DNA from: Haematococcus lacustris
Lineage: Eukaryota; Chlorophyta; Chlorophyceae; Chlamydomonadales; Haematococcaceae
DNA: 64,000 nucleotides
Assembly (NCBI GenBank): GCA_030144725.1
Contig: JASKMD010000024.1
Coordinates: 2,533,076 to 2,597,075, forward strand
Direction of reading: 5' to 3'
The notes beneath the pieces are model-generated. The model searched no databases, was not told the DNA's origin, and worked only from the letters and a program-made list of their open reading frames with translations. Within the stretch, counting starts at the first letter, position 1. The number at the start of each line of letters is the position of its first letter. This document shows, piece after piece, positions 1 through 64,000 of the stretch. The position numbers were made by a program, and so were the translations under genes.

Positions 1-500
1 CAGCTGCATCGCGTTGGGTGAGCATAGGGTTGGAGACGGGGTCAAACTCTGGCTGCAGGCCGCGCAGCGCAAAGTAGAGGGTGTCGACAATGGGTGGGCT
101 GCCGGCTGGGTTTGCTTCTGCATGGAGCTGCTCTGCAGAAGAAGAAGAAGAAGACTACTCCGGTGTTCACCGGCGTGCATTAAGGGAGGAGCTACCGCCT
201 GGGGCGCGGCCTGCTCCCACCGACCAGCAAGAGAAGAAGTGACCCCCCTACCCTCCCTCCCTCTTAGTAGCCCTGAGTCTGTAGCTTGTCTTTGCAATGG
301 AGTGGGCTGTCTCCACCGCGTGTCTTGTTAACTTGTGTAACAGTTTGGTACACTCGCAGAAAAGATCGCATTATAGGTGCCACCAAAGGGTACTTTTTTT
401 TTTGATGGAAGGCTGCAGTTGCTCATCAGCAAGCCAACGCTGTTGGAAAAAAAAAATCAACTCCAAGTGGCTGGCGAGATTCGAGCGTTGGCCTGTCGTG
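1..500. other. No gene recognised; repeat-flank DNA
   Basis: No coding region can be supported here. Positions 154-221 match 8403-8470 over about 68 bases with a few mismatches, so this stretch carries one copy of a dispersed or terminal repeat listed separately. The rest shows only short open frames without motifs. Confidence 0.5.
154..221. repeat. Left copy of a 68-bp repeat shared with 8403-8470
   Basis: The copy begins 'actactccggt' and ends 'ctgctcccacc', and matches 8403-8470 in the same orientation with about seven mismatches. A copia-type gag fragment lies just inside the right copy. The pair could therefore be remnants of the two LTRs of an old minus-strand copia element later filled with other insertions. 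That reading is an inference from position only. Confidence 0.5.
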
Positions 501-519
501 CCGTTTTGAGAGGCAACCA

Positions 520-620
520 GTACTGGTTGAGGTCCAGTACTGGTTGTTTACCAGTACTGGATAGAAACCAGTACTGTTTATTAGCCAGTACTGGTATCGC
601 GCCAGTACTGGTTTCTAACT
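520..620. repeat. Degenerate ccagtactgg palindrome cluster
   Basis: Five or six copies of the 10-bp perfect palindrome CCAGTACTGG occur at 15-25 bp spacing. The same palindrome is the core of the 21-bp satellite at 2911-3675, so this is an outlying, more diverged patch of that satellite. Confidence 0.8.
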
Positions 621-825
621 GTGGTTGGAGTTGTGCTTGATTGCTTGAAACTTTCGCGCTGTTATACGCATCGCTGAGTTTTGTGATGAATGGTTAATTG
701 CCGTCACCTGCTTTGCGTGATGCCCGATGTCGTTTGAATCTGCAATGTGCATGAGTGATTTTCCTTCATTGTATCGACGTTTGTAATGTTGACGTAGGTA
801 CAAGTGACGGGTAGTGCTTGTGTTA

Positions 826-1296
826 GGGCTAGGGTTACGGTTATGGTTAGGACTAGGGCTAGGGTTAGGGCTAGGGTTAGCGCTAGGGTTAGGGCTAGGG
901 ATAGGGATAGGGCTAGGGCTAGGGCTAGGGCTAGGGCTAGGGATAGGGATAGGGATAGGGCTAGGGCTAGGGCTAGGGCTAGGGCTAGGGCTAGGGCTAG
1001 GGCTAGGGCTAGGGCTAGGGCTAGGGCTAGGGCTAGGGCTAGGGCTAGGGCTAGGGCTAGGGCTAGGGCTAGGGCTAGGGCTAGGGCTAGGGCTAGGGCT
1101 AGGGCTAGGGCTAGGGCTAGGGCTAGGGCTAGGGCTAGGGCTAGGGCTAGGGCTAGGGCTAGGGCTAGGGCTAGGGCTAGGGCTAGGGCTTGGGCTAGGG
1201 CTAGGGCTAGGGCACGACATGACGTGTGGAGGGGTTGGGTTAGGGTTAGGACTAGGGCTAGGGCTAGGGCTAGGGCTAGGGCTAGGGCTAGGGCTT
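826..1296. repeat. Telomere-like (CTAGGG)n hexamer array
   Basis: The array is about 470 bp of nearly perfect CTAGGG units. TTAGGG and ATAGGG variants sit at the proximal edge, and a 35-bp non-repeat break at about 1200-1235 ends in TTAGGGTTAGG. It is a variant of a TTAGGG telomeric repeat homogenised to CTAGGG. It is internal to the window, so it is an interstitial or former-end array. Both strands are open in several frames only because the unit lacks stops. Confidence 0.9.
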
Positions 1297-1479
1297 GGGG
1301 TATGGCTAATGAAGATTTTCACTAGATGACATGTATTGGCTCTGGGTGTATCTTCACTAGTGTTTCATGGTTGTGTAATGCTAAGCATCACATATACGGA
1401 GTGCAGCATCTGTCAAACTTTGTCATGATGTCATGTGTTCATCACGATTGCATGGTGCTTATTGGCCTGTTTAGAATCT

Positions 1480-2766
1480 TCAGCTATGGCTGCTGTATGG
1501 CACAAAATACATGTCACCCTGACCCTCCTCGTGTGGGAAGAATGCCACAAACAAGCTGTGGAACTGCTCCCCATTCACTGCATACCATGACATGCGCCCC
1601 GCACCCTCCAGCAAAGTGCTCTTACGACGACCTACGCAACTTTCGCGGGGAGCCCTTGCCTCTTGGGTGGCCGGGACTGCACGCTTGCTAACTTTGCGCC
1701 CAGAGCGTCTTGCTTGAGATGTGCCAACCTGCTGTTCTGTAGCTGCTTCAGATACTGTGGCTGCTGTTGCATTCGATGCCGAAGGCTGCTGCTGTTCTGG
1801 CTCCTGCTGCTGTGTTGGCTCCTCTTGCTGGTCTGGTAGCTGCTGGTGTGCCAGCTGTTGCTGCTGCTTAGACGGCTTAGGCAGTGGGATCCCACGACCC
1901 ACAGTGTAGTGCTCTGGCATATCAGGGATGGGGTCCAAAACGAACGCGCGAGTGATGGCCAGACGCAGCACCCGCTCTGGGTTGGCTGGATGCTGCACAC
2001 GCACCCAGAACTGGACGTGACATGCATATTGAACCAGCTTTGGCTCGTCATCTGTACCCTCAAGGAACACTGCTTGGGCCCAGCAGTTGTTGCGCACTTT
2101 AGCACGATTATACTGGAGGCTGTGGACCATCTGCCCCCGGCACTGTGCACGGCTGTAGTACTGCACTTGCGCAGGAAGGCCAGCAGGAGGGAACACCGCC
2201 AAGATGTCAGCCTCACTCCATCCCAGTGGCTTCATGTCTCTCACATGCTGGCAGCATGCCTCGCACACCCACTCATCCCAGCTGCTCTTGTAGCACTGCG
2301 CTTTCCCCAGCCCCAGGAGGTGGCATGCCTGCTGGTCTGATTGCACCTGGTCTCTGAAGGTCCCCGCCCTCCTGTGCTTGGGAGAACGCTGCTTGCTGTC
2401 CCCTCTCTTGCGTTTGCCAGTCTGCTGCCCACGCTCATGCTGCCGATGTCCAGCTTCCTCGCCATCATGCTCACTGTCCCCACTGTCCAGGTCTCCTCCA
2501 TCACTGTCATTCCATTGGGTATGGGTGGACAGTAACAGCTGCGAGCGTCGGCTCAGCCGCTCCCGTATGCCCATGGTCAAGCCCCGCTGGTAGCCAGCAG
2601 CATGAGCCGTGCTGTACTTCTTGCCCCGCTGCATGCCTCGCTCAACCCAGAACTCATTGTCCCAGCAGCTGCGCCCACGCTCCTTCTTCTGCTGCGGTAG
2701 CCTGCAGTAATACATGCGCATGGTGTTGTTAATTTGATAGCATGAAGCATCACTCATGCTGACCAT
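1480..2766 (-). pseudogene. EnSpm/CACTA-type transposase C-terminal part (probable)
   Basis: The open frame has 428 codons and begins at an ATG. The segment 'FWVERGMQRGKKYS' and the preceding upstream frame at 2789-2905, with 'NLHMVEC', resemble the DUF4218-type C-terminal region of EnSpm/CACTA transposases, which has a conserved Asn-Leu-His motif and a later 'WxER...K' motif. A CxxC pair (CEACCQH) and a conserved-looking block around 'QFWVRVQHPANPERVL' follow, then a Gln-rich tail and a basic segment. No catalytic DDE core is present because the upstream part is replaced by the 21-bp satellite. The two frames (2789-2905 and 2766 downward) are out of phase, indicating a frameshift near 2770-2790. 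Family assignment rests on motif resemblance only. Confidence 0.45.
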
Positions 2767-2788
2767 GCATTGCTCTATATCGTGGAAC

Positions 2789-2905
2789 TCACCGGCATTC
2801 CACCATATGTAGGTTGCTGGAGATCATGTCGTCCGGCACCTTGTGTGTGTAACGAATCCGGTGCAGAATGCGCGCATACTCCTTCAGCTTCCTGGCTGCT
2901 TCCTC
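2789..2905 (-). pseudogene. Out-of-frame upstream piece of the CACTA-like protein
   Basis: This frame reads from the 21-bp satellite straight into about 38 residues that look like the alpha-helical start of DUF4218, including 'YARILHRIRYTHK' and 'NLHMVEC'. It stops at 2789 just before the next frame begins at 2766. A one- or two-base indel would join them. It is probably the broken N-terminal side of the same transposase remnant. Confidence 0.4.
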
Positions 2906-2910
2906 CATGT

Positions 2911-3675
2911 TGGGTGTGGACCAGTACTGGTTGGGTGTGGACCAGTACTGGTTGGGGGTGGACCAGTACTGGTTGGGGGTGGACCAGTACTGGTTGGGGG
3001 TTGACCAGTACTGGTTGGGGGTGGACCAGTACTGGCTTGGGGTGGACCAGTACTGGTTGGGTGTTGACCAGTACTGGTTTGGTGTTGACCAGTACTGGTT
3101 GGGTGTTAACCAGTACTGGTTGGGGGCTGACCAGTACTGGTTGGGGATGGACCAGTACTGGTTGGAGGTGGACCAGTACTGGTTGGAGGTGGACCAGTAC
3201 TGGTTGGGGGTGGACCAGTACTGGTTGGGGGTGAACCAGTACTGGTTGGGGGTGGACCAGTACTGGTTGGGGGTGGACCAGTACTGGTTGGGTGTGGACA
3301 AGTACTGGTTGGGGGGTGGACCAGTACTGGTTGGGGGTGGACCAGTACTGGTTGGGTGTGGACCAGTACTGGTTGGGGGTGGACCAGTACTGGTTGGGGG
3401 GTGGACCAGTACTGGTTGCGGGTGATCCAGTACTGGTTGGGGGTGGACCAGTACTGGTTGGGGCTGAACCAGTACTGGGGGGGGGGTGAACCAGTACTGG
3501 TTGGGGGTGAACCAGTACTGGTTGGGGGTGAACCAGTACTGGTTGGGGGTGAACCAGTACTGGTTGGGGGTGAACCAGTACTGGGGGGGGGGGGTGAACC
3601 AGTACTGGTTGGGGGTGAACCAGTACTGGTTGGGGGTGAACCAGTACTGGGGGGGGGGTGGACCAGTACTGGTTT
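2911..3675. repeat. 21-bp satellite with ScaI-type palindrome (about 36 units)
   Basis: The tandem unit is about 21 bp (GGTTGGGGGTGGACCAGTACT with variants), and every unit centres on CCAGTACTGG. Because 21 is divisible by three, the minus strand reads a heptapeptide (STPNQYW) repeat and the plus strand reads GVDQYWL-type repeats. Neither looks like a real protein. The distal third has G-run expansions (GGGGGGG) that break the period. It separates the CACTA-like remnant from the PHD/RNase H ORF. Confidence 0.95.
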
Positions 3676-3755
3676 TCTCGTATCTCCTCAGCCCGATTTT
3701 TCCTCGATTTTAGGTTTACACCCCCATTCTTAGAACCGCTAAAAAATACAATCTA

Positions 3756-6700
3756 TCAAGCCACTTTGTCAAAAAATTCAACTTTTCTCATGAACTTTTC
3801 TGCGAGTGTAGTGTTATCTTGTGAGACCCCCAAGTCCAGGAGGTGTTGCCGTGTGTGTGCTTCATACGTTATGCCACCTATGCCCAGGAGGATGGGTCTA
3901 ATCTCCACCATGTGGCCTTCCTTGCGTATGGTTTGAGCTAGATGGGTGTGTTGGTTGAGTGCCTTGTCTAATTGATCCGTCCACCTTGAGTCCGAGCAGT
4001 ATTTGATTTCTATAATAATGACCCGTTTAATGGCTTTACCACGTGTGCCCGTCTTCTTTGTTGGCATCACCATAAGAATGTCTGGTCTGGTGGTGTTTTT
4101 GGTTGCTGCTATCTGTAGTCCGAGTGCTCGTAGTGGTGTGTGTAGTGTGTCGTTAGGGAGGTCGAGGTCTTCTCTTGCGCCCTTCTCCCAGCTGCCGGTG
4201 TCCGCAAAGCTGATGTAACCGCCTAGGGTACCCTTGCTTATGGCTTTAGCGATGAGGCGGCCAGCCCCGTTATGCCTTTCTTGCACCATCGGTAGTGTCT
4301 CGCTGCAGCCCGAGAGGAGGTGAGTGGCGCTATCGGCTTCCCCGCAGAGTGGGCACCGGTCGTCGGTCGCCCGTTTCCAACGCATGGCCAGCTTTTGGTT
4401 GTAGAGCCCGCCGGTACGGTAGAGAAGGGCAGTTCGTTGCGCGGGTATGGAGATGTTCGTGTCGGTCATCACCCTTTCGCCGGCTCCTTTCGCCGCGGCT
4501 TTGGTGATCTCCTGGGACATGTGGTAGTAGATACTGTCTTGATTGGCGAGACCGAGGCTGTGCCTGCGGTGCATGTGTGCTCTCACGCTGTGGCGGCAAT
4601 CCGGCAGTGGGGCGGGGGTGTTGCCATCGGCTTCGTTGTTGAGCCAGGTGTTGGTCTCTGTCCGTGTGGTCGGGCTGTAGGCCGGGGTGTTGGCCAGCTC
4701 TGGGTGTAACGCCGCGTGCTTGGCGAGGGCATCGGCGCCTTCGTTGCCGATAGTTCCCGAGTGGGCCCGGACTTTGTAGAAGTGGATCGTGACGGGGCTA
4801 TCGATGATGAGGGTAGCGATAGCGGTCAGGATGTCGTTGTGCCTGTGTGTGATGAGCGACATCGGGTTAGCGAGGGCTCGGCGGATCTGGTAGATAGAGC
4901 AGAGGCTGTCGGTGGCGATGCGTTTGGCCCCCGCTGTGAGTGCCGCGTGTATCGCCGTGAGTTCCGCTTTGTTGATGGTGTTGCTTTCTGGGTCGTCCAG
5001 GGCGACGGTGATGAGGACGTTGGTCTCCGGGATATAAACCCCCGCCCCGACGCTCGCTGGGGCTGCCCCCGAGGTCTTAATGCAGCTGCCGTCCGTGTAC
5101 GCGAGCGTGGCCCATTCGGTGATGGCCATCCGTGGCTGCGTCGTGGAATGGTGCGTGAGTTGTTGGTGGCCGCGCTGGTGCCCCGAGGTGGGGAGGTCCT
5201 TGTCCAACGGCAGGCGCATGTGTTGTTTGTGGCCGCTAGGGGGTGTGGCTGGCTGGCTTTGATTCGTTGGTCTGTTGCGGATTGGGTGTGTGTCCCGTTG
5301 TGGGTGGAGGGCAGTGGCAGTGCTAGCCAGCCATCCTTGGGGATTGCCTTTGGTGACAAGTTGTTGTCCCGCTGCATTCCAGATGACGTAGATGTGGAGG
5401 TTGGCGTGCTTGCCTGGCTTGGAGCATCTGGTCTTGGTGGGGGGTATGCTAGCCAGGTGCTGACAGTATTCAGGGTAGCGCCGCAGGTTGTCAATGTGTT
5501 TAGGGTAGGAGATGCCCTTTTTCCCAGGGATCAGCATGATGGTTGCCATGGCCTCCTCCTGTGTAGCTGAGTGTATAGCATGGTTGACGCATTTCAGTGC
5601 CACTGCATCGTCTGCCGGTACATTCCATGTGGATAAGCCAGTGTGGCGTACCAGTAGGCAGTTGTGGTGTGCCCCAAAGGCCGTGTCGTTGATGTCAGGG
5701 CTCCAATAGGTGGTGGTTTCTGGTCTAACTGTGAGTGGATCAGCCCATCTTTGGACGGTACTTGGAAAGCTGCGTGTGGCGTGTAGGGTGTTAAGGGCTT
5801 TGTCGTGTGCCCCTCTCATGGGGTGGTGGCTGCTCTGTGCGTCCTGTCTCCTTAGTAGGGCCACTACCTCTGTGGCCAGGTTGCGTGTGTGTGGTGTGTG
5901 TTGTAACCAAGCGTGTAGATGTTGGTGTTGGTCTTTTGTCAGGAGGCCAGCTGTGCGACCCGACTCGTCGTGGACCGTTACGTGTTGCACTAAGTCGTGC
6001 CGTGGCATAATGGGCTCCCCCGTGCTGAGGCTCATCGCGGGGTCGGTCATGTGGGGGTGAAGTTGGAGGAAGGTTTCGCAATTGCCCGTCCCGACGATGT
6101 CCGTCTGCGGGTTGATGGGGTAGGTGTGGAAGGTGGCCTTCGAGTGCAGGTTGGTGCACCGGGGTAGCCAGGTGTGCGGGTCCGGTAGTCCCTGTCGGGT
6201 GTGGGCCGGCAGGTGCGTGTCGGGCCTCGCATGTCTGGCCTCTTGTATCTGCCTGTTTTCCTCGTCGTAGTCATTGCGCTTTGCTATGTAGTCCAGGTGT
6301 GCCGTGATGAGCGGCGCCGGTTCGAGAGTGGGGTGCCAGTGTACTCGTATGAGGTCCGAGTGCGCTGACTGACGCATGGTAGTCTTGAAGTCATTGCTGC
6401 CGAACTTGCATATAGGGCACAGCCAGTATCCTGGTTCCTTGTGTCCTGACAGGTGGGCTTCCTCAAGGCAGGCTGGGTGGTAGGCCCTCTTGCAGTTGTG
6501 GCACGTTGGGCTGTCTCCTCTTGGTAGCCAACACAGCTCACAGGTGCACACGTCCTTAGCCTCTTCCCTGCTGATGGTCTCTATGTGTGTGGGTGTATAG
6601 CCTTCTTCTGCACATAGTGGTAATGCCCATCTATCTATGACTGTGGGCTTCCAATGCACCTTGTAGTAGTTTTCCTTGTTGATGCCGTCCCATTGCCAGC

Positions 6701-7124
6701 CATCTATGCTGGTAATGGCCTCTTGGTGGCCGTACATGGCCCCTAGTATGCAGCCTAGGTTCTTGGGTTTACAACGGCAGGCTTTATCCACCTTCCAGCT
6801 GGAGAGTCCTGGGAGGTCAAGGCCTACTATGCGCACTATATCCTGCGGGATAGTTTGGGTCTGTCTGCCCTCATTGTTCCGTTTCGTGCCCGCCTTGGGT
6901 AGAGTGGGCTTCGTCGGGGGCGGTTGTGTTGCTCGTTGCTCTCGTTTCAGCAGTCGTGAGCTCGTTCTGGTGGCATCATGGACTGCGGGTGCCGCTGCGG
7001 CCCGGTCCGCCGTTGCTTGTTGCGTTGCTTGCAGGGCCGCATACGCTTTCATATCCATATAGCGGGTTCTGGTGTCTGGCACGGCGGGTGTGGGCGCAAG
7101 TTCCGTGAGACCGCTGCTCTGCAT
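3756..7124 (-). CDS. Retroelement-like protein: PHD finger, MTase-like, RNase H, zinc knuckle, restriction-like endonuclease
   Basis: An uninterrupted ORF of about 1,122 codons runs from the first ATG at 7124. Residues are counted from there. A Cys4-His-Cys3 PHD finger lies at about 191-240 (CELC...CHNC...H..C...CPIC). Next comes a segment at about 471-580 with 'YWSPDINDTAFGA' and 'NVPADD', resembling adenine-methyltransferase-like domains of DIRS elements and PCIF1, with a degenerate NPPF. An RNase H at about 675-800 shows all four acidic positions (YTDGS, NKAEL, ATDS, GADAL). A CCHC knuckle (CPLC...H....C) is at about 924-942. The C-terminus has 'RPDILM' then 'IEIKY', matching PD-(D/E)xK endonucleases of early-branching LINEs. 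No reverse-transcriptase motif is visible. The 5' end abuts copia gag sequence near 7090-7125, so this may be a 5'-truncated LINE whose RT lay upstream, or an unusual RT-less protein. Confidence 0.75.
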   Translation of the reverse strand: MQSSGLTELAPTPAVPDTRTRYMDMKAYAALQATQQATADRAAAAPAVHDATRTSSRLLKREQRATQPPPTKPTLPKAGTKRNNEGRQTQTIPQDIVRIVGLDLPGLSSWKVDKACRCKPKNLGCILGAMYGHQEAITSIDGWQWDGINKENYYKVHWKPTVIDRWALPLCAEEGYTPTHIETISREEAKDVCTCELCWLPRGDSPTCHNCKRAYHPACLEEAHLSGHKEPGYWLCPICKFGSNDFKTTMRQSAHSDLIRVHWHPTLEPAPLITAHLDYIAKRNDYDEENRQIQEARHARPDTHLPAHTRQGLPDPHTWLPRCTNLHSKATFHTYPINPQTDIVGTGNCETFLQLHPHMTDPAMSLSTGEPIMPRHDLVQHVTVHDESGRTAGLLTKDQHQHLHAWLQHTPHTRNLATEVVALLRRQDAQSSHHPMRGAHDKALNTLHATRSFPSTVQRWADPLTVRPETTTYWSPDINDTAFGAHHNCLLVRHTGLSTWNVPADDAVALKCVNHAIHSATQEEAMATIMLIPGKKGISYPKHIDNLRRYPEYCQHLASIPPTKTRCSKPGKHANLHIYVIWNAAGQQLVTKGNPQGWLASTATALHPQRDTHPIRNRPTNQSQPATPPSGHKQHMRLPLDKDLPTSGHQRGHQQLTHHSTTQPRMAITEWATLAYTDGSCIKTSGAAPASVGAGVYIPETNVLITVALDDPESNTINKAELTAIHAALTAGAKRIATDSLCSIYQIRRALANPMSLITHRHNDILTAIATLIIDSPVTIHFYKVRAHSGTIGNEGADALAKHAALHPELANTPAYSPTTRTETNTWLNNEADGNTPAPLPDCRHSVRAHMHRRHSLGLANQDSIYYHMSQEITKAAAKGAGERVMTDTNISIPAQRTALLYRTGGLYNQKLAMRWKRATDDRCPLCGEADSATHLLSGCSETLPMVQERHNGAGRLIAKAISKGTLGGYISFADTGSWEKGAREDLDLPNDTLHTPLRALGLQIAATKNTTRPDILMVMPTKKTGTRGKAIKRVIIIEIKYCSDSRWTDQLDKALNQHTHLAQTIRKEGHMVEIRPILLGIGGITYEAHTRQHLLDLGVSQDNTTLAEKFMRKVEFFDKVA

Positions 7125-7656
7125 GTGCCCAATACTCTGTGACTGACTGACCCGGCAGCATACCAAGGCGTGTTACTTGCTCTAGCAGAACCCCCCTGCT
7201 GGCCAAGGCCCGCTGCGCGTGCTGGCCTGCCAGGGCATCCCACAGCCCTCGGGCCGTAGGGTTCGCCTCGCACACTGACCGGTATCGAGTGGCGTCCACC
7301 GTCAGACAGATGAACGCGTGGGCCCGCAGGTCCTGGACGCGGTCCACAGTTGCTGGCGCAGCCAGCGGGAGAGCAGGAGTGGCTGCGGGGGTAGCGGCCC
7401 GCGGGCGCGCTTGAGCAGAGGAGCCGGCTTCTGCCTGATCAGTGCCCTCGGGCACTGAAGGAGTAGTGCCCACAGGCACTGACGCTCGGGTGCCCGCAGG
7501 CACTGTGGGAGTGGTGCCCGCAAGCACCGGTGCCACGATCACTGCGTCCAGCAGGCCAGCGAGGGCGAGCGCGTTCTTGCACTCCCAACTCCACTTCGAA
7601 TAGTTGTGCCCCATCAGAGTCTCCACGTCCACCGCAGCGGCGCGTACTGAAGTCAT
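7105..7656 (-). pseudogene. Ty1/copia Gag (UBN2-type) fragment
   Basis: From ATG 7656 the frame gives 'LMGHNYSKWSWECKNAL' followed by an A/T/P-rich insert and then 'TARGLWDALAGQHAQ' and 'SVTEYWAHAEQ'. This is the pattern of copia-type Gag (NY..W...M...L, then the TA..lWdaL block, then the L.M..G.SV.EY block). The insert carries imperfect VPAGT/VPEGT repeats. The frame is truncated at about 7105, where the PHD/RNase H ORF begins. No copia protease, integrase or RT is visible, so this is a relic of an element broken by a later insertion. Confidence 0.65.
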
Positions 7657-8402
7657 TCTTCGGTGGCCCTCCTCGGTTAGAAGCCAGTCGCACTGGCAAT
7701 GTGTGGGCCCATAACCTGCGCGAGGGCACGACCGTGCCTTGTTACAAGTGTAAAGAGAAGAACAATTATATGCACGTGATGAGCGGTGAAGGACACGCCG
7801 GCCTGTGTCATCGGCATGTGGCGCGGAGCGCAGGGTCATGCGCGGAAAGGGTGTCAGTGGGGACGGTACCCGGTGATGGCCAAATTGGTGTGTATTGTTC
7901 ACCATTACCTGGATGACGTAGGTGACGATGAGCACGTCGCACAACCGGGCGAATGCGTTGGGGTCATTGAGGTCGAAGCGGTGAGCTTGAGGCCCCCCCG
8001 TGAACAGCACGATGCGTCGCAGTTTGCGTGCAAGCACCTCTGCGACAACAACGAGGGTTTGGGGAGGTTTACCGCGAGCCACCGCGATTTCGAGGGTGTG
8101 TGACCACAAGTACACACCATGGTGGTCTGGCTTGTGCGGATGTGCGCATGGTGGCAATGGGGAAGACCCATAACCGGCGTGTTTGTGCGGAAGGATAGGA
8201 TAGGGGCGATGGGTATACCTGCCGACCAGCCACGCGCAGCGCCCTCCTCCTTCACCACCTTACGTAGCCATGAGTGAACGCCTGTGGCGGTCGTCTGATA
8301 GTTGATGTGCAGGATGATGGGGGCGCGGTGGGGTCCGTGCCCATCGGGGGGCAAGCCTGCTTTTTGCTCTCGATGATGAGGAGAAAGAAAGAAAGAAAGA
8401 AA

Positions 8403-8470
8403 ACTACTCCGGTACAAACCGGCGTGCATTAAGGGAGGAGCTTCCGCCTGTGGCGCGGCCTGCTCCCACC
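8403..8470. repeat. Right copy of the 68-bp repeat at 154-221
   Basis: The copy begins 'actactccggt' after a GAAA run (about 8380-8400) and ends 'ctgctcccacc'. It is in the same orientation as the left copy and lies upstream (minus sense) of the copia gag fragment, as a 5' LTR would. Confidence 0.5.
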
Positions 8471-9037
8471 TCCAAACGTTGGACACAGGCTGGACATGTC
8501 CCCATCAAGCTGCCCTAGCTGTAGCCACAGACCACAGCTAGCACCCAAGGCAAACAAAGAGGCATGAGAGGAGCAAAGACTAGTGCACTTGGCAGCTGGC
8601 CTTATCTCTTCTCCTCGTTGACGAGAGCAATTCCAGCCTTGTCCGCCGGATGTCGCACTAAAAGCTGAAGTTCAGGCTCCAAAAGTCCAAACTTCAGCTG
8701 TCAGCCAACGTCCCGCATTGAGGTAGCTCTGCTCCCTCCTTGATGACGCCAACAACTCCACAACAGCTCGATGACCCGCAGCGGTCGTGTGCGGCACCCG
8801 GACCTCATTTGTATTCCGCTGGACAAAGCGGTGCCCGTTCAAGCCTGGGAAGGCTTTCCCGTTGCATCCCAATTTATATACCGCTGGGTGCGGTGGTGAG
8901 GTAGCTTAGCCAATCCGTGCGACCGAAGTCAACGCGGATTGTTACCAGGGCCACCGCGTGGAGGTGCCTCACCGCCAGCCCCGATGATGAGGAACATGAC
9001 GCCGTCGTTGGTGGTGATGACCAAGCGTTGCCCTGCC
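8471..9037. other. No gene recognised
   Basis: This is non-coding or relic DNA between the copia remnant and the gypsy element. Only short open frames without motifs are present. It ends with the CACAT target duplication of the gypsy insertion. Confidence 0.5.
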
Positions 9038-9042
9038 CACAT
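9038..9042. repeat. Target-site duplication CACAT, left
   Basis: CACAT immediately precedes the left LTR and recurs at 14819-14823 directly after the right LTR. A 5-bp duplication is usual for Ty3/gypsy integrase. Confidence 0.9.
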
Positions 9043-9343
9043 TGTAACGTGCGGGGACGCAACGTCAGATGACCTTTTGACACAAGCTCGAAGGCCGGTC
9101 CAGTCGAGGCGGAGACTTCCGACTAGGGTGTTGGGTTACAGTGGTGTATTGCGAGAATGGCTAGAGCTTAGAACGGGGCTCCCTGGAATCGAACCAGTTG
9201 TACTCACGGACGCAATGTCCGCTAGTCTTTACCTGCCAAATCTCACACTACACGTGTAATCCCGCGTCCCGCGACGGCTCGCATTCACGAGACAGCCCAG
9301 ACGACGCGAAGCGACAATCCCTTCCAGAGATGCGCACTTTACA
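9043..9343 (-). repeat. 3' LTR of the gypsy element
   Basis: This 301-bp copy has TGTAA...TTACA ends and is identical by eye to 14518-14818. In sense orientation it contains GGTTCGATTCC, a perfect match to the RNA polymerase III B-box, inside a short hairpin (CTGG...CCAG). Confidence 0.95.
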
Positions 9344-9356
9344 TTCCTCCCCCTCC
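9344..9356 (-). promoter_or_regulatory. Polypurine tract of the gypsy element
   Basis: In minus sense the 13 bases directly upstream of the 3' LTR are all purine (GGAGGGGGAGGAA), the expected plus-strand primer for reverse transcription. Confidence 0.85.
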
Positions 9357-9594
9357 AAAGGGGCTTCCGTTCCGCCACGGGTGAAACCACGTGACTCGCA
9401 TTGCCTACAGCATGCTTATTTAGCTACTGGGCAACCCAAAGGGCGCACCAGGTCATAGCTCAGGGAGCGGTCAAAGACCATCGTGCCGACTAGACACAGG
9501 GAAACCATAACCACACAGGTAGCAGCCGACCAGAGGTACAAGCATGCTGAGAATGCCATAGTCCAGCAGCATACCAGCATGCATGGCCTAGGAC

Positions 9595-12500
9595 TTACTT
9601 CAGGTTGTGAGCTGCATTGTACTCAGCCAGGATCTTGTCACAGCCAACCAAGTTGGAACGTGGCTCCCAGGTGTTGTGATGGGCATCATAGCCTTCCCAC
9701 TGCACCAGGTACTCCTTGGCCTTTCCTGCATGCACATGTCTGTGGTCCAACAGACGCTCAACATAGTACACAGGCTCCTCATCAAGCCACTCAACAGGCG
9801 GAGGCATGAAGCCCACATCAGTGCCAGTGTAGGGTTTGATGAGTGACACATGGAACACAGGGTGAAGACGTGACATGGAGGCAGGCAGCTGCAGGTTCAC
9901 TGCAACCTGGCCAACCAAGCCAAGCACCTTGAAGGGGCCCACAAAACGTGGCAGCAGCTTACGTGCTTTGCCTGGCTTCAACCTCATGTTCTTAGTGCTG
10001 AGCAGGACCATTTGACCCACCTTGTAATGCACCTCTCGACGGTCCTGGTTGGCATAGGCAGCTTGACGTTGCTGTGCAGCCTGCATGCATAGCTTGGCCT
10101 TAGCCACAGCCTCCTGCCACCAAGTAGCATAGGACAGGCCTTCAGGGCACCGCCCCTTGTCAGGTAGAGAGTGGAGCATAGGGGTAATGGGGGACTGTCC
10201 GGTGTTAACCAGGAACGGTGTAGACTTGATGGACTCTTGCCATGAGTTGTTCACAGCAAACTCAGCAAGTGACAGATAGTCAGGCCAATCAGCTTGGGTG
10301 GGAGAGATGTAATGACGTAGCATCTCTTCCAACACACGGTTGTACCTCTCAGTCTGGCCATCAGACTGAGGGTGATAGGAGGAAGACAAGGATCCCCTCA
10401 TGCCCAGCAACTTCTGCACATGGTGCCAGAAAGTGTTGTGGAAATGGGGACCACGGTCAGAGACCATGTCTTTTGGCAGGCCATGCAGTTTGAAGACATT
10501 GTCAACAAACAGACGGGCAAAGCCCTTGGCATTCATGCTCTCCTTGCAGGGCACAAAGTGCACCATTTTACTGAGCCTGTCAACAAAGACACAGATGGCA
10601 TCAAACCCATGTGAAGCAGATGGCAGCTTGGTGATCAGGTCCATTGACACTGACTCCCAACGGTAATCTGGAATGGACAGTGGGTTGAGTAAGCCACCAG
10701 GCTTCAGTGTGGAGGACTTGTCACGCTGGCAGGCATCACAGGTAGTGACATAGTGCCTGACATCAGCACGCATGGTGTCCCAGTAGAACACTCGTGACAG
10801 CCTCTCAAGGGTTTTGGTTATACCCACATGACCAGCATAGGCAGCATCATGCATTTCATGCAGAATGTACTCACGCAGTTCAGGGTCATTGGGAACCATC
10901 ACTGTGCCCTTGCCAGTGCGCCGCCACAGGCCATGGTCGTCCATGTACATGCCAGACAGATCAGCTTCAGCAGTAAACGCAGGGTCAAGCCGGTAACCAT
11001 GGACCAGGTGATCAGCCAGTTCCAATGGGTGGGCAGGAGCTGCAGGATAGTGCACTGAGGTGTCAGCAGCAGATGGGGCCTCAAGCTCAGGGAGCCTACT
11101 ATGGTGAGCAGCAACAGGGTTATCAGACACTGTGGGCCGGGGGGCCAAAGCATCAACGGCAGTGGGGGCATTTGAGGGAGTACCCACAGGTGGAACCTGG
11201 GGCAGAGCCTGCGCCACACGCACTTCCCCCCTCTCCAAAGACTGTTTAGCTTGCCGCCGGGTGGTAACAACACACACCATGGCACAGTCCTGGGGTCCAG
11301 CAGGTATCCGGGACAGTGGGCCAGCAGGATTAGCATCACCTGGCAGGTACTGCAGGTCAAATGTAAACCGTGACAGAAACTCCATCCACCTAGCCTGACG
11401 TCTAGACAGCACCTTCTGGGTGGGCAGAGCAGTCAAAGGCTTATGATCGGTGAAGAGTGTGAATGGTACACCCTCGAGGTAACACCTCCACTCCTTGCAT
11501 GCAGTGATGAGGGCAAGAAGCTCTTGCTCACCAGTGGTGTAGTTACGCTCAGCAGAAGATAGCTTCTTGCTGAGGTATGCAAGGGGGTAGCCATCTTGCA
11601 TCAGGACTGCTCCTACTCCTTGGAGTGAGGCATCACAGTAGACCTGGAAGGGCTGGGTGTGATCAGGTAGACGTAGCATGGGGACCTGGGCAACAGCAGC
11701 TTTGAGGGAAGCAAAGGCTTTCAGCTCATCAGCAGGCCAGTTCTGCCACAGAAATGAGTCACCAGCTTTGCCACACAGATCTGTGAGAGATGCAGCTAGG
11801 ACACTGAAATTATGCACAAATTTGCGCACAAAATTAGCAGCACCTAGGAATGACTGGAGCTGTTGCAGGGATTGAGGCACAGGCCAGGAAGAAATGCTCT
11901 TGATTTTCTCAGGGTCCACAGCAATAGCACCAGCAAAGATGACATGGCCAAGGAATTTCAGCGTGGTACGCATGAATTCACATTTGGACTGCTTGGCATA
12001 GAGCTTGTTGAGCCTCAGGAGGTCAAAGACCTTTCTGAGATGCTTCAAATGCTCGTCCACAGATTTGGACATGACCAAGATGTCATCCAGGTACACCAGG
12101 GCACACTGGTTCAGGACTGGTGCAAAGGCATCATTCATGACACGCTGGAATGTAGCAGGTGCATTGCAGAGCCCAAAGGACAGTACCTTGAACTGGTAGT
12201 GGCCGTCAGGGGTCCTGAAGGCCGTCTTGGGCACATCTTCAGGGGTGATCCTGATCTGGTTGTAACCTGCTTGAAGGTCTAGGGAAGAAAACACAGTGCA
12301 ACCTGACAGCTTGTCAAACAAGTCATCAATCCTGGGCAGTGGATACTGATCCCTGATGGTGATCTTGTTGAGCTGACGGTAATCAAGGCACATGCGTAAC
12401 TCACCAGACTTCTTCTTGACAAACAGGATAGGAGCAGCAAAAGGACTGGAGCTTGGTTCTATCATGCCCTTGGCAAGTAGGTCCTGCACCTGCTTCTTCA

Positions 12501-13254
12501 GCTCAGCATGCTCTTCCTGGCTCATGCGGTATTGAGGTACCACAGAGGGTCGTGCATCAGGCACAAGGGGTATGGCATGGCCCACAGGACGCTCAGGTGG
12601 CAGAGATGTGATGGGTGCAAACACATCAGCATACTCATCCAGCAAAGCATTGAGTGCCTGGGACACACCTGGAGGTAGGTCAGGTTCAGTTGGAGCTGGA
12701 TCAGGGGTACTTGAATTGTCCACAGTGATCAGGGCCAGGACACCTGTGCCTCCTTTTCGTAACCACCTGGCAGCAACTTTTGCAGAAGCCAGAGGGGGTT
12801 TTGCACGTAGAGCATTGACCAGGAAAGAAGCAGGGTTGCTTACAGCAGACTGCCCTGACTGAGACACACCAGCGGAAGGACATGGCAGCACTACTGGCTC
12901 ACTCTTGTCACATGCTAGGCTGAGTGTCTTGTCCTGGTATGACATCACGGCCTCATGCTGATTCAACCAGTCATTCCCCAGCAGCACATCAAAGTCTGGC
13001 AAGAGGGAAGGCATGACATTGAGTTGGCAGGGTACTGTAACACCTGGCAATCTCAGCTCAGCCTTGACAAACTGGGAACAGCTCAACACAGTGTTGTTAG
13101 CAGCATGCCACTCTTGCATGTGCTTCAACATGTGGACAGGAACAACATGTGCAGCAACAAATGATGCACTGACAAAGTTGTGGGTAGCACCAGTGTCACA
13201 CAGGACACGTGCAGGGTGCTCATTCAGGTGACCAGCAAAGGCACATGAGCAGGT
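9595..13254 (-). CDS. pol: Gypsy Pol polyprotein: protease, RT, RNase H, integrase, chromodomain
   Basis: The frame is open from just after a TGA at 13255-13257, and the first ATG is at 13131. The aspartic protease motif DTGATHNF (about 13180-13200) lies upstream of that ATG, so translation probably enters from Gag by recoding or another start. Domains follow in the order of Ty3 elements. The RT has YLDD at about 12080-12092. RNase H follows (about 11650-11310). The integrase has an H-H-C-C zinc finger (about 10720-10860) and an intact D, D, E core (MDLIT, SDRGP, NRVLEE). A C-terminal chromodomain (about 9620-9790; YLVQWEGYD, NTWEP) marks it as a chromovirus. The fourth RNase H acid is changed: the usual NPADPLSR reads NPAGPLSR, which may weaken RNase H. 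Confidence 0.95.
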   Translation of the reverse strand, partial: TCSCAFAGHLNEHPARVLCDTGATHNFVSASFVAAHVVPVHMLKHMQEWHAANNTVLSCSQFVKAELRLPGVTVPCQLNVMPSLLPDFDVLLGNDWLNQHEAVMSYQDKTLSLACDKSEPVVLPCPSAGVSQSGQSAVSNPASFLVNALRAKPPLASAKVAARWLRKGGTGVLALITVDNSSTPDPAPTEPDLPPGVSQALNALLDEYADVFAPITSLPPERPVGHAIPLVPDARPSVVPQYRMSQEEHAELKKQVQDLLAKGMIEPSSSPFAAPILFVKKKSGELRMCLDYRQLNKITIRDQYPLPRIDDLFDKLSGCTVFSSLDLQAGYNQIRITPEDVPKTAFRTPDGHYQFKVLSFGLCNAPATFQRVMNDAFAPVLNQCALVYLDDILVMSKSVDEHLKHLRKVFDLLRLNKLYAKQSKCEFMRTTLKFLGHVIFAGAIAVDPEKIKSISSWPVPQSLQQLQSFLGAANFVRKFVHNFSVLAASLTDLCGKAGDSFLWQNWPADELKAFASLKAAVAQVPMLRLPDHTQPFQVYCDASLQGVGAVLMQDGYPLAYLSKKLSSAERNYTTGEQELLALITACKEWRCYLEGVPFTLFTDHKPLTALPTQKVLSRRQARWMEFLSRFTFDLQYLPGDANPAGPLSRIPAGPQDCAMVCVVTTRRQAKQSLERGEVRVAQALPQVPPVGTPSNAPTAVDALAPRPTVSDNPVAAHHSRLPELEAPSAADTSVHYPAAPAHPLELADHLVHGYRLDPAFTAEADLSGMYMDDHGLWRRTGKGTVMVPNDPELREYILHEMHDAAYAGHVGITKTLERLSRVFYWDTMRADVRHYVTTCDACQRDKSSTLKPGGLLNPLSIPDYRWESVSMDLITKLPSASHGFDAICVFVDRLSKMVHFVPCKESMNAKGFARLFVDNVFKLHGLPKDMVSDRGPHFHNTFWHHVQKLLGMRGSLSSSYHPQSDGQTERYNRVLEEMLRHYISPTQADWPDYLSLAEFAVNNSWQESIKSTPFLVNTGQSPITPMLHSLPDKGRCPEGLSYATWWQEAVAKAKLCMQAAQQRQAAYANQDRREVHYKVGQMVLLSTKNMRLKPGKARKLLPRFVGPFKVLGLVGQVAVNLQLPASMSRLHPVFHVSLIKPYTGTDVGFMPPPVEWLDEEPVYYVERLLDHRHVHAGKAKEYLVQWEGYDAHHNTWEPRSNLVGCDKILAEYNAAHNLK

Positions 13255-13259
13255 TCACA

Positions 13260-13849
13260 CACAAGGCATGCCTCAGTGTATTCAGCACATGTGTAACATG
13301 ACATGTGGTGTGACATGACATGCAGTCTGACATGACTTGACATGACATGCAGTCCACCATGTCAGCAACACAAACTACAATAGCAGCAGCAGCCATTGAC
13401 AGGAGGAAAAACCTCACTATCATATGAGCTCATGGTATGACAATGAAGAGGTGTGAGAGGGTACCTGGCCAGCTGCAAAACCCCATGTTGTGCCTGGGCC
13501 ACATGGTGCACAACAGCAACCGGGCACCGTCAGGCAGGATGCACACCAGAGCCAGCAGCAGCCACAAGGGCCTTGTGGTTGGTGATGGCTGCACGAATGG
13601 CATCATCCACAGTGGGGGCCACAAGGGCATGCAGGTCCTTGGCAGCAGGACCACGTTCAACCACACTGACCAACATGACATCTGTCATGCAGTCCAAGCC
13701 AAGCAGATATGAGGGCAGAGCAAGGACAGGGTCAAGGCCATGTGCAATACAATGTGCTACTGGGTCCTCCGGACAGTGCACGGCGGCCAGAGGCCGAACT
13801 GGCAGCAGTCCACCGCTCAGTCACGGGCAACCCGCGACATGAGTTGGAG
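13260..13849 (-). pseudogene. Degraded gag/pol linker of the gypsy element
   Basis: No single frame spans this interval. A piece at about 13530-13781 is open and could be Gag C-terminal sequence, but it is out of phase with both gag (13850-14473) and pol. No CCHC knuckle can be seen. The lower part is CACATGA/CATGACAT-rich. It suggests an internal deletion or mutation in gag, so this copy may depend on Gag supplied in trans. Confidence 0.5.
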
Positions 13850-14473
13850 TCATGACCAGCAGTGACAGTGGCAACAGCAGGCAGGGGTGCAGCAGCGGGG
13901 TGAACACCGGCATACCTTTCCCGGAGTAAGCGTGCGAGGGTTCGAAGTGCCCGCAGATATCGAGGCAACATCGCTCTGCACATCAAGCTTTTGCAGAGCG
14001 GCATACAAGTGTTGCAATGCACGCAATGCGTCCGACAGAGGCTTGGCAAGCAATGTCGGGACATGTGCGACAGCGACAGGCCTCCTAGCTGGTCTAAGGC
14101 TGACTGGGAGCGAAGCAGCACCAGCAGCACGCTTAGCAGCAGCAGGAGGACTCACCAGCGAACCAGCTTGCTGGTTGTTGGCCTGCGCTGCGACCAGTTG
14201 CGCCTGGAGGGTGGCAATTTGCGCGTTGAGCTCGTCGACTGGAGTCGAAATGCTGTCGAATTGGTCTAGGCCAAACTCGTCCAGAAGCTCCTCTTCTTCA
14301 GCCAACTGTTGGCCTCCTGCGGGAAGTGAAGCGGGCAACTCGCCCGGCTCCGGTGCTGCACCGAGTGCAGGACCCGTCTCCGCTGTAGCTGTAACAGCTG
14401 AAGCTGGAGGAAGGACGCCAGAGGCGCCATTGGTCTTGTTCGCCGAAGCGACATTTTGGGTAGTTGAAGTCAT
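13850..14473 (-). CDS. gag: Gypsy Gag N-terminal part
   Basis: The frame has 207 codons from ATG 14473, 45 bases inside the 5' LTR, the expected place for gag. It is Ala/Pro-rich, with an acidic 'EEEELLDEFGLDQFD' block and a helical 'LNAQIATLQAQLVAAQ' stretch likely to form a coiled coil. The last 30 residues (CRCSPRCC...) look like a frameshifted tail. No capsid major-homology or zinc-knuckle motif is visible, so identification rests on position. Confidence 0.6.
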   Translation of the reverse strand: MTSTTQNVASANKTNGASGVLPPASAVTATAETGPALGAAPEPGELPASLPAGGQQLAEEEELLDEFGLDQFDSISTPVDELNAQIATLQAQLVAAQANNQQAGSLVSPPAAAKRAAGAASLPVSLRPARRPVAVAHVPTLLAKPLSDALRALQHLYAALQKLDVQSDVASISAGTSNPRTLTPGKVCRCSPRCCTPACCCHCHCWS

Positions 14474-14496
14474 GTTGACTGGACCGCGAGCTTAAA

Positions 14497-14515
14497 TGCT
14501 CGGGGTCGGAAACCA
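14497..14515 (-). promoter_or_regulatory. Primer-binding site of the gypsy element
   Basis: Reading on the minus strand, TGGTTTCCGACCCC begins two bases inside the 5' LTR. The leading TGG complements a tRNA CCA end. The same TGGTTTCCG start is used by the unrelated LTR element at 33153-36297. Confidence 0.75.
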
Positions 14516-14517
14516 GC

Positions 14518-14818
14518 TGTAACGTGCGGGGACGCAACGTCAGATGACCTTTTGACACAAGCTCGAAGGCCGGTCCAGTCGAGGCGGAGACTTCCGACTA
14601 GGGTGTTGGGTTACAGTGGTGTATTGCGAGAATGGCTAGAGCTTAGAACGGGGCTCCCTGGAATCGAACCAGTTGTACTCACGGACGCAATGTCCGCTAG
14701 TCTTTACCTGCCAAATCTCACACTACACGTGTAATCCCGCGTCCCGCGACGGCTCGCATTCACGAGACAGCCCAGACGACGCGAAGCGACAATCCCTTCC
14801 AGAGATGCGCACTTTACA
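14518..14818 (-). repeat. 5' LTR of the gypsy element
   Basis: This 301-bp copy appears identical to 9043-9343 and is followed by the CACAT duplication. Confidence 0.95.
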
Positions 14819-14823
14819 CACAT
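14819..14823. repeat. Target-site duplication CACAT, right
   Basis: Matches 9038-9042 exactly. Confidence 0.9.
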
Positions 14824-15358
14824 GCGGCGGTCGTCGTACCGGAGCTGCACAGCGCAAGATGACGTGCTCTCCGATTAGCTGAAGCACATGTGCATGGTGA
14901 CACTGTGCCCCATCACAACATCAACATCCCACCCCACTACAGTGTGCTGCACTCCCGTTCCGTGTAGCCCTGCCATTGGCGCTTACCGGTTTCGCCATGT
15001 CCACGGGCTCCACACGGCGCTTCATGATGTCCATGACGTCCGACATCATCAATCGGTATTGCATCGCGAGCACCGCTGGTGCGCACACCGCCAAAAGCGA
15101 TAGGGTGTGGCTCACCAACTGCAACGTGGCAAAGGGGAATGGTGACATGGTGAATAAAGGACATGCGTGCAGTATGCCACAGTGTTGGGGAGGGGGAGGG
15201 GGTTGGAGGGCACATGTGAGCTGTAACTGGGCAATAAACCGGATGTTTTGCACGGGGTGTGACCCCCCACCGAGATGGTTTGCACGGACTTTTTGCACGG
15301 CCGCGGTGCAAAACATCTTTTAACCAAAAGCCGGCGGGGTTATTTTCTGGGTTCTCCG
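14824..15358. other. Intergenic, no gene recognised
   Basis: No supported coding region is present. The last 150 bases before the Crypton-like start include 'gtgcaaaacatcttttaacc' and are the likely 5' flank of that gene. Confidence 0.4.
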
Positions 15359-16760
15359 ATGGGCGGGCCAGGCAGTGGTCGTAAGCGCAAAGATGGCCCA
15401 GACAAGAGGCCCGCTGGCTCTACTAGCAAGAAGCGTCCTGTCACGACCCCACCTGATAGCGATGTCGACGACGAAGTTGTGGAGCCAGTGCAGTTGGCGA
15501 GACAGCCCGCTGGGTGGGTAGAAGCACTGGCACTGGCACTGGTAATGAAGTCAACTTTGTCGCGCGATGCTGCACAGGAGCACTAGAGGAACACTCTCGT
15601 CTGACCAACTTGAGGAGCTCATCCATTACAGGCGTCAGCAGATGAAGCCAAACACAATGACTTCATACGCCTGCCAATTGCAGAAGGTGGAGAAGATGTG
15701 CGACAGCAACCTCTGGGACTTTAAAAGCATGGACATCTCTACAGCCATCAACGTGTTGCTAGAGCTGTTGGACCATGCTAAGGCTGGCAAGATGGTGCGT
15801 GCATGATGCAATTGCCCCCATTGTGAAAGCCTGCCTCCATAGCTACAACTCAATTGTGTGTGCTAGCGTGCAGAAGCCGTCCACATGGAAGCAGATGTAT
15901 TCAGCAATGCAAAAGCATTACGAGAAATGCCAGCTGCTGGCTGGGGAAACAGCAACAGCAAAGCTGATCGATGACAGCCAGTACAAGCTTGTGTATGATG
16001 CCATCAATGCCACTGTCGTTGGCCCTGATGCGCGGTCCCAAGAGGACCCTCAAGCAGGCACAGCAGGTACATTTCATGTTGTTGGTGGTGATCATGACTG
16101 ACTCAATAGCCCATGCTTGCTGCATGCGTACTCTGTAGGGCATGTGATGAAGGTGGCTGAGCTGGAGCAGCTCGTATGTGCTTTGTACCTCCGACCTGGT
16201 CCTAAGGCAGCCCTGATGCTGTAAGTCATTATGTGCATGCAACCAAAGCCATCATTGCTTGCCAATGTTATCATTGCTTGCCATCATGTCTGCTTGTAGG
16301 GGCCTTATGCTCGTCTGCTGGTCAGGCTGCTGTCGTAATGACGATGCCCGGTGGCTGAACTTGGCAGACATGCGTGAACCCCTCTTGCTGCCCTTTGTTG
16401 GGCCGTGCACTTGCCAACTCTTTGGATTTGTCCTGCGTGGCGGCAAAGTTCAGAAATCGGTCAGTCCTGCAAGTATGTTTGTGACTGTCCAGTGTATACA
16501 TGCATGTGCATATGCATGTATATGCATGTGACTCTCTTGTGTTGGATGCAGAACAACAAGCCCAAGTACATCAGTTTTGTCAGGCACAAGGATCCTGTGA
16601 TGTGTCCCGTACGAGCCATAGGCCTGCTGTTGTTTGAGAAGTATGCAGATGCCCCTAGCCCTCACGGGTGTGCTAGGACTAGCAGTCCGCTGTGCTCCGA
16701 TTATTCAGGGGATGCAGCCTGGTATGCAGCCTGGAAGCAGCCACCAGCCCATCCAGTCGC
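15359..16760 (+). CDS. Crypton-like tyrosine recombinase (spliced)
   Basis: I read a spliced gene from ATG 15359 (basic, SGRKRK). Exons are 15359-15513, 15578 to about 15792, about 15831-16066, 16139-16220, 16300-16459 and 16552 onward, with GT-AG junctions in phase except one uncertain join near 15790-15830. The early exon 'LIHYRRQQMKPNTMTSYACQ' resembles the core-binding domain of tyrosine recombinases. 'CWSGCCRNDDARWLNL' matches the box I Arg region. 'FVRHKDPVMCPVRAIGLLLF' is the block typical of Crypton/Ndc10-like enzymes (RHkDP..CPv.AL..yLF). The HxxR box and nucleophilic Tyr are not clear; a candidate HRMGK lies in the next ORF. It could be a live Crypton DNA transposon or a domesticated copy. 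Confidence 0.7.
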
Positions 16761-18667
16761 CTAGCGCAGCCCAGCCTAGCGGTGGGGCCCCCCTCCTGCC
16801 CAGCCCTGCTGTAGCCCTGCTGCCCAGCCCCAGGCCAGGCCTGCTGCCCAGCCCTGGGGCCCCCCTCCTGCCCAGCCCTGCTGCAGCCCCGCTGCCCAGC
16901 CCTTGGGACCCCATGCAGAACAACTTTTTACACAAACAGGTACAGAGCATGTTGTCTGGGTCGCAACAAGGGCCCAGCTTGCTGCAGGGTCACCTTCTGA
17001 GCTCACGCACTACTCCCATATGCTCATCAGGAGCGCCTCTCTTCTTCTCCCCTCAAATGCTTCGGGCAGCAGCTGCAGTGTCAACAACAGAAACATGTGC
17101 AGCAGCATCCCAAGCCAGCTCCCGCAGTTGCAACACTAGCAAAGCCAGCCACAGAATGGGCAAATCGGCTTGGATGAGTGATGTGAACAGCCTCCCTGCA
17201 GCCGCCATGGAGTGGGAGGAGGGGGGGGGGTGCCGGTTGCCTCTAAAGGACCTTGAGAGCGAACCTGGTAGGCCACATAGGGGAGGCGACAGCTACTACA
17301 GCCAGCAGCTCAGCCGCTTTAAGGTTGTTGTGTACTGCCTGAAGACCATCCAACGTCAGCGGCATATATCTACCCTCAGGGAGGCAGCTGAAGTAGTGCA
17401 GTGTGAGGCTAATGCACATTTCCTGGAGGTTGCTAATGCTTCACATGGGCCCAACAAGAAGCGGACCAGCCGGGCTTGGTCTGGGTACCTCTCATGGCTT
17501 GAGACAGCATACAAGCTTGAGATCAGCGTTGCAAGGAAATGGATGCAAAACCCATTGGCCTCTGAAGCTCAGATAGATGCAATGCTGAGTGCAGCTCAGC
17601 TTCCAAAGGCAGATGTGACCACTCCAATGAAGCTGTTACAGCAGGCCCGGGCTGCGACAGGCACTCAAGCTCCCGCTGTGGTTTGGGTCAGAAGGCAACT
17701 TGCTTTCCCATCACCCCCCACTGCTGCCCTGGCAGCTCGGGGCACTCCTGCAGCAACACCCCCATGCTCACCAGCTGCAGCTGCTGCCCAGCTTGCTGCC
17801 CTGGCAGCTCGGGGCACTCCTGCAGCAGCACCCCCATGCTCACCAGCTGCAGCTGCTGCCCAGCTTGCTGCCCTGGCAGCTCGGGGCACTCCTGCAGCAA
17901 CACCCCCATGCTCACCAGCTGCAGCTGCTGCCCAGCTTGCTGCCCTGGCAGCTCGGGGCACTCCTGCAGCAGCACCCCCATGCTCACCAGCTGCAGCTGC
18001 TGCCCAGCTTGCTGCCCTGGCAGCTCGGGGCACTCCTGCAGCAACACCCCCATGCTCACCAGCTGCAGCTGCTGCCCAGCTTGCTGCCCTGGCAGCTCGG
18101 GGCACTCCTGTAGCAGCACCCCCATGCTCACCAGCTGCAGCTGCTGCCCAGCTTGCTGCCCTGGCAGCTCGGGGCACTCCTGCAGCAACACCCCCATGCT
18201 CACCAGCTGCAGCTGCTGCCCAGCTTGCTGCCCTGGCAGCTCGGGGCACTCCTGCAGCAGCACCCCCATGCTCACCAGCTGCAGCTGCTGCCCTGACAGC
18301 CCTAGGCACTACTGCTGGCTCCTCAAGTGCAGCAACCCATCACATTGCAGCCTCAGCTGACCTGCTTGTGACTGAGATGGTGCGCGCAGCGCGTGAGAGG
18401 GGATGCAAGCAGTCTCAGGCCCTCAAAGAAGTTGTCACACGAATGCCTACCCATGTCAAGAAGGCGCTTGCCCAAGCCCTGCAGCTGCCTGTGAAGGATG
18501 ATGCAGCTGGCAAGCAGCCCCAAAGTGGCTATGCATTGTTTTGTGGCATGAAGCGGGCAGTGATTGGCAGTCATGCCCTCTCAGGAGCTTGGCAGGGCGC
18601 GGCTCAAGATGTGTATGCAGCATACGCAGCAATATTGAACAACTTGGAGCAGAGACTAGGCTGCTAG
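16643..18667 (+). CDS. C-terminal part of the Crypton-like gene or adjoining ORF with 72-bp repeats
   Basis: About 670 codons are open, in a different frame from the preceding exon, so an intron or frameshift near 16700-16760 is needed to join them. The start has Pro/Ser-rich repeats (LLPSP). A candidate recombinase box II (KASHRMGKSAW) lies near 17150. A helical, basic block follows (about 17310-17640; TLREAAEVV, KKRTSRAWSGYLSWL). Then come eight 24-residue repeats (GTPAATPPCSP...) and a conserved-looking C-terminal helical domain (about 18350-18667). Two TGTAA signals (18732, 18754) follow the stop closely, supporting this as the true 3' end. Function of the C-terminal domain is not recognised. 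Confidence 0.5.
   Translation: MQMPLALTGVLGLAVRCAPIIQGMQPGMQPGSSHQPIQSPSAAQPSGGAPLLPSPAVALLPSPRPGLLPSPGAPLLPSPAAAPLPSPWDPMQNNFLHKQVQSMLSGSQQGPSLLQGHLLSSRTTPICSSGAPLFFSPQMLRAAAAVSTTETCAAASQASSRSCNTSKASHRMGKSAWMSDVNSLPAAAMEWEEGGGCRLPLKDLESEPGRPHRGGDSYYSQQLSRFKVVVYCLKTIQRQRHISTLREAAEVVQCEANAHFLEVANASHGPNKKRTSRAWSGYLSWLETAYKLEISVARKWMQNPLASEAQIDAMLSAAQLPKADVTTPMKLLQQARAATGTQAPAVVWVRRQLAFPSPPTAALAARGTPAATPPCSPAAAAAQLAALAARGTPAAAPPCSPAAAAAQLAALAARGTPAATPPCSPAAAAAQLAALAARGTPAAAPPCSPAAAAAQLAALAARGTPAATPPCSPAAAAAQLAALAARGTPVAAPPCSPAAAAAQLAALAARGTPAATPPCSPAAAAAQLAALAARGTPAAAPPCSPAAAAALTALGTTAGSSSAATHHIAASADLLVTEMVRAARERGCKQSQALKEVVTRMPTHVKKALAQALQLPVKDDAAGKQPQSGYALFCGMKRAVIGSHALSGAWQGAAQDVYAAYAAILNNLEQRLGC
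17729..18304 (+). repeat. 72-bp coding minisatellite, eight units, alternating 144-bp pattern
   Basis: Eight nearly identical 72-bp units encode ALAARGTPAA(T/A)PPCSP-type repeats. Alternate units read GCAACACC and GCAGCACC, so the array is built from a 144-bp dimer. The frame is preserved throughout. Confidence 0.95.
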
Positions 18668-18731
18668 TGTAGGTTCATGTGCATGTACATGTCCAGGTAC
18701 ATGTGTCGTAGCCTTGCTTGGAATACACAAT

Positions 18732-18736
18732 TGTAA
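18732..18736 (+). terminator. TGTAA poly(A)-type signal
   Basis: TGTAA, the usual chlorophyte nuclear polyadenylation signal, lies 65 bases after the stop of the Crypton-like gene. A second copy follows at about 18754. Confidence 0.55.
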
Positions 18737-18835
18737 CCCGCTGGCTATACAATTGTAACCCGCTCTGCTCGTGTTCAATGTACGTTGCATACACTGTAAG
18801 CAAGACGGGATTTTGAAGTCTGCCAACCCTCCTAT

Positions 18836-20457
18836 AGCAGCACCACCCTACCCACTAGCTGTAGGGGTGCTGGCACCACCAAGTGCACATCTGGCAGCAG
18901 CACCACCCTACCCACTAGCTGTAGGGGTGCTGGCACCACCAAGTGCACATCTGGCAGCAGCACCACCCTACCCACTAGCTGTAGGGGTGCTGGCACCACC
19001 AAGTGCACATCTGGCAGCAGCACCACCCTACCCACTAGCTGTAGGGGTGCTGGCACCACCAAGTGCACATCTGGCAGCAGCACCACCCTACCCACTAGCT
19101 GTAGGGGTGCTTGCACCACCAAGTGCACATCTGGCAGCAGCACCACCCTACCCACTAGCTGTAGGGGTGCTGGCACCACCAAGAGCACATCTGGCAGCAG
19201 CACCACCCTACCCACTAGCTGTAGGGGTGCTGGCACCACCAAGAGCACATCTGGTAGCAGCACCACCCTACCCACTAGCTGTAGGGGTGCTGGCACCAAG
19301 TGCACATCTGGCAGCAGCACCACCCTACCCACTAGCTGTAGGAATGCTGGCACCACCAAGAGCACATCTGGCAGCAGCACCACCCTACCCACTAGCTGTA
19401 GGGGTGCTGGCACCACCAAGAGCACATCTGGTAGCAGCACCACCCTACCCACTAGCTGTAGGGGTGCTGGCACCACCAAGTGCACATCTGGCAGCAGCAC
19501 CACCCTACCCACTAGCTGTAGGAATGCTGGCACCACCAAGAGCACATCTGGCAGCAGCACCACCCTACCCACTAGCTGTAGGGGTGCTGGCACCACCAAG
19601 AGCACATCTGGCAGCAGCACCACCCTACCCACTAGCTGCAGGGGTGCTGGCACCACCAAGAGCACATCTGGCAGCAGCACCACCCTACCCACTAGCTGTA
19701 GGGGTGCTGGCACCACCAAGTGCACATCTGGCAGCAGCACCACCCTACCCACTAGCTGTAGGGGTGCTGGCACCACCAAGTGCACATCTGGCAGCAGCAC
19801 CACCCTACCCACTAGCTGTAGGAATGCTGGCACCACCAAGAGCACATCTGGCAGCAGCACCACCCTACCCACTAGCTGTAGGGGTGCTGGCACCACCAAG
19901 AGCACATCTGGCAGCAGCACCACCCTACCCACTAGCTGCAGGGGTGCTGGCACCACCAAGTGCACATCTGGCAGCAGCACCACCCTACCCACTAGCTGTA
20001 GGAATGCTGGCACCACCAAGAGCACATCTGGCAGCAGCACCACCCTACCCACTAGCTGTAGGGGTGCTGGCACCACCAAGTGCACATCTGGCAGCAACAC
20101 CACCCTACCCACTAGCTGCAGGGGTGCTGGCACCACCAAGAGCACATCTGGCAGCAGCACCACCCTACCCACTAGCTGCAGGGGTGCTGGCACCACCAAG
20201 AGCACATCTGGCAGCAGCACCACCCTACCCACTAGCTGTAGGGGTGCTGGCACCACCAAGTGCACATGTGGCAGCATCATCACCCTACCCACTAGCTGCA
20301 GGGGTGCTGGCACCACCAAGAGCACATCTGGCAGCAGCACCACCCTACCCACTAGCTGTAGGGGTGCTGGCACCACCAAGTGCACATGTGGCAGCATCAT
20401 CACCCTACCCACTAGCTGCAGGGGTGCTGGCACCACCCGGAGCATAGCCGGCAGCAG
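18836..20457. repeat. 60-bp minisatellite, about 27 units
   Basis: The unit contains CACCACCCTACCCACTAGCTG and recurs almost exactly every 60 bases, with one 6-bp deletion near 19291. Variation falls at a few fixed sites (GGGGTG/GGAATG, AAGTGC/AAGAGC, TGTAGG/TGCAGG). The plus frame encodes APPYPLAVGVLAPPSAHLA repeats and the minus frame is also open, but the plus frame has no convincing ATG. Both frames are probably by-products of a stop-free unit. A short translated exon cannot be excluded. Confidence 0.95.
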
Positions 20458-20459
20458 GA

Positions 20460-21175
20460 TGGAGATGATTAGGCATATGGACTGTATGACTTGTATGTAT
20501 AAGTCCTATCTGGAGGCTGCGCGTTTGCGCATGCTCTTCAGCATATCGTTATAAACATACTTATGAACTGTTCTGCATTGAGGTTGGGCCTGGCAGTCAC
20601 GGGAACAAGGCCTGGCACAGTGACATTGCACATGGAACTCGAGTGTTCACCCCTGGTGTTCTGTGTGCGGCAATGGCTAGCTCGAACGCAGCGACACCAG
20701 TGGAGCTCGAACGCAGCGACATGAGTACCTTCGGCCCGGACTGCGGACTGCGGACCACTGCGGACCCTTGCGGACCACTGCGACCGAAACATAGCTTTAT
20801 ACATAGCACTTTACATAGCTGGTGATGGAACGGCTTGTTTCCTCAAGCAGGTCTCATAGGCTCAGGTCACACCCTGCAAAGCTTCAACGTGAGTTGCGAC
20901 GGCCATATTGATCAGCGCAACGCGCTGATAGCCGCTGCGCGAAGAACGGCCGTCGGTGCGTCGGGCGCAAACCTCCTCACTCCCCTCACACCGGCCGTCG
21001 CAAACCTCCAGTATAACTATGTGCATAGCAATGCGGAACAACACCATACCTGCGCGAGGGCACGACCGTGCCGTCGTGCCTCACGCAGGAGTCTGCTTAA
21101 GTCCTACCGGTCACACAAACACACACTACCCGGTGACGAAGAGTCGCCTCAATGGCTTGACTGTATTCTCTAACA
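20460..21175. other. Intergenic, no gene recognised
   Basis: No supported gene is present. It contains a degenerate GCGGACC/CTGCGGAC repeat (about 20740-20790). A 24-base string (CCTGCGCGAGGGCACGACCG onward, at about 21050) also occurs at about 7713 beside the copia gag fragment, hinting at another relic of the same element. Confidence 0.4.
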
Positions 21176-21414
21176 CTCGGTTCGTACAAGTGGGAGGCGA
21201 AGGCAGACTTCTGGCAGCGATGAACCGGCAGACTTCTGGGCAGCGATGAATCTGGGCAGTCTGGCCGTCTCAGTCGATAGTTCTCTACTGACCCTATGTC
21301 CGGACCCTGGTTGTGAGTTATATGCCCCATTCACCTCAACTGCATGCCTGCCCCCCATCACCCCCTGCTCTGCCCTTGCACACACACCTCACCTCTGGTC
21401 CAGCTGGGCAGCAG

Positions 21415-22594
21415 TCCGGATGTCCCAACATGGGGTTGGTAATCTTCATGCAAATACTCTTTCAATTCTGCACCGTTTCTGATAGCGTTTGTCACATTGG
21501 AGGCTGCGAATTATTTGGCGTCTACAGGCAAGCAGCGCGTTACCTCTTGCGAGTTAGGCCATGCCGGCACAAGCGATCGCGGACACACCTCAACCGCTCA
21601 CCATCAATTGCATTAGTGGTATGTAGCGGCATCAGTGGTTGAACTGCGCCTGCTATCGACTAGGAAGTACAATCAATGTTTAGCCCGCCAGGCTCGCTCC
21701 GCGAACCTTTCATTGGTGCAGGCGGTGTCGGAGGACCGTCGTTGGGCAAGTTGACACTCGACATTGCTGCGAGGTGCGAATGGAAAGAGGTCTCTCTAGC
21801 CAGCCACACAGGAAAAGGGCCCCCCTTGCACAAACCGGCATGTTGTGAGCTGACCACTGTGCCTTTTTAGACTTTCGAGTGTCAACTTTGTTCCTTACCC
21901 AACGACTCAGCTGTTGGAGAAGAAAGCACGTCATTTCATTGAGTAGGCTTGTGGGAACATAACTTGGCGTGACCTAACTTTGCCTTGCAGTACTGACTAG
22001 CCCAACCGGACCACCCCCTGGCAGCCCCACCCCCTCCCAGCCCCAGCCCCACCCCCTCCCAGCCCCTCCCACCCCCTCCCGGCCCCAGCCCCGCCCTCCC
22101 ACCCCCTCCCACCCCCAGCCCCGCCCTCCCACCCCCTCCCACCCCCTCCCAGCCCCCCTCCCCTCCCACCCCCTCCCAGCCCCTCCCAGCCAAGCGATCA
22201 AGCGATGCAGCAGCCTTGTATACTTCCGAGCATGGGTGGAGGGGCGTCGTTACATCGGTTTGGCGTGCCATGTGAATTGTTTTGACTGCGGCGACTGTCC
22301 CTGACTGTTTGCAGATGCTACTGGGCCACGTCGGTCGCGGCGGTCGGTCGCGGCGAGGCCCGCATGAGCATAACTGGCATGAATTTGAATGTCACGATTT
22401 GAGCCGCCATAGCACTCAGCACAGTGCACAATATTTAATGTTACAAGCTGCACCGCGTAGCTGACAGAGTCCTCTATCCAGGGATGTGCGAAACACAAAT
22501 AGAAACCACCAGGCTGAGACGCGGCGTCGTTTTGATTACCAGGGGTCGGTTTCCTATCATTTCCTGTCATTTTTTGTTGGTTGGGGTCGCCTGA
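21415..22594. mobile_element. 1.18-kb insertion in the left arm only
   Basis: The right arm reads uninterrupted across this site. In the left arm GCAGCAG occurs on both sides (21408-21414 and 22595-22601), consistent with a 7-bp target duplication. The insert carries a CCCCTCCCA-rich block (22010-22195) and ends after a T-run (CATTTTTTGTTGG). No ORF or terminal inverted repeat is evident, so it is a non-autonomous element of unknown class that arrived after the arm duplication. Confidence 0.8.
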
Positions 22595-22601
22595 GCAGCA
22601 G

Positions 22602-22741
22602 AGGTGTAGGCCTGGCCCCCCCCGCTCCCGGCGCTCCTCAGCTCAGCCCCTTGGTTAGGGTTAGGTGAGCATCATGCACATCAACAACAAGGCTGGAGGG
22701 GGTGGCAGAGGCTGGTGCATTTGAAGCAGGCAGTGGAGTTG

Positions 22742-22780
<39 letters not shown>

Positions 22781-23860
22781 GGTGGGATGGTTGATGGGCC
22801 AGCTTGGATGGCCCGGGCTCAGCGGCCGCGGCTGTGAGGCATGATGACGCTCTGCAGGGCTGGTGGTGGCGGTTGGTTTGTGCCATACATGACATTGACA
22901 GGTTAGGGGCCTTGGCCACAACCCCCCTCCTCTGGCTGCTGCATGTACTCACGAGCTTGCTGGAGCTGCAATAGCTGTTGTGCAGGTTCAGGCTGTGTCA
23001 AACATTAATCGTTGTTGGCAAGCTAGTGCCATAAAAGAGTTCAAAAACGTTGCTTACATGTGTGAGGTGTTGCCTATGGGTTGACTGATGCTGCGCACAA
23101 TCCTGCTTGCCTTGACGTGTTGATGTTGACTTGCACCATCCAGTTGCTACCAGGACGCCAGCATGCTGCTGTTGGCTATGATGGCCCCCATGATGGCTGG
23201 TGCCCATGATGGCTGGCCCCCATGATGGCTGGTGCCCCCATCTGGCCCCCATCTGGCCCCCATCTGGCCCCCATCTGGCCCCCATGATGGCTGGTGCCCC
23301 CAAAACGACTTCTGGCGGGCGTCATGGGCTGTCAATAATGCACGCTTGTTATAAGAATCTTCCCTTCAACTACACAGCATGCGCGGCATCTATTTCTCCC
23401 GGTCTCTGCATGGCAACTATGACATGGAGGATTAATCGTCGCCATCATTGACGTCAGATCTCCTATTCTCCCTCGTTCTGACGTCGGACATTTTCCCCCC
23501 CGCCGATCCCGCCTCGAATGCGGACCGATAGGGGGTTCGACGCCGACTGAATTCGGCCCATTGCGTCGATGGGGTAAGCTGTCGATTCAATCAACCCTCC
23601 CGGTTACTCCTTGCCGATTTTCGGCAATATTATTGGTACCAAAAACGGCAAGCCCCCGCAAGCACCCCGTCTGTAGTGTTTGTCCACGCTAGAGGCCTGT
23701 AGGTACGGCATCGCAGGCAAGTGCGGCGTTCAGCTTACAGGTGAGCCAGCACATTTATTGGTACACATTTAGGCTGGCCATATCGATGCTCAGCTCACTA
23801 ATGTAGGCCATCCCAGTGTCCTAGTGTTGCTCGCGGTTATAATATGCACGTTGCAGGCGA
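22602..23860. other. Non-coding part of the left arm
   Basis: It contains a TTAGGGTTAGG patch (22651), a run of 13 CAG units (22746-22784) and a CCCCCATGATGGCTGGTG/CCCCATCTGG minisatellite (23180-23295). A GACGTC-rich segment (23450-23490) comes before the transposase start. All are mirrored in the right arm. No gene is recognised. Confidence 0.6.
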
Positions 23861-24548
23861 ATGTCCTGCATCGCGGCCTCGGTGCTGAGAGGGCGGACAA
23901 AGGGCTCGACAACTCCTCTTAGTCCCGACACCAACACATCAGCACCTAGACACCGTAGGCAGAAGCGCCCAGGTCAACAGCCTCCACCTCGACAACCTCC
24001 TGCACCAGGCACCAGGCACCAGGAGGAGCATGGAGAAGCATTAGAAGACCAGCAGCAAGAAGAGGAGCAGCAGCAGGAAGAGCAGCAGCAATGGAGCAGA
24101 GCTGGAGGAAAGCAAAACAGAGACTGGAGTGAAAGGAAGAGGTTGGAGGATCAGCACTGGACCGCGTTGAACAATTGCATGCGGCGCTCGTACATCAGCA
24201 ATGCACCACAGATGGAGGAGTGCTACTCTCACAAGCGCATGCAGGTGCAAAGCAGCTTCCAGTCTTCACTGGATGTTGCTTGGCCCAGCTGTTGTGGTGT
24301 GGCAGGTTCTTGTCAGCAGGAGAGCCTGCAGCCAAGAGACTCACTGCCCGCCGAGTATGTGAGCATGGACTACCGCGTTCCTGTTTCAATCCCTTGCTGG
24401 TGGTGCACAGACTGTGAGCAACATGTCATGCCTGACTTCACCCTTGCTGGTTGCTTCCCCAGCTCTCCACAGAGGCCAAGTCTCTTGTTTAGCCTCACCC
24501 TGATGAAGGCTCTCACTGTCTTCCAGTCTGGTCGCCTATCCATGACGG
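23861..24548 (+). pseudogene. KDZ transposase exon 1, orphan copy (KDZ-1 left)
   Basis: From ATG 23861 the exon encodes about 229 residues. It has a basic/Pro N-terminus (VLRGRTKG), a Glu/Gln-rich coiled region, and a Cys-containing block with 'VSIPCWWCTDCEQHVMPDF' and 'GCFPSSPQRPSLLFSLTL'. That block matches the CxC-type cysteine cluster that precedes the catalytic core of KDZ transposases. It ends at a donor (ACGG|GTATGT) that matches the right copy. Exon 2 is missing because the arm ends 31 bases into intron 1. The frame is intact here thanks to a third CACCAGG unit that the right copy lacks. Confidence 0.85.
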
Positions 24549-24580
24549 GTATGTGACCTTACTTGTATGATTGATGCTAT

Positions 24581-24625
24581 ATGCACGTTGCAGGCGAATG
24601 TCCTGCATCGCGGCCTCGGTGCTGG
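24581..24625 (+). repeat. Copy of the transposase leader preceding the partner gene
   Basis: Bases 24581-24625 repeat 23842-23886 almost exactly (TGCACGTTGCAGGCGAATG... CTCGGTGCTG). The start of the partner gene region is therefore homologous to the transposase start region. The short frame MSCIAASVL then stops. Confidence 0.85.
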
Positions 24626-24725
24626 GACGCACGAAAACTTTGGTGCCCTCGTGGTAGGCGAGGCTTGCGCGTAGCATATTGCCTTCCGGCCTCCATCGGT
24701 CTTGGGGCATTCCTGCAGGTGACGG

Positions 24726-26116
24726 ATGGCAAAGAAGGCTGGAGTGTCTAAGCTGGTTGGTTTCCTGACACAAGCTCAGCAGTTGGCCATAGCAGATGCA
24801 GAAGCTTGCAGCAAGAAGCGAAAGCGCTTCCACAACCTTGGGAAGCGATACCAAGATTGTCATGGCACAGCCTCTTTCGTGTCATACAGTGCCAGTGGCA
24901 AGCAGCCTGCAGCCAACAGACTGACGTGGAACAGCTTAGCTATTGAATCCCTCAAAGACAATGAAGATGTCATGACTTCCCTTCATGTCCTTATGAACGG
25001 GACTGTGAGCACTAACCAATCATTTCAACACGCAGCCACAGTTTGCATACAGGAAGGAGCTCTTTATCTCCTAAAGCTGTCCAATAGTAGTCTTAGGCCC
25101 CGCCGGCGCCAGCGCCAGTGTGGCAGCAGTTCCTGTGATAATGACAGTGACGCCGCAGCCCTAGATACACACGCAGGACTGTCTCAAGGTATGTTATACT
25201 TTGCTGGACTATTTGCCACTGCTCACCATTGCTGGTAGACTCTACATATGCACGTATGGTGATGGTGCTTGTTTGCAGATGGCGCTTGCAAGAAACTGTC
25301 CGATGCAAGGAACTTGAGCATGCACAAGCGTGCAAAGGGAAGCCTGACAGGTAGGCTATCACATTTGTGTCGAATACAATGGCATTGGCTTGCTTGCCCA
25401 ACACACCACAGACCCAAACATGGAATTCTTGGTTCAAATACTCGTCATGGTCCTCGTTACTCATTTTTACATGTTGTGCAGCCCAAGGCTATGCAATTGG
25501 TGGCAGTCTTGCAGACAGCATCAGTGCTCGCTTAGCGCTAGCCTCCAGGCACTCCCCGCTTGGCAGTGCCCTGACAGAAGCTGGCCGCGAAGCCGGTCTT
25601 AGCGGAGCAGGGGCAGGCAACCCTGGAAGCTCTCCACTCACTGACCTAGCAGCTGGTCGCACTCCATACCTCACGGCCCTAACAGCAGACTCCCCACTCC
25701 CCACTGCCCTTGCAGTTGGCCGCGCACCACCTAATGGGGCAGGGGCAGCCTCCCCACTCCTCACAGCCCTAGCAGCTGGCCGCACAGCCCCTGGTAGGGT
25801 AGGTGTAGACTCCCCTTTCCTCACTGCCATGACAGCTGGCCGCACAGCCCTAGCAGCTGGCCGTGCAGCCCCTGGTGGGGCAGGGGCAGACTCCCCACTC
25901 CTCACTGTCGCAGCTGGCTGGTGTGCAGTGGGGAACCAACCATACACTGACATGACCTTGGACACCTTGGGACGACATGCTAAGCTCGCCTTGGACAGAG
26001 GAAATCTTGCAGCAATGCGGGCAGTCTACGCTTCCATGTACTCCCGGCCCAATGCAACGACAAACAAGATGTTCAAGGCGTTGCATGAGGCCATCTCAAA
26101 AGCTCGGATCGGATGA
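24726..26116 (+). CDS. KDZ-associated partner protein (unknown function), intact
   Basis: I read three exons (24726-25188, 25279-25350, 25482-26116), all with GT-AG ends and phase 1, giving 389 residues from ATG 24726. The start follows a CAG acceptor-like site, and an in-frame TGA lies just upstream. The N-terminal 150 residues ('KRYQDCHGTASF', 'NRLTWNSLA', 'LHVLMNG') are homologous to the protein encoded at 31213-32304 inside the second KDZ transposon (RYQERHRGATF, NRLTCHTPR, FHILLNG). The middle is a Pro/Ala repeat region (LLTALAAGRTAPG) and the C-terminus is helical. I recognise no known domain. Its linkage to two different KDZ transposases suggests a transposition accessory or regulatory role, which is an inference. 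Confidence 0.75.
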
Positions 26117-27615
26117 TGCTGTCTGCCGTGAGTCGTGTATGTAGCTGTATGCTGCCGTGTAGTTGTCGTTTTAGTACTCTTGCTCCTCCAAGTCATTCAT
26201 TGTTACCACTCCGCCATGTCTGCGTCTGCCATTTGCAGGGTGCTGCCAGCTACCGCCCAAACCCAGACCATGTGGGGCCACACGCAATGGCAAGCATGAG
26301 TTGAGGTGCCTTATTGCATAGAACAGGCTTCAAGCAGAGCTTGCTGCTAGTGGTGCTCACCATCAGGGGCAAGGCTACCAGTCAGGTCCCACAAGGTCTC
26401 TTTGGCAAAATGTACCGTGAGCCATTTGATGCCGCGCTTACACAGCCTTGATCGGCGAGCCTTCCCGATATGCCTACTGCATCAAAGGGCCTGCACGGCC
26501 TGGACGCCCACCAACCCTTGCCAAGTGTCTAGCTGGCAAGGTTACTGTAAATGGATGCGGCGCTCTTTTTTAAGCGGGTGCTGGTAGGTACGGTACACAA
26601 CAGCGCTAGCGCGAGGGCCGGCGGTTATGTCGGGTAACTGGGTGGCTCGCATCTCGCATCGGGCTGCCGCAGCTCGCTCGCAACATGCCTAAGCTTTGCA
26701 ATGGCCCTACTCCTCCACCACATCAAAGCATATACTACGAGCTGCAGGCAGCATGTCCGAAGGAATTGTTTTTTTCTGGTCTCTCCTTCGACGACATTAT
26801 TGAGAGGGCTGATGAACGACGAGAGCTTCCTATGCTTTCTTATGCTTCCCTATGCTTCCCTTTGCTGTCCTATGCTTTCCGATCCTTCCTATTCTTACTA
26901 CGCTTAGTGCGTCGGCCCATCGCTAATTATGGCCGCCAGTCTGCATCATTTGCGCCGCTGATGGTAGCTTGGAGGAACCAAAACGACCTCTAGTACTTTC
27001 GCAGCCTGGTGAGCGCGAGATGATGGGGTAATTTAGACACGAGCATGGTAGGTATGTCTGGGTGTATCTATGGGTGCTAACCTAAAGGATACGCTACCAA
27101 AAGTTGCAGAAGTTCTCGGGGCACACCGCTTGCATCTCTACTGGAAATCAGCACGGCGTTTGATGCAATTCCTGCCTAGAAATTAGGTTTCAGCTCACTG
27201 GAACACAAAGCCTCCCAACCTGCGCAGGGCAGATGAATTACACTACAATAGCTTCCCGTGGGAGCTATGAGTATACGTCAAAGCTAGGGCGCAAAAACTG
27301 GACGGATGCGCAGCAGCAACAAGCAGCAAATCGATCTCAAAAACAGCACTGCAGATTTGCATGTCGGCACCCCATCACGGCACGCCGACCGACCGACTAG
27401 TGACCGCTCTACCTCGCTCGTCGTTGCGGCGTTGTTGTATGCACGTGCACTACCGTCAGGGTGCAAGGAGTCACTGGTGCAAGGTTTGGACTTTAGCCCG
27501 TCCCTCGCAGGCCAAGCTGCGGAGCACCACGCCGCAGCGGGGCGTCGCGGTTTGACCTCTTGGAGTTCAGTATACGCGACAAAAAGTGACGGTACATTTT
27601 TTTCAGCCATTTTAT
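26117..27615. other. No gene recognised
   Basis: This 1.5 kb lies between the partner gene and the inserted KDZ-2 transposon. It has pyrimidine-rich CTTCCCTATGC repeats (26830-26890) and only short frames. It may be interior sequence of the larger KDZ-1 element. Confidence 0.4.
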
Positions 27616-27622
27616 CAGACCT
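27616..27622. repeat. Target-site duplication CAGACCT, left
   Basis: CAGACCT directly precedes the left terminal repeat and recurs at 32887-32893 directly after the right one. Confidence 0.85.
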
Positions 27623-27922
27623 CAGTTAAGTCTCCCGGTCACACACATCCCTCCCAGGGAGGTCTGAGCAGCACCTGAGAGGGATGCCACCTCTAAACGG
27701 CTTCCCTTGCGCCGTATAGCCTAGCCAACTATCGCGCAAGCCATCAGCGTCGAAGGCGTCGCTGTAGGTGCCAAAAAGGCTGGTCAGCCTGCTTCGCGGC
27801 ACGCAACCTGTACCCACATCAGCCACAGGTGTGGTTAGCACTGTGGTGCAAGCTTAACAACATCAGTCGATGGCATCGCAGCCTAGCAGCGGTTACAGCA
27901 GGCGGTTACGGATGGCTTGCAC
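27623..27922 (+). repeat. KDZ-2 left terminal inverted repeat
   Basis: This 300-bp repeat is the reverse complement of 32587-32886. It ends at GGATGGCTTGCAC, 12 bases before the transposase ATG. Confidence 0.95.
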
Positions 27923-27934
27923 ATTGCAGGTACA

Positions 27935-30362
27935 ATGTCCGGGCTGGTTAGCTCTGTGTTGAGAGGCAGGACCGTTGTTGGCGGTGCCCCAGTACGCCCC
28001 GGATTAGATACTCCAGCTCCCAGTACAGGCCGAAGACGTCGCGACCAGTCTCCACCACGCGCGAACACCGCAACGCAGCGTGCCACAAAGCAGAAATCAG
28101 ACGAGCATCAGCCAGAGCAGGAGCATGAGGAGCAACAGGAGGAGCTGCATGAGGAGCAGCAACAAACACAACAGCATGAGCGCCAGCAGAGGCAAGAGAG
28201 TAGTGTTTGGGGAGAGAGGAAAGCACGTTTGAATGAGGAGTGGCGAAAGCTCATTCCCATCATGCGCCACTCCTACATTGATGCTTCTCCAGCATTGCAG
28301 CAGTGTCATCTAGACGAGGGCAAGCTCGTCCAAAACCATGTGCAAATGAAGCTGGACTGTGCGTGGGAGGGGCATGCCTGCTGTTGCTTAGGACCGGTAC
28401 CAAGCAGCGCCATGCTGGAGCCTTATGCCAAGGGCCCACTGCCAGCTGAGTATGTGAGTTGTGACCATCGTGTACCAGTCTCCATTCCTCGTTGGTGGTG
28501 TACAACCTGCAACCAGAAGGTCATGCCTGACTTCATTCGCGTTGGTTGTTTTCCCAGCACCCCGCAAAGGCCTGGCTTGCTTTTCAGCCACACCCTTCTT
28601 GAACTTCTCTCTGTCTTGCAGAGCCAGGATGGTGTCTCCATGTCAGGTGAGATTCCATGCTGTAACTTGAGCAGCCTTTGCAAGCACATCAAACTACGTC
28701 CTAAAGCTCGTGCCCACAATGCCCTTTGCAGTGTTTGCTAATGCATTGGATGCCTCACACCGGCCATACAGCCTGTACCCTGTTGACAGCTGCCAGATCG
28801 TTGAACAGCCGGAGCAGCCAGAGCGGCAACAACGCGTGGAGCTGCCATTGAAGCCGATGCGCATCACAGCCGAGGTTTTGATGGAGGCGCACTGCAACTG
28901 GCTGCGCACCACAGACCGTGTCGCCCTCCTGGCAAACTTGTTGCCTGACTTCCAGCCCACTGGTGGCCCCTTTGCAGATTGCCCATGTTGTGCAGGTACG
29001 TGATAGTGTTCTCTTAGTACTGCCATGCAAGTACATGCATTTCCAATCATGCATCTCAAAGCTTCTTTCCATGCATGTGTAGGATCAAGCGAGACACAGA
29101 GCGATGGCTACAACTACTGCTTGTGTGGTGATGCAGTCTCCAAGCTCAGCAGCTACTCCGGTGTCGGCCAGGCCACCACCGCCATACAGCCGCACCTAAG
29201 CAGCCATCTGGACTGCAATGGGTTTAAGGGTGATGTCCAGAGGCGCTTCAAAAGTGGAGAGCTGTCCCTGAACCATCTGCTTGGCACTACCGCTGGTGGA
29301 CCACATGACGATGATTGCGCAACCAACTTGTCTTGCTCAAGACCAGAAGTCAGCAGTAGGAGTGGGCCTGTCAGCGTGCATGGTCTGGTCGGCTTCTGTT
29401 GCTGCCATGGTGTACCTGCGCTTGGCTTGTTCTGCAACATGCCCACACCGGAGCAGTTCGCGTTCTATTTGCTGGCCCTTACCTGCTTGGCGCGCAATGG
29501 ATGGCCAAGCCATACCTCCCCCGATGCCCCTCACCCCAACCATCATTCAGCTGCTGTGGGCTACCTGCAAAGGCTGGCAGCTTAAGACCATCCAGAGGAA
29601 ACAACTCAGCTTGGAGGTGGCGCACCGTGTGGATGCGGAGGCGGGATTAAGCAAGGCAGATATGCAGCGAGGACTGGTGTTGTTGAAGGCAGAGAAGATT
29701 GCTGCGTGAGTCAATGACAGCTTCACCACAACCAGCCAGCCAGTTTGTTGTTTGTGTGTATGTCATGCTATCATCATGACAGCCCACATCATCTACCCAT
29801 ACTGCTAACAATAAGCTAACATCATGCCGCCTTGCATGCATATAGGTGCCACTTTAAAATTGAGAGCCTTGTGGCAGATGTCATGCAGCTTCAGGCAGCC
29901 AAGGCCCGTGAGGGCCCCAGTTGCAAGGAGACGAAGAGATTGGCCAAGGCGCAGGCACGCAAGAGAGCACAGGCCAAGGAGGAGTTGTTGTGCATGGCTG
30001 AGTGGCAGGCGCTTGGCACCTCCCAGCAGCCTGCAGCCTTGCGGCTCCCGGAGGCTGTCATCGGCTGCATGGTGGCGGGTACAGCCCCACCATGGGTACA
30101 AGACTCGTCGACATCAGGGGCTGTCACCCTGCACCATGGCAAGCGCTTCTTTCAGCTGTACAGCGATCAGGACCGCATACGTGAACAGCAAGGCATCCTG
30201 AAGCTGGAGTTGAACCGGCTCAAGGCGTGGCTGCGTCACAATCATGAAAAATGCACAGCCTCCCTGCCCTTGTTGAGTGAGGGTCAGCAATTCTATGTGG
30301 CGCAGCATATGGCATGGTTTGCCAAGGAATTGAAGCGAGCAGCTCGCTTGCAGTGGGAGTAG
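27935..30362 (+). pseudogene. KDZ transposase with internal deletion (KDZ-2)
   Basis: Exons 27935-28646, 28732-28995, 29083-29705 and 29846-30362 have GT-AG junctions and agree with the KDZ-1 copy. Features include the CxC-like block (PRWWCTTCNQKVMPDF, GCFPSTPQRPG), then 'GPFADCPCCAG', then the first catalytic Asp region 'SDGYNYCL', then 'SVHGLVGFCCCHGVPALG' and 'PEQFAFYLLAL'. After FYLLALT, the segment that in KDZ-1 holds the second Asp (YIDFGC) and the Glu (GEQCEQLWS) is missing, and the frame shifts before 'LTPTIIQLL'. The C-terminus (CHFKIESLV... LQWE) is complete. This is a KDZ-family DDE-type enzyme disabled by an internal deletion. Confidence 0.85.
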
Positions 30363-30438
30363 TGTTTTTGTGTGCTTGTCTGTCCCTAACCCAAACGTGT
30401 CTAGCAAGGCGCTGTTAGCTGTCGTTGTAAAGAGCCGG

Positions 30439-30740
30439 ACAGCCCCCAAGTAACTCCCACCCATACATCCCGGCTGCAGCCCCCAAGTAACTCCCACCCA
30501 TACATCCCGGCTGCAGCCCCCAAGTAACTCCCACCCATACATCCCGGCTGCAGCCCCCAAGTAACTCCCACCCATACATCCCGGCTGCAGCCCCCAAGTA
30601 ACTCCCACCCATACATCCCGGCTGCAGCCCCCAAGTAACTCCCACCCATACATCCCGGCTGCAGCCCCCAAGTAACTCCCACCCATACATCCCGGCTGCA
30701 GCCCCCAAGTAACTCCCACCCATACATCCCGGCTGCAGCC
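30439..30740. repeat. 37-bp minisatellite, about eight units
   Basis: The unit CCCCCAAGTAACTCCCACCC plus 17 more bases repeats with hardly any variation between the two KDZ-2 genes. As 37 is not a multiple of three, each unit shifts the frame. All three minus-strand frames stay open across the array, producing artefactual ORFs. Confidence 0.95.
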
Positions 30741-31212
30741 CCCATACAGCCATACACACCCATACACCCCAAGTACACCACACACCATTACCCCCATACT
30801 CCATAACCCCCAAAATCCCAAGTACATGCTCCCAAGCCGCCATACGCACGTGACTGCTCCCACTGTCCTCTATATTAGGCGACGCGCCTCATTTTACGGG
30901 TTTACATTTATTACATGTTCTTCGAGCACCCGGCCCTAAAGTGGGTTACAGGAAGTACCAAGACCCAGGAGGGGGGGCGTTTGAACCTTTGTTATTGCAC
31001 TTACAGGGGGACACAACGCCTAACGGCTTAAGCGGTGTGAGCCATCAATCATCAAGAGGGGGAGCAACCTCATGGCATCTTCTCTACAAGTCACATCTTG
31101 TCCCATCTCAATCCTTGACCTTGTCACATTGTCACCTCCGTCACAGTCAGGTCAGGGCTAAGGTCAGGCTAGGGTCAGGCAAGGGTCAGGCTGAGTTCAA
31201 GCTGGGTTATGC

Positions 31213-32304
31213 TTATGGGTTATGACCCAGCAGCTGCGTGCCGGTGGCTGCCCCTACAGCTGCTGCCCATGGTCCCAGGCGTTGCGTGCCAGTGGGTGCA
31301 GCAGCACCTGCTGCTTGCTGACCCAGAGGCTGCGTGCCGGTGGCTGCCCCTACAGCTGCTGCCCATGGTCCCAGGCGTTGCGTGCCAGTGGGTGCAGCAG
31401 CACCTGCTGCTTGCTGACCCAGTGGCTGCGTGCCTGTAGGTGCAGCAGCACCTGCTGCTTGCTGACCCAGAGGCTGCGTGCCAGTGGGTGCAGCAGCACC
31501 TGCTGCTTGCTGACCCAGCAGCTGCGTGCCGGTGGCTGCCCCTACAGCTGCTGCCCATGGTCCCAGGCGTTGCGTGCTAGTGGGTGCAGCAGCACCTGCT
31601 GCTTGCTGACCCAGTGGCTGCGTGCCTGTAGGTGCAGCAGCACCTGCTGCTTGCTGACCCAGAGGCTGCGTAGCGGTGGGTGCAGCAGCACCTGCTGCTT
31701 TCTGACCCAGAGGCTGCATGCCGGTGGCTGCAGCACCACCTGGTGCTTGCTGACCCAGAGGCTGCGTGCCGGTGGCTGCATCAGCAGCTGCATCAGCACC
31801 ACCTGTGGTTTCCTCATCCTCATCCTCATCACTGCTGTCATCACCGGCAGCAAGAAGCTCCTGCATTGTGAGCTTGTTCACGTCTTTGGGTGTGAGCTTG
31901 AGATGAGACTGGCGCATGAGGCTCAAAGCTGCCTTGTGCACAATCTTCGCTGAGGGCTCATGTAGGGCTGAGTCAACGCTGAACACACCATTGAGCAAGA
32001 TGTGGAAGGCTATCATGATGGCCGAGTCAGTGGACAACTCTGCCCTGGGAGTGTGGCAAGTCAGTCTGTTGGCCTTGTCGCATTTACCCGTTGAGCTAAA
32101 CTCCAGAAAGGTGGCTCCACGGTGCCGCTCTTGGTACCTTTGCCCAATACAGTGGTACCTCAACCTCATCCTGTAAAGAGCATTCGTCATTGCTTTGCCC
32201 CTTCTGGCTGAAGCTATGCATTCTTTATGTAACTCCTCCAGACGCTTCTCGCCAATGTTGCTCTTGCCAGCCATCGCCACCTGCACATTCACCAGCAAGC
32301 TCAT
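31213..32304 (-). CDS. KDZ-associated partner protein (KDZ-2 copy) with repeat tail
   Basis: ATG 32304 opens 363 codons. A probable internal exon start (GTGCAG|GTGGCGATGGC) corresponds to the start used by the homologue at 24726. Residues about 15-150 match that homologue (RYQERHRGATF, FHILLNGVFSVD, KAALSLMRQSHL). After an acidic stretch (DDSSDEDEDEE) the C-terminal half is repeats of TGTQPLGQQAAGAAAP. The upstream leader (about 32325-32545) is homologous to transposase exon 1. It is convergent with the transposase, the same arrangement as in KDZ-1. The function is unknown. Confidence 0.65.
   Translation of the reverse strand: MSLLVNVQVAMAGKSNIGEKRLEELHKECIASARRGKAMTNALYRMRLRYHCIGQRYQERHRGATFLEFSSTGKCDKANRLTCHTPRAELSTDSAIMIAFHILLNGVFSVDSALHEPSAKIVHKAALSLMRQSHLKLTPKDVNKLTMQELLAAGDDSSDEDEDEETTGGADAAADAATGTQPLGQQAPGGAAATGMQPLGQKAAGAAAPTATQPLGQQAAGAAAPTGTQPLGQQAAGAAAPTSTQRLGPWAAAVGAATGTQLLGQQAAGAAAPTGTQPLGQQAAGAAAPTGTQPLGQQAAGAAAPTGTQRLGPWAAAVGAATGTQPLGQQAAGAAAPTGTQRLGPWAAAVGAATGTQLLGHNP
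31220..31790 (-). repeat. 48-bp coding minisatellite in the partner gene
   Basis: Roughly a dozen 48-bp units encode TGTQPLGQQAAGAAAP. Some units are exchanged for LGPWAAAVGAATG, forming a higher-order pattern. The frame is maintained to the stop. Confidence 0.9.
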
Positions 32305-32586
32305 GAAGTTGCTTTAGCCTCCCCAAACACTACTCCCTTGCCTCTACTGGCGCTCATGCTGTCGCGTTTGTTGCTGCTCCTCCTGCTGTTCCCGTAGCTA
32401 AACCTGTTCCTGCTCTGGCTGGTGCTCGTTTGATTTCTGCTTTGTGGCACGCTGCGTTGTGGTGTTCGCGCGTGGTGGAGACCAGTCACGACATTATCGA
32501 CCTGTCCTGAGAGCTGGAGTATCAAATCCGGGGCGCACTGGTCTAACGCCGAAAACGGGCCTACACTGAACACGGCCCCAGACAGC

Positions 32587-32886
32587 GTGCAAGCCATCCG
32601 TAACCGCCTGCTGTAACCGCTGCTAGGCTGCGATGCCATCGACTGATGTTGTTAAGCTTGCACCACAGTGCTAACCACACCTGTGGCTGATGTGGGTACA
32701 GGTTGCGTGCCGCGAAGCAGGCTGACCAGCCTTTTTGGCACCTACAGCGACGCCTTCGACGCTGATGGCTTGCGCGATAGTTGGCTAGGCTATACGGCGC
32801 AAGGGAAGCCGTTTAGAGGTGGCATCCCTCTCAGGTGCTGCTCAGACCTCCCTGGGAGGGATGTGTGTGACCGGGAGACTTAACTG
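32587..32886 (-). repeat. KDZ-2 right terminal inverted repeat
   Basis: This is the reverse complement of 27623-27922, ending CTTAACTG immediately before the CAGACCT duplication. Confidence 0.95.
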
Positions 32887-32893
32887 CAGACCT
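32887..32893. repeat. Target-site duplication CAGACCT, right
   Basis: Matches 27616-27622. Confidence 0.85.
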
Positions 32894-33147
32894 TGTGGGA
32901 CCTGACTACCAGCATGATGGCTTTGGAGCAAACTAAAGGAACATGCATGGTGTAGTCGGAGATGTAATGTGTGAGAGTGCAATAAGTCTGCTTCCTTATG
33001 TAAAGGTGGTGGTGGGCCCCGCTGCATCCGGCTGTTTGCAAGGACAAGGTAGCAGCACGCTTACTTACAAACTCATGAGAATTTGTAGCATTTGTAGCAT
33101 TACTTACAAACTCATGAGAATTTGTAGCAGCAGCGCACTTGAGCACC

Positions 33148-33152
33148 CCATG
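33148..33152. repeat. Target-site duplication CCATG, left
   Basis: CCATG flanks the LTR element here and at 36298-36302. Confidence 0.9.
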
Positions 33153-33580
33153 TGTAACAGTCCAGACACTCAGCTAGGATGAATGGTAGATTCGTGTTTC
33201 TTTTCTCCATGCAAGATTCTGTGAGATTTGATTTGCATCTTACTTATGACGAGATCTTGCGATGCTTAGGGACTTTTCAGGGGACTTCTTGAGTGCTAGA
33301 TGCTGGAGGGGCTTGCTTCAGACTTCTTGCAGCCTTCTGATGGACTTGCTTTGCTTCTGCTTGCAATGACTACTCTTCTCTGGATGGATTAGTTCTTTAC
33401 GACGTCTTTACGATGTAAGTACACTGCACTACCCACTGCGCGACTCGGAGGCTGTCGATAAGTATGTAGACAGCCGCAGCGGCAGCAATAGCCGCACAAG
33501 TCAGCATGCTCGACGGTTGCAAGCCGGCACTTATGCCTCAGCCGACCATGCATCCTGATCGCACAAACACTACTGTTACG
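33153..33580 (+). repeat. 5' LTR of the non-autonomous element
   Basis: 428 bp. The final base is G here and A in the right copy, and there are few other differences (for example ACACTAC versus CTCTAC near the end). Confidence 0.9.
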
Positions 33581-34913
33581 TCTGGTTTCCGCAATTGTTC
33601 GTTCATCGCGACCTTTGCGCAGTGACACCGGACCCAACTCAGTCGGAGGTGCCATTGGAGCCGGAACTGATGGCATCAGCTCCAGCGCTTGTCACTGTGC
33701 CTGTTGCTGCAGAGACTCCTGCTTCTAGAAGTCGCTGTACAGCCTGTACCTGCTGTGCTTGCACTGCCGTTTCGCAGACTTGCTTTTCCCGTTCACACGG
33801 AGATCCCGCTTATGCGGAGCCTGCGTTTGCAGAGGCTTGTCTTGCTGACTTGCTTTGCCCGTTCACACGGAGAATCCCGCTGGCGCGGAGCCTGCTGTTG
33901 CAGAGGCTTCCTGATTGCTAACTTGCTTTGTCCCGCTCACGCGGAGAAATGCTTAGCTTGCCTTGCACAATGTCATGTGCGCTGCTTGCCACCTTCATCC
34001 CCGCCACCACCCCAGCCAATGAGAGCCTTGCACCAAACCTGGCCAAAGAAGCAGCCAACCGTCCATAGCCTGCCCTTAGCAGAATTACTTCATAGTGAAA
34101 CTGCAGCCAACACACATCCAGCGCCGTGCTGAGACCCTGCAGCACACTAGGCTGCACAACCCTACAACCTCATCCTTGCAGATCCCTACACACCATACCC
34201 TATGCAGAGCCTCATATCCATCAACACAATTAGCCTGCTCAAACAGAGAACACATAGCTGCACTCCTGCCTTATGCAGAGACGCCTAACACCAGCAACAA
34301 CACATACCTGGCCACCTCTAGGCACAGAGCACACCCAACATGTGACCACCAACAACATCACCCTGCCCAAGCAGAGAACAATACCCTGCAGTGTACCAGC
34401 CTGCAGAGAGCCACACGATGCAGCTGGCAGCCTGAAATCAACCTACCAGGCATCGTCTCAAGCTGACAGAAATGACAAGCAGGGCAAAGTGGCATGGGGG
34501 CCAGCCCAGTAGTCATATCTCGACGTCTAAGGCATGCACTCTCATCTGACCCAGCGATCAGTGCGCCATTCGCCACCCTTCGCCGCATCTCCAGCCCACA
34601 GTCCTACTGTCGACATCGCTATCTGACGACTTTTCGACCAGTTGCAGCCCAGCACAAGCGGAGCCTCACAGCGGACAGCTCGGATGCTTTCTATACTTCT
34701 ACGAGGAGAACACCTTGCACAGGTACAGTCGTAGGGACGCCGCATCCCGCATTGAGCGAGACCTCACAGAGCCGCAGTCCCATTGCACCCTGTTGGCATC
34801 AGCCACAGAGACGCACACAACACATCTCTAGCTTCATGCATCCTGCTGGCTTCCGCCACAGAGACATCAGCTACAGCCTACACTCCTGCATTCCTTGCAG
34901 AGACTAGGGCAAT

Positions 34914-35139
34914 CATACATCATGGCAGCAGAGCTACACAGCCCAGCAGCCTGCCAGAACAATCAAGACGCATAGCGCACGGCATGCGCACATCATGGCA
35001 GCCCAGGTAGCACCTGAGGTAGCACACATACATCATGGCAGCAGCGCTACCCAGCCCAGCAGCCTGCCAGAACACTCAAGTCGCATAGCGCACGGCATGC
35101 GCACATCATGGCAGCCCAGGTAGCACCTGAGGTAGCACA
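34914..35139. repeat. 113-bp tandem duplication inside the LTR element
   Basis: Two adjacent copies, 34914-35026 and 35027-35139, begin CATACATCATGG and differ at a handful of sites. Confidence 0.9.
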
Positions 35140-35869
35140 CAACAACGGCACGGGGCAAAGCGATCATGCATTTGCCTAGGGTTGCAGCCTCTTTGCTGCT
35201 TCTCTCATGTTCACTCATGCATGGGCCACACACTATGCAGTCAGGCACACACACCTCTGCATCCAATCGATCGGGCACATACGCCTAGGCTCTTGAGCTT
35301 CGCACCTCAGTTGACCTCAAAGTGCACAGTACCAGCGTCTCACACGGCTGCATTGGCTGGCAAAGCATGCCAGTTCACAATCGCGGGCAATCTGTTGTTC
35401 CACACTGGCTGAGGGCTCCGCAGGCTTTGTATCCCTGTTGGCACAATAGCTCCAACCTGACATGTGAGGCACATGATACACCCATCGTCTTGGTTAGGGA
35501 CAAGGCATATGTCTGCGTATGTCCCACCACTCTGTTCAAGCACTATGCAGCCGGCATGGACTGATCACCCATTGCAACCTGCGCTGAACACAACTACCAC
35601 ATCTTCTGTTTCTCAGTTTGTGCCACAATGGTTTCTTCAGTCAGCTTTGGATGGAGGAGGGGAACGAGACGACGGTCAGCTCAAGACTCTGATTTCATAG
35701 TTGCAGCATGGTTTGCATGGAGCACGTTACATTTGCTTGTCTGTTGCATGTAGCCTATTCCTGCCTGCCTGTCATTGCCTGCCTGTCTGTGCTTGCTGTT
35801 GCATGATTTTAACACAACTCATCTCAAAACTGCAAGCTCCGGGACGTAGCTTTTCGGAGTGGGGGAGAG

Positions 35870-36297
35870 TGTAACAGTCCAGACACTCAGCTAGGATGAA
35901 TGGTAGATTCGTGTTTCTTTTCTCCATGCAAGATTCTGTGAGATTTGATTTGCATCTTACTTATGACGAGATCTTGCGATGCTTAGGGACTTTTCGGGGG
36001 ACTTCTTGAGTGCTAGATGCTGGAGGGGCTTGCTTCAGACTTCTTGCAGCCTTCTGATGGACTTGCTTTGCTTCTGCTTGCAATGACTACTCTTCTCTGG
36101 ATGGATTAGTTCTTTACGACGTCTTTACGATGTAAGTACACTGCACTACCCACTGCGCGACTCGGAGGCTGTCGATAAGTATGTAGACAGCCGCAGCGGC
36201 AGCAATAGCCGCACAAGTCAGCATGCTCGACGGTTGCAAGCCGGCACTTATGCCTCAGCCGACCATGCATCCTGATCGCACAAACTCTACTGTTACA
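35870..36297 (+). repeat. 3' LTR of the non-autonomous element
   Basis: 428 bp, preceded by the polypurine tract and followed by the CCATG duplication (36298-36302). Confidence 0.9.
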
Positions 36298-36391
36298 CCA
36301 TGATTGTTAGGAGAAGAAGATGGATTGGTAGGAGAAGAAGATGGAATACAACGCTTAGGCCGCTGAGCTAGCAACAAGCACTATCAGGGCA

Positions 36392-39300
36392 CTATGACAC
36401 TACAAAGGCACCATAACAGCGAAAGAAGCGCTTGCCATACAAGAGGGTGGCTCCTCCAGGAGAGGACGGGTCAAGGGCCCACGGCGCAACTGCACCCGCC
36501 ACCATCGAGTTGATGACTGCCTCATCCACGAGTTGATGACTGCCTCATCCACGGTGACGATGCAGTGTTGAAGGCCTGCCACTCCGACATATCCACCAGC
36601 TCTTTCTTGGCCATAGCCAGCTTGCGTCCCCGCGCTATGGCCATGCGCTTTGTGGCTTTGCAAGTGCAGCCTTCTCTGTCCATATCAAGTTGTAGTTGCG
36701 CAGCTTCAGCCACAAGGCATTCGACCTTGAACTGACACCTGAGCATGCACATCGCAGTTGTGATGACTAGCCATTCAACCCTTCCTATATGCAACACTTG
36801 CATAGGCGCACATGCACATGCATATGCATATGCGCATGCATAGTCCTAATCGCCCCCACGCATACCCTACCCATTAGTAGTAGTCACACACCCGGCAATT
36901 CTGCGAGCCTTCAGCAACTCCAGCCCATGGTGTGTGTCCTCCATGCCCAGCCCTTCCTCGGCACTGATGTGGCGCCTGAGCTCCAAGGTTGTCAGCCTCG
37001 CGTGAAACGTCTTCTGTTGCCACCCCTTGTTATGAAGGAGTCCCATCATGGTGGGGGTCAGCTGCAAGGACGTTGCATCGGCCTCCTGGCCCGTCATGAC
37101 AAGCCATACACGCCGCTGCAGCTCCAGCTCCACATAATCTGCCTGCAACCGCCAGCAAATGCAATGCATCTTCTGTGCTTGACATGTTGAATGCGTACAA
37201 TGATAGCTAACTATGCTGGCAGCAATGGTAAAACACCTTCCAAGCATCAATTGCTCGTGGCTGGCTTGCAGGAAGACAGGACGCTTGCCGCTTGCCTCCC
37301 ATTGAACACACCGGACAGGACGCTTGCCTCCCATTGAACACACCGGCTTGTGAGGCCACCATCTATAGCTGTCAGCTCCTCCTCCACCTTTACTGCGAGC
37401 ATACAGTGGCAGCAGAGGGCAGTAAGCATTGTAGGTGTCATATGTGTTTTGCTTGTCAAGTGTGATAGTGGCCGCTTACATTTCTTCTTCTCCATGTCCT
37501 TCCATGTCTTATGTAACAACTCGAGCATGCCGGTAGCCTTTGACAGAGCAATCTGTGATAGTCTGCTCTGCAACACATCTGCACGATGCGCGAGTGTCAT
37601 GTAGCGCGTCACACCAGCCAGATCCTGTACATCATCAGGTACATCACCATGGGTACATCACCAAGGGAGGGGTATGAGCGTGACGGTATCAGATGCTAAA
37701 CGGTGCACGCACGAACCTTCATCATACTCCAAAGCTGTTCACATTGCTCGCCATACCGCCAACCTGCGCGTGGCTGGAACCGGCCGTTGTTAATGATTTG
37801 ACAGCGTTGGTCGTGGGAGGCTCCATGCATCCAGTTGACCAAGATGCGTGCGTCCTTCCATTCACTCGGATATCCCATGGCATCAACGTACCGTTGGTGA
37901 TCTGCAAAACGATGCAGTACATGAGGGCAGGGAGAGGCTTTACTGGTTGCGATGCAACACACCAACAACACACCTTTAGACGACAACCAAAGTCAATGTA
38001 GAACTCTGTACAGAAGTTCATCAGGATGGCGAGGGCAAGCAGGTAGTACGCAAACTGCTCAGGCGTCCTCATGTTGCAAAACATGCCAAGCAGTGGCACT
38101 CCATGGCTGCAGCAGAAGCCGATGAGACCGTGGATGCTCACGGGTGGGCCAACGGACTTGTTGAGTTCTGGGCGACAACAAGTTAGGCTCGCTGAGCAGC
38201 CAGGCTGCTCTGTATCGAATGATGGCCCCCCTGCATCTGCCATGAGGTTGGGAAGTGACAGAGCGTTTGTAAGGAAGCGATGTTGCACATCACCCTCAAG
38301 CCCTTCGCTGGAATGATCAAGGTGGCTGGTTAGATGTGTGCAGTTGCTCGGCCCACTCCAGCATAGCTGCTCAGCTTGGTGACTCCATCAGCACATGCAC
38401 ACCGATGATATCCATCCTCAGCTGTTTGCTCTGTGCCTAAAAGCATATGCATCAACCAAACACACAGACACACACACACCATCCAGCAAAACAATAGTAG
38501 ACAATGAGATGAAGGACCATACCTGCACAGCATGGGCAATCAGCAAACGGGCCGCCACTAAGCTCTACGCCAGGCAGCAAGTTGTCCAGGTGTGTGACGC
38601 GGGTTGTGGCGCGGAGCCAGTTGCAGTGCGCTTCTGTCAGTAGCTCTGCCTTGATGGGCTGGTCTGTTGGGTCGAGAAAGAGCTCATAAGGTCGGTGTGC
38701 GGCATGGATGCCGCTTGCAAAGACTGCATAGGCACGACACGCATCATGACTAGCAAGACCATGACTAGCATCAATCATACAAGTAAGGTCACATACCCGT
38801 CATGGATAGGCGACCAGACTGGAAGACAGTGAGAGCCTTCATCAGGGTGAGGCTAAACAAGAGACTTGGCCTCTGTGGGGAGCTGGGGAAGCAACCAGCA
38901 AGGGTGAAGTCAGGCATGACATGTTGCTCACAGTCTGTGCACCACCAGCAAGGGATTGAAACAGGAACGCGGTAGTCCATGCTCACATACTCGGCGGGCA
39001 GTGAGTCTCTTGGCTGCAGGCTCTCCTGCTGACAAGAACCTGCCACACCACAACAGCTGGGCCAAGCAACATCCAGTGAAGACTGGAAGTTGCTTTGCAC
39101 CTGCATGCGCTTGTGAGAGTAGCACTCCTCCATCTGTGGTGCATTGCTGATGTACGAGCGCCGCATGCACTTGTTCAACGCGGTCCAGTGCTGATCCTCC
39201 ACCCTCTTCCTTTCACTCCAGTCTCTGTTTTGCTTTCCTCCAGCTCTGCTCCATTGCTGCTGCTCTTCCTGCTGCTGCTCCTCTTCTTGCTGCTGGTCTT

Positions 39301-39477
39301 CTAATGCTTCTCCATGCTCCTCCTGGTGCCTGGTGCAGGAGGTTGTCGAGGTGGAGGCTGTTGACCTGGGCGCTTCTGCCTACGGTGTCTAGGTGCTGAT
39401 GTGTTGGTGTCGGGACTAAGAGGAGTTGTCGAGCCCTTTGTCCGCCCTCTCAGCACCGAGGCCGCGATGCAGGACAT
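36392..39477 (-). pseudogene. KDZ transposase, full architecture but mutated (KDZ-1 right)
   Basis: From ATG 39477 the exons align with KDZ-2: exon 1 to 38797, exon 2 38723-38523, exon 3 from 38436, and several more. It has the CxC-like block (WWCTDCEQHVMPDF), 'GGPFADCPCCAG', and the first Asp (EDGYHRC). It also has 'SIHGLIGFCCSHGVP', 'YIDFGC' (second Asp) and an H..C...'GEQCEQLWS' block (Glu), so all three catalytic positions are represented. Three lesions break it: a missing CACCAGG unit in exon 1 (stop soon after), a frameshift with stop at about 38341, and a 23-bp tandem duplication near 36510-36555. The last 60 or so codons are replaced after KRFF. It is therefore a recent pseudogene, or its sequence contains assembly errors at short repeats. 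Confidence 0.85.
36511..36556. repeat. 23-bp tandem duplication in KDZ-1 last exon
   Basis: GAGTTGATGACTGCCTCATC plus three bases is present twice in tandem. One copy restores the alignment to KDZ-2 (EAVI..MVAG), so the duplication causes a frameshift. Confidence 0.85.
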
Positions 39478-40568
39478 TCGCCTGCAACGTGCATATTGTA
39501 ACCGCGAGCAACACTAGGACACTGGGATGGCCTACATTAGTGAGCTGAGCATCGATATGGCCAGCCTAAATGTGTACCAATAAATGTGCTGGCTCACCTG
39601 TAAGCTGAACGCCGCACTTGCCTGAGATGCCGTACCTACAGGCCTCTAGCGTGGACAAACACTACAGACGGGGTGCTTGCGGGGGCTTGCCGTTTTTGGT
39701 ACCAATAATATTGCCGAAAATCGGCAAGGAGTAACCGGGAGGGTTGATCGAATCGACAGCTTACCCCATCGACGCAATGGGCCGAATTCAGTCGGCGTCG
39801 AACCCCCTATCGGTCCGCATTCGAGGCGGGATCGGCGGGGGGGAAAATGTCCGACGTCAGAACGAGGGAGAATGGGAGATCTGACGTCAATGATGGCGAC
39901 GATTAATCCTCCATGTCATAGTTGCCATGCAGAGACCGGGAGAAATAGATGCCGCGCATGCTGTGTAGTTGAAGGGAAGATTCTTATAACAAGCGTGCAT
40001 TATTGACAGCCCATGACGCCCGCCAGAAGTCGTTTTGGGGGCACCAGCCATCATGGGGGCCAGATGGGGGCCAGATGGGGGCCAGATGGGGGCCAGATGG
40101 GGGCCAGATGGGGGCACCAGCCATCATGGGGGCCAGCCATCATGGGCACCAGCCATCATGGGGGCCATCATAGCCAACAGCAGCATGCTGGCGTCCTGGT
40201 AGCAACTGGATGGTGCAAGTCAACATCAACACGTCAAGGCAAGCAGGATTGTGCGCAGCATCAGTCAACCCATAGGCAACACCTCACACATGTAAGCAAC
40301 GTTTTTGAACTCTTTTATGGCACTAGCTTGCCAACAACGATTAATGTTTGACACAGCCTGAACCTGCACAACAGCTATTGCAGCTCCAGCAAGCTCGTGA
40401 GTACATGCAGCAGCCAGAGGAGGGGGGTTGTGGCCAAGGCCCCTAACCTGTCAATGTCATGTATGGCACAAACCAACCGCCACCACCAGCCCTGCAGAGC
40501 GTCATCATGCCTCACAGCCGCGGCCGCTGAGCCCGGGCCATCCAAGCTGGCCCATCAACCATCCCACC

Positions 40569-40610
<42 letters not shown>

Positions 40611-40989
40611 CAACTCCACTGCCTGCTTCAAATGCACCAGCCTCTGCCACCCCCTCCAGCCTTGTTGTTGATGTGCATGATGCTCACCTAACCCTAACCA
40701 AGGGGCTGAGCTGAGGAGCGCCGGGAGCGGGGGGGGCCAGGCCTGCACCTCTGCTGCCCAGCTGGACCAGAGGTGAGGTGTGTGTGCAAGGGCAGAGCAG
40801 GGGGTGATGGGGGGCAGGCATGCAGTTGAGGTGAATGGGGCATATAACTCACAACCAGGGTCCGGACATAGGGTCAGTAGAGAACTATCGACTGAGACGG
40901 CTAGGCTGCCCAGATTCATCGCTGCCCAGAAGTCTGCCGGTTCATCGCTGCCAGAAGTCTGCCTTCGCCTCCCACTTGTACGAACCGAG
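38766..40989. repeat. Right arm of the large inverted repeat
   Basis: The 2,224-bp reverse complement of 21176-24579, minus the insertion. The outer end lies inside the last codons of the F-box/R3H-like gene and the inner end in intron 1 of the transposase. It includes a run of 14 CTG units (40570-40611). The uninterrupted host gene on this side marks the right arm as the source and the left as the copy. Confidence 0.95.
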
Positions 40990-41601
40990 GTCGTCGTCGC
41001 CGTTATAGACGCACTCGTCGCATAGTGGCCCTTCCTTGCTAGACAAACTGTAAAGCGCCTCCCACGCATCCAGCGTACGATCACATCTCTCGCATGAGCT
41101 CGACCACGTCTCGCGCGTCACGCGACCATATGACCGAGGCTGCGGGTACCGCGGCGCGATCGCGGGGGGTGCATCCCAAGCCATCTGCCACCCCGGGCTT
41201 TTCCGCACCACCACGTCGCCGTACATGCCGAGCTTCTTAATGGTGCGCCGCCTCGTCGTTTGCGTCGTCAAGCCGAGCTGTTCAGCCCGGCAATGCACCC
41301 ACTTGCGGCTTTTGCCGTCCAAGTCCCGGAGCGTCTTTTGACGTGTCGCCTCGTCGAGAATGAAAGCCAGCAACGGCTGGTCCAGCTTGTCAGCTTCTTG
41401 TTTTGATGCGGTGCGTGGTGCGGGAGCTCTGCTTTGCCACTGTGTCCACTTTGATCGCAATGCACGAAGCTGACGTGACGCTGCAGCGCTCGTCACTCGA
41501 CATGCCAGGCTCAGTGCGGCCAGGGACTTTGGCGCGGACACGAGCGGCTGACAGATTGCATCGAGCACTTCTGTTGGGAGCGTGTCAAGCCCGGGCTTCA
41601 T
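40942..41601 (-). CDS. F-box-like and R3H-like domain protein
   Basis: From ATG 41601 it encodes 219 residues. The N-terminus 'LDTLPTEVLDAICQ...SLAALSLACR' resembles an F-box. Residues about 75-140 contain 'RKWVHCRAEQLGL', fitting the R-x3-H motif and following helix of R3H nucleic-acid-binding domains. A CxxC...CxxC pair (CERC...CDEC) near the C-terminus may bind zinc. The upstream frame continues to 41694 but has no further ATG, and a CACAG|GCAA site suggests a 5' exon is possible. The final 15 codons (SYKWEAKADFWQR) are duplicated in the left arm. Exact function is not recognised. Confidence 0.55.
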   Translation of the reverse strand: MKPGLDTLPTEVLDAICQPLVSAPKSLAALSLACRVTSAAASRQLRALRSKWTQWQSRAPAPRTASKQEADKLDQPLLAFILDEATRQKTLRDLDGKSRKWVHCRAEQLGLTTQTTRRRTIKKLGMYGDVVVRKSPGWQMAWDAPPAIAPRYPQPRSYGRVTRETWSSSCERCDRTLDAWEALYSLSSKEGPLCDECVYNGDDDLGSYKWEAKADFWQR

Positions 41602-41699
41602 TTGCCTGTGCCCGTGGGAGGACAACGGACACAAAACATGTGTTCGTGCAACCCAGGCAAGTTTACCCGCATGCACACACGTGGCACAATCCAAAGTTC

Positions 41700-42505
41700 T
41701 GTCTACATTGATGAGTGTGGAGTGCAGATGGAGTACTTCATGACTGCCTTGTAGGTCGTACCCGGCAGAATGTCGGAATCAATGAGACGCCAAGTAGCCT
41801 CATGCACGCGGCCCATAGACACACTAAAGAGGTAGCTTTGAAAGGATGCTACGTAGCTGTCTTCTCTGACATCAGGACCTAGCAGCGCTGAGAGCAAACG
41901 CAATGGAACCACACAACTTTTGATCCTCATGCTACACAGATACTGACGAACTGTACTAAAAGCGAGCCAACATTCCAGCTTAGCGCTGCCGATCATTGAA
42001 AGCAGAAGAGCAAGCCACAGTAGCCCCCCCCCACGAAACCCCTGGTCGCAAAACTTAGCAACAAGCTTGGCCTAGCCTAGGGCTTGCGCACTGCTCCGCT
42101 CTATCCGGCACAAGTGTGGTGGTCGCGAGGGCTGATCTTTGAACTTTTGCGCCTTCCGTGGATTGCTACGTCCTCGCGTGGTCTTTCTGAGCGGCTCCGC
42201 AGCAAGTGGGTCATCTAGCCTATGCGACCTCGTGTTGTGCACGCTGGCCGTGATTACTCCAAGGCCCGCCCTGCGTGCTTGTCCTTCGGCATGCGGGGCG
42301 GGGCAGCAGCGAGCATGTGCAGCCGGAAATTGTCGTCGACGAACCGCTGAACCTGCACTGCAGCCTCGAGCAGCTGGGGAGCATTGCGGCCTGAGCATTA
42401 CTCAGCCTGCAGCAACAAGCGGCGCCCCGAGTTTATCAGCTCGGGTGCAGCCCATCCCGTTGGAAGCGCCGTGTCGGCATGAATATGGACAGCGACTAGC
42501 GCGGG
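41700..42505. other. Intergenic, no gene recognised
   Basis: A 97-codon minus frame (41703-41996) has no recognisable domain. The last 300 bases are the 5' flank of the demethylase gene. Confidence 0.4.
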
Positions 42506-49505
<7,000 letters not shown>

Positions 49506-49552
49506 TTGCATGGCCGATGCGCCGGACGACATGGGGTCTGTGTAGGGAAGCT

Positions 49553-50052
49553 NNNNNNNNNNNNNNNNNNNNNNNNNNNNNNNNNNNNNNNNNNNNNNNN
49601 NNNNNNNNNNNNNNNNNNNNNNNNNNNNNNNNNNNNNNNNNNNNNNNNNNNNNNNNNNNNNNNNNNNNNNNNNNNNNNNNNNNNNNNNNNNNNNNNNNNN
49701 NNNNNNNNNNNNNNNNNNNNNNNNNNNNNNNNNNNNNNNNNNNNNNNNNNNNNNNNNNNNNNNNNNNNNNNNNNNNNNNNNNNNNNNNNNNNNNNNNNNN
49801 NNNNNNNNNNNNNNNNNNNNNNNNNNNNNNNNNNNNNNNNNNNNNNNNNNNNNNNNNNNNNNNNNNNNNNNNNNNNNNNNNNNNNNNNNNNNNNNNNNNN
49901 NNNNNNNNNNNNNNNNNNNNNNNNNNNNNNNNNNNNNNNNNNNNNNNNNNNNNNNNNNNNNNNNNNNNNNNNNNNNNNNNNNNNNNNNNNNNNNNNNNNN
50001 NNNNNNNNNNNNNNNNNNNNNNNNNNNNNNNNNNNNNNNNNNNNNNNNNNNN
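49553..50052. other. Assembly gap (500 N)
   Basis: Exactly 500 undetermined bases, a conventional placeholder, so the true size is unknown. ORFs drawn through it are meaningless. Confidence 1.
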
Positions 50053-50187
50053 CCCGCCCGCCCGCCTGCCTGCCTGCCTGCCTGCCTTACCCCACACCGC
50101 CATTCTACAGACCGTGCTCCATCCTAGCTTCCTTCCCCTCTTCCATCCCACTCTGTCGCCAGCCTTGCCCCGCAGCCCTCAGGCCTC

Positions 50188-51467
50188 ACCTTGACGCTCA
50201 GCACCACCTCCTCCTCCACCAGCTGCAGCTGGAGGGGCCGGGGGAGGCCAGCGAGGTGCACAGCCAGGCCCCCAGGCACCTGCCACAACAGCACAGTAGG
50301 GGACATGATGTACAGCCACTCCCCTCCCCCTCCCCCTCCCCTCCCCCTCCCCCTCCCCCTCCCCCTCCCCCTCCCCCTCCCCCTCCCCCTCCCCCTCCCC
50401 CAATGTCCTCCTGTCCTGATCACCTGGCTGGCCAGCAGCACCTCCACCAGGTAGGCCCCTGGCCCTGGCAGCGCAGTGACCAGGCGGTGCTGCACACTGC
50501 GCCAGCTTACGGCCCCAAACTGCACCACACGGGCGCTGCTGGTGCCTGCCTCCACCTGTGACAGCAAGCACGAGGGGAGCACTGGCTCACACCCCGGGGG
50601 GGCAACCGCTGGGGGCCAAAACCTAAGAACCTAAGGGGGTTAGGACCAGGGCGTTAGGGCAAAGAGATGAAACGAGGGGGGCCTGGGGGGTTAAGCACGG
50701 GAGCCGGGTTTACAGGCGGCAGAGGCTGCAGAGGCCCTTTCAAGATGAAGGGCATGGTGGAATCAGGGACAGGGCACAAGGCACAGGGTAAGGCTGGCAG
50801 GGGGGGGTGGGGCGGAGCGTTGCCGGCAGCGGGCCGAGGACAGATGCCCTTGAGTCCCTGAGCCTGAATCCCTGAGCCTGAGTCCTTGGGCCTGAGTCCT
50901 TGGGCCTGAGTCCCTGAGCCTGAGTCCTTGAGCCTGAGTCCTTGGGCCTTAGTCCTTGGGCCTGAGTGAGGAGACGAAGCTGTGCTGGGGAGGGAGAGCT
51001 GGGCTGTGCGGCAGGGACTCCTCCCCCTAGCAGCAGCGGCGGCAACTGTGGCAGGGCTGGGGGCAGAAAGCAGGCGGAGGGGAGCAGTGCAGGGCCAGTG
51101 GGTGGGGCAGGGCAGGGGCCTTGAAGCAGGGCAGGGGCCTTGGGGTGTGCCTTGGAGCCATGGGTCGGCCCGCAGGGTTGGCGGAGAGGTCAGAGTCAGG
51201 AGCAGAAGGCAGCCCTGTCAGCCTGTCAGCCTGCCAGCACTGCCGGCTGCAGGGCCAGCGGCTGGCTGCAGCACATTCAGTGGGCCAGGCACTGCTGGCT
51301 GTCCACAGGATCTGGCAGCAGGGCGCCCGAGGTCGTAATGCAAGGCTACTGGCAGAAGTGGGCAATGGCAGTATGACAGGCGATGTCACAGTGTCACAGG
51401 CTGAGGTGCAGTGGCAGGCCAGGCACTGCTGGCTGGGGGGGACAGGGGGGCGGGATGTCAGACCTGT

Positions 51468-51501
<34 letters not shown>

Positions 51502-51530
51502 GCAGCGGCAGCAGCAGCGGCAGCGGCAGC

Positions 51531-51571
<41 letters not shown>

Positions 51572-53425
51572 GTAGCGAGGTGAGGGAGGCAGAGCAGGCC
51601 GGGAGCCTGGTCCAGCCTGACTGTGAGGTTCACTGACCTGCTGGAATGCCCGGAGAGAAGGACCTCCACCTCCACCTCCTGCCGCTACGCTGCCCTGCAT
51701 GCCGCCGGGCGCCAGGGCGAGCTCCACTGGTGGCTGCTCCGGGGGCCACACTGCCAGCACCTCCCGGGTGCCTGCGTCGCGCAGTAGCTGCACGAGCCGC
51801 GTGCCAGGCAGCTGGGGCGCGGCGAGGCATAGCTCGAAGCTGGGGAGAAGCTGGCCTTCTCTGCGAAGAGGGGGGTCAGGCAGGCAGGGGTTCAGGGGGA
51901 TAGGGCGGCTGGGTAGACGAGGGTTAGGGGAAGGGCTGGGGCTGGGACAAGGCACGTGAGGAAGCCAGTTGGAAGCTGGTCAAACTGGGGTGGGGTGGGG
52001 TGGGTTGTTGACTTGGTGGAAAGCCTGACCTGCTTCCCCTCAAGCATGTCCCTACCCCTGCCCCTTGACCTGCCGCATGGTGGCCCCCCCACCCCCCAGC
52101 ACCCTCCATGTCCCCCGTCCCTGGCCCCTGCCCCTGCCCCTGCCCCTGCCCTGCCCTTCCCCCCCGTGGCGCTGAGGCGCAGAGGGTCCCACCTGGGGGG
52201 TGCCAGGGTGTTGACGGCGGCCAGGCTGTTAGGCGCAATCACGGCCAGGCCCCGGGCAAAGAAGCCCACTGACAGGTGGGGCAGCTGCCACCAGTCCTGG
52301 AGGGGCAGGTGGCAGGAGGGGGAGCGGGGTCAGGGGGGTACCTCGCACAATTCCACCTCACACCACCCCGCCCCGCCCTGCCTCGTTCTATCACCCTTTT
52401 GCTCCCCTTCTCACCCCCGCCCCTCCTCTTCCCCCAGCCCTCCCCTCCCCCTTGCCCTCACCGTCAAGCTCACCCCCTGCACCCGCCCCCCCACCCCTCC
52501 CCCTCCCATGCCCTGACGCCCCCTGCCCTCCTCCGCCCCACCCCTCCCCCCCTGCCCTCACCGCCAAGCTCACGGGCTCCGGCAGCAGCTGCCAGTGCGC
52601 CTCCAGGGGGAGGTAGGAGTGCAGCCAGGCCTCAGGCGGCGTGAAGAAGGGCGCCACAGGCGTGTCTGCAGCCTGCGCCCGCTGCAGGGCGGACCAGGAG
52701 GGGTCCACCAGCCGCCAGCGCCCACACACCTTCACGCCTGCCACAGGGGGGGGGGGGGTCACACTTACACGCCTGAGTCTCACACCTTTTGCCCACCTGC
52801 AACAGGGGGTGGGTCACTCGTTCTCATGTTGCTGGTGTGTGACCGCGGTGTGATGAAGGCTGCTGCTTGCCTGCACCTCCCCACACACACCTTCTACCCA
52901 CCTTCTCCCACAACTTCCCACACATTGCTCTCCCCTGCCTGGTGGGCTGACCCACCTGCCCAGCAGTGGTTGTGGGCGGCCAGGCAGTCGCCCGGGGGGA
53001 CCGTGCCTGCGCCCTTCCAGTAGCCTGGGATGAGCACTGCCTCCAGATCACACGCCTTGGTCAGCTGGACGAACAGCCAGGCTGCACGCTCACACCACAT
53101 GCTGCATGGTGACATGGGCACAGCAGGCTGTTTGTGGCACTCAATCCCATGTTCCCGCACACACATCAAGACATGCAAGAGGTGCGGGCTGTCAGGCAAT
53201 GCTGGTGCTGGGTCAGCAGCAGGTCAGCAGCAGCAGGTCAGCAGCAGCAGCAGGTCAGCAGCAGCAGCAGGTCAGCAGCACCAGCAGGTCAGCAGCAGCA
53301 GCAGGTCAGCAGCAGCAGCAGGTCAGCAGCACCAGCAGGTCAGCAGCAGCAGCAGGTCAGCAGCAGCAGCAGGTCAGCAGCACCAGCAGGTCAGCAGCAC
53401 CAGCAGGTCAGCAGCAGCAGCGGGT

Positions 53426-53483
<58 letters not shown>

Positions 53484-54162
53484 TGAGCAGCAGCAAGTCA
53501 GCAGCAGCAGCAAGTCAGCAGCAGGGCGTGGCTCACCCAGTGACAGGACCCAGCAGCAGCACCTCTTGGGCTGCAGCCTCCTGCCCCGACCCAAACAGGG
53601 GCTCGTGGACTGAAGCCAGCAGTGAGGCTGTAGAGGGTGGCTGGATGTGGCCCGCCACCCACTGGAAGCACACTCGGGCTAGCTGCAGGTGCCTCGGGGC
53701 TGCCTGGCTGCCCTGGGTCAGCACCCCCCCTCCACCACCACCTGCCCCTTCCCTCACCCTTGTTGCTGCTGCTGCTGGGGCGCTGGCGCTGTCAGCCGCT
53801 GGCGAACAGGCGGACGCCAGCTGCGCGGCAAGCTGCTGCACAGCCGCGGTCGAGGCGGTGATGGCGGCAGCGGCAGCAACAGCCGCGTCCGGAGGTGACG
53901 CGGGGGGCGAGGCGGATGCAGGGCGAAGGTGGAGCGGTGTGAGGCGGGGGCTGGTGGGCTCCGACGGCTCCGACGCCTGGACCCGGTCAGGGGACGCGTG
54001 GGACACTGTTCGGGCGCGCGAGGATGGGCGAGAAGCCGCGCCGGTGGAGGGCGAGGAGGGGCGAACGCTTGGCAGAGGCGCGGCGACGGCGGGGCGTGGG
54101 ATGGAGCGCGCCCAGTTATCCAAGCGAGTGAGGTCGGACGCCACGCCGTCAGGGTTAGCGAC
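50188..54162 (-). CDS. KY-type transglutaminase-like protein (partial, 3' end in gap)
   Basis: Exons on the minus strand together match the kyphoscoliosis-peptidase family of transglutaminase-like proteins. Catalytic Cys is in 'MWCERAAWLFVQL'. 'AVLIPGYWKGAG' follows, His is in 'AHNHCWAG', and Asp is in 'GRWRLVDPSW'. The segment 'PPEAWLHSYLPLEAHWQLL' matches the conserved region that follows the core in this family. Main pieces are about 53540-54162, 52950-53200, 52565-52741, 52193-52300, 51640-51862, and two small C-terminal exons (50430-50560, 50188-50280). The first frame opens after a TAG that may be a splice acceptor, so the true ATG is unresolved (candidate upstream ATG near 54253). It probably acts in protein processing or cytoskeletal anchoring by family analogy only. 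Confidence 0.65.
50322..50402. repeat. (CCCCTC)n microsatellite in an intron
   Basis: About 13 units of a 6-bp pyrimidine repeat, within an intron of the transglutaminase-like gene. Confidence 0.95.
51471..51570. repeat. CAG/CGG trinucleotide run
   Basis: About 33 triplets of GCA/GCG type, in an intron of the transglutaminase-like gene. Confidence 0.95.
53214..53520. repeat. CAGCAGGT minisatellite and CAG run
   Basis: About 200 bp of AGCAGCAGCAGGTC units followed by a pure CAG run (53425-53480), in an intron of the transglutaminase-like gene. The embedded CAG|GT strings would look like acceptor-donor pairs. Confidence 0.9.
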
Positions 54163-54578
54163 CTCCTCCTACATAACGTGGGTGGGCGAGGCATCGTGTG
54201 AGTTGAAGTCGGAGGTTTGAAGCAGGGCGTGGTGCAAGGGCAGCGCAGAGCACATTGAAGGGGCACGGCAGGCTGAAAGTCGTAAGTGAAAAGTTGATCG
54301 CGAAGAAGGCAGGTGTGCAGGCGGTTGGAGAGGTGGGTGAGGTGGAAGGTGTGGATGTCTGCGGAAGGGACGACAGTAGGGTGCGACCATAAGATATTCA
54401 GGTAACTTGAAACAATGCTTAGAAATGCATAGAAGAGGACTAGAATATAAATGGCACAGATTCTTTAACAAACATATCAATACAATACATATTAACACAA
54501 TGCATGCTAGCATTTGGCTCAAATGAATACAATCGATATTTATTTTTGTTATATTTGTTCCGTGGGGCTTGTCGCTCC

Positions 54579-57500
54579 CTAGGCAGCAGGTGTCTGGTGT
54601 GCCCCAGGGCCTGGTGGTGGTGGCTGCTGAGGTGAGGGCTGCCAGGCTCCCACCTCGGCGTAGGAGGCCACCAGGCCGGCACTGGCAGGGGGCAGGGCCC
54701 CCCCTCCGTCATCCAGCTCCCCTGCAGCCAGGCCCGGGTCACACTGGTCACACTGGTCACACTGGCCACACTGGTCACACTGGAGGGGGGCAGGCGCCCA
54801 GGCGGGGTCCACGAGGGAGGGAGGAGTGGTCAGGGGTGGTGAGGGCAGCTGCCCCATCATCCCTGGCCCCCCACCCCAGGAGGTACAAGGGAGAGGGGTG
54901 GGGTGGGGGTGGGAGGGGAGGGGGGGCACCGCACAGCTGCCCCCAGCCTGTGCCCCTGGTTGCTGACTGGACATGTGTTGGTTAGGTGGTCAGGGGTGGT
55001 TAAAGGTGGTTAAGGGTGGTTACAGGTGGTTAGGGGGCAGATCCTCATTATCCTGACGGAGAAGGAGAAGGGTGGTGGTGGAAAGCGCAGGAAAGAGTAG
55101 GAGGAAAGAGAAGGGAGGAAAGAGAAGGGTGGTGGTGGTGGAACAGGAGGGCGAGGCCAGTACCCCACAGCCAGTACCTCCAGCCTGCCTCCCCTCATCA
55201 CATCACATAATGGACCATGTGTTGCATTACTCCACCCCCTCCCCTCCCTCCCTGCCTCCCTCCCTGCCTCCTGACTGCCTTGCCTGGCCTGGCTCTCGAT
55301 GTCTGCCCCACGCCTGCCCTCACCCACCCATACCCTCACCCACCCCTACCCTCACCCACCCCTACCCTCACTCCCCTGGCCCTGGCCCCCCTGGCCCTTG
55401 ACTAGCCAGGTAACTGGCTGGCAGCTGAGTGAGGCGTAATTGGGTCGCAGAATGTCTGGCAGCTCATTGCTAAGCTATTGGGGAGGAGGATGCTGGGCCG
55501 CTGCCATGTGTAGCTCCTCACTCCACTCCCCGCCTCGCCCCACTAGCTGCACACACCCCCGCGCTCCTTCCCCCCCACACACACCCCACCCCCCACCCCC
55601 CACAGCCCTCCCTGCTGCTCAGCTCAGCACCCGGCGCAGTGTGGCTAGGGGTGGTTAGGGGTGGTTGGGAGTGGTTGGGGGTGGTTGGGAGGCTGAGCTT
55701 ACTAAGCCTGACAAGGGGCGGGTCACCTGCAGGGAAGTGGCGGCGCCTGATGGTGCGCAGGGCCTCAGCGTCTGAGCCGTGCATGATGCCTGCACGCACC
55801 TGGCCCGCAGCAGCAGGGACAGCAACACCTGGCACAGCAGCAGGGGCAGCAACAGCTGGCCCGCAGCAGCAGGGGCGGCAACACCTGGCTCGCAGCAGGG
55901 GCAGGGGCAGGGGCAGCAGCGGCAGCCAACCTCTGTGTCACCACCATGGCTTACTACCCGGCCTTTCCTGCCCTGCGCCCTGGCTGAGGCGGGTCAAGGC
56001 GCGGGCCCACATGGCTCAACCATCACCACCAGGCATGGCCCTCACCTACTTTGCCCACCACCCCCACCCCCACCCCTCCTGACCCAGTACACCCCCCCAC
56101 CACCACCTCAGCCCCATCAACCTTAACCCCACAATGCCCCACCCAACCCCACCTCTTCGCCCCCCCTCCTCCCCCCCCCTCCCCCCTCCTCCCCCCCCTC
56201 CCACCTTGTCCTTGGGTGCCACTGGCTGGCCATTGAGCAGGGCCACCTGCGGCAGCATGTGCACCAGGTGCAGGCGGCAGCTCATCAGCCGCTCCAGGGG
56301 GTTGCCCCGCAGGTCCATGCTGACCAGCAGCGAGGCGGCGGCGCAGGCTGACACGGAGGACAGGGAGGCCAGCTGGTTGTGGGACACGTCCACCTCCAGC
56401 AGGCAGTGCAGGGGCGCCAGGGCTGCGCGGGGCAGCAGGCGGGGAGGAGGGGGCAGCATCAGGTCGCCGGAGTGGGGGCGAGGCAGCAGGGGTGGGGGGG
56501 GGGGGTCCGTCAGGTAGCGCACAAGAACTGTGTGAGGCAGGGGGGGAAGGTCAGGAGCAGCCGGGGGCACGGAAGCGTGATTGGTGGGTTGTGGTGAGAG
56601 AGGCAAGCAGCAGAGGTCCTGAGGAGGGGTGAGGGAGGGTGGGTGAGGAGGGTGGGCTGGGGGGGTCGTTGCGGCTGGCTGGCTGGGCCCTGACCTGACC
56701 TGGCCCCGATCCCAGCCCTGCCCCACACCCGACCCCTGCCCTGGCCCTGGCCCTTGCCCTTGCCCTTGCCCTTGCCCTTGCCCTTGCCCTTGCCCTTGCC
56801 CTTGCCCTTGCCCTGGCCGTGTGCCTGTACCCTGGCCTGGCCCTGTGCCTGGGTGCTGTCCTTCACCTTTTGCTGCTGTCCTACTTCACCAGCTAGGGCT
56901 AGGGCCAGGGCCAGGGCCAGGCCTAGAGCTAGGGCCAGGCCCAGGGCTAGGGCTAGGGCTAGAGCTAGGGCTAGGGTCGGGTGTGGGGCAGGGCTTAGAG
57001 GTGGGGCTTGGGATGGGTTAGATTAGGGCTAGGGGTAGGGGTAGGGACTGACGCGCCAGTGAGTCCAGGGCGTTGTGCGCCGCCTGCAGCACCTCCAGGC
57101 CCACCAGGCTGGATACCTCAGACAGCCGCCTGCAGCCAGGGGGCACCAGGGGGGCAACATGGGCCCATGGCAGGACCTGGGGTGCAGCTGCCCTGGGGTT
57201 GGGGTACTTGCCCTGGGCTGGGTTTGAACCCTGTACACGGACTGGCAAGAGCGTAGGCCACTAGGGTGGTAGGGTGGAAGTTGAAAAGAAGGGGGACAGG
57301 CAGGCAGGCAGGGGACCAGGCAGGCAGGGGGCCAGCGTGGGCTGCTCACCGCAGTCTGTTGCTCGTGAGGTTCAGGACCCTGAGGCGGGTGAGGCAGTCC
57401 AGCCCGGTCAGCCAGCGCAGCCGGTTGTTGGCTAGGCTGAGGGTGTGAAGCATGGGGGCGGCACCCAAACCTGCAGTGAGAGGGGGTGGGGGAGCAGGGG

Positions 57501-58633
57501 GTGGGGGCCAGAGGCCGAGGCAGGGGCCGACGGGGCAAGATGTGAGGATGTCTCTCCCTCTCTCCCTCCCTCCCTCCCTCATCCCCAACCTTTGCCCCTC
57601 CCTCCCTCCTCCCTCCCTATCTCCCCCCCACCCGCTTCCTCCCTCCCTCCCTCTCTTCCCTCTCTCCCTCCCCCTCCCATCCACACTTCCTCTCCCCCCC
57701 CCCTCCCCCCACACCCTCACAGCTCCGCTCGTCACCTTTTGTTGTCTCCAGCTGGTTGTTGTCCAGCATGAGGTGTGTGAGGCGTGAGAAGTGTGAGATG
57801 TCAGCCAGCGCCGACAGCCTGTTGCTTGCATAGTTTGCGACCCGCAGGTTGCTGGGCGTGCCAGGAGGCAGGCGGAAGGCCAGCACCTGATCCAGCTGGT
57901 TGTGTGACACATCCAGGTGTGTGAGGGAGGGCAGGCGGCTCAGGTGGCTCAGGTCTCTCAGCTCGTTGTGGGTGAGCAGCAGCGTCTGCAGGTCGCTGTA
58001 GCTGACCAGGGCGCTGGCGTCGCTCATGTCTGTCCCGCTGACCTCCAGCTGCAGGTAGGCTGGCCGCAGCCCGTCCGCTGTCTTGCCCAGCTGGGACAGC
58101 CCGGCAGGGATCTGAGCCAAGCACACCACAAGCCAGAAGTGGCAGCAGTGGCAGCAGGCCAGGGGCAGGGCTGGGTGTAGTGTGGTGTGCGCTGGAGCAG
58201 GTGGCAGCAGCACTCTGCTCCTACCATCATCACCACCACCACCACATGCTGACATCACGTGGTGTGGTGTGGTGTGCACAACTGCAATGCCTGGCCCAGG
58301 AGATGAGGAGGGCAAGCTCTGGCCGCTCAAGCAATAGGGAAGTAACGGGGCTAAGGTGGTGATGACATGAGAGGCTGGCTACACACTGGTTGACCTGGTG
58401 GCAGTTGCGCTCGTCAGCGGTGGGGAGTGGGTGCAGGGCAGCCAGTCTGGACATGATGTATGGGTCACCCACTATTTAAGCGTGTCACTTGCCTGGGATG
58501 CTGCAAAGGATGGCTTGCGCTCCTCATCCACCTTGCTAGGCAGAACTGTGCGCTTCTTCCGACTTTGCTTTGTTTTCTTCTGCCCGCTTGTTAAAACTGT
58601 GGAAGCGTAGGAGGACAGTGACAGTGTGTCCAT
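54579..58633 (-). CDS. LRRC23: LRRC23 / RSP15-like leucine-rich-repeat radial spoke protein
   Basis: Spliced minus-strand gene from ATG 58633. Exons are 58633-58493, 58111-57736, 57470-57350, 57129-57053, about 56423-56215, 55799-55727 and 54721-54579, in phase except the fourth-to-fifth join, which I could not resolve. After a basic N-terminus (KKTKQSRKKR) comes 'LQLEVSGTDMSDASAL', then consecutive SDS22-type LRRs (LQTLLLTHNELRDL, LTHLDVSHNQLDQV, LTHLMLDNNQLETT, LHTLSLANNRLRWL). The LRR cap is 'LLNGQPVAPKDK', followed by 'RRRHFPAG'. The order and the opening segment match LRRC23, the homologue of Chlamydomonas RSP15, an axonemal radial spoke subunit. Intron 1 starts CAG|GCAAGT, a GC-AG intron. 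It implies a flagellated organism. Confidence 0.8.
54737..54780. repeat. 9-bp repeat (GGTCACACT)n
   Basis: Five units, just upstream (minus sense) of the last LRRC23 exon acceptor. Confidence 0.9.
56745..56820. repeat. (CCCTTG)n microsatellite
   Basis: About 11 hexamer units in an LRRC23 intron, followed by CTAGGG/CCAGGG-type hexamers at 56895-57045. Confidence 0.95.
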
Positions 58634-58915
58634 GTCCTGGGCGACCATCTTCGCGCTGTTCGCGCCCCGAGGTTACTACTCTTCTTTAGTGCACTCCAGA
58701 GTATGCCATTTTCTCCTAAGCCTTTACTTCGTTCGAATCGACGACATGCTCGAAGTGGCGATGTCGCGTAAGAGCCCCAGGAGCACGCGAAGCGAAGCAC
58801 TGTGTATCGGAGTTAGATAACACCTATTGCTGTATAGCAGTAAACGTCGTTGCGGTGGTTAACTGACATTTCAGACCGTAATGTGGGCCGCAACAAGTTT
58901 CGCGGTGTAGTCCTG
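58634..58915. promoter_or_regulatory. Short divergent intergenic region, likely bidirectional promoter
   Basis: Only 282 bases separate the ATG of LRRC23 (minus) from the ATG of mitochondrial uS7 (plus). No TATA-like box is obvious. The position is the evidence. Confidence 0.4.
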
Positions 58916-59533
58916 ATGACCTGGCCCTGCGTGAGGGTTGGGGCTGGGATCCAGCGCCACGCACAACAGGTGTTGGTACGAGGCTTTTCCGCGCAGGCGC
59001 ACGATGAAGCCAGCAGGGAACCAGCAGCTCAGGAGACAAGCACAGGCCGTGTGCGGCCTCCAGGGAGCGGCAAGAATGCCAGCAGCAGCCCGGCAGCACG
59101 CAGCCTCCTCAGACTGTTTGGCGAGGCCGGGGCTGGCCCCAGCCCCCCCGTCGCCCAAGCAACACCTGAGGCTAAGCAGCAGCCAGTGCTGCCACTGCAC
59201 GCCGCACAGCTTGTGCTGCAAGCTGTGGAGAATGTGAAGCCTTTAGTAAAGGTGCTGCAGTCCACGCGCGGAACTAAGATTATGTACACGCCTACGACGG
59301 TGCAAGAGGACGAGCAATGCAGCCTGGCAGTGCGCTGGATTCTAGCTGCCGCTCGCAAGCGCTATAATGTGCGCGGGCGAAAGGGCCTGAAGCCTGGGTT
59401 GGCGGAGGAGCTGGCCACGGAGCTGATGCTGGCTGCACAGCAGCAGGGCCCTGCACGTCAAAAGCGGGACGACCTACACCGGCTAGCCGTGGACAACAAG
59501 AGCAATGTGCCCCGCGGCGGGGCTCGCCAGTGA
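58916..59533 (+). CDS. Mitochondrial small-subunit ribosomal protein uS7m
   Basis: From ATG 58916 it encodes 205 residues without introns. The N-terminus (MTWPCVRVGAG..RHAQQVLVRGFSAQA) is Arg-rich without acidic residues, typical of a mitochondrial presequence. A Pro/Ser linker follows. The C-terminal 110 residues follow the uS7 pattern: 'LVLQAVENVKPLVKV', 'QEDEQCSLAVRWILAAARKR', 'LAEELATELMLAAQQQG', then 'KRDDLHRLAVDNK'. An in-frame TTG at 58850 is not needed. Plastid uS7 is normally plastome-encoded in algae, which favours the mitochondrial assignment. It is divergent from LRRC23. Confidence 0.85.
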   Translation: MTWPCVRVGAGIQRHAQQVLVRGFSAQAHDEASREPAAQETSTGRVRPPGSGKNASSSPAARSLLRLFGEAGAGPSPPVAQATPEAKQQPVLPLHAAQLVLQAVENVKPLVKVLQSTRGTKIMYTPTTVQEDEQCSLAVRWILAAARKRYNVRGRKGLKPGLAEELATELMLAAQQQGPARQKRDDLHRLAVDNKSNVPRGGARQ

Positions 59534-59836
59534 GCGAGTCACGCGCTCAGTATAGGGTAGTGTAGAGAACTCCAGGTGTCCCTGTGCTGATGTGTTTGGA
59601 GCGACGTCCACCTCCCTCACCTGACATCTTTGTGTCATGGTTTTTGCCTTGACATTTAAACGCCCGAACTTGTCGCAGCTTGCTCGCCTTTTGTATAGCC
59701 TCGACCCCTGGCAACATGCGTTGCAGCAGCCTCGCAGTCCTTGTTGCTGAGAGGGGAAATTCTGGCATGTTGGCACAGTTGGTGGTTTTCATAGCCGATG
59801 CCGTGAAGGACTCTTTGTCTTGTTCATGCGGCACAT

Positions 59837-59841
59837 TGTAA
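59837..59841 (+). terminator. TGTAA poly(A)-type signal after uS7m
   Basis: TGTAA lies about 300 bases after the uS7m stop, plausible for a chlorophyte 3' UTR. Confidence 0.45.
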
Positions 59842-59973
59842 GGGTGGTCAATGAAAAGTCAAATGCTGGCGGACAGAACCAACACCGGCGTGGCGAGTAG
59901 CAACTAGCGATCAATAGTGAGCCTTTTCGCGACTCATCCACGTTGGATACAGTGTAGTTTCTCACGCTTGCAG

Positions 59974-62900
59974 GGCCAGCGGCCTGTGGCATCAAAAGGC
60001 GGGCTGGCATCCGCAGCTGTGGGCTCCGAAAATCTAGACTCTACAAAGACACAGGTGCCACATTTACGTGGCATTGCACACCCGTTTTCATTGGGCAGCA
60101 ACTTGTGATAAGCGCTCCTGCACCCAGGTGCAGCTGGCCCTTGACCTGCTGAACACGTCCCTAACCCCAGTGCCTTCTGGCAAACGTCAGCGTGCTCTGC
60201 ACCATCAACAGGACACAGTTGCTTTGTCCAGTCTCTCCCTCAATGACAGCCATGGCGTGCTTGAAGGATTGCTCACCCCAGCTCCAGGTGAGCTGACGTG
60301 GATGGCCTGCTGCCTTGCCCTGCAATGAGTCGTGAGCGTCACATGCGCTGCAAGGGCTGCTACATGCAGAGATGTACTCCATGGCAAGTGGCATCAGTGG
60401 GTCGGCCATCTCTAAGCGCAGCAACCCCAAGCAGGCCCACTCACCAGCAGAGGACGGGGGTGAAGTGTCCTCCACCAGGGTTCACGCAAGCATAGAATGG
60501 CTGACAAGCTCCCACGGTGGGCAACACCAGCTGCTACAGCCTTTGTTACAGCCGCCCACCAGCCAGCAGCCCACCAGGCACCAGCAGCAGCAGAGCATGG
60601 GTGCCACTGCACCCAAGAGCAGCCATGGCAGCCGTTCCCCACTCACACCCACCAGTGGTCCTGGCGGCCACCGCAGCCTGGCCCATCAGACACCAGCCCA
60701 GTACACACCTAGCTCCCTCCCCCTGGCAAGACATGGTGCTGTAGGGGGGGCTGTGGGGGCTGCTAGCAATGTGCAGCTGCAGCAAGCTCCGGCTGCGTCC
60801 TCACACAGCAGAGCAAAGCAGCTGGTGGGCCCATCGCTGCAGCCTAAGGCTGGGCCCAGCAGCCTACTCACACCTGACAGCCTAAGGGGTGGCTGGGTGC
60901 ACACCACAACTGGCTCCATCACAAGCCAGTCGTTCAGCTCGAGTGGGCGGCCTGCACAGCCAGGTGCTGATGGCACAATGCTGTCCATCAACAATGCCAA
61001 ACAGGGCACCCGCCCCTCTGCCACTTCTCCTTCAGCACCGCCGTCTGCATCAGCGGACTCAAAGGCTGAGCATCGAGAACATGGCCTGCTGGGGGGCAAG
61101 CTGTCTCAGGACTGCTTCACCTTCCTGCATTCTGGGCAGTCGGTGCCAGAAGCAACAGCGGTGCAGCTGCTGCGCAACATAGCCCGCCGCCAAACCAACG
61201 CTAGCACGGTGGCCTACACGCCGCCAGCCACTGTCTGGTCCATGGCTGCGGCTCAGGGCTCCCATGTGGCTGCTGGTAGCGTGGCCCAGCCTCACCCTGG
61301 ACGGGGTGGTCCAGCGTGGGACATGCTGTTCGCGAGCCCACAGCCCAGCCCGTTTGAGCGAGTCAGCCACAGCAGCAGCCCTGCTGCCCCACAAGACCCT
61401 GGGTCAGGCCAACATGGGAGTGCTGGTCATCTGCTGCCGCCACGGATGCACTCACACAGCAGCAGCAGCCCTGGCTTACACCAAACTGAGCTTAGCATGG
61501 GCAATGAACAGGTGGCAGGAAACAGCGCCTCCAAGGCAGCCAGGACAGGGCCAGCCATAGGCCATGTACACCCCATCACCCAACTCCTAAGCGTGCTGCA
61601 GCCCTATACAGCTCCTTTGCCGGTGCCACAACTGGCACCAGCTGAAGCACGAGATCCTGAGGGACAGCAGCCAGGCATGGACCCAGCTCCCAATGCCAGC
61701 ACCCTGCGCGTGTCCAGCACCCCAACTCCCATGCTTGGCGCAGACCTCAGCCCTACTCCCTCCCCTGCACCCGTGGCCCCTCCAAGCAGCACCCCAGCAG
61801 CAGGTGTTATGACACACGTTCCGGCCAGCAGCTCATCAGCCCTCCACAAGACGCTGACCCCCTCCTTTGCCTCCAAGTACCTTGCAGACCCCGATGACAG
61901 CAGCTCTGTGGGCGGGGAGGGGGAGGGAGGCGAGGGCAGTGCCCAGCATGCCAGCCCTGCCAGCGATGTGAACCTCCGCCCCACTGCGCCAGCACCAGCC
62001 CTGAGCCCCCCTTGGCCAATAGGATCCACCAGCCTCAGTGGGCTTGGGCAGGACCTGGACAGCGAGGAGGTGGAGCTGCTGCTGCAGGAACTGGAGGTGC
62101 AGCGACAGATGCTGAGTGCCAACACAACAGGTGTGTGAGACTACTTGAGGGCAACCCAATGGTGGCACTTACTCGTTTGTGTGGTGATTATCACAATCAG
62201 GGTTACAATCAGGGTTGGAGTTAGGGTTAGGCAGAGGGACAGCAATGGCTCCACACCCATGGCTTTGTTTGTATGCGGGCAAGCTGCTGGCGGCCAGTGT
62301 GAGCCTAGATGAAGAAAGCATGCCACCGCTATGGATCTGTGAACAGCAGCTGGCATGGACCTGGAATGGGATCCTCTGCTGATTGTGCTCTGCTGCAGGC
62401 CATGATGTCACTGCCACGCAAGGCAGCAGCAGGGAGACGCAACACCAGGCAGGTGCCCATCACATGCCATCAGCCCTGAGCCTGACCCTCCTTTGTGCAG
62501 CAGCTGCTGTACTCGCTGCGGCGCCCGATGTCAATAAGCTGCACCTGCCGCCTGCCACAACAGCATGATCAGCCTGGTCAACATTATCACCATCACCACC
62601 ACCACCACTTGGCATTCCACTTGACAACAGGCAGCAGTATTCACCACGGTTGTCATCAGCAGCACTGCAACTGCTCATCCAGATCCTGATGCCTGCATGG
62701 TCCACTTCTAGTTGAACGCGTCAATGCGGCAGAGAATGGTGCCACAGGACAGGACAGTGTTGACCCTGATGCCAGACTTGACTTCAGCATTGACACTGAT
62801 AGCAGCGTCAATGTTGATGTTGAACTCTGTTGATGCAGCCATGAGGATAGTTGGCTTGCCAGGCTGGCAGCTTAGCGGAGTGAACCAACAACCTTAGCTG

Positions 62901-64000
62901 TGACACTGGCGATTGTCTGGCACCTGTGACCTAAGCTTTGCATACTGCATGAAGCTGCCCCTGCCCTTGCTTCCCTGGTGCAGGCTGGTGCCCTGAGCCT
63001 CCCAGCCTCCCCACTGCGCTTGCCCCACAGCCCCTCCTCCTCCAGCCCTGGCTCAGAGCTCAGCACCCCCCACACCCCCACCAGCAGCGCTGCCAGCACT
63101 GCGGCCTCCGCACCCAGTCCCCAGGACACCCACCACCCCAGCTCAGACCTGTCCAGCGCTGCCCCCACCCCTGCCAGTGTCCTGCTCAGCCAGCGGTTCA
63201 GGGCGCAGCAGGGCCAGAGCTGGAGCCCACCAGGCAGTCTGGAGCAGCAGCAGCAGCAGGGTCTGGACAGGGTGGGGAGCGGCGGGGTGGGGCGAGCTGG
63301 GTCCCTGGCTCCGGGGGGCAGCAGGGCTGCGACTGCAGCGGTGGCCCGGGCGATGGCGCGGGTGTTGCAGCTGTCCCGAGCCAATGGCGAGCTGGAGGCT
63401 GCGGCAGGGCAGCTGCAGGAGCAGCTGGAGGCGGCACAGGAGGAGCAGGAGCTGCTGGAACAGGAGCTGCAGGTGGGCAGGCGACAGTCAGCACGCTAGC
63501 ATGACGTCAAAAGCAGGGGTGTGCAGCACACTGGCAGCCAGGGAGTGTGGGCTGCAGGGGTGGCTGTAGCCAGGTGTTGTCAGGCATGCCATGAATGTCT
63601 TTGTCAGCTTGAGGTTGCCTAAGCTGAGCATGGCAGTCTCCATCATCCCTCACACAGCAGTGTCTCATGTTGGCAACTGACATGTGATGATTATGGTGGT
63701 GGTGGTGATGATGGTGGTCGTGGGTGATGATGTCCTCAGCACCCAATGACCTAGCAGCTGTGTGAGAGGTGGCCCACATCATGCCAGGTTGCCCATGCCA
63801 CTGCCTTTGACCTGCCACTGCCTTTGACCTGCCACTGGCTTTGGCCTGACACTGCGGCTGACACTGCCAATGACCTATGCAGCTGCTGCCAGTGCGTCCC
63901 TGGTTGCCCTTGGCCCTGCAGACCAGCGAAACCGAGCGGGAGCTGCTGCTGAGGCATGTGAACCTGGGCATAGCTGAGCGCCACTCCCTGCAGCAGTCCC
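59974..64000 (+). CDS. Low-complexity coiled-coil protein (partial, runs off window)
   Basis: Exons I can join in phase are 59974-60054, 60128-60287 and 60370-62130. Later ones are 62399 to about 62447, about 62710-62829, 62985 to about 63471, and 63922 onward. The first exon is unidentified because 59974 begins at an acceptor in phase 0. The large exon is Ser/Pro/Gln/Ala-rich with conserved-looking short blocks (QDCFTFLHSGQSVPEA, HPITQLLSVLQPY) and ends in a helix (SEEVELLLQELEVQRQML). An acidic exon (DSVDPDARLDFSIDTD) and a strong coiled coil (LEAAAGQLQEQLEAAQEEQELLEQ) follow. The coil continues into 'TSETERELLLRHV' at the window end. No known domain is recognised; it may be a scaffold or cytoskeletal protein. 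Confidence 0.55.

Follow-up and report, generated by a model that had tools for sequence, protein, structure and literature searches.

The window, a stretch of 64,000 nucleotides from the Haematococcus lacustris genome, contains two Kyakuja-Dileera-Zisupton (KDZ) elements: KDZ-2, and the remains of an outer element within a complex that spans 21-41 kb. In both, KDZ transposase exons read inward from one side and a second gene, here called the partner, reads inward from the other. The features of the locus are as follows.

21176-24579: left arm of the outer complex, not a TIR; inverted copy of 38766-40989 that comprises the element's right end and ~1.24 kb of flank
21415-22594: insertion of 1.18 kb within the left arm, with GCAGCAG as flanks
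24579-24627 (+): 49-bp remnant of the original left TIR and exon-1 start, adjoining the partner
24726-26116 (+): partner of the outer element; N-domain exon 24726-25238, 60-bp repeats, C-domain 25934-26113; annotated relative P0002
26382-32905: element X, ~1.26 kb without KDZ-2; TIR TCAGGTCCCACAAGGTCT, 7-bp duplication CTACCAG, empty site in L029
27623-32886: KDZ-2, a two-gene KDZ element, internally deleted; 300-bp identical TIRs (CAGTTAAGTCTCCCGG...), 7-bp target duplication CAGACCT
27917-30362 (+): KDZ-2 transposase exons; CxC3 (PF18804), KDZ core exon missing
31213-32304 (-): KDZ-2 partner gene; N-domain ~31900-32280, 48-bp in-frame repeats, C-domain missing
32295-32586 (-): decayed copy of the start of transposase exon 1, within the KDZ-2 arm on the partner side
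33153-36297: LTR-type insertion, TGTAACAG...CTGTTACA; 5-bp duplication CCATG, empty site in L029
36421-39202 (-): transposase exons of the outer element; CxC3 and KDZ, with one TAG inside the KDZ match
38766-40989: right arm, source or counterpart of the inverted duplication
39448-39750 (-): outer element, right TIR, with inward-reading CAATCAACCCTCCCGG at 39750

The ends of KDZ-2 (27623-27922 and 32587-32886) are inverted and 100% identical across 300 nt. Similarity between the arms extends to 592 bp at 89.7%, the inner part being ~82% alike, and an exact 7-bp CAGACCT flanks the element on either side. The start of transposase exon 1 lies in the inner part of one arm, and a decayed copy of it in the inner part of the partner-side arm. 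An earlier note on this DNA had described inverted ends with an inward transposase (+) and an inward partner (-), and the identical TIRs and the strands of the genes confirm this. The exon at 27917-28741 encodes the KDZ-associated cysteine cluster (PF18804 CxC3, E=1.6e-6). KDZ-2 has no PF18758 match because its core exon is deleted, and it has no partner C-domain either. Its relatives L023, L027 and L028 have both, and KDZ-2 is therefore probably non-autonomous.

The outer complex was said to repeat the layout of KDZ-2. It does so in that a transposase (-) and a homologous partner (+) converge, but its arms are not the element ends. The arms are 98-99% alike, with the 1.18-kb insert in the left one, and they can be ruled out as TIRs because L021 and L029 place the true TIR inside them. 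The copy at L021 defines the ends of this family, with TIRs CAATCAACCCTCCCGG at 2153 and 6722, a 7-bp CCGGCGT duplication and a length of 4570; in the window, the same TIR begins at 23588 and 39750. The arms extend ~1.24 kb beyond it into an ORF whose F-box-like match stays below the threshold (E=0.0063; a score of 16.7 bits against a cut-off of 24.3). The original left TIR is truncated at 24579, the junction with the inverted copy of the right end, and the left arm probably arose when repair or template switching duplicated the element's end in inverted orientation. The transposase exon at 39202-38789 (-) matches PF18804 (E=3.5e-8), and the exon at 38288-37722 (-) gives a sub-threshold PF18758 match; the PF18758 match listed for the outer element in the genome-wide search (C127:2570768-2570938, E=4.9e-7) is interrupted by one TAG.

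Three later insertions, namely KDZ-2, an LTR element and the 1.18-kb insert, had been held to break the outer copy. Later insertions are indeed present, but KDZ-2 went into element X: it sits in the right TIR of this separate element and splits it, which fits better than direct insertion into the outer element, a reading that we rejected. L029, a copy of the outer complex on another contig, is free of both X and the LTR-type insertion, and the two sites are empty. The outer element would thus be a relic or non-autonomous copy, broken by three insertions and the inverted end duplication. A KDZ-like TIR picked by eye near 21,097 was absent from a pattern scan with three mismatches and is not claimed.

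Membership of the KDZ group is indicated by PF18804 CxC3 matches above the cut-off in three window exons and by PF18758 in the outer element and in the three relatives of KDZ-2. Exact 7-bp target duplications flank four of six elements (KDZ-2, L028, L021 and L020; not L023 or L024), and the termini are CA..TG. Fungal Kyakuja elements share the KDZ transposase with its cysteine cluster, the CA..TG ends and the 7-bp duplications, and are described in the available text of PMC12730594 as having no TIRs. The window elements are Kyakuja-like KDZ elements, placed by their features against the described fungal families; they are not Kyakuja proper because KDZ-2 has identical TIRs of 300 bp, and they differ further in the convergent second gene, whose two domains are not known to Pfam. 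TIRs of 139-241 bp are reported for active KDZ elements of Cryptococcus (PMC12810828), and both Kyakuja and Zisupton for Chlamydomonas and its relatives (PMC8226300), again in the text available.

A convergent partner gene across the genome

To place the window copies in context, the window's own genome (307.9 Mb) was searched, the sole algal genome covered. PF18758 gave 76 matches from 80 candidates, which were merged to 63 KDZ loci. The partner occurs in nine transposase lineages, arranged in group H (families A-D) and group O (O1-O5), and three queries supplied 99 core partner matches: the KDZ-2 partner (25), the O2 N-domain (53) and the O5 N-domain (21). The 118 matches of the KDZ-2 partner consist of these 25 core N-domains, 92 N-terminal-only matches and one further fragment of a locus already counted. 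With the outer partner as query there were 28 matches: these 25 loci again, one of which matched twice, together with C159 and C175:17470194. For the O2 N-domain, 22 of 75 matches covered residues 1-32 only and the remainder were core; the 21 of O5 are its genome-wide total.

A PF18758 match lies within 14 kb of 51 of the 99 core partners, a limit chosen post hoc after the distance data had been inspected, and the nearest KDZ match is convergent for 47 of the 51. The genome fraction within this distance of a KDZ locus is 0.55%. Split by query (KDZ-2 partner, O2, O5), 20/25, 22/53 and 9/21 partners are near a KDZ match, which is convergent for 18/20, 20/22 and 9/9 and in tandem for 2, 2 and 0. 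KDZ-2 counts among the tandem cases: it has lost its own KDZ core, but its own transposase exons are convergent with the partner. For the first query, P(>=20/25) is 3e-41 under independent copies, an independence that near-identical copies violate. Seen from the transposase, a partner lies within 14 kb at 50 of the 63 KDZ loci and a convergent one at 49; at the other 13, no partner was found within that distance. Among the 21 loci selected by KDZ match only (L009-L028 and L042), a convergent partner N- or C-domain was present in the stretch read at 18, and the partner of L022 lies in the neighbouring L038; at L016 and L019 no partner was seen within the stretch read.

With a conserved transposase-plus-partner system in mind, the earlier note had called for searching algal genomes with both partners and testing whether every hit has a convergent KDZ transposase within a few kb. 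Run in this genome, the search supports such a system through recurrent convergent linkage. The partners do not lie mostly away from KDZ transposases, though by raw count narrowly so. The two-gene layout is genuine and recurrent, and it runs deep in this genome.

For the other 48 core partners no listed KDZ match lies within 14 kb, and the N-domain therefore also spreads in elements that lack a transposase, such as those at L043 and L032. The first is a TIR element with 220-bp inverted ends that are 99.5% identical; it carries the partner N-domain and repeats, and no transposase was found in it with the queries used. The second holds a decayed partner and, alone, a weak tpA-like match (E=0.002). 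L044, the third of the three among these 48 loci that were inspected over several kb, contains a convergent transposase exon, 98% identical to O4, that had escaped PF18758. Transposase-less derivatives with a partner end exist, and they may be numerous. The N-terminal-only matches also show a distinct arrangement: of the 41 pairs of neighbours no more than 10 kb apart, 33 are inverted, and all 92 matches are over 15 kb away from any KDZ match. At L030, the KDZ-2 partner end is found at 90% on both sides. These inverted pairs and L030 look like fold-back non-autonomous elements.

Architecture, homology and divergence of the partner

The partner is built from a basic N-domain of ~130 aa, a variable linker of in-frame tandem repeats and a three-helix C-domain of ~60 aa. 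As the earlier note had proposed, the two window partners are homologous: the N-domain exon of the outer partner (+) aligns with the KDZ-2 partner (-) beyond chance (31% over 120 aa, E=5e-18). The two-domain build recurs in all nine lineages, the C-domain of O5 having been assigned by eye. The O-group partners at L011 and L020 were first spotted by eye where the architecture predicted them. Their N-domains match each other at E=2e-10, and further O-group similarities were found for L018 (4.5e-19) and L033 (2.8e-11).

Homology between groups H and O was assessed in several ways. The N-domain of L042 bridges the two, with matches to family B (E=2.8e-5) and O1 (6.8e-5). Aligned by hhalign, the H and O N-domains reach E=0.0064, and one of 200 column shuffles was as good; the C-domains reach E=0.0035, with none of 200 shuffles as good and a reversed control at E=0.023. 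An O-only profile scanned against ORFs from all six frames of L001-L039 and of the window gave ten non-training hits at E<0.05, all of them H partners (1.6e-4 to 0.025). The H-only profile found no O partners. A profile of H plus O5 recovered solely L040, at E=0.0078, and one O1 hit at 0.3 stood beside a spurious one at 0.29. C-domain profiles crossed neither way between the groups, so that C-domain homology rests on hhalign. We regard homology between H and O as well supported by these comparisons for the N-domain and as likely for the C-domain.

Between families, the partner is under purifying selection, with dN/dS of 0.22-0.46 for the N-domain (printed pairs with unsaturated dS) and 0.17-0.35 for the C-domain. 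N-domain values are 0.24-0.38 among members of family C and 0.26-0.43 within B and D; the value above 1 in family A comes from at most five differences. In the linker, the best array has a unit whose length is a multiple of 3 in 15 of 18 genes (8 of 9 lineages). The same is true of 62 of 148 arrays in other parts of the loci, a comparison set from which some partner arrays have not been removed.

The partner also appears to have diverged in parallel with the transposase. Mantel tests over the nine lineages gave r=0.88 (p=5e-5) for transposase exon B against the N-domain and r=0.85 (p=1.5e-4) against the C-domain. Partner distances between the groups are near saturation, and the correlation therefore mainly reflects group structure. 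All three trees set A-D apart from O1-O4, with O5 between; their finer branching partly differs and support is mostly modest. The N-domain diverges faster than the transposase in every lineage pair of the distance matrices. Taken together, the comparison suggests that the partner evolved with the transposase as its dedicated companion and not as a passenger acquired at random.

An arginine is invariant in 8/8 aligned N-domains, and a basic patch lies nearby. The C-domain is predicted from a single sequence to form three helices (pLDDT 82); an AlphaFold2 model of the N-domain from four sequences had a pLDDT of 42 and was unusable. Foldseek returned 79 matches to the C-domain at E<=10, the best at E=2.1 and none at E<=0.001, and we take the predicted fold to be a generic helix bundle. 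A PDB sequence profile search at E<=1 returned OR329 (designed; E=0.0048 over 26 positions) and TomBN91 (E=0.23), neither deemed meaningful. Pfam assigned no family to either window partner or to the other N-domains scanned, and two C-domains gave short sub-threshold matches. It gave no Myb/SANT domain, and no DNA-binding fold was recognised in the partner. The remark in the earlier note that the partner is not a TET/JBP protein holds as far as Pfam shows.

In the protein database, the KDZ-2 partner had one hit, an annotated Haematococcus lacustris protein with 98% identity in the queried region, and the outer partner had two, both from the same species and one of them 98% identical. All three annotated relatives are labelled hypothetical and partial. 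The O2 N-domain had zero hits at E<=1, in a search whose length limits could hide long partner proteins, and a scan of viral_contigs found no relative.

Possible roles of the partner

En/Spm and MuDR are two-gene transposons that encode a transposase and an accessory protein. The algal elements resemble them, and Harbinger with its Myb/SANT second protein, in this division of labour; they differ in belonging to another transposase superfamily and in a partner in which Pfam showed neither Myb/SANT nor another known DNA-binding domain. Nuwa/Harbinger is named as a system of transposase plus accessory protein in the available text of PMC12730594. The KDZ elements of fungi that carry TET/JBP genes likewise combine a KDZ transposase with a second gene within one element, whereas the partner here has no dioxygenase domain in Pfam. 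Judged by its description, the brown alga Ectocarpus has giant DNA transposons, including KDZ, with accessory genes of mostly unknown function (PMC12477816, available text); the likeness lies in the extra genes, and the difference is that one homologous partner recurs here at a fixed position in lineage after lineage. The literature searched holds no description of the partner, and one is possible in the founding KDZ/Zisupton work and Repbase, which lay outside its scope.

We lean, at a little better than even confidence, towards the reading that the KDZ elements of this alga are two-gene transposons whose partner is the element's own accessory protein, the window copies being relics or non-autonomous. 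The partner would then most likely act on the element's own DNA, and the label of a two-component transposition system would be apt. With the KDZ transposase encoded at one element end and the convergent partner gene at the other, the N-domain would contact the element ends or subterminal DNA, and the C-domain would mediate protein contacts across the flexible linker. By analogy with the accessory proteins of other two-gene transposons, the partner might help the transposase to assemble or to enter the nucleus. The entire basis of this mechanism is the basic patch near the invariant arginine, the modular layout and the analogy itself. KDZ-2, with its KDZ core and partner C-domain gone, would be a relic or non-autonomous copy. 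We put forward more tentatively, and at somewhat below even confidence, a wider proposal: that green-algal KDZ elements are a two-component system that has required this new, fast-evolving protein family since before the lineages of this genome split, with the partner end re-used in fold-backs.

VANC is an anti-silencing factor of plant VANDAL elements. A comparable role, in which the partner binds its own copies and lifts or blocks repression while being dispensable for the chemistry of transposition, has perhaps one chance in four of being correct. The TET/JBP genes of fungal KDZ elements offer a precedent, since they are thought to counter methylation (PMC12730594), and an N-domain that outpaces the transposase is what would be expected of a protein tracking changing non-coding DNA or host defence. 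The partner, however, has no TET/JBP or other enzyme domain in Pfam, and it co-diverges with the transposase, whereas TET/JBP genes were gained several times independently by fungal KDZ lineages, according to the available text of the same paper. We consider it improbable that the partner is a passenger, whether captured once and hitch-hiking or captured repeatedly from a host gene. The many partner matches without a nearby KDZ and the lack of any known function would be consistent with this, but its presence in nine lineages, its fixed convergent position beside the TIR, the purifying selection between families and the parallel divergence argue against it, and no host homologue appeared in Pfam or the protein database.

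Equally doubtful is the idea that the partner end is selfish, making efficient non-autonomous elements, so that the position of the partner beside the TIRs reflects end sequence and not protein function. The high share of N-terminal-only matches to the KDZ-2 partner (92/118), the inverted orientation of most neighbouring pairs and the two-sided end at L030 are what such an end would produce. Against it stands the C-domain, which lies kilobases from the TIR and is nevertheless conserved at the protein level, with dN/dS of 0.17-0.35 between families.

In the portions of the literature available, KDZ elements are described as encoding a large transposase, to which accessory or TET/JBP genes may be added. 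If the partner serves the element as an accessory protein, its co-divergence with the transposase over deep lineages would turn KDZ into a two-component system. It would also account for some of the repeat genes that are unannotated in Haematococcus and provide a testable handle on the movement of KDZ transposons, most of which are unstudied. Kyakuja-3_cRei, a KDZ element, is reported to have moved in Chlamydomonas reinhardtii (PMC10828217, available text), and assays in that alga are therefore feasible.

Terminal arms of KDZ-2 and the element around it

The arms of KDZ-2, a two-gene KDZ transposon, lie at window positions 27623-28214 and 32295-32886; 300 bp are identical between them, while the inward remainder is only ~82% alike. 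This difference suggests that gene conversion acted on the arms and was confined to their terminal 300 bp. Element X measures ~1.26 kb once KDZ-2 is subtracted, and a KDZ transposase might have been its mover.

Window 26382-32905: element X, 18-bp TIRs and a 7-bp duplication

Elements carrying the partner-side end

At two H. lacustris loci, L030 and L031, and in 33 inverted pairs of partner matches, the partner-side end is present at both ends: partner N-terminus in L031 and the pairs, partner N-terminus plus a transposase exon-1-like stretch in L030. All look like fold-back non-autonomous elements.

Partner N-domain frames are intact in locus L043, which has 220-bp inverted ends, and in KDZ-less genomic matches of the O2 N-domain (from one O-group transposase lineage); no recognisable transposase was found in either.

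Apparent inverted KDZ-end duplications elsewhere in the genome, and further window features

Apparent inverted duplications of KDZ element ends, real or assembly-made, occur at three further genomic loci and closely resemble the window's outer complex:

L024 4500-10000: apparent inverted KDZ-end duplication
L018 6992-10000: apparent inverted KDZ-end duplication
L025 6627-7576: apparent inverted KDZ-end duplication

Large open frames in the window hold long minisatellites:

Window 17665-18360, 18771-20447: in-frame arrays with units of 72 bp and 60 bp

At window 49001-50000, G+C falls to 35% across 1 kb, against 60-70% around it.
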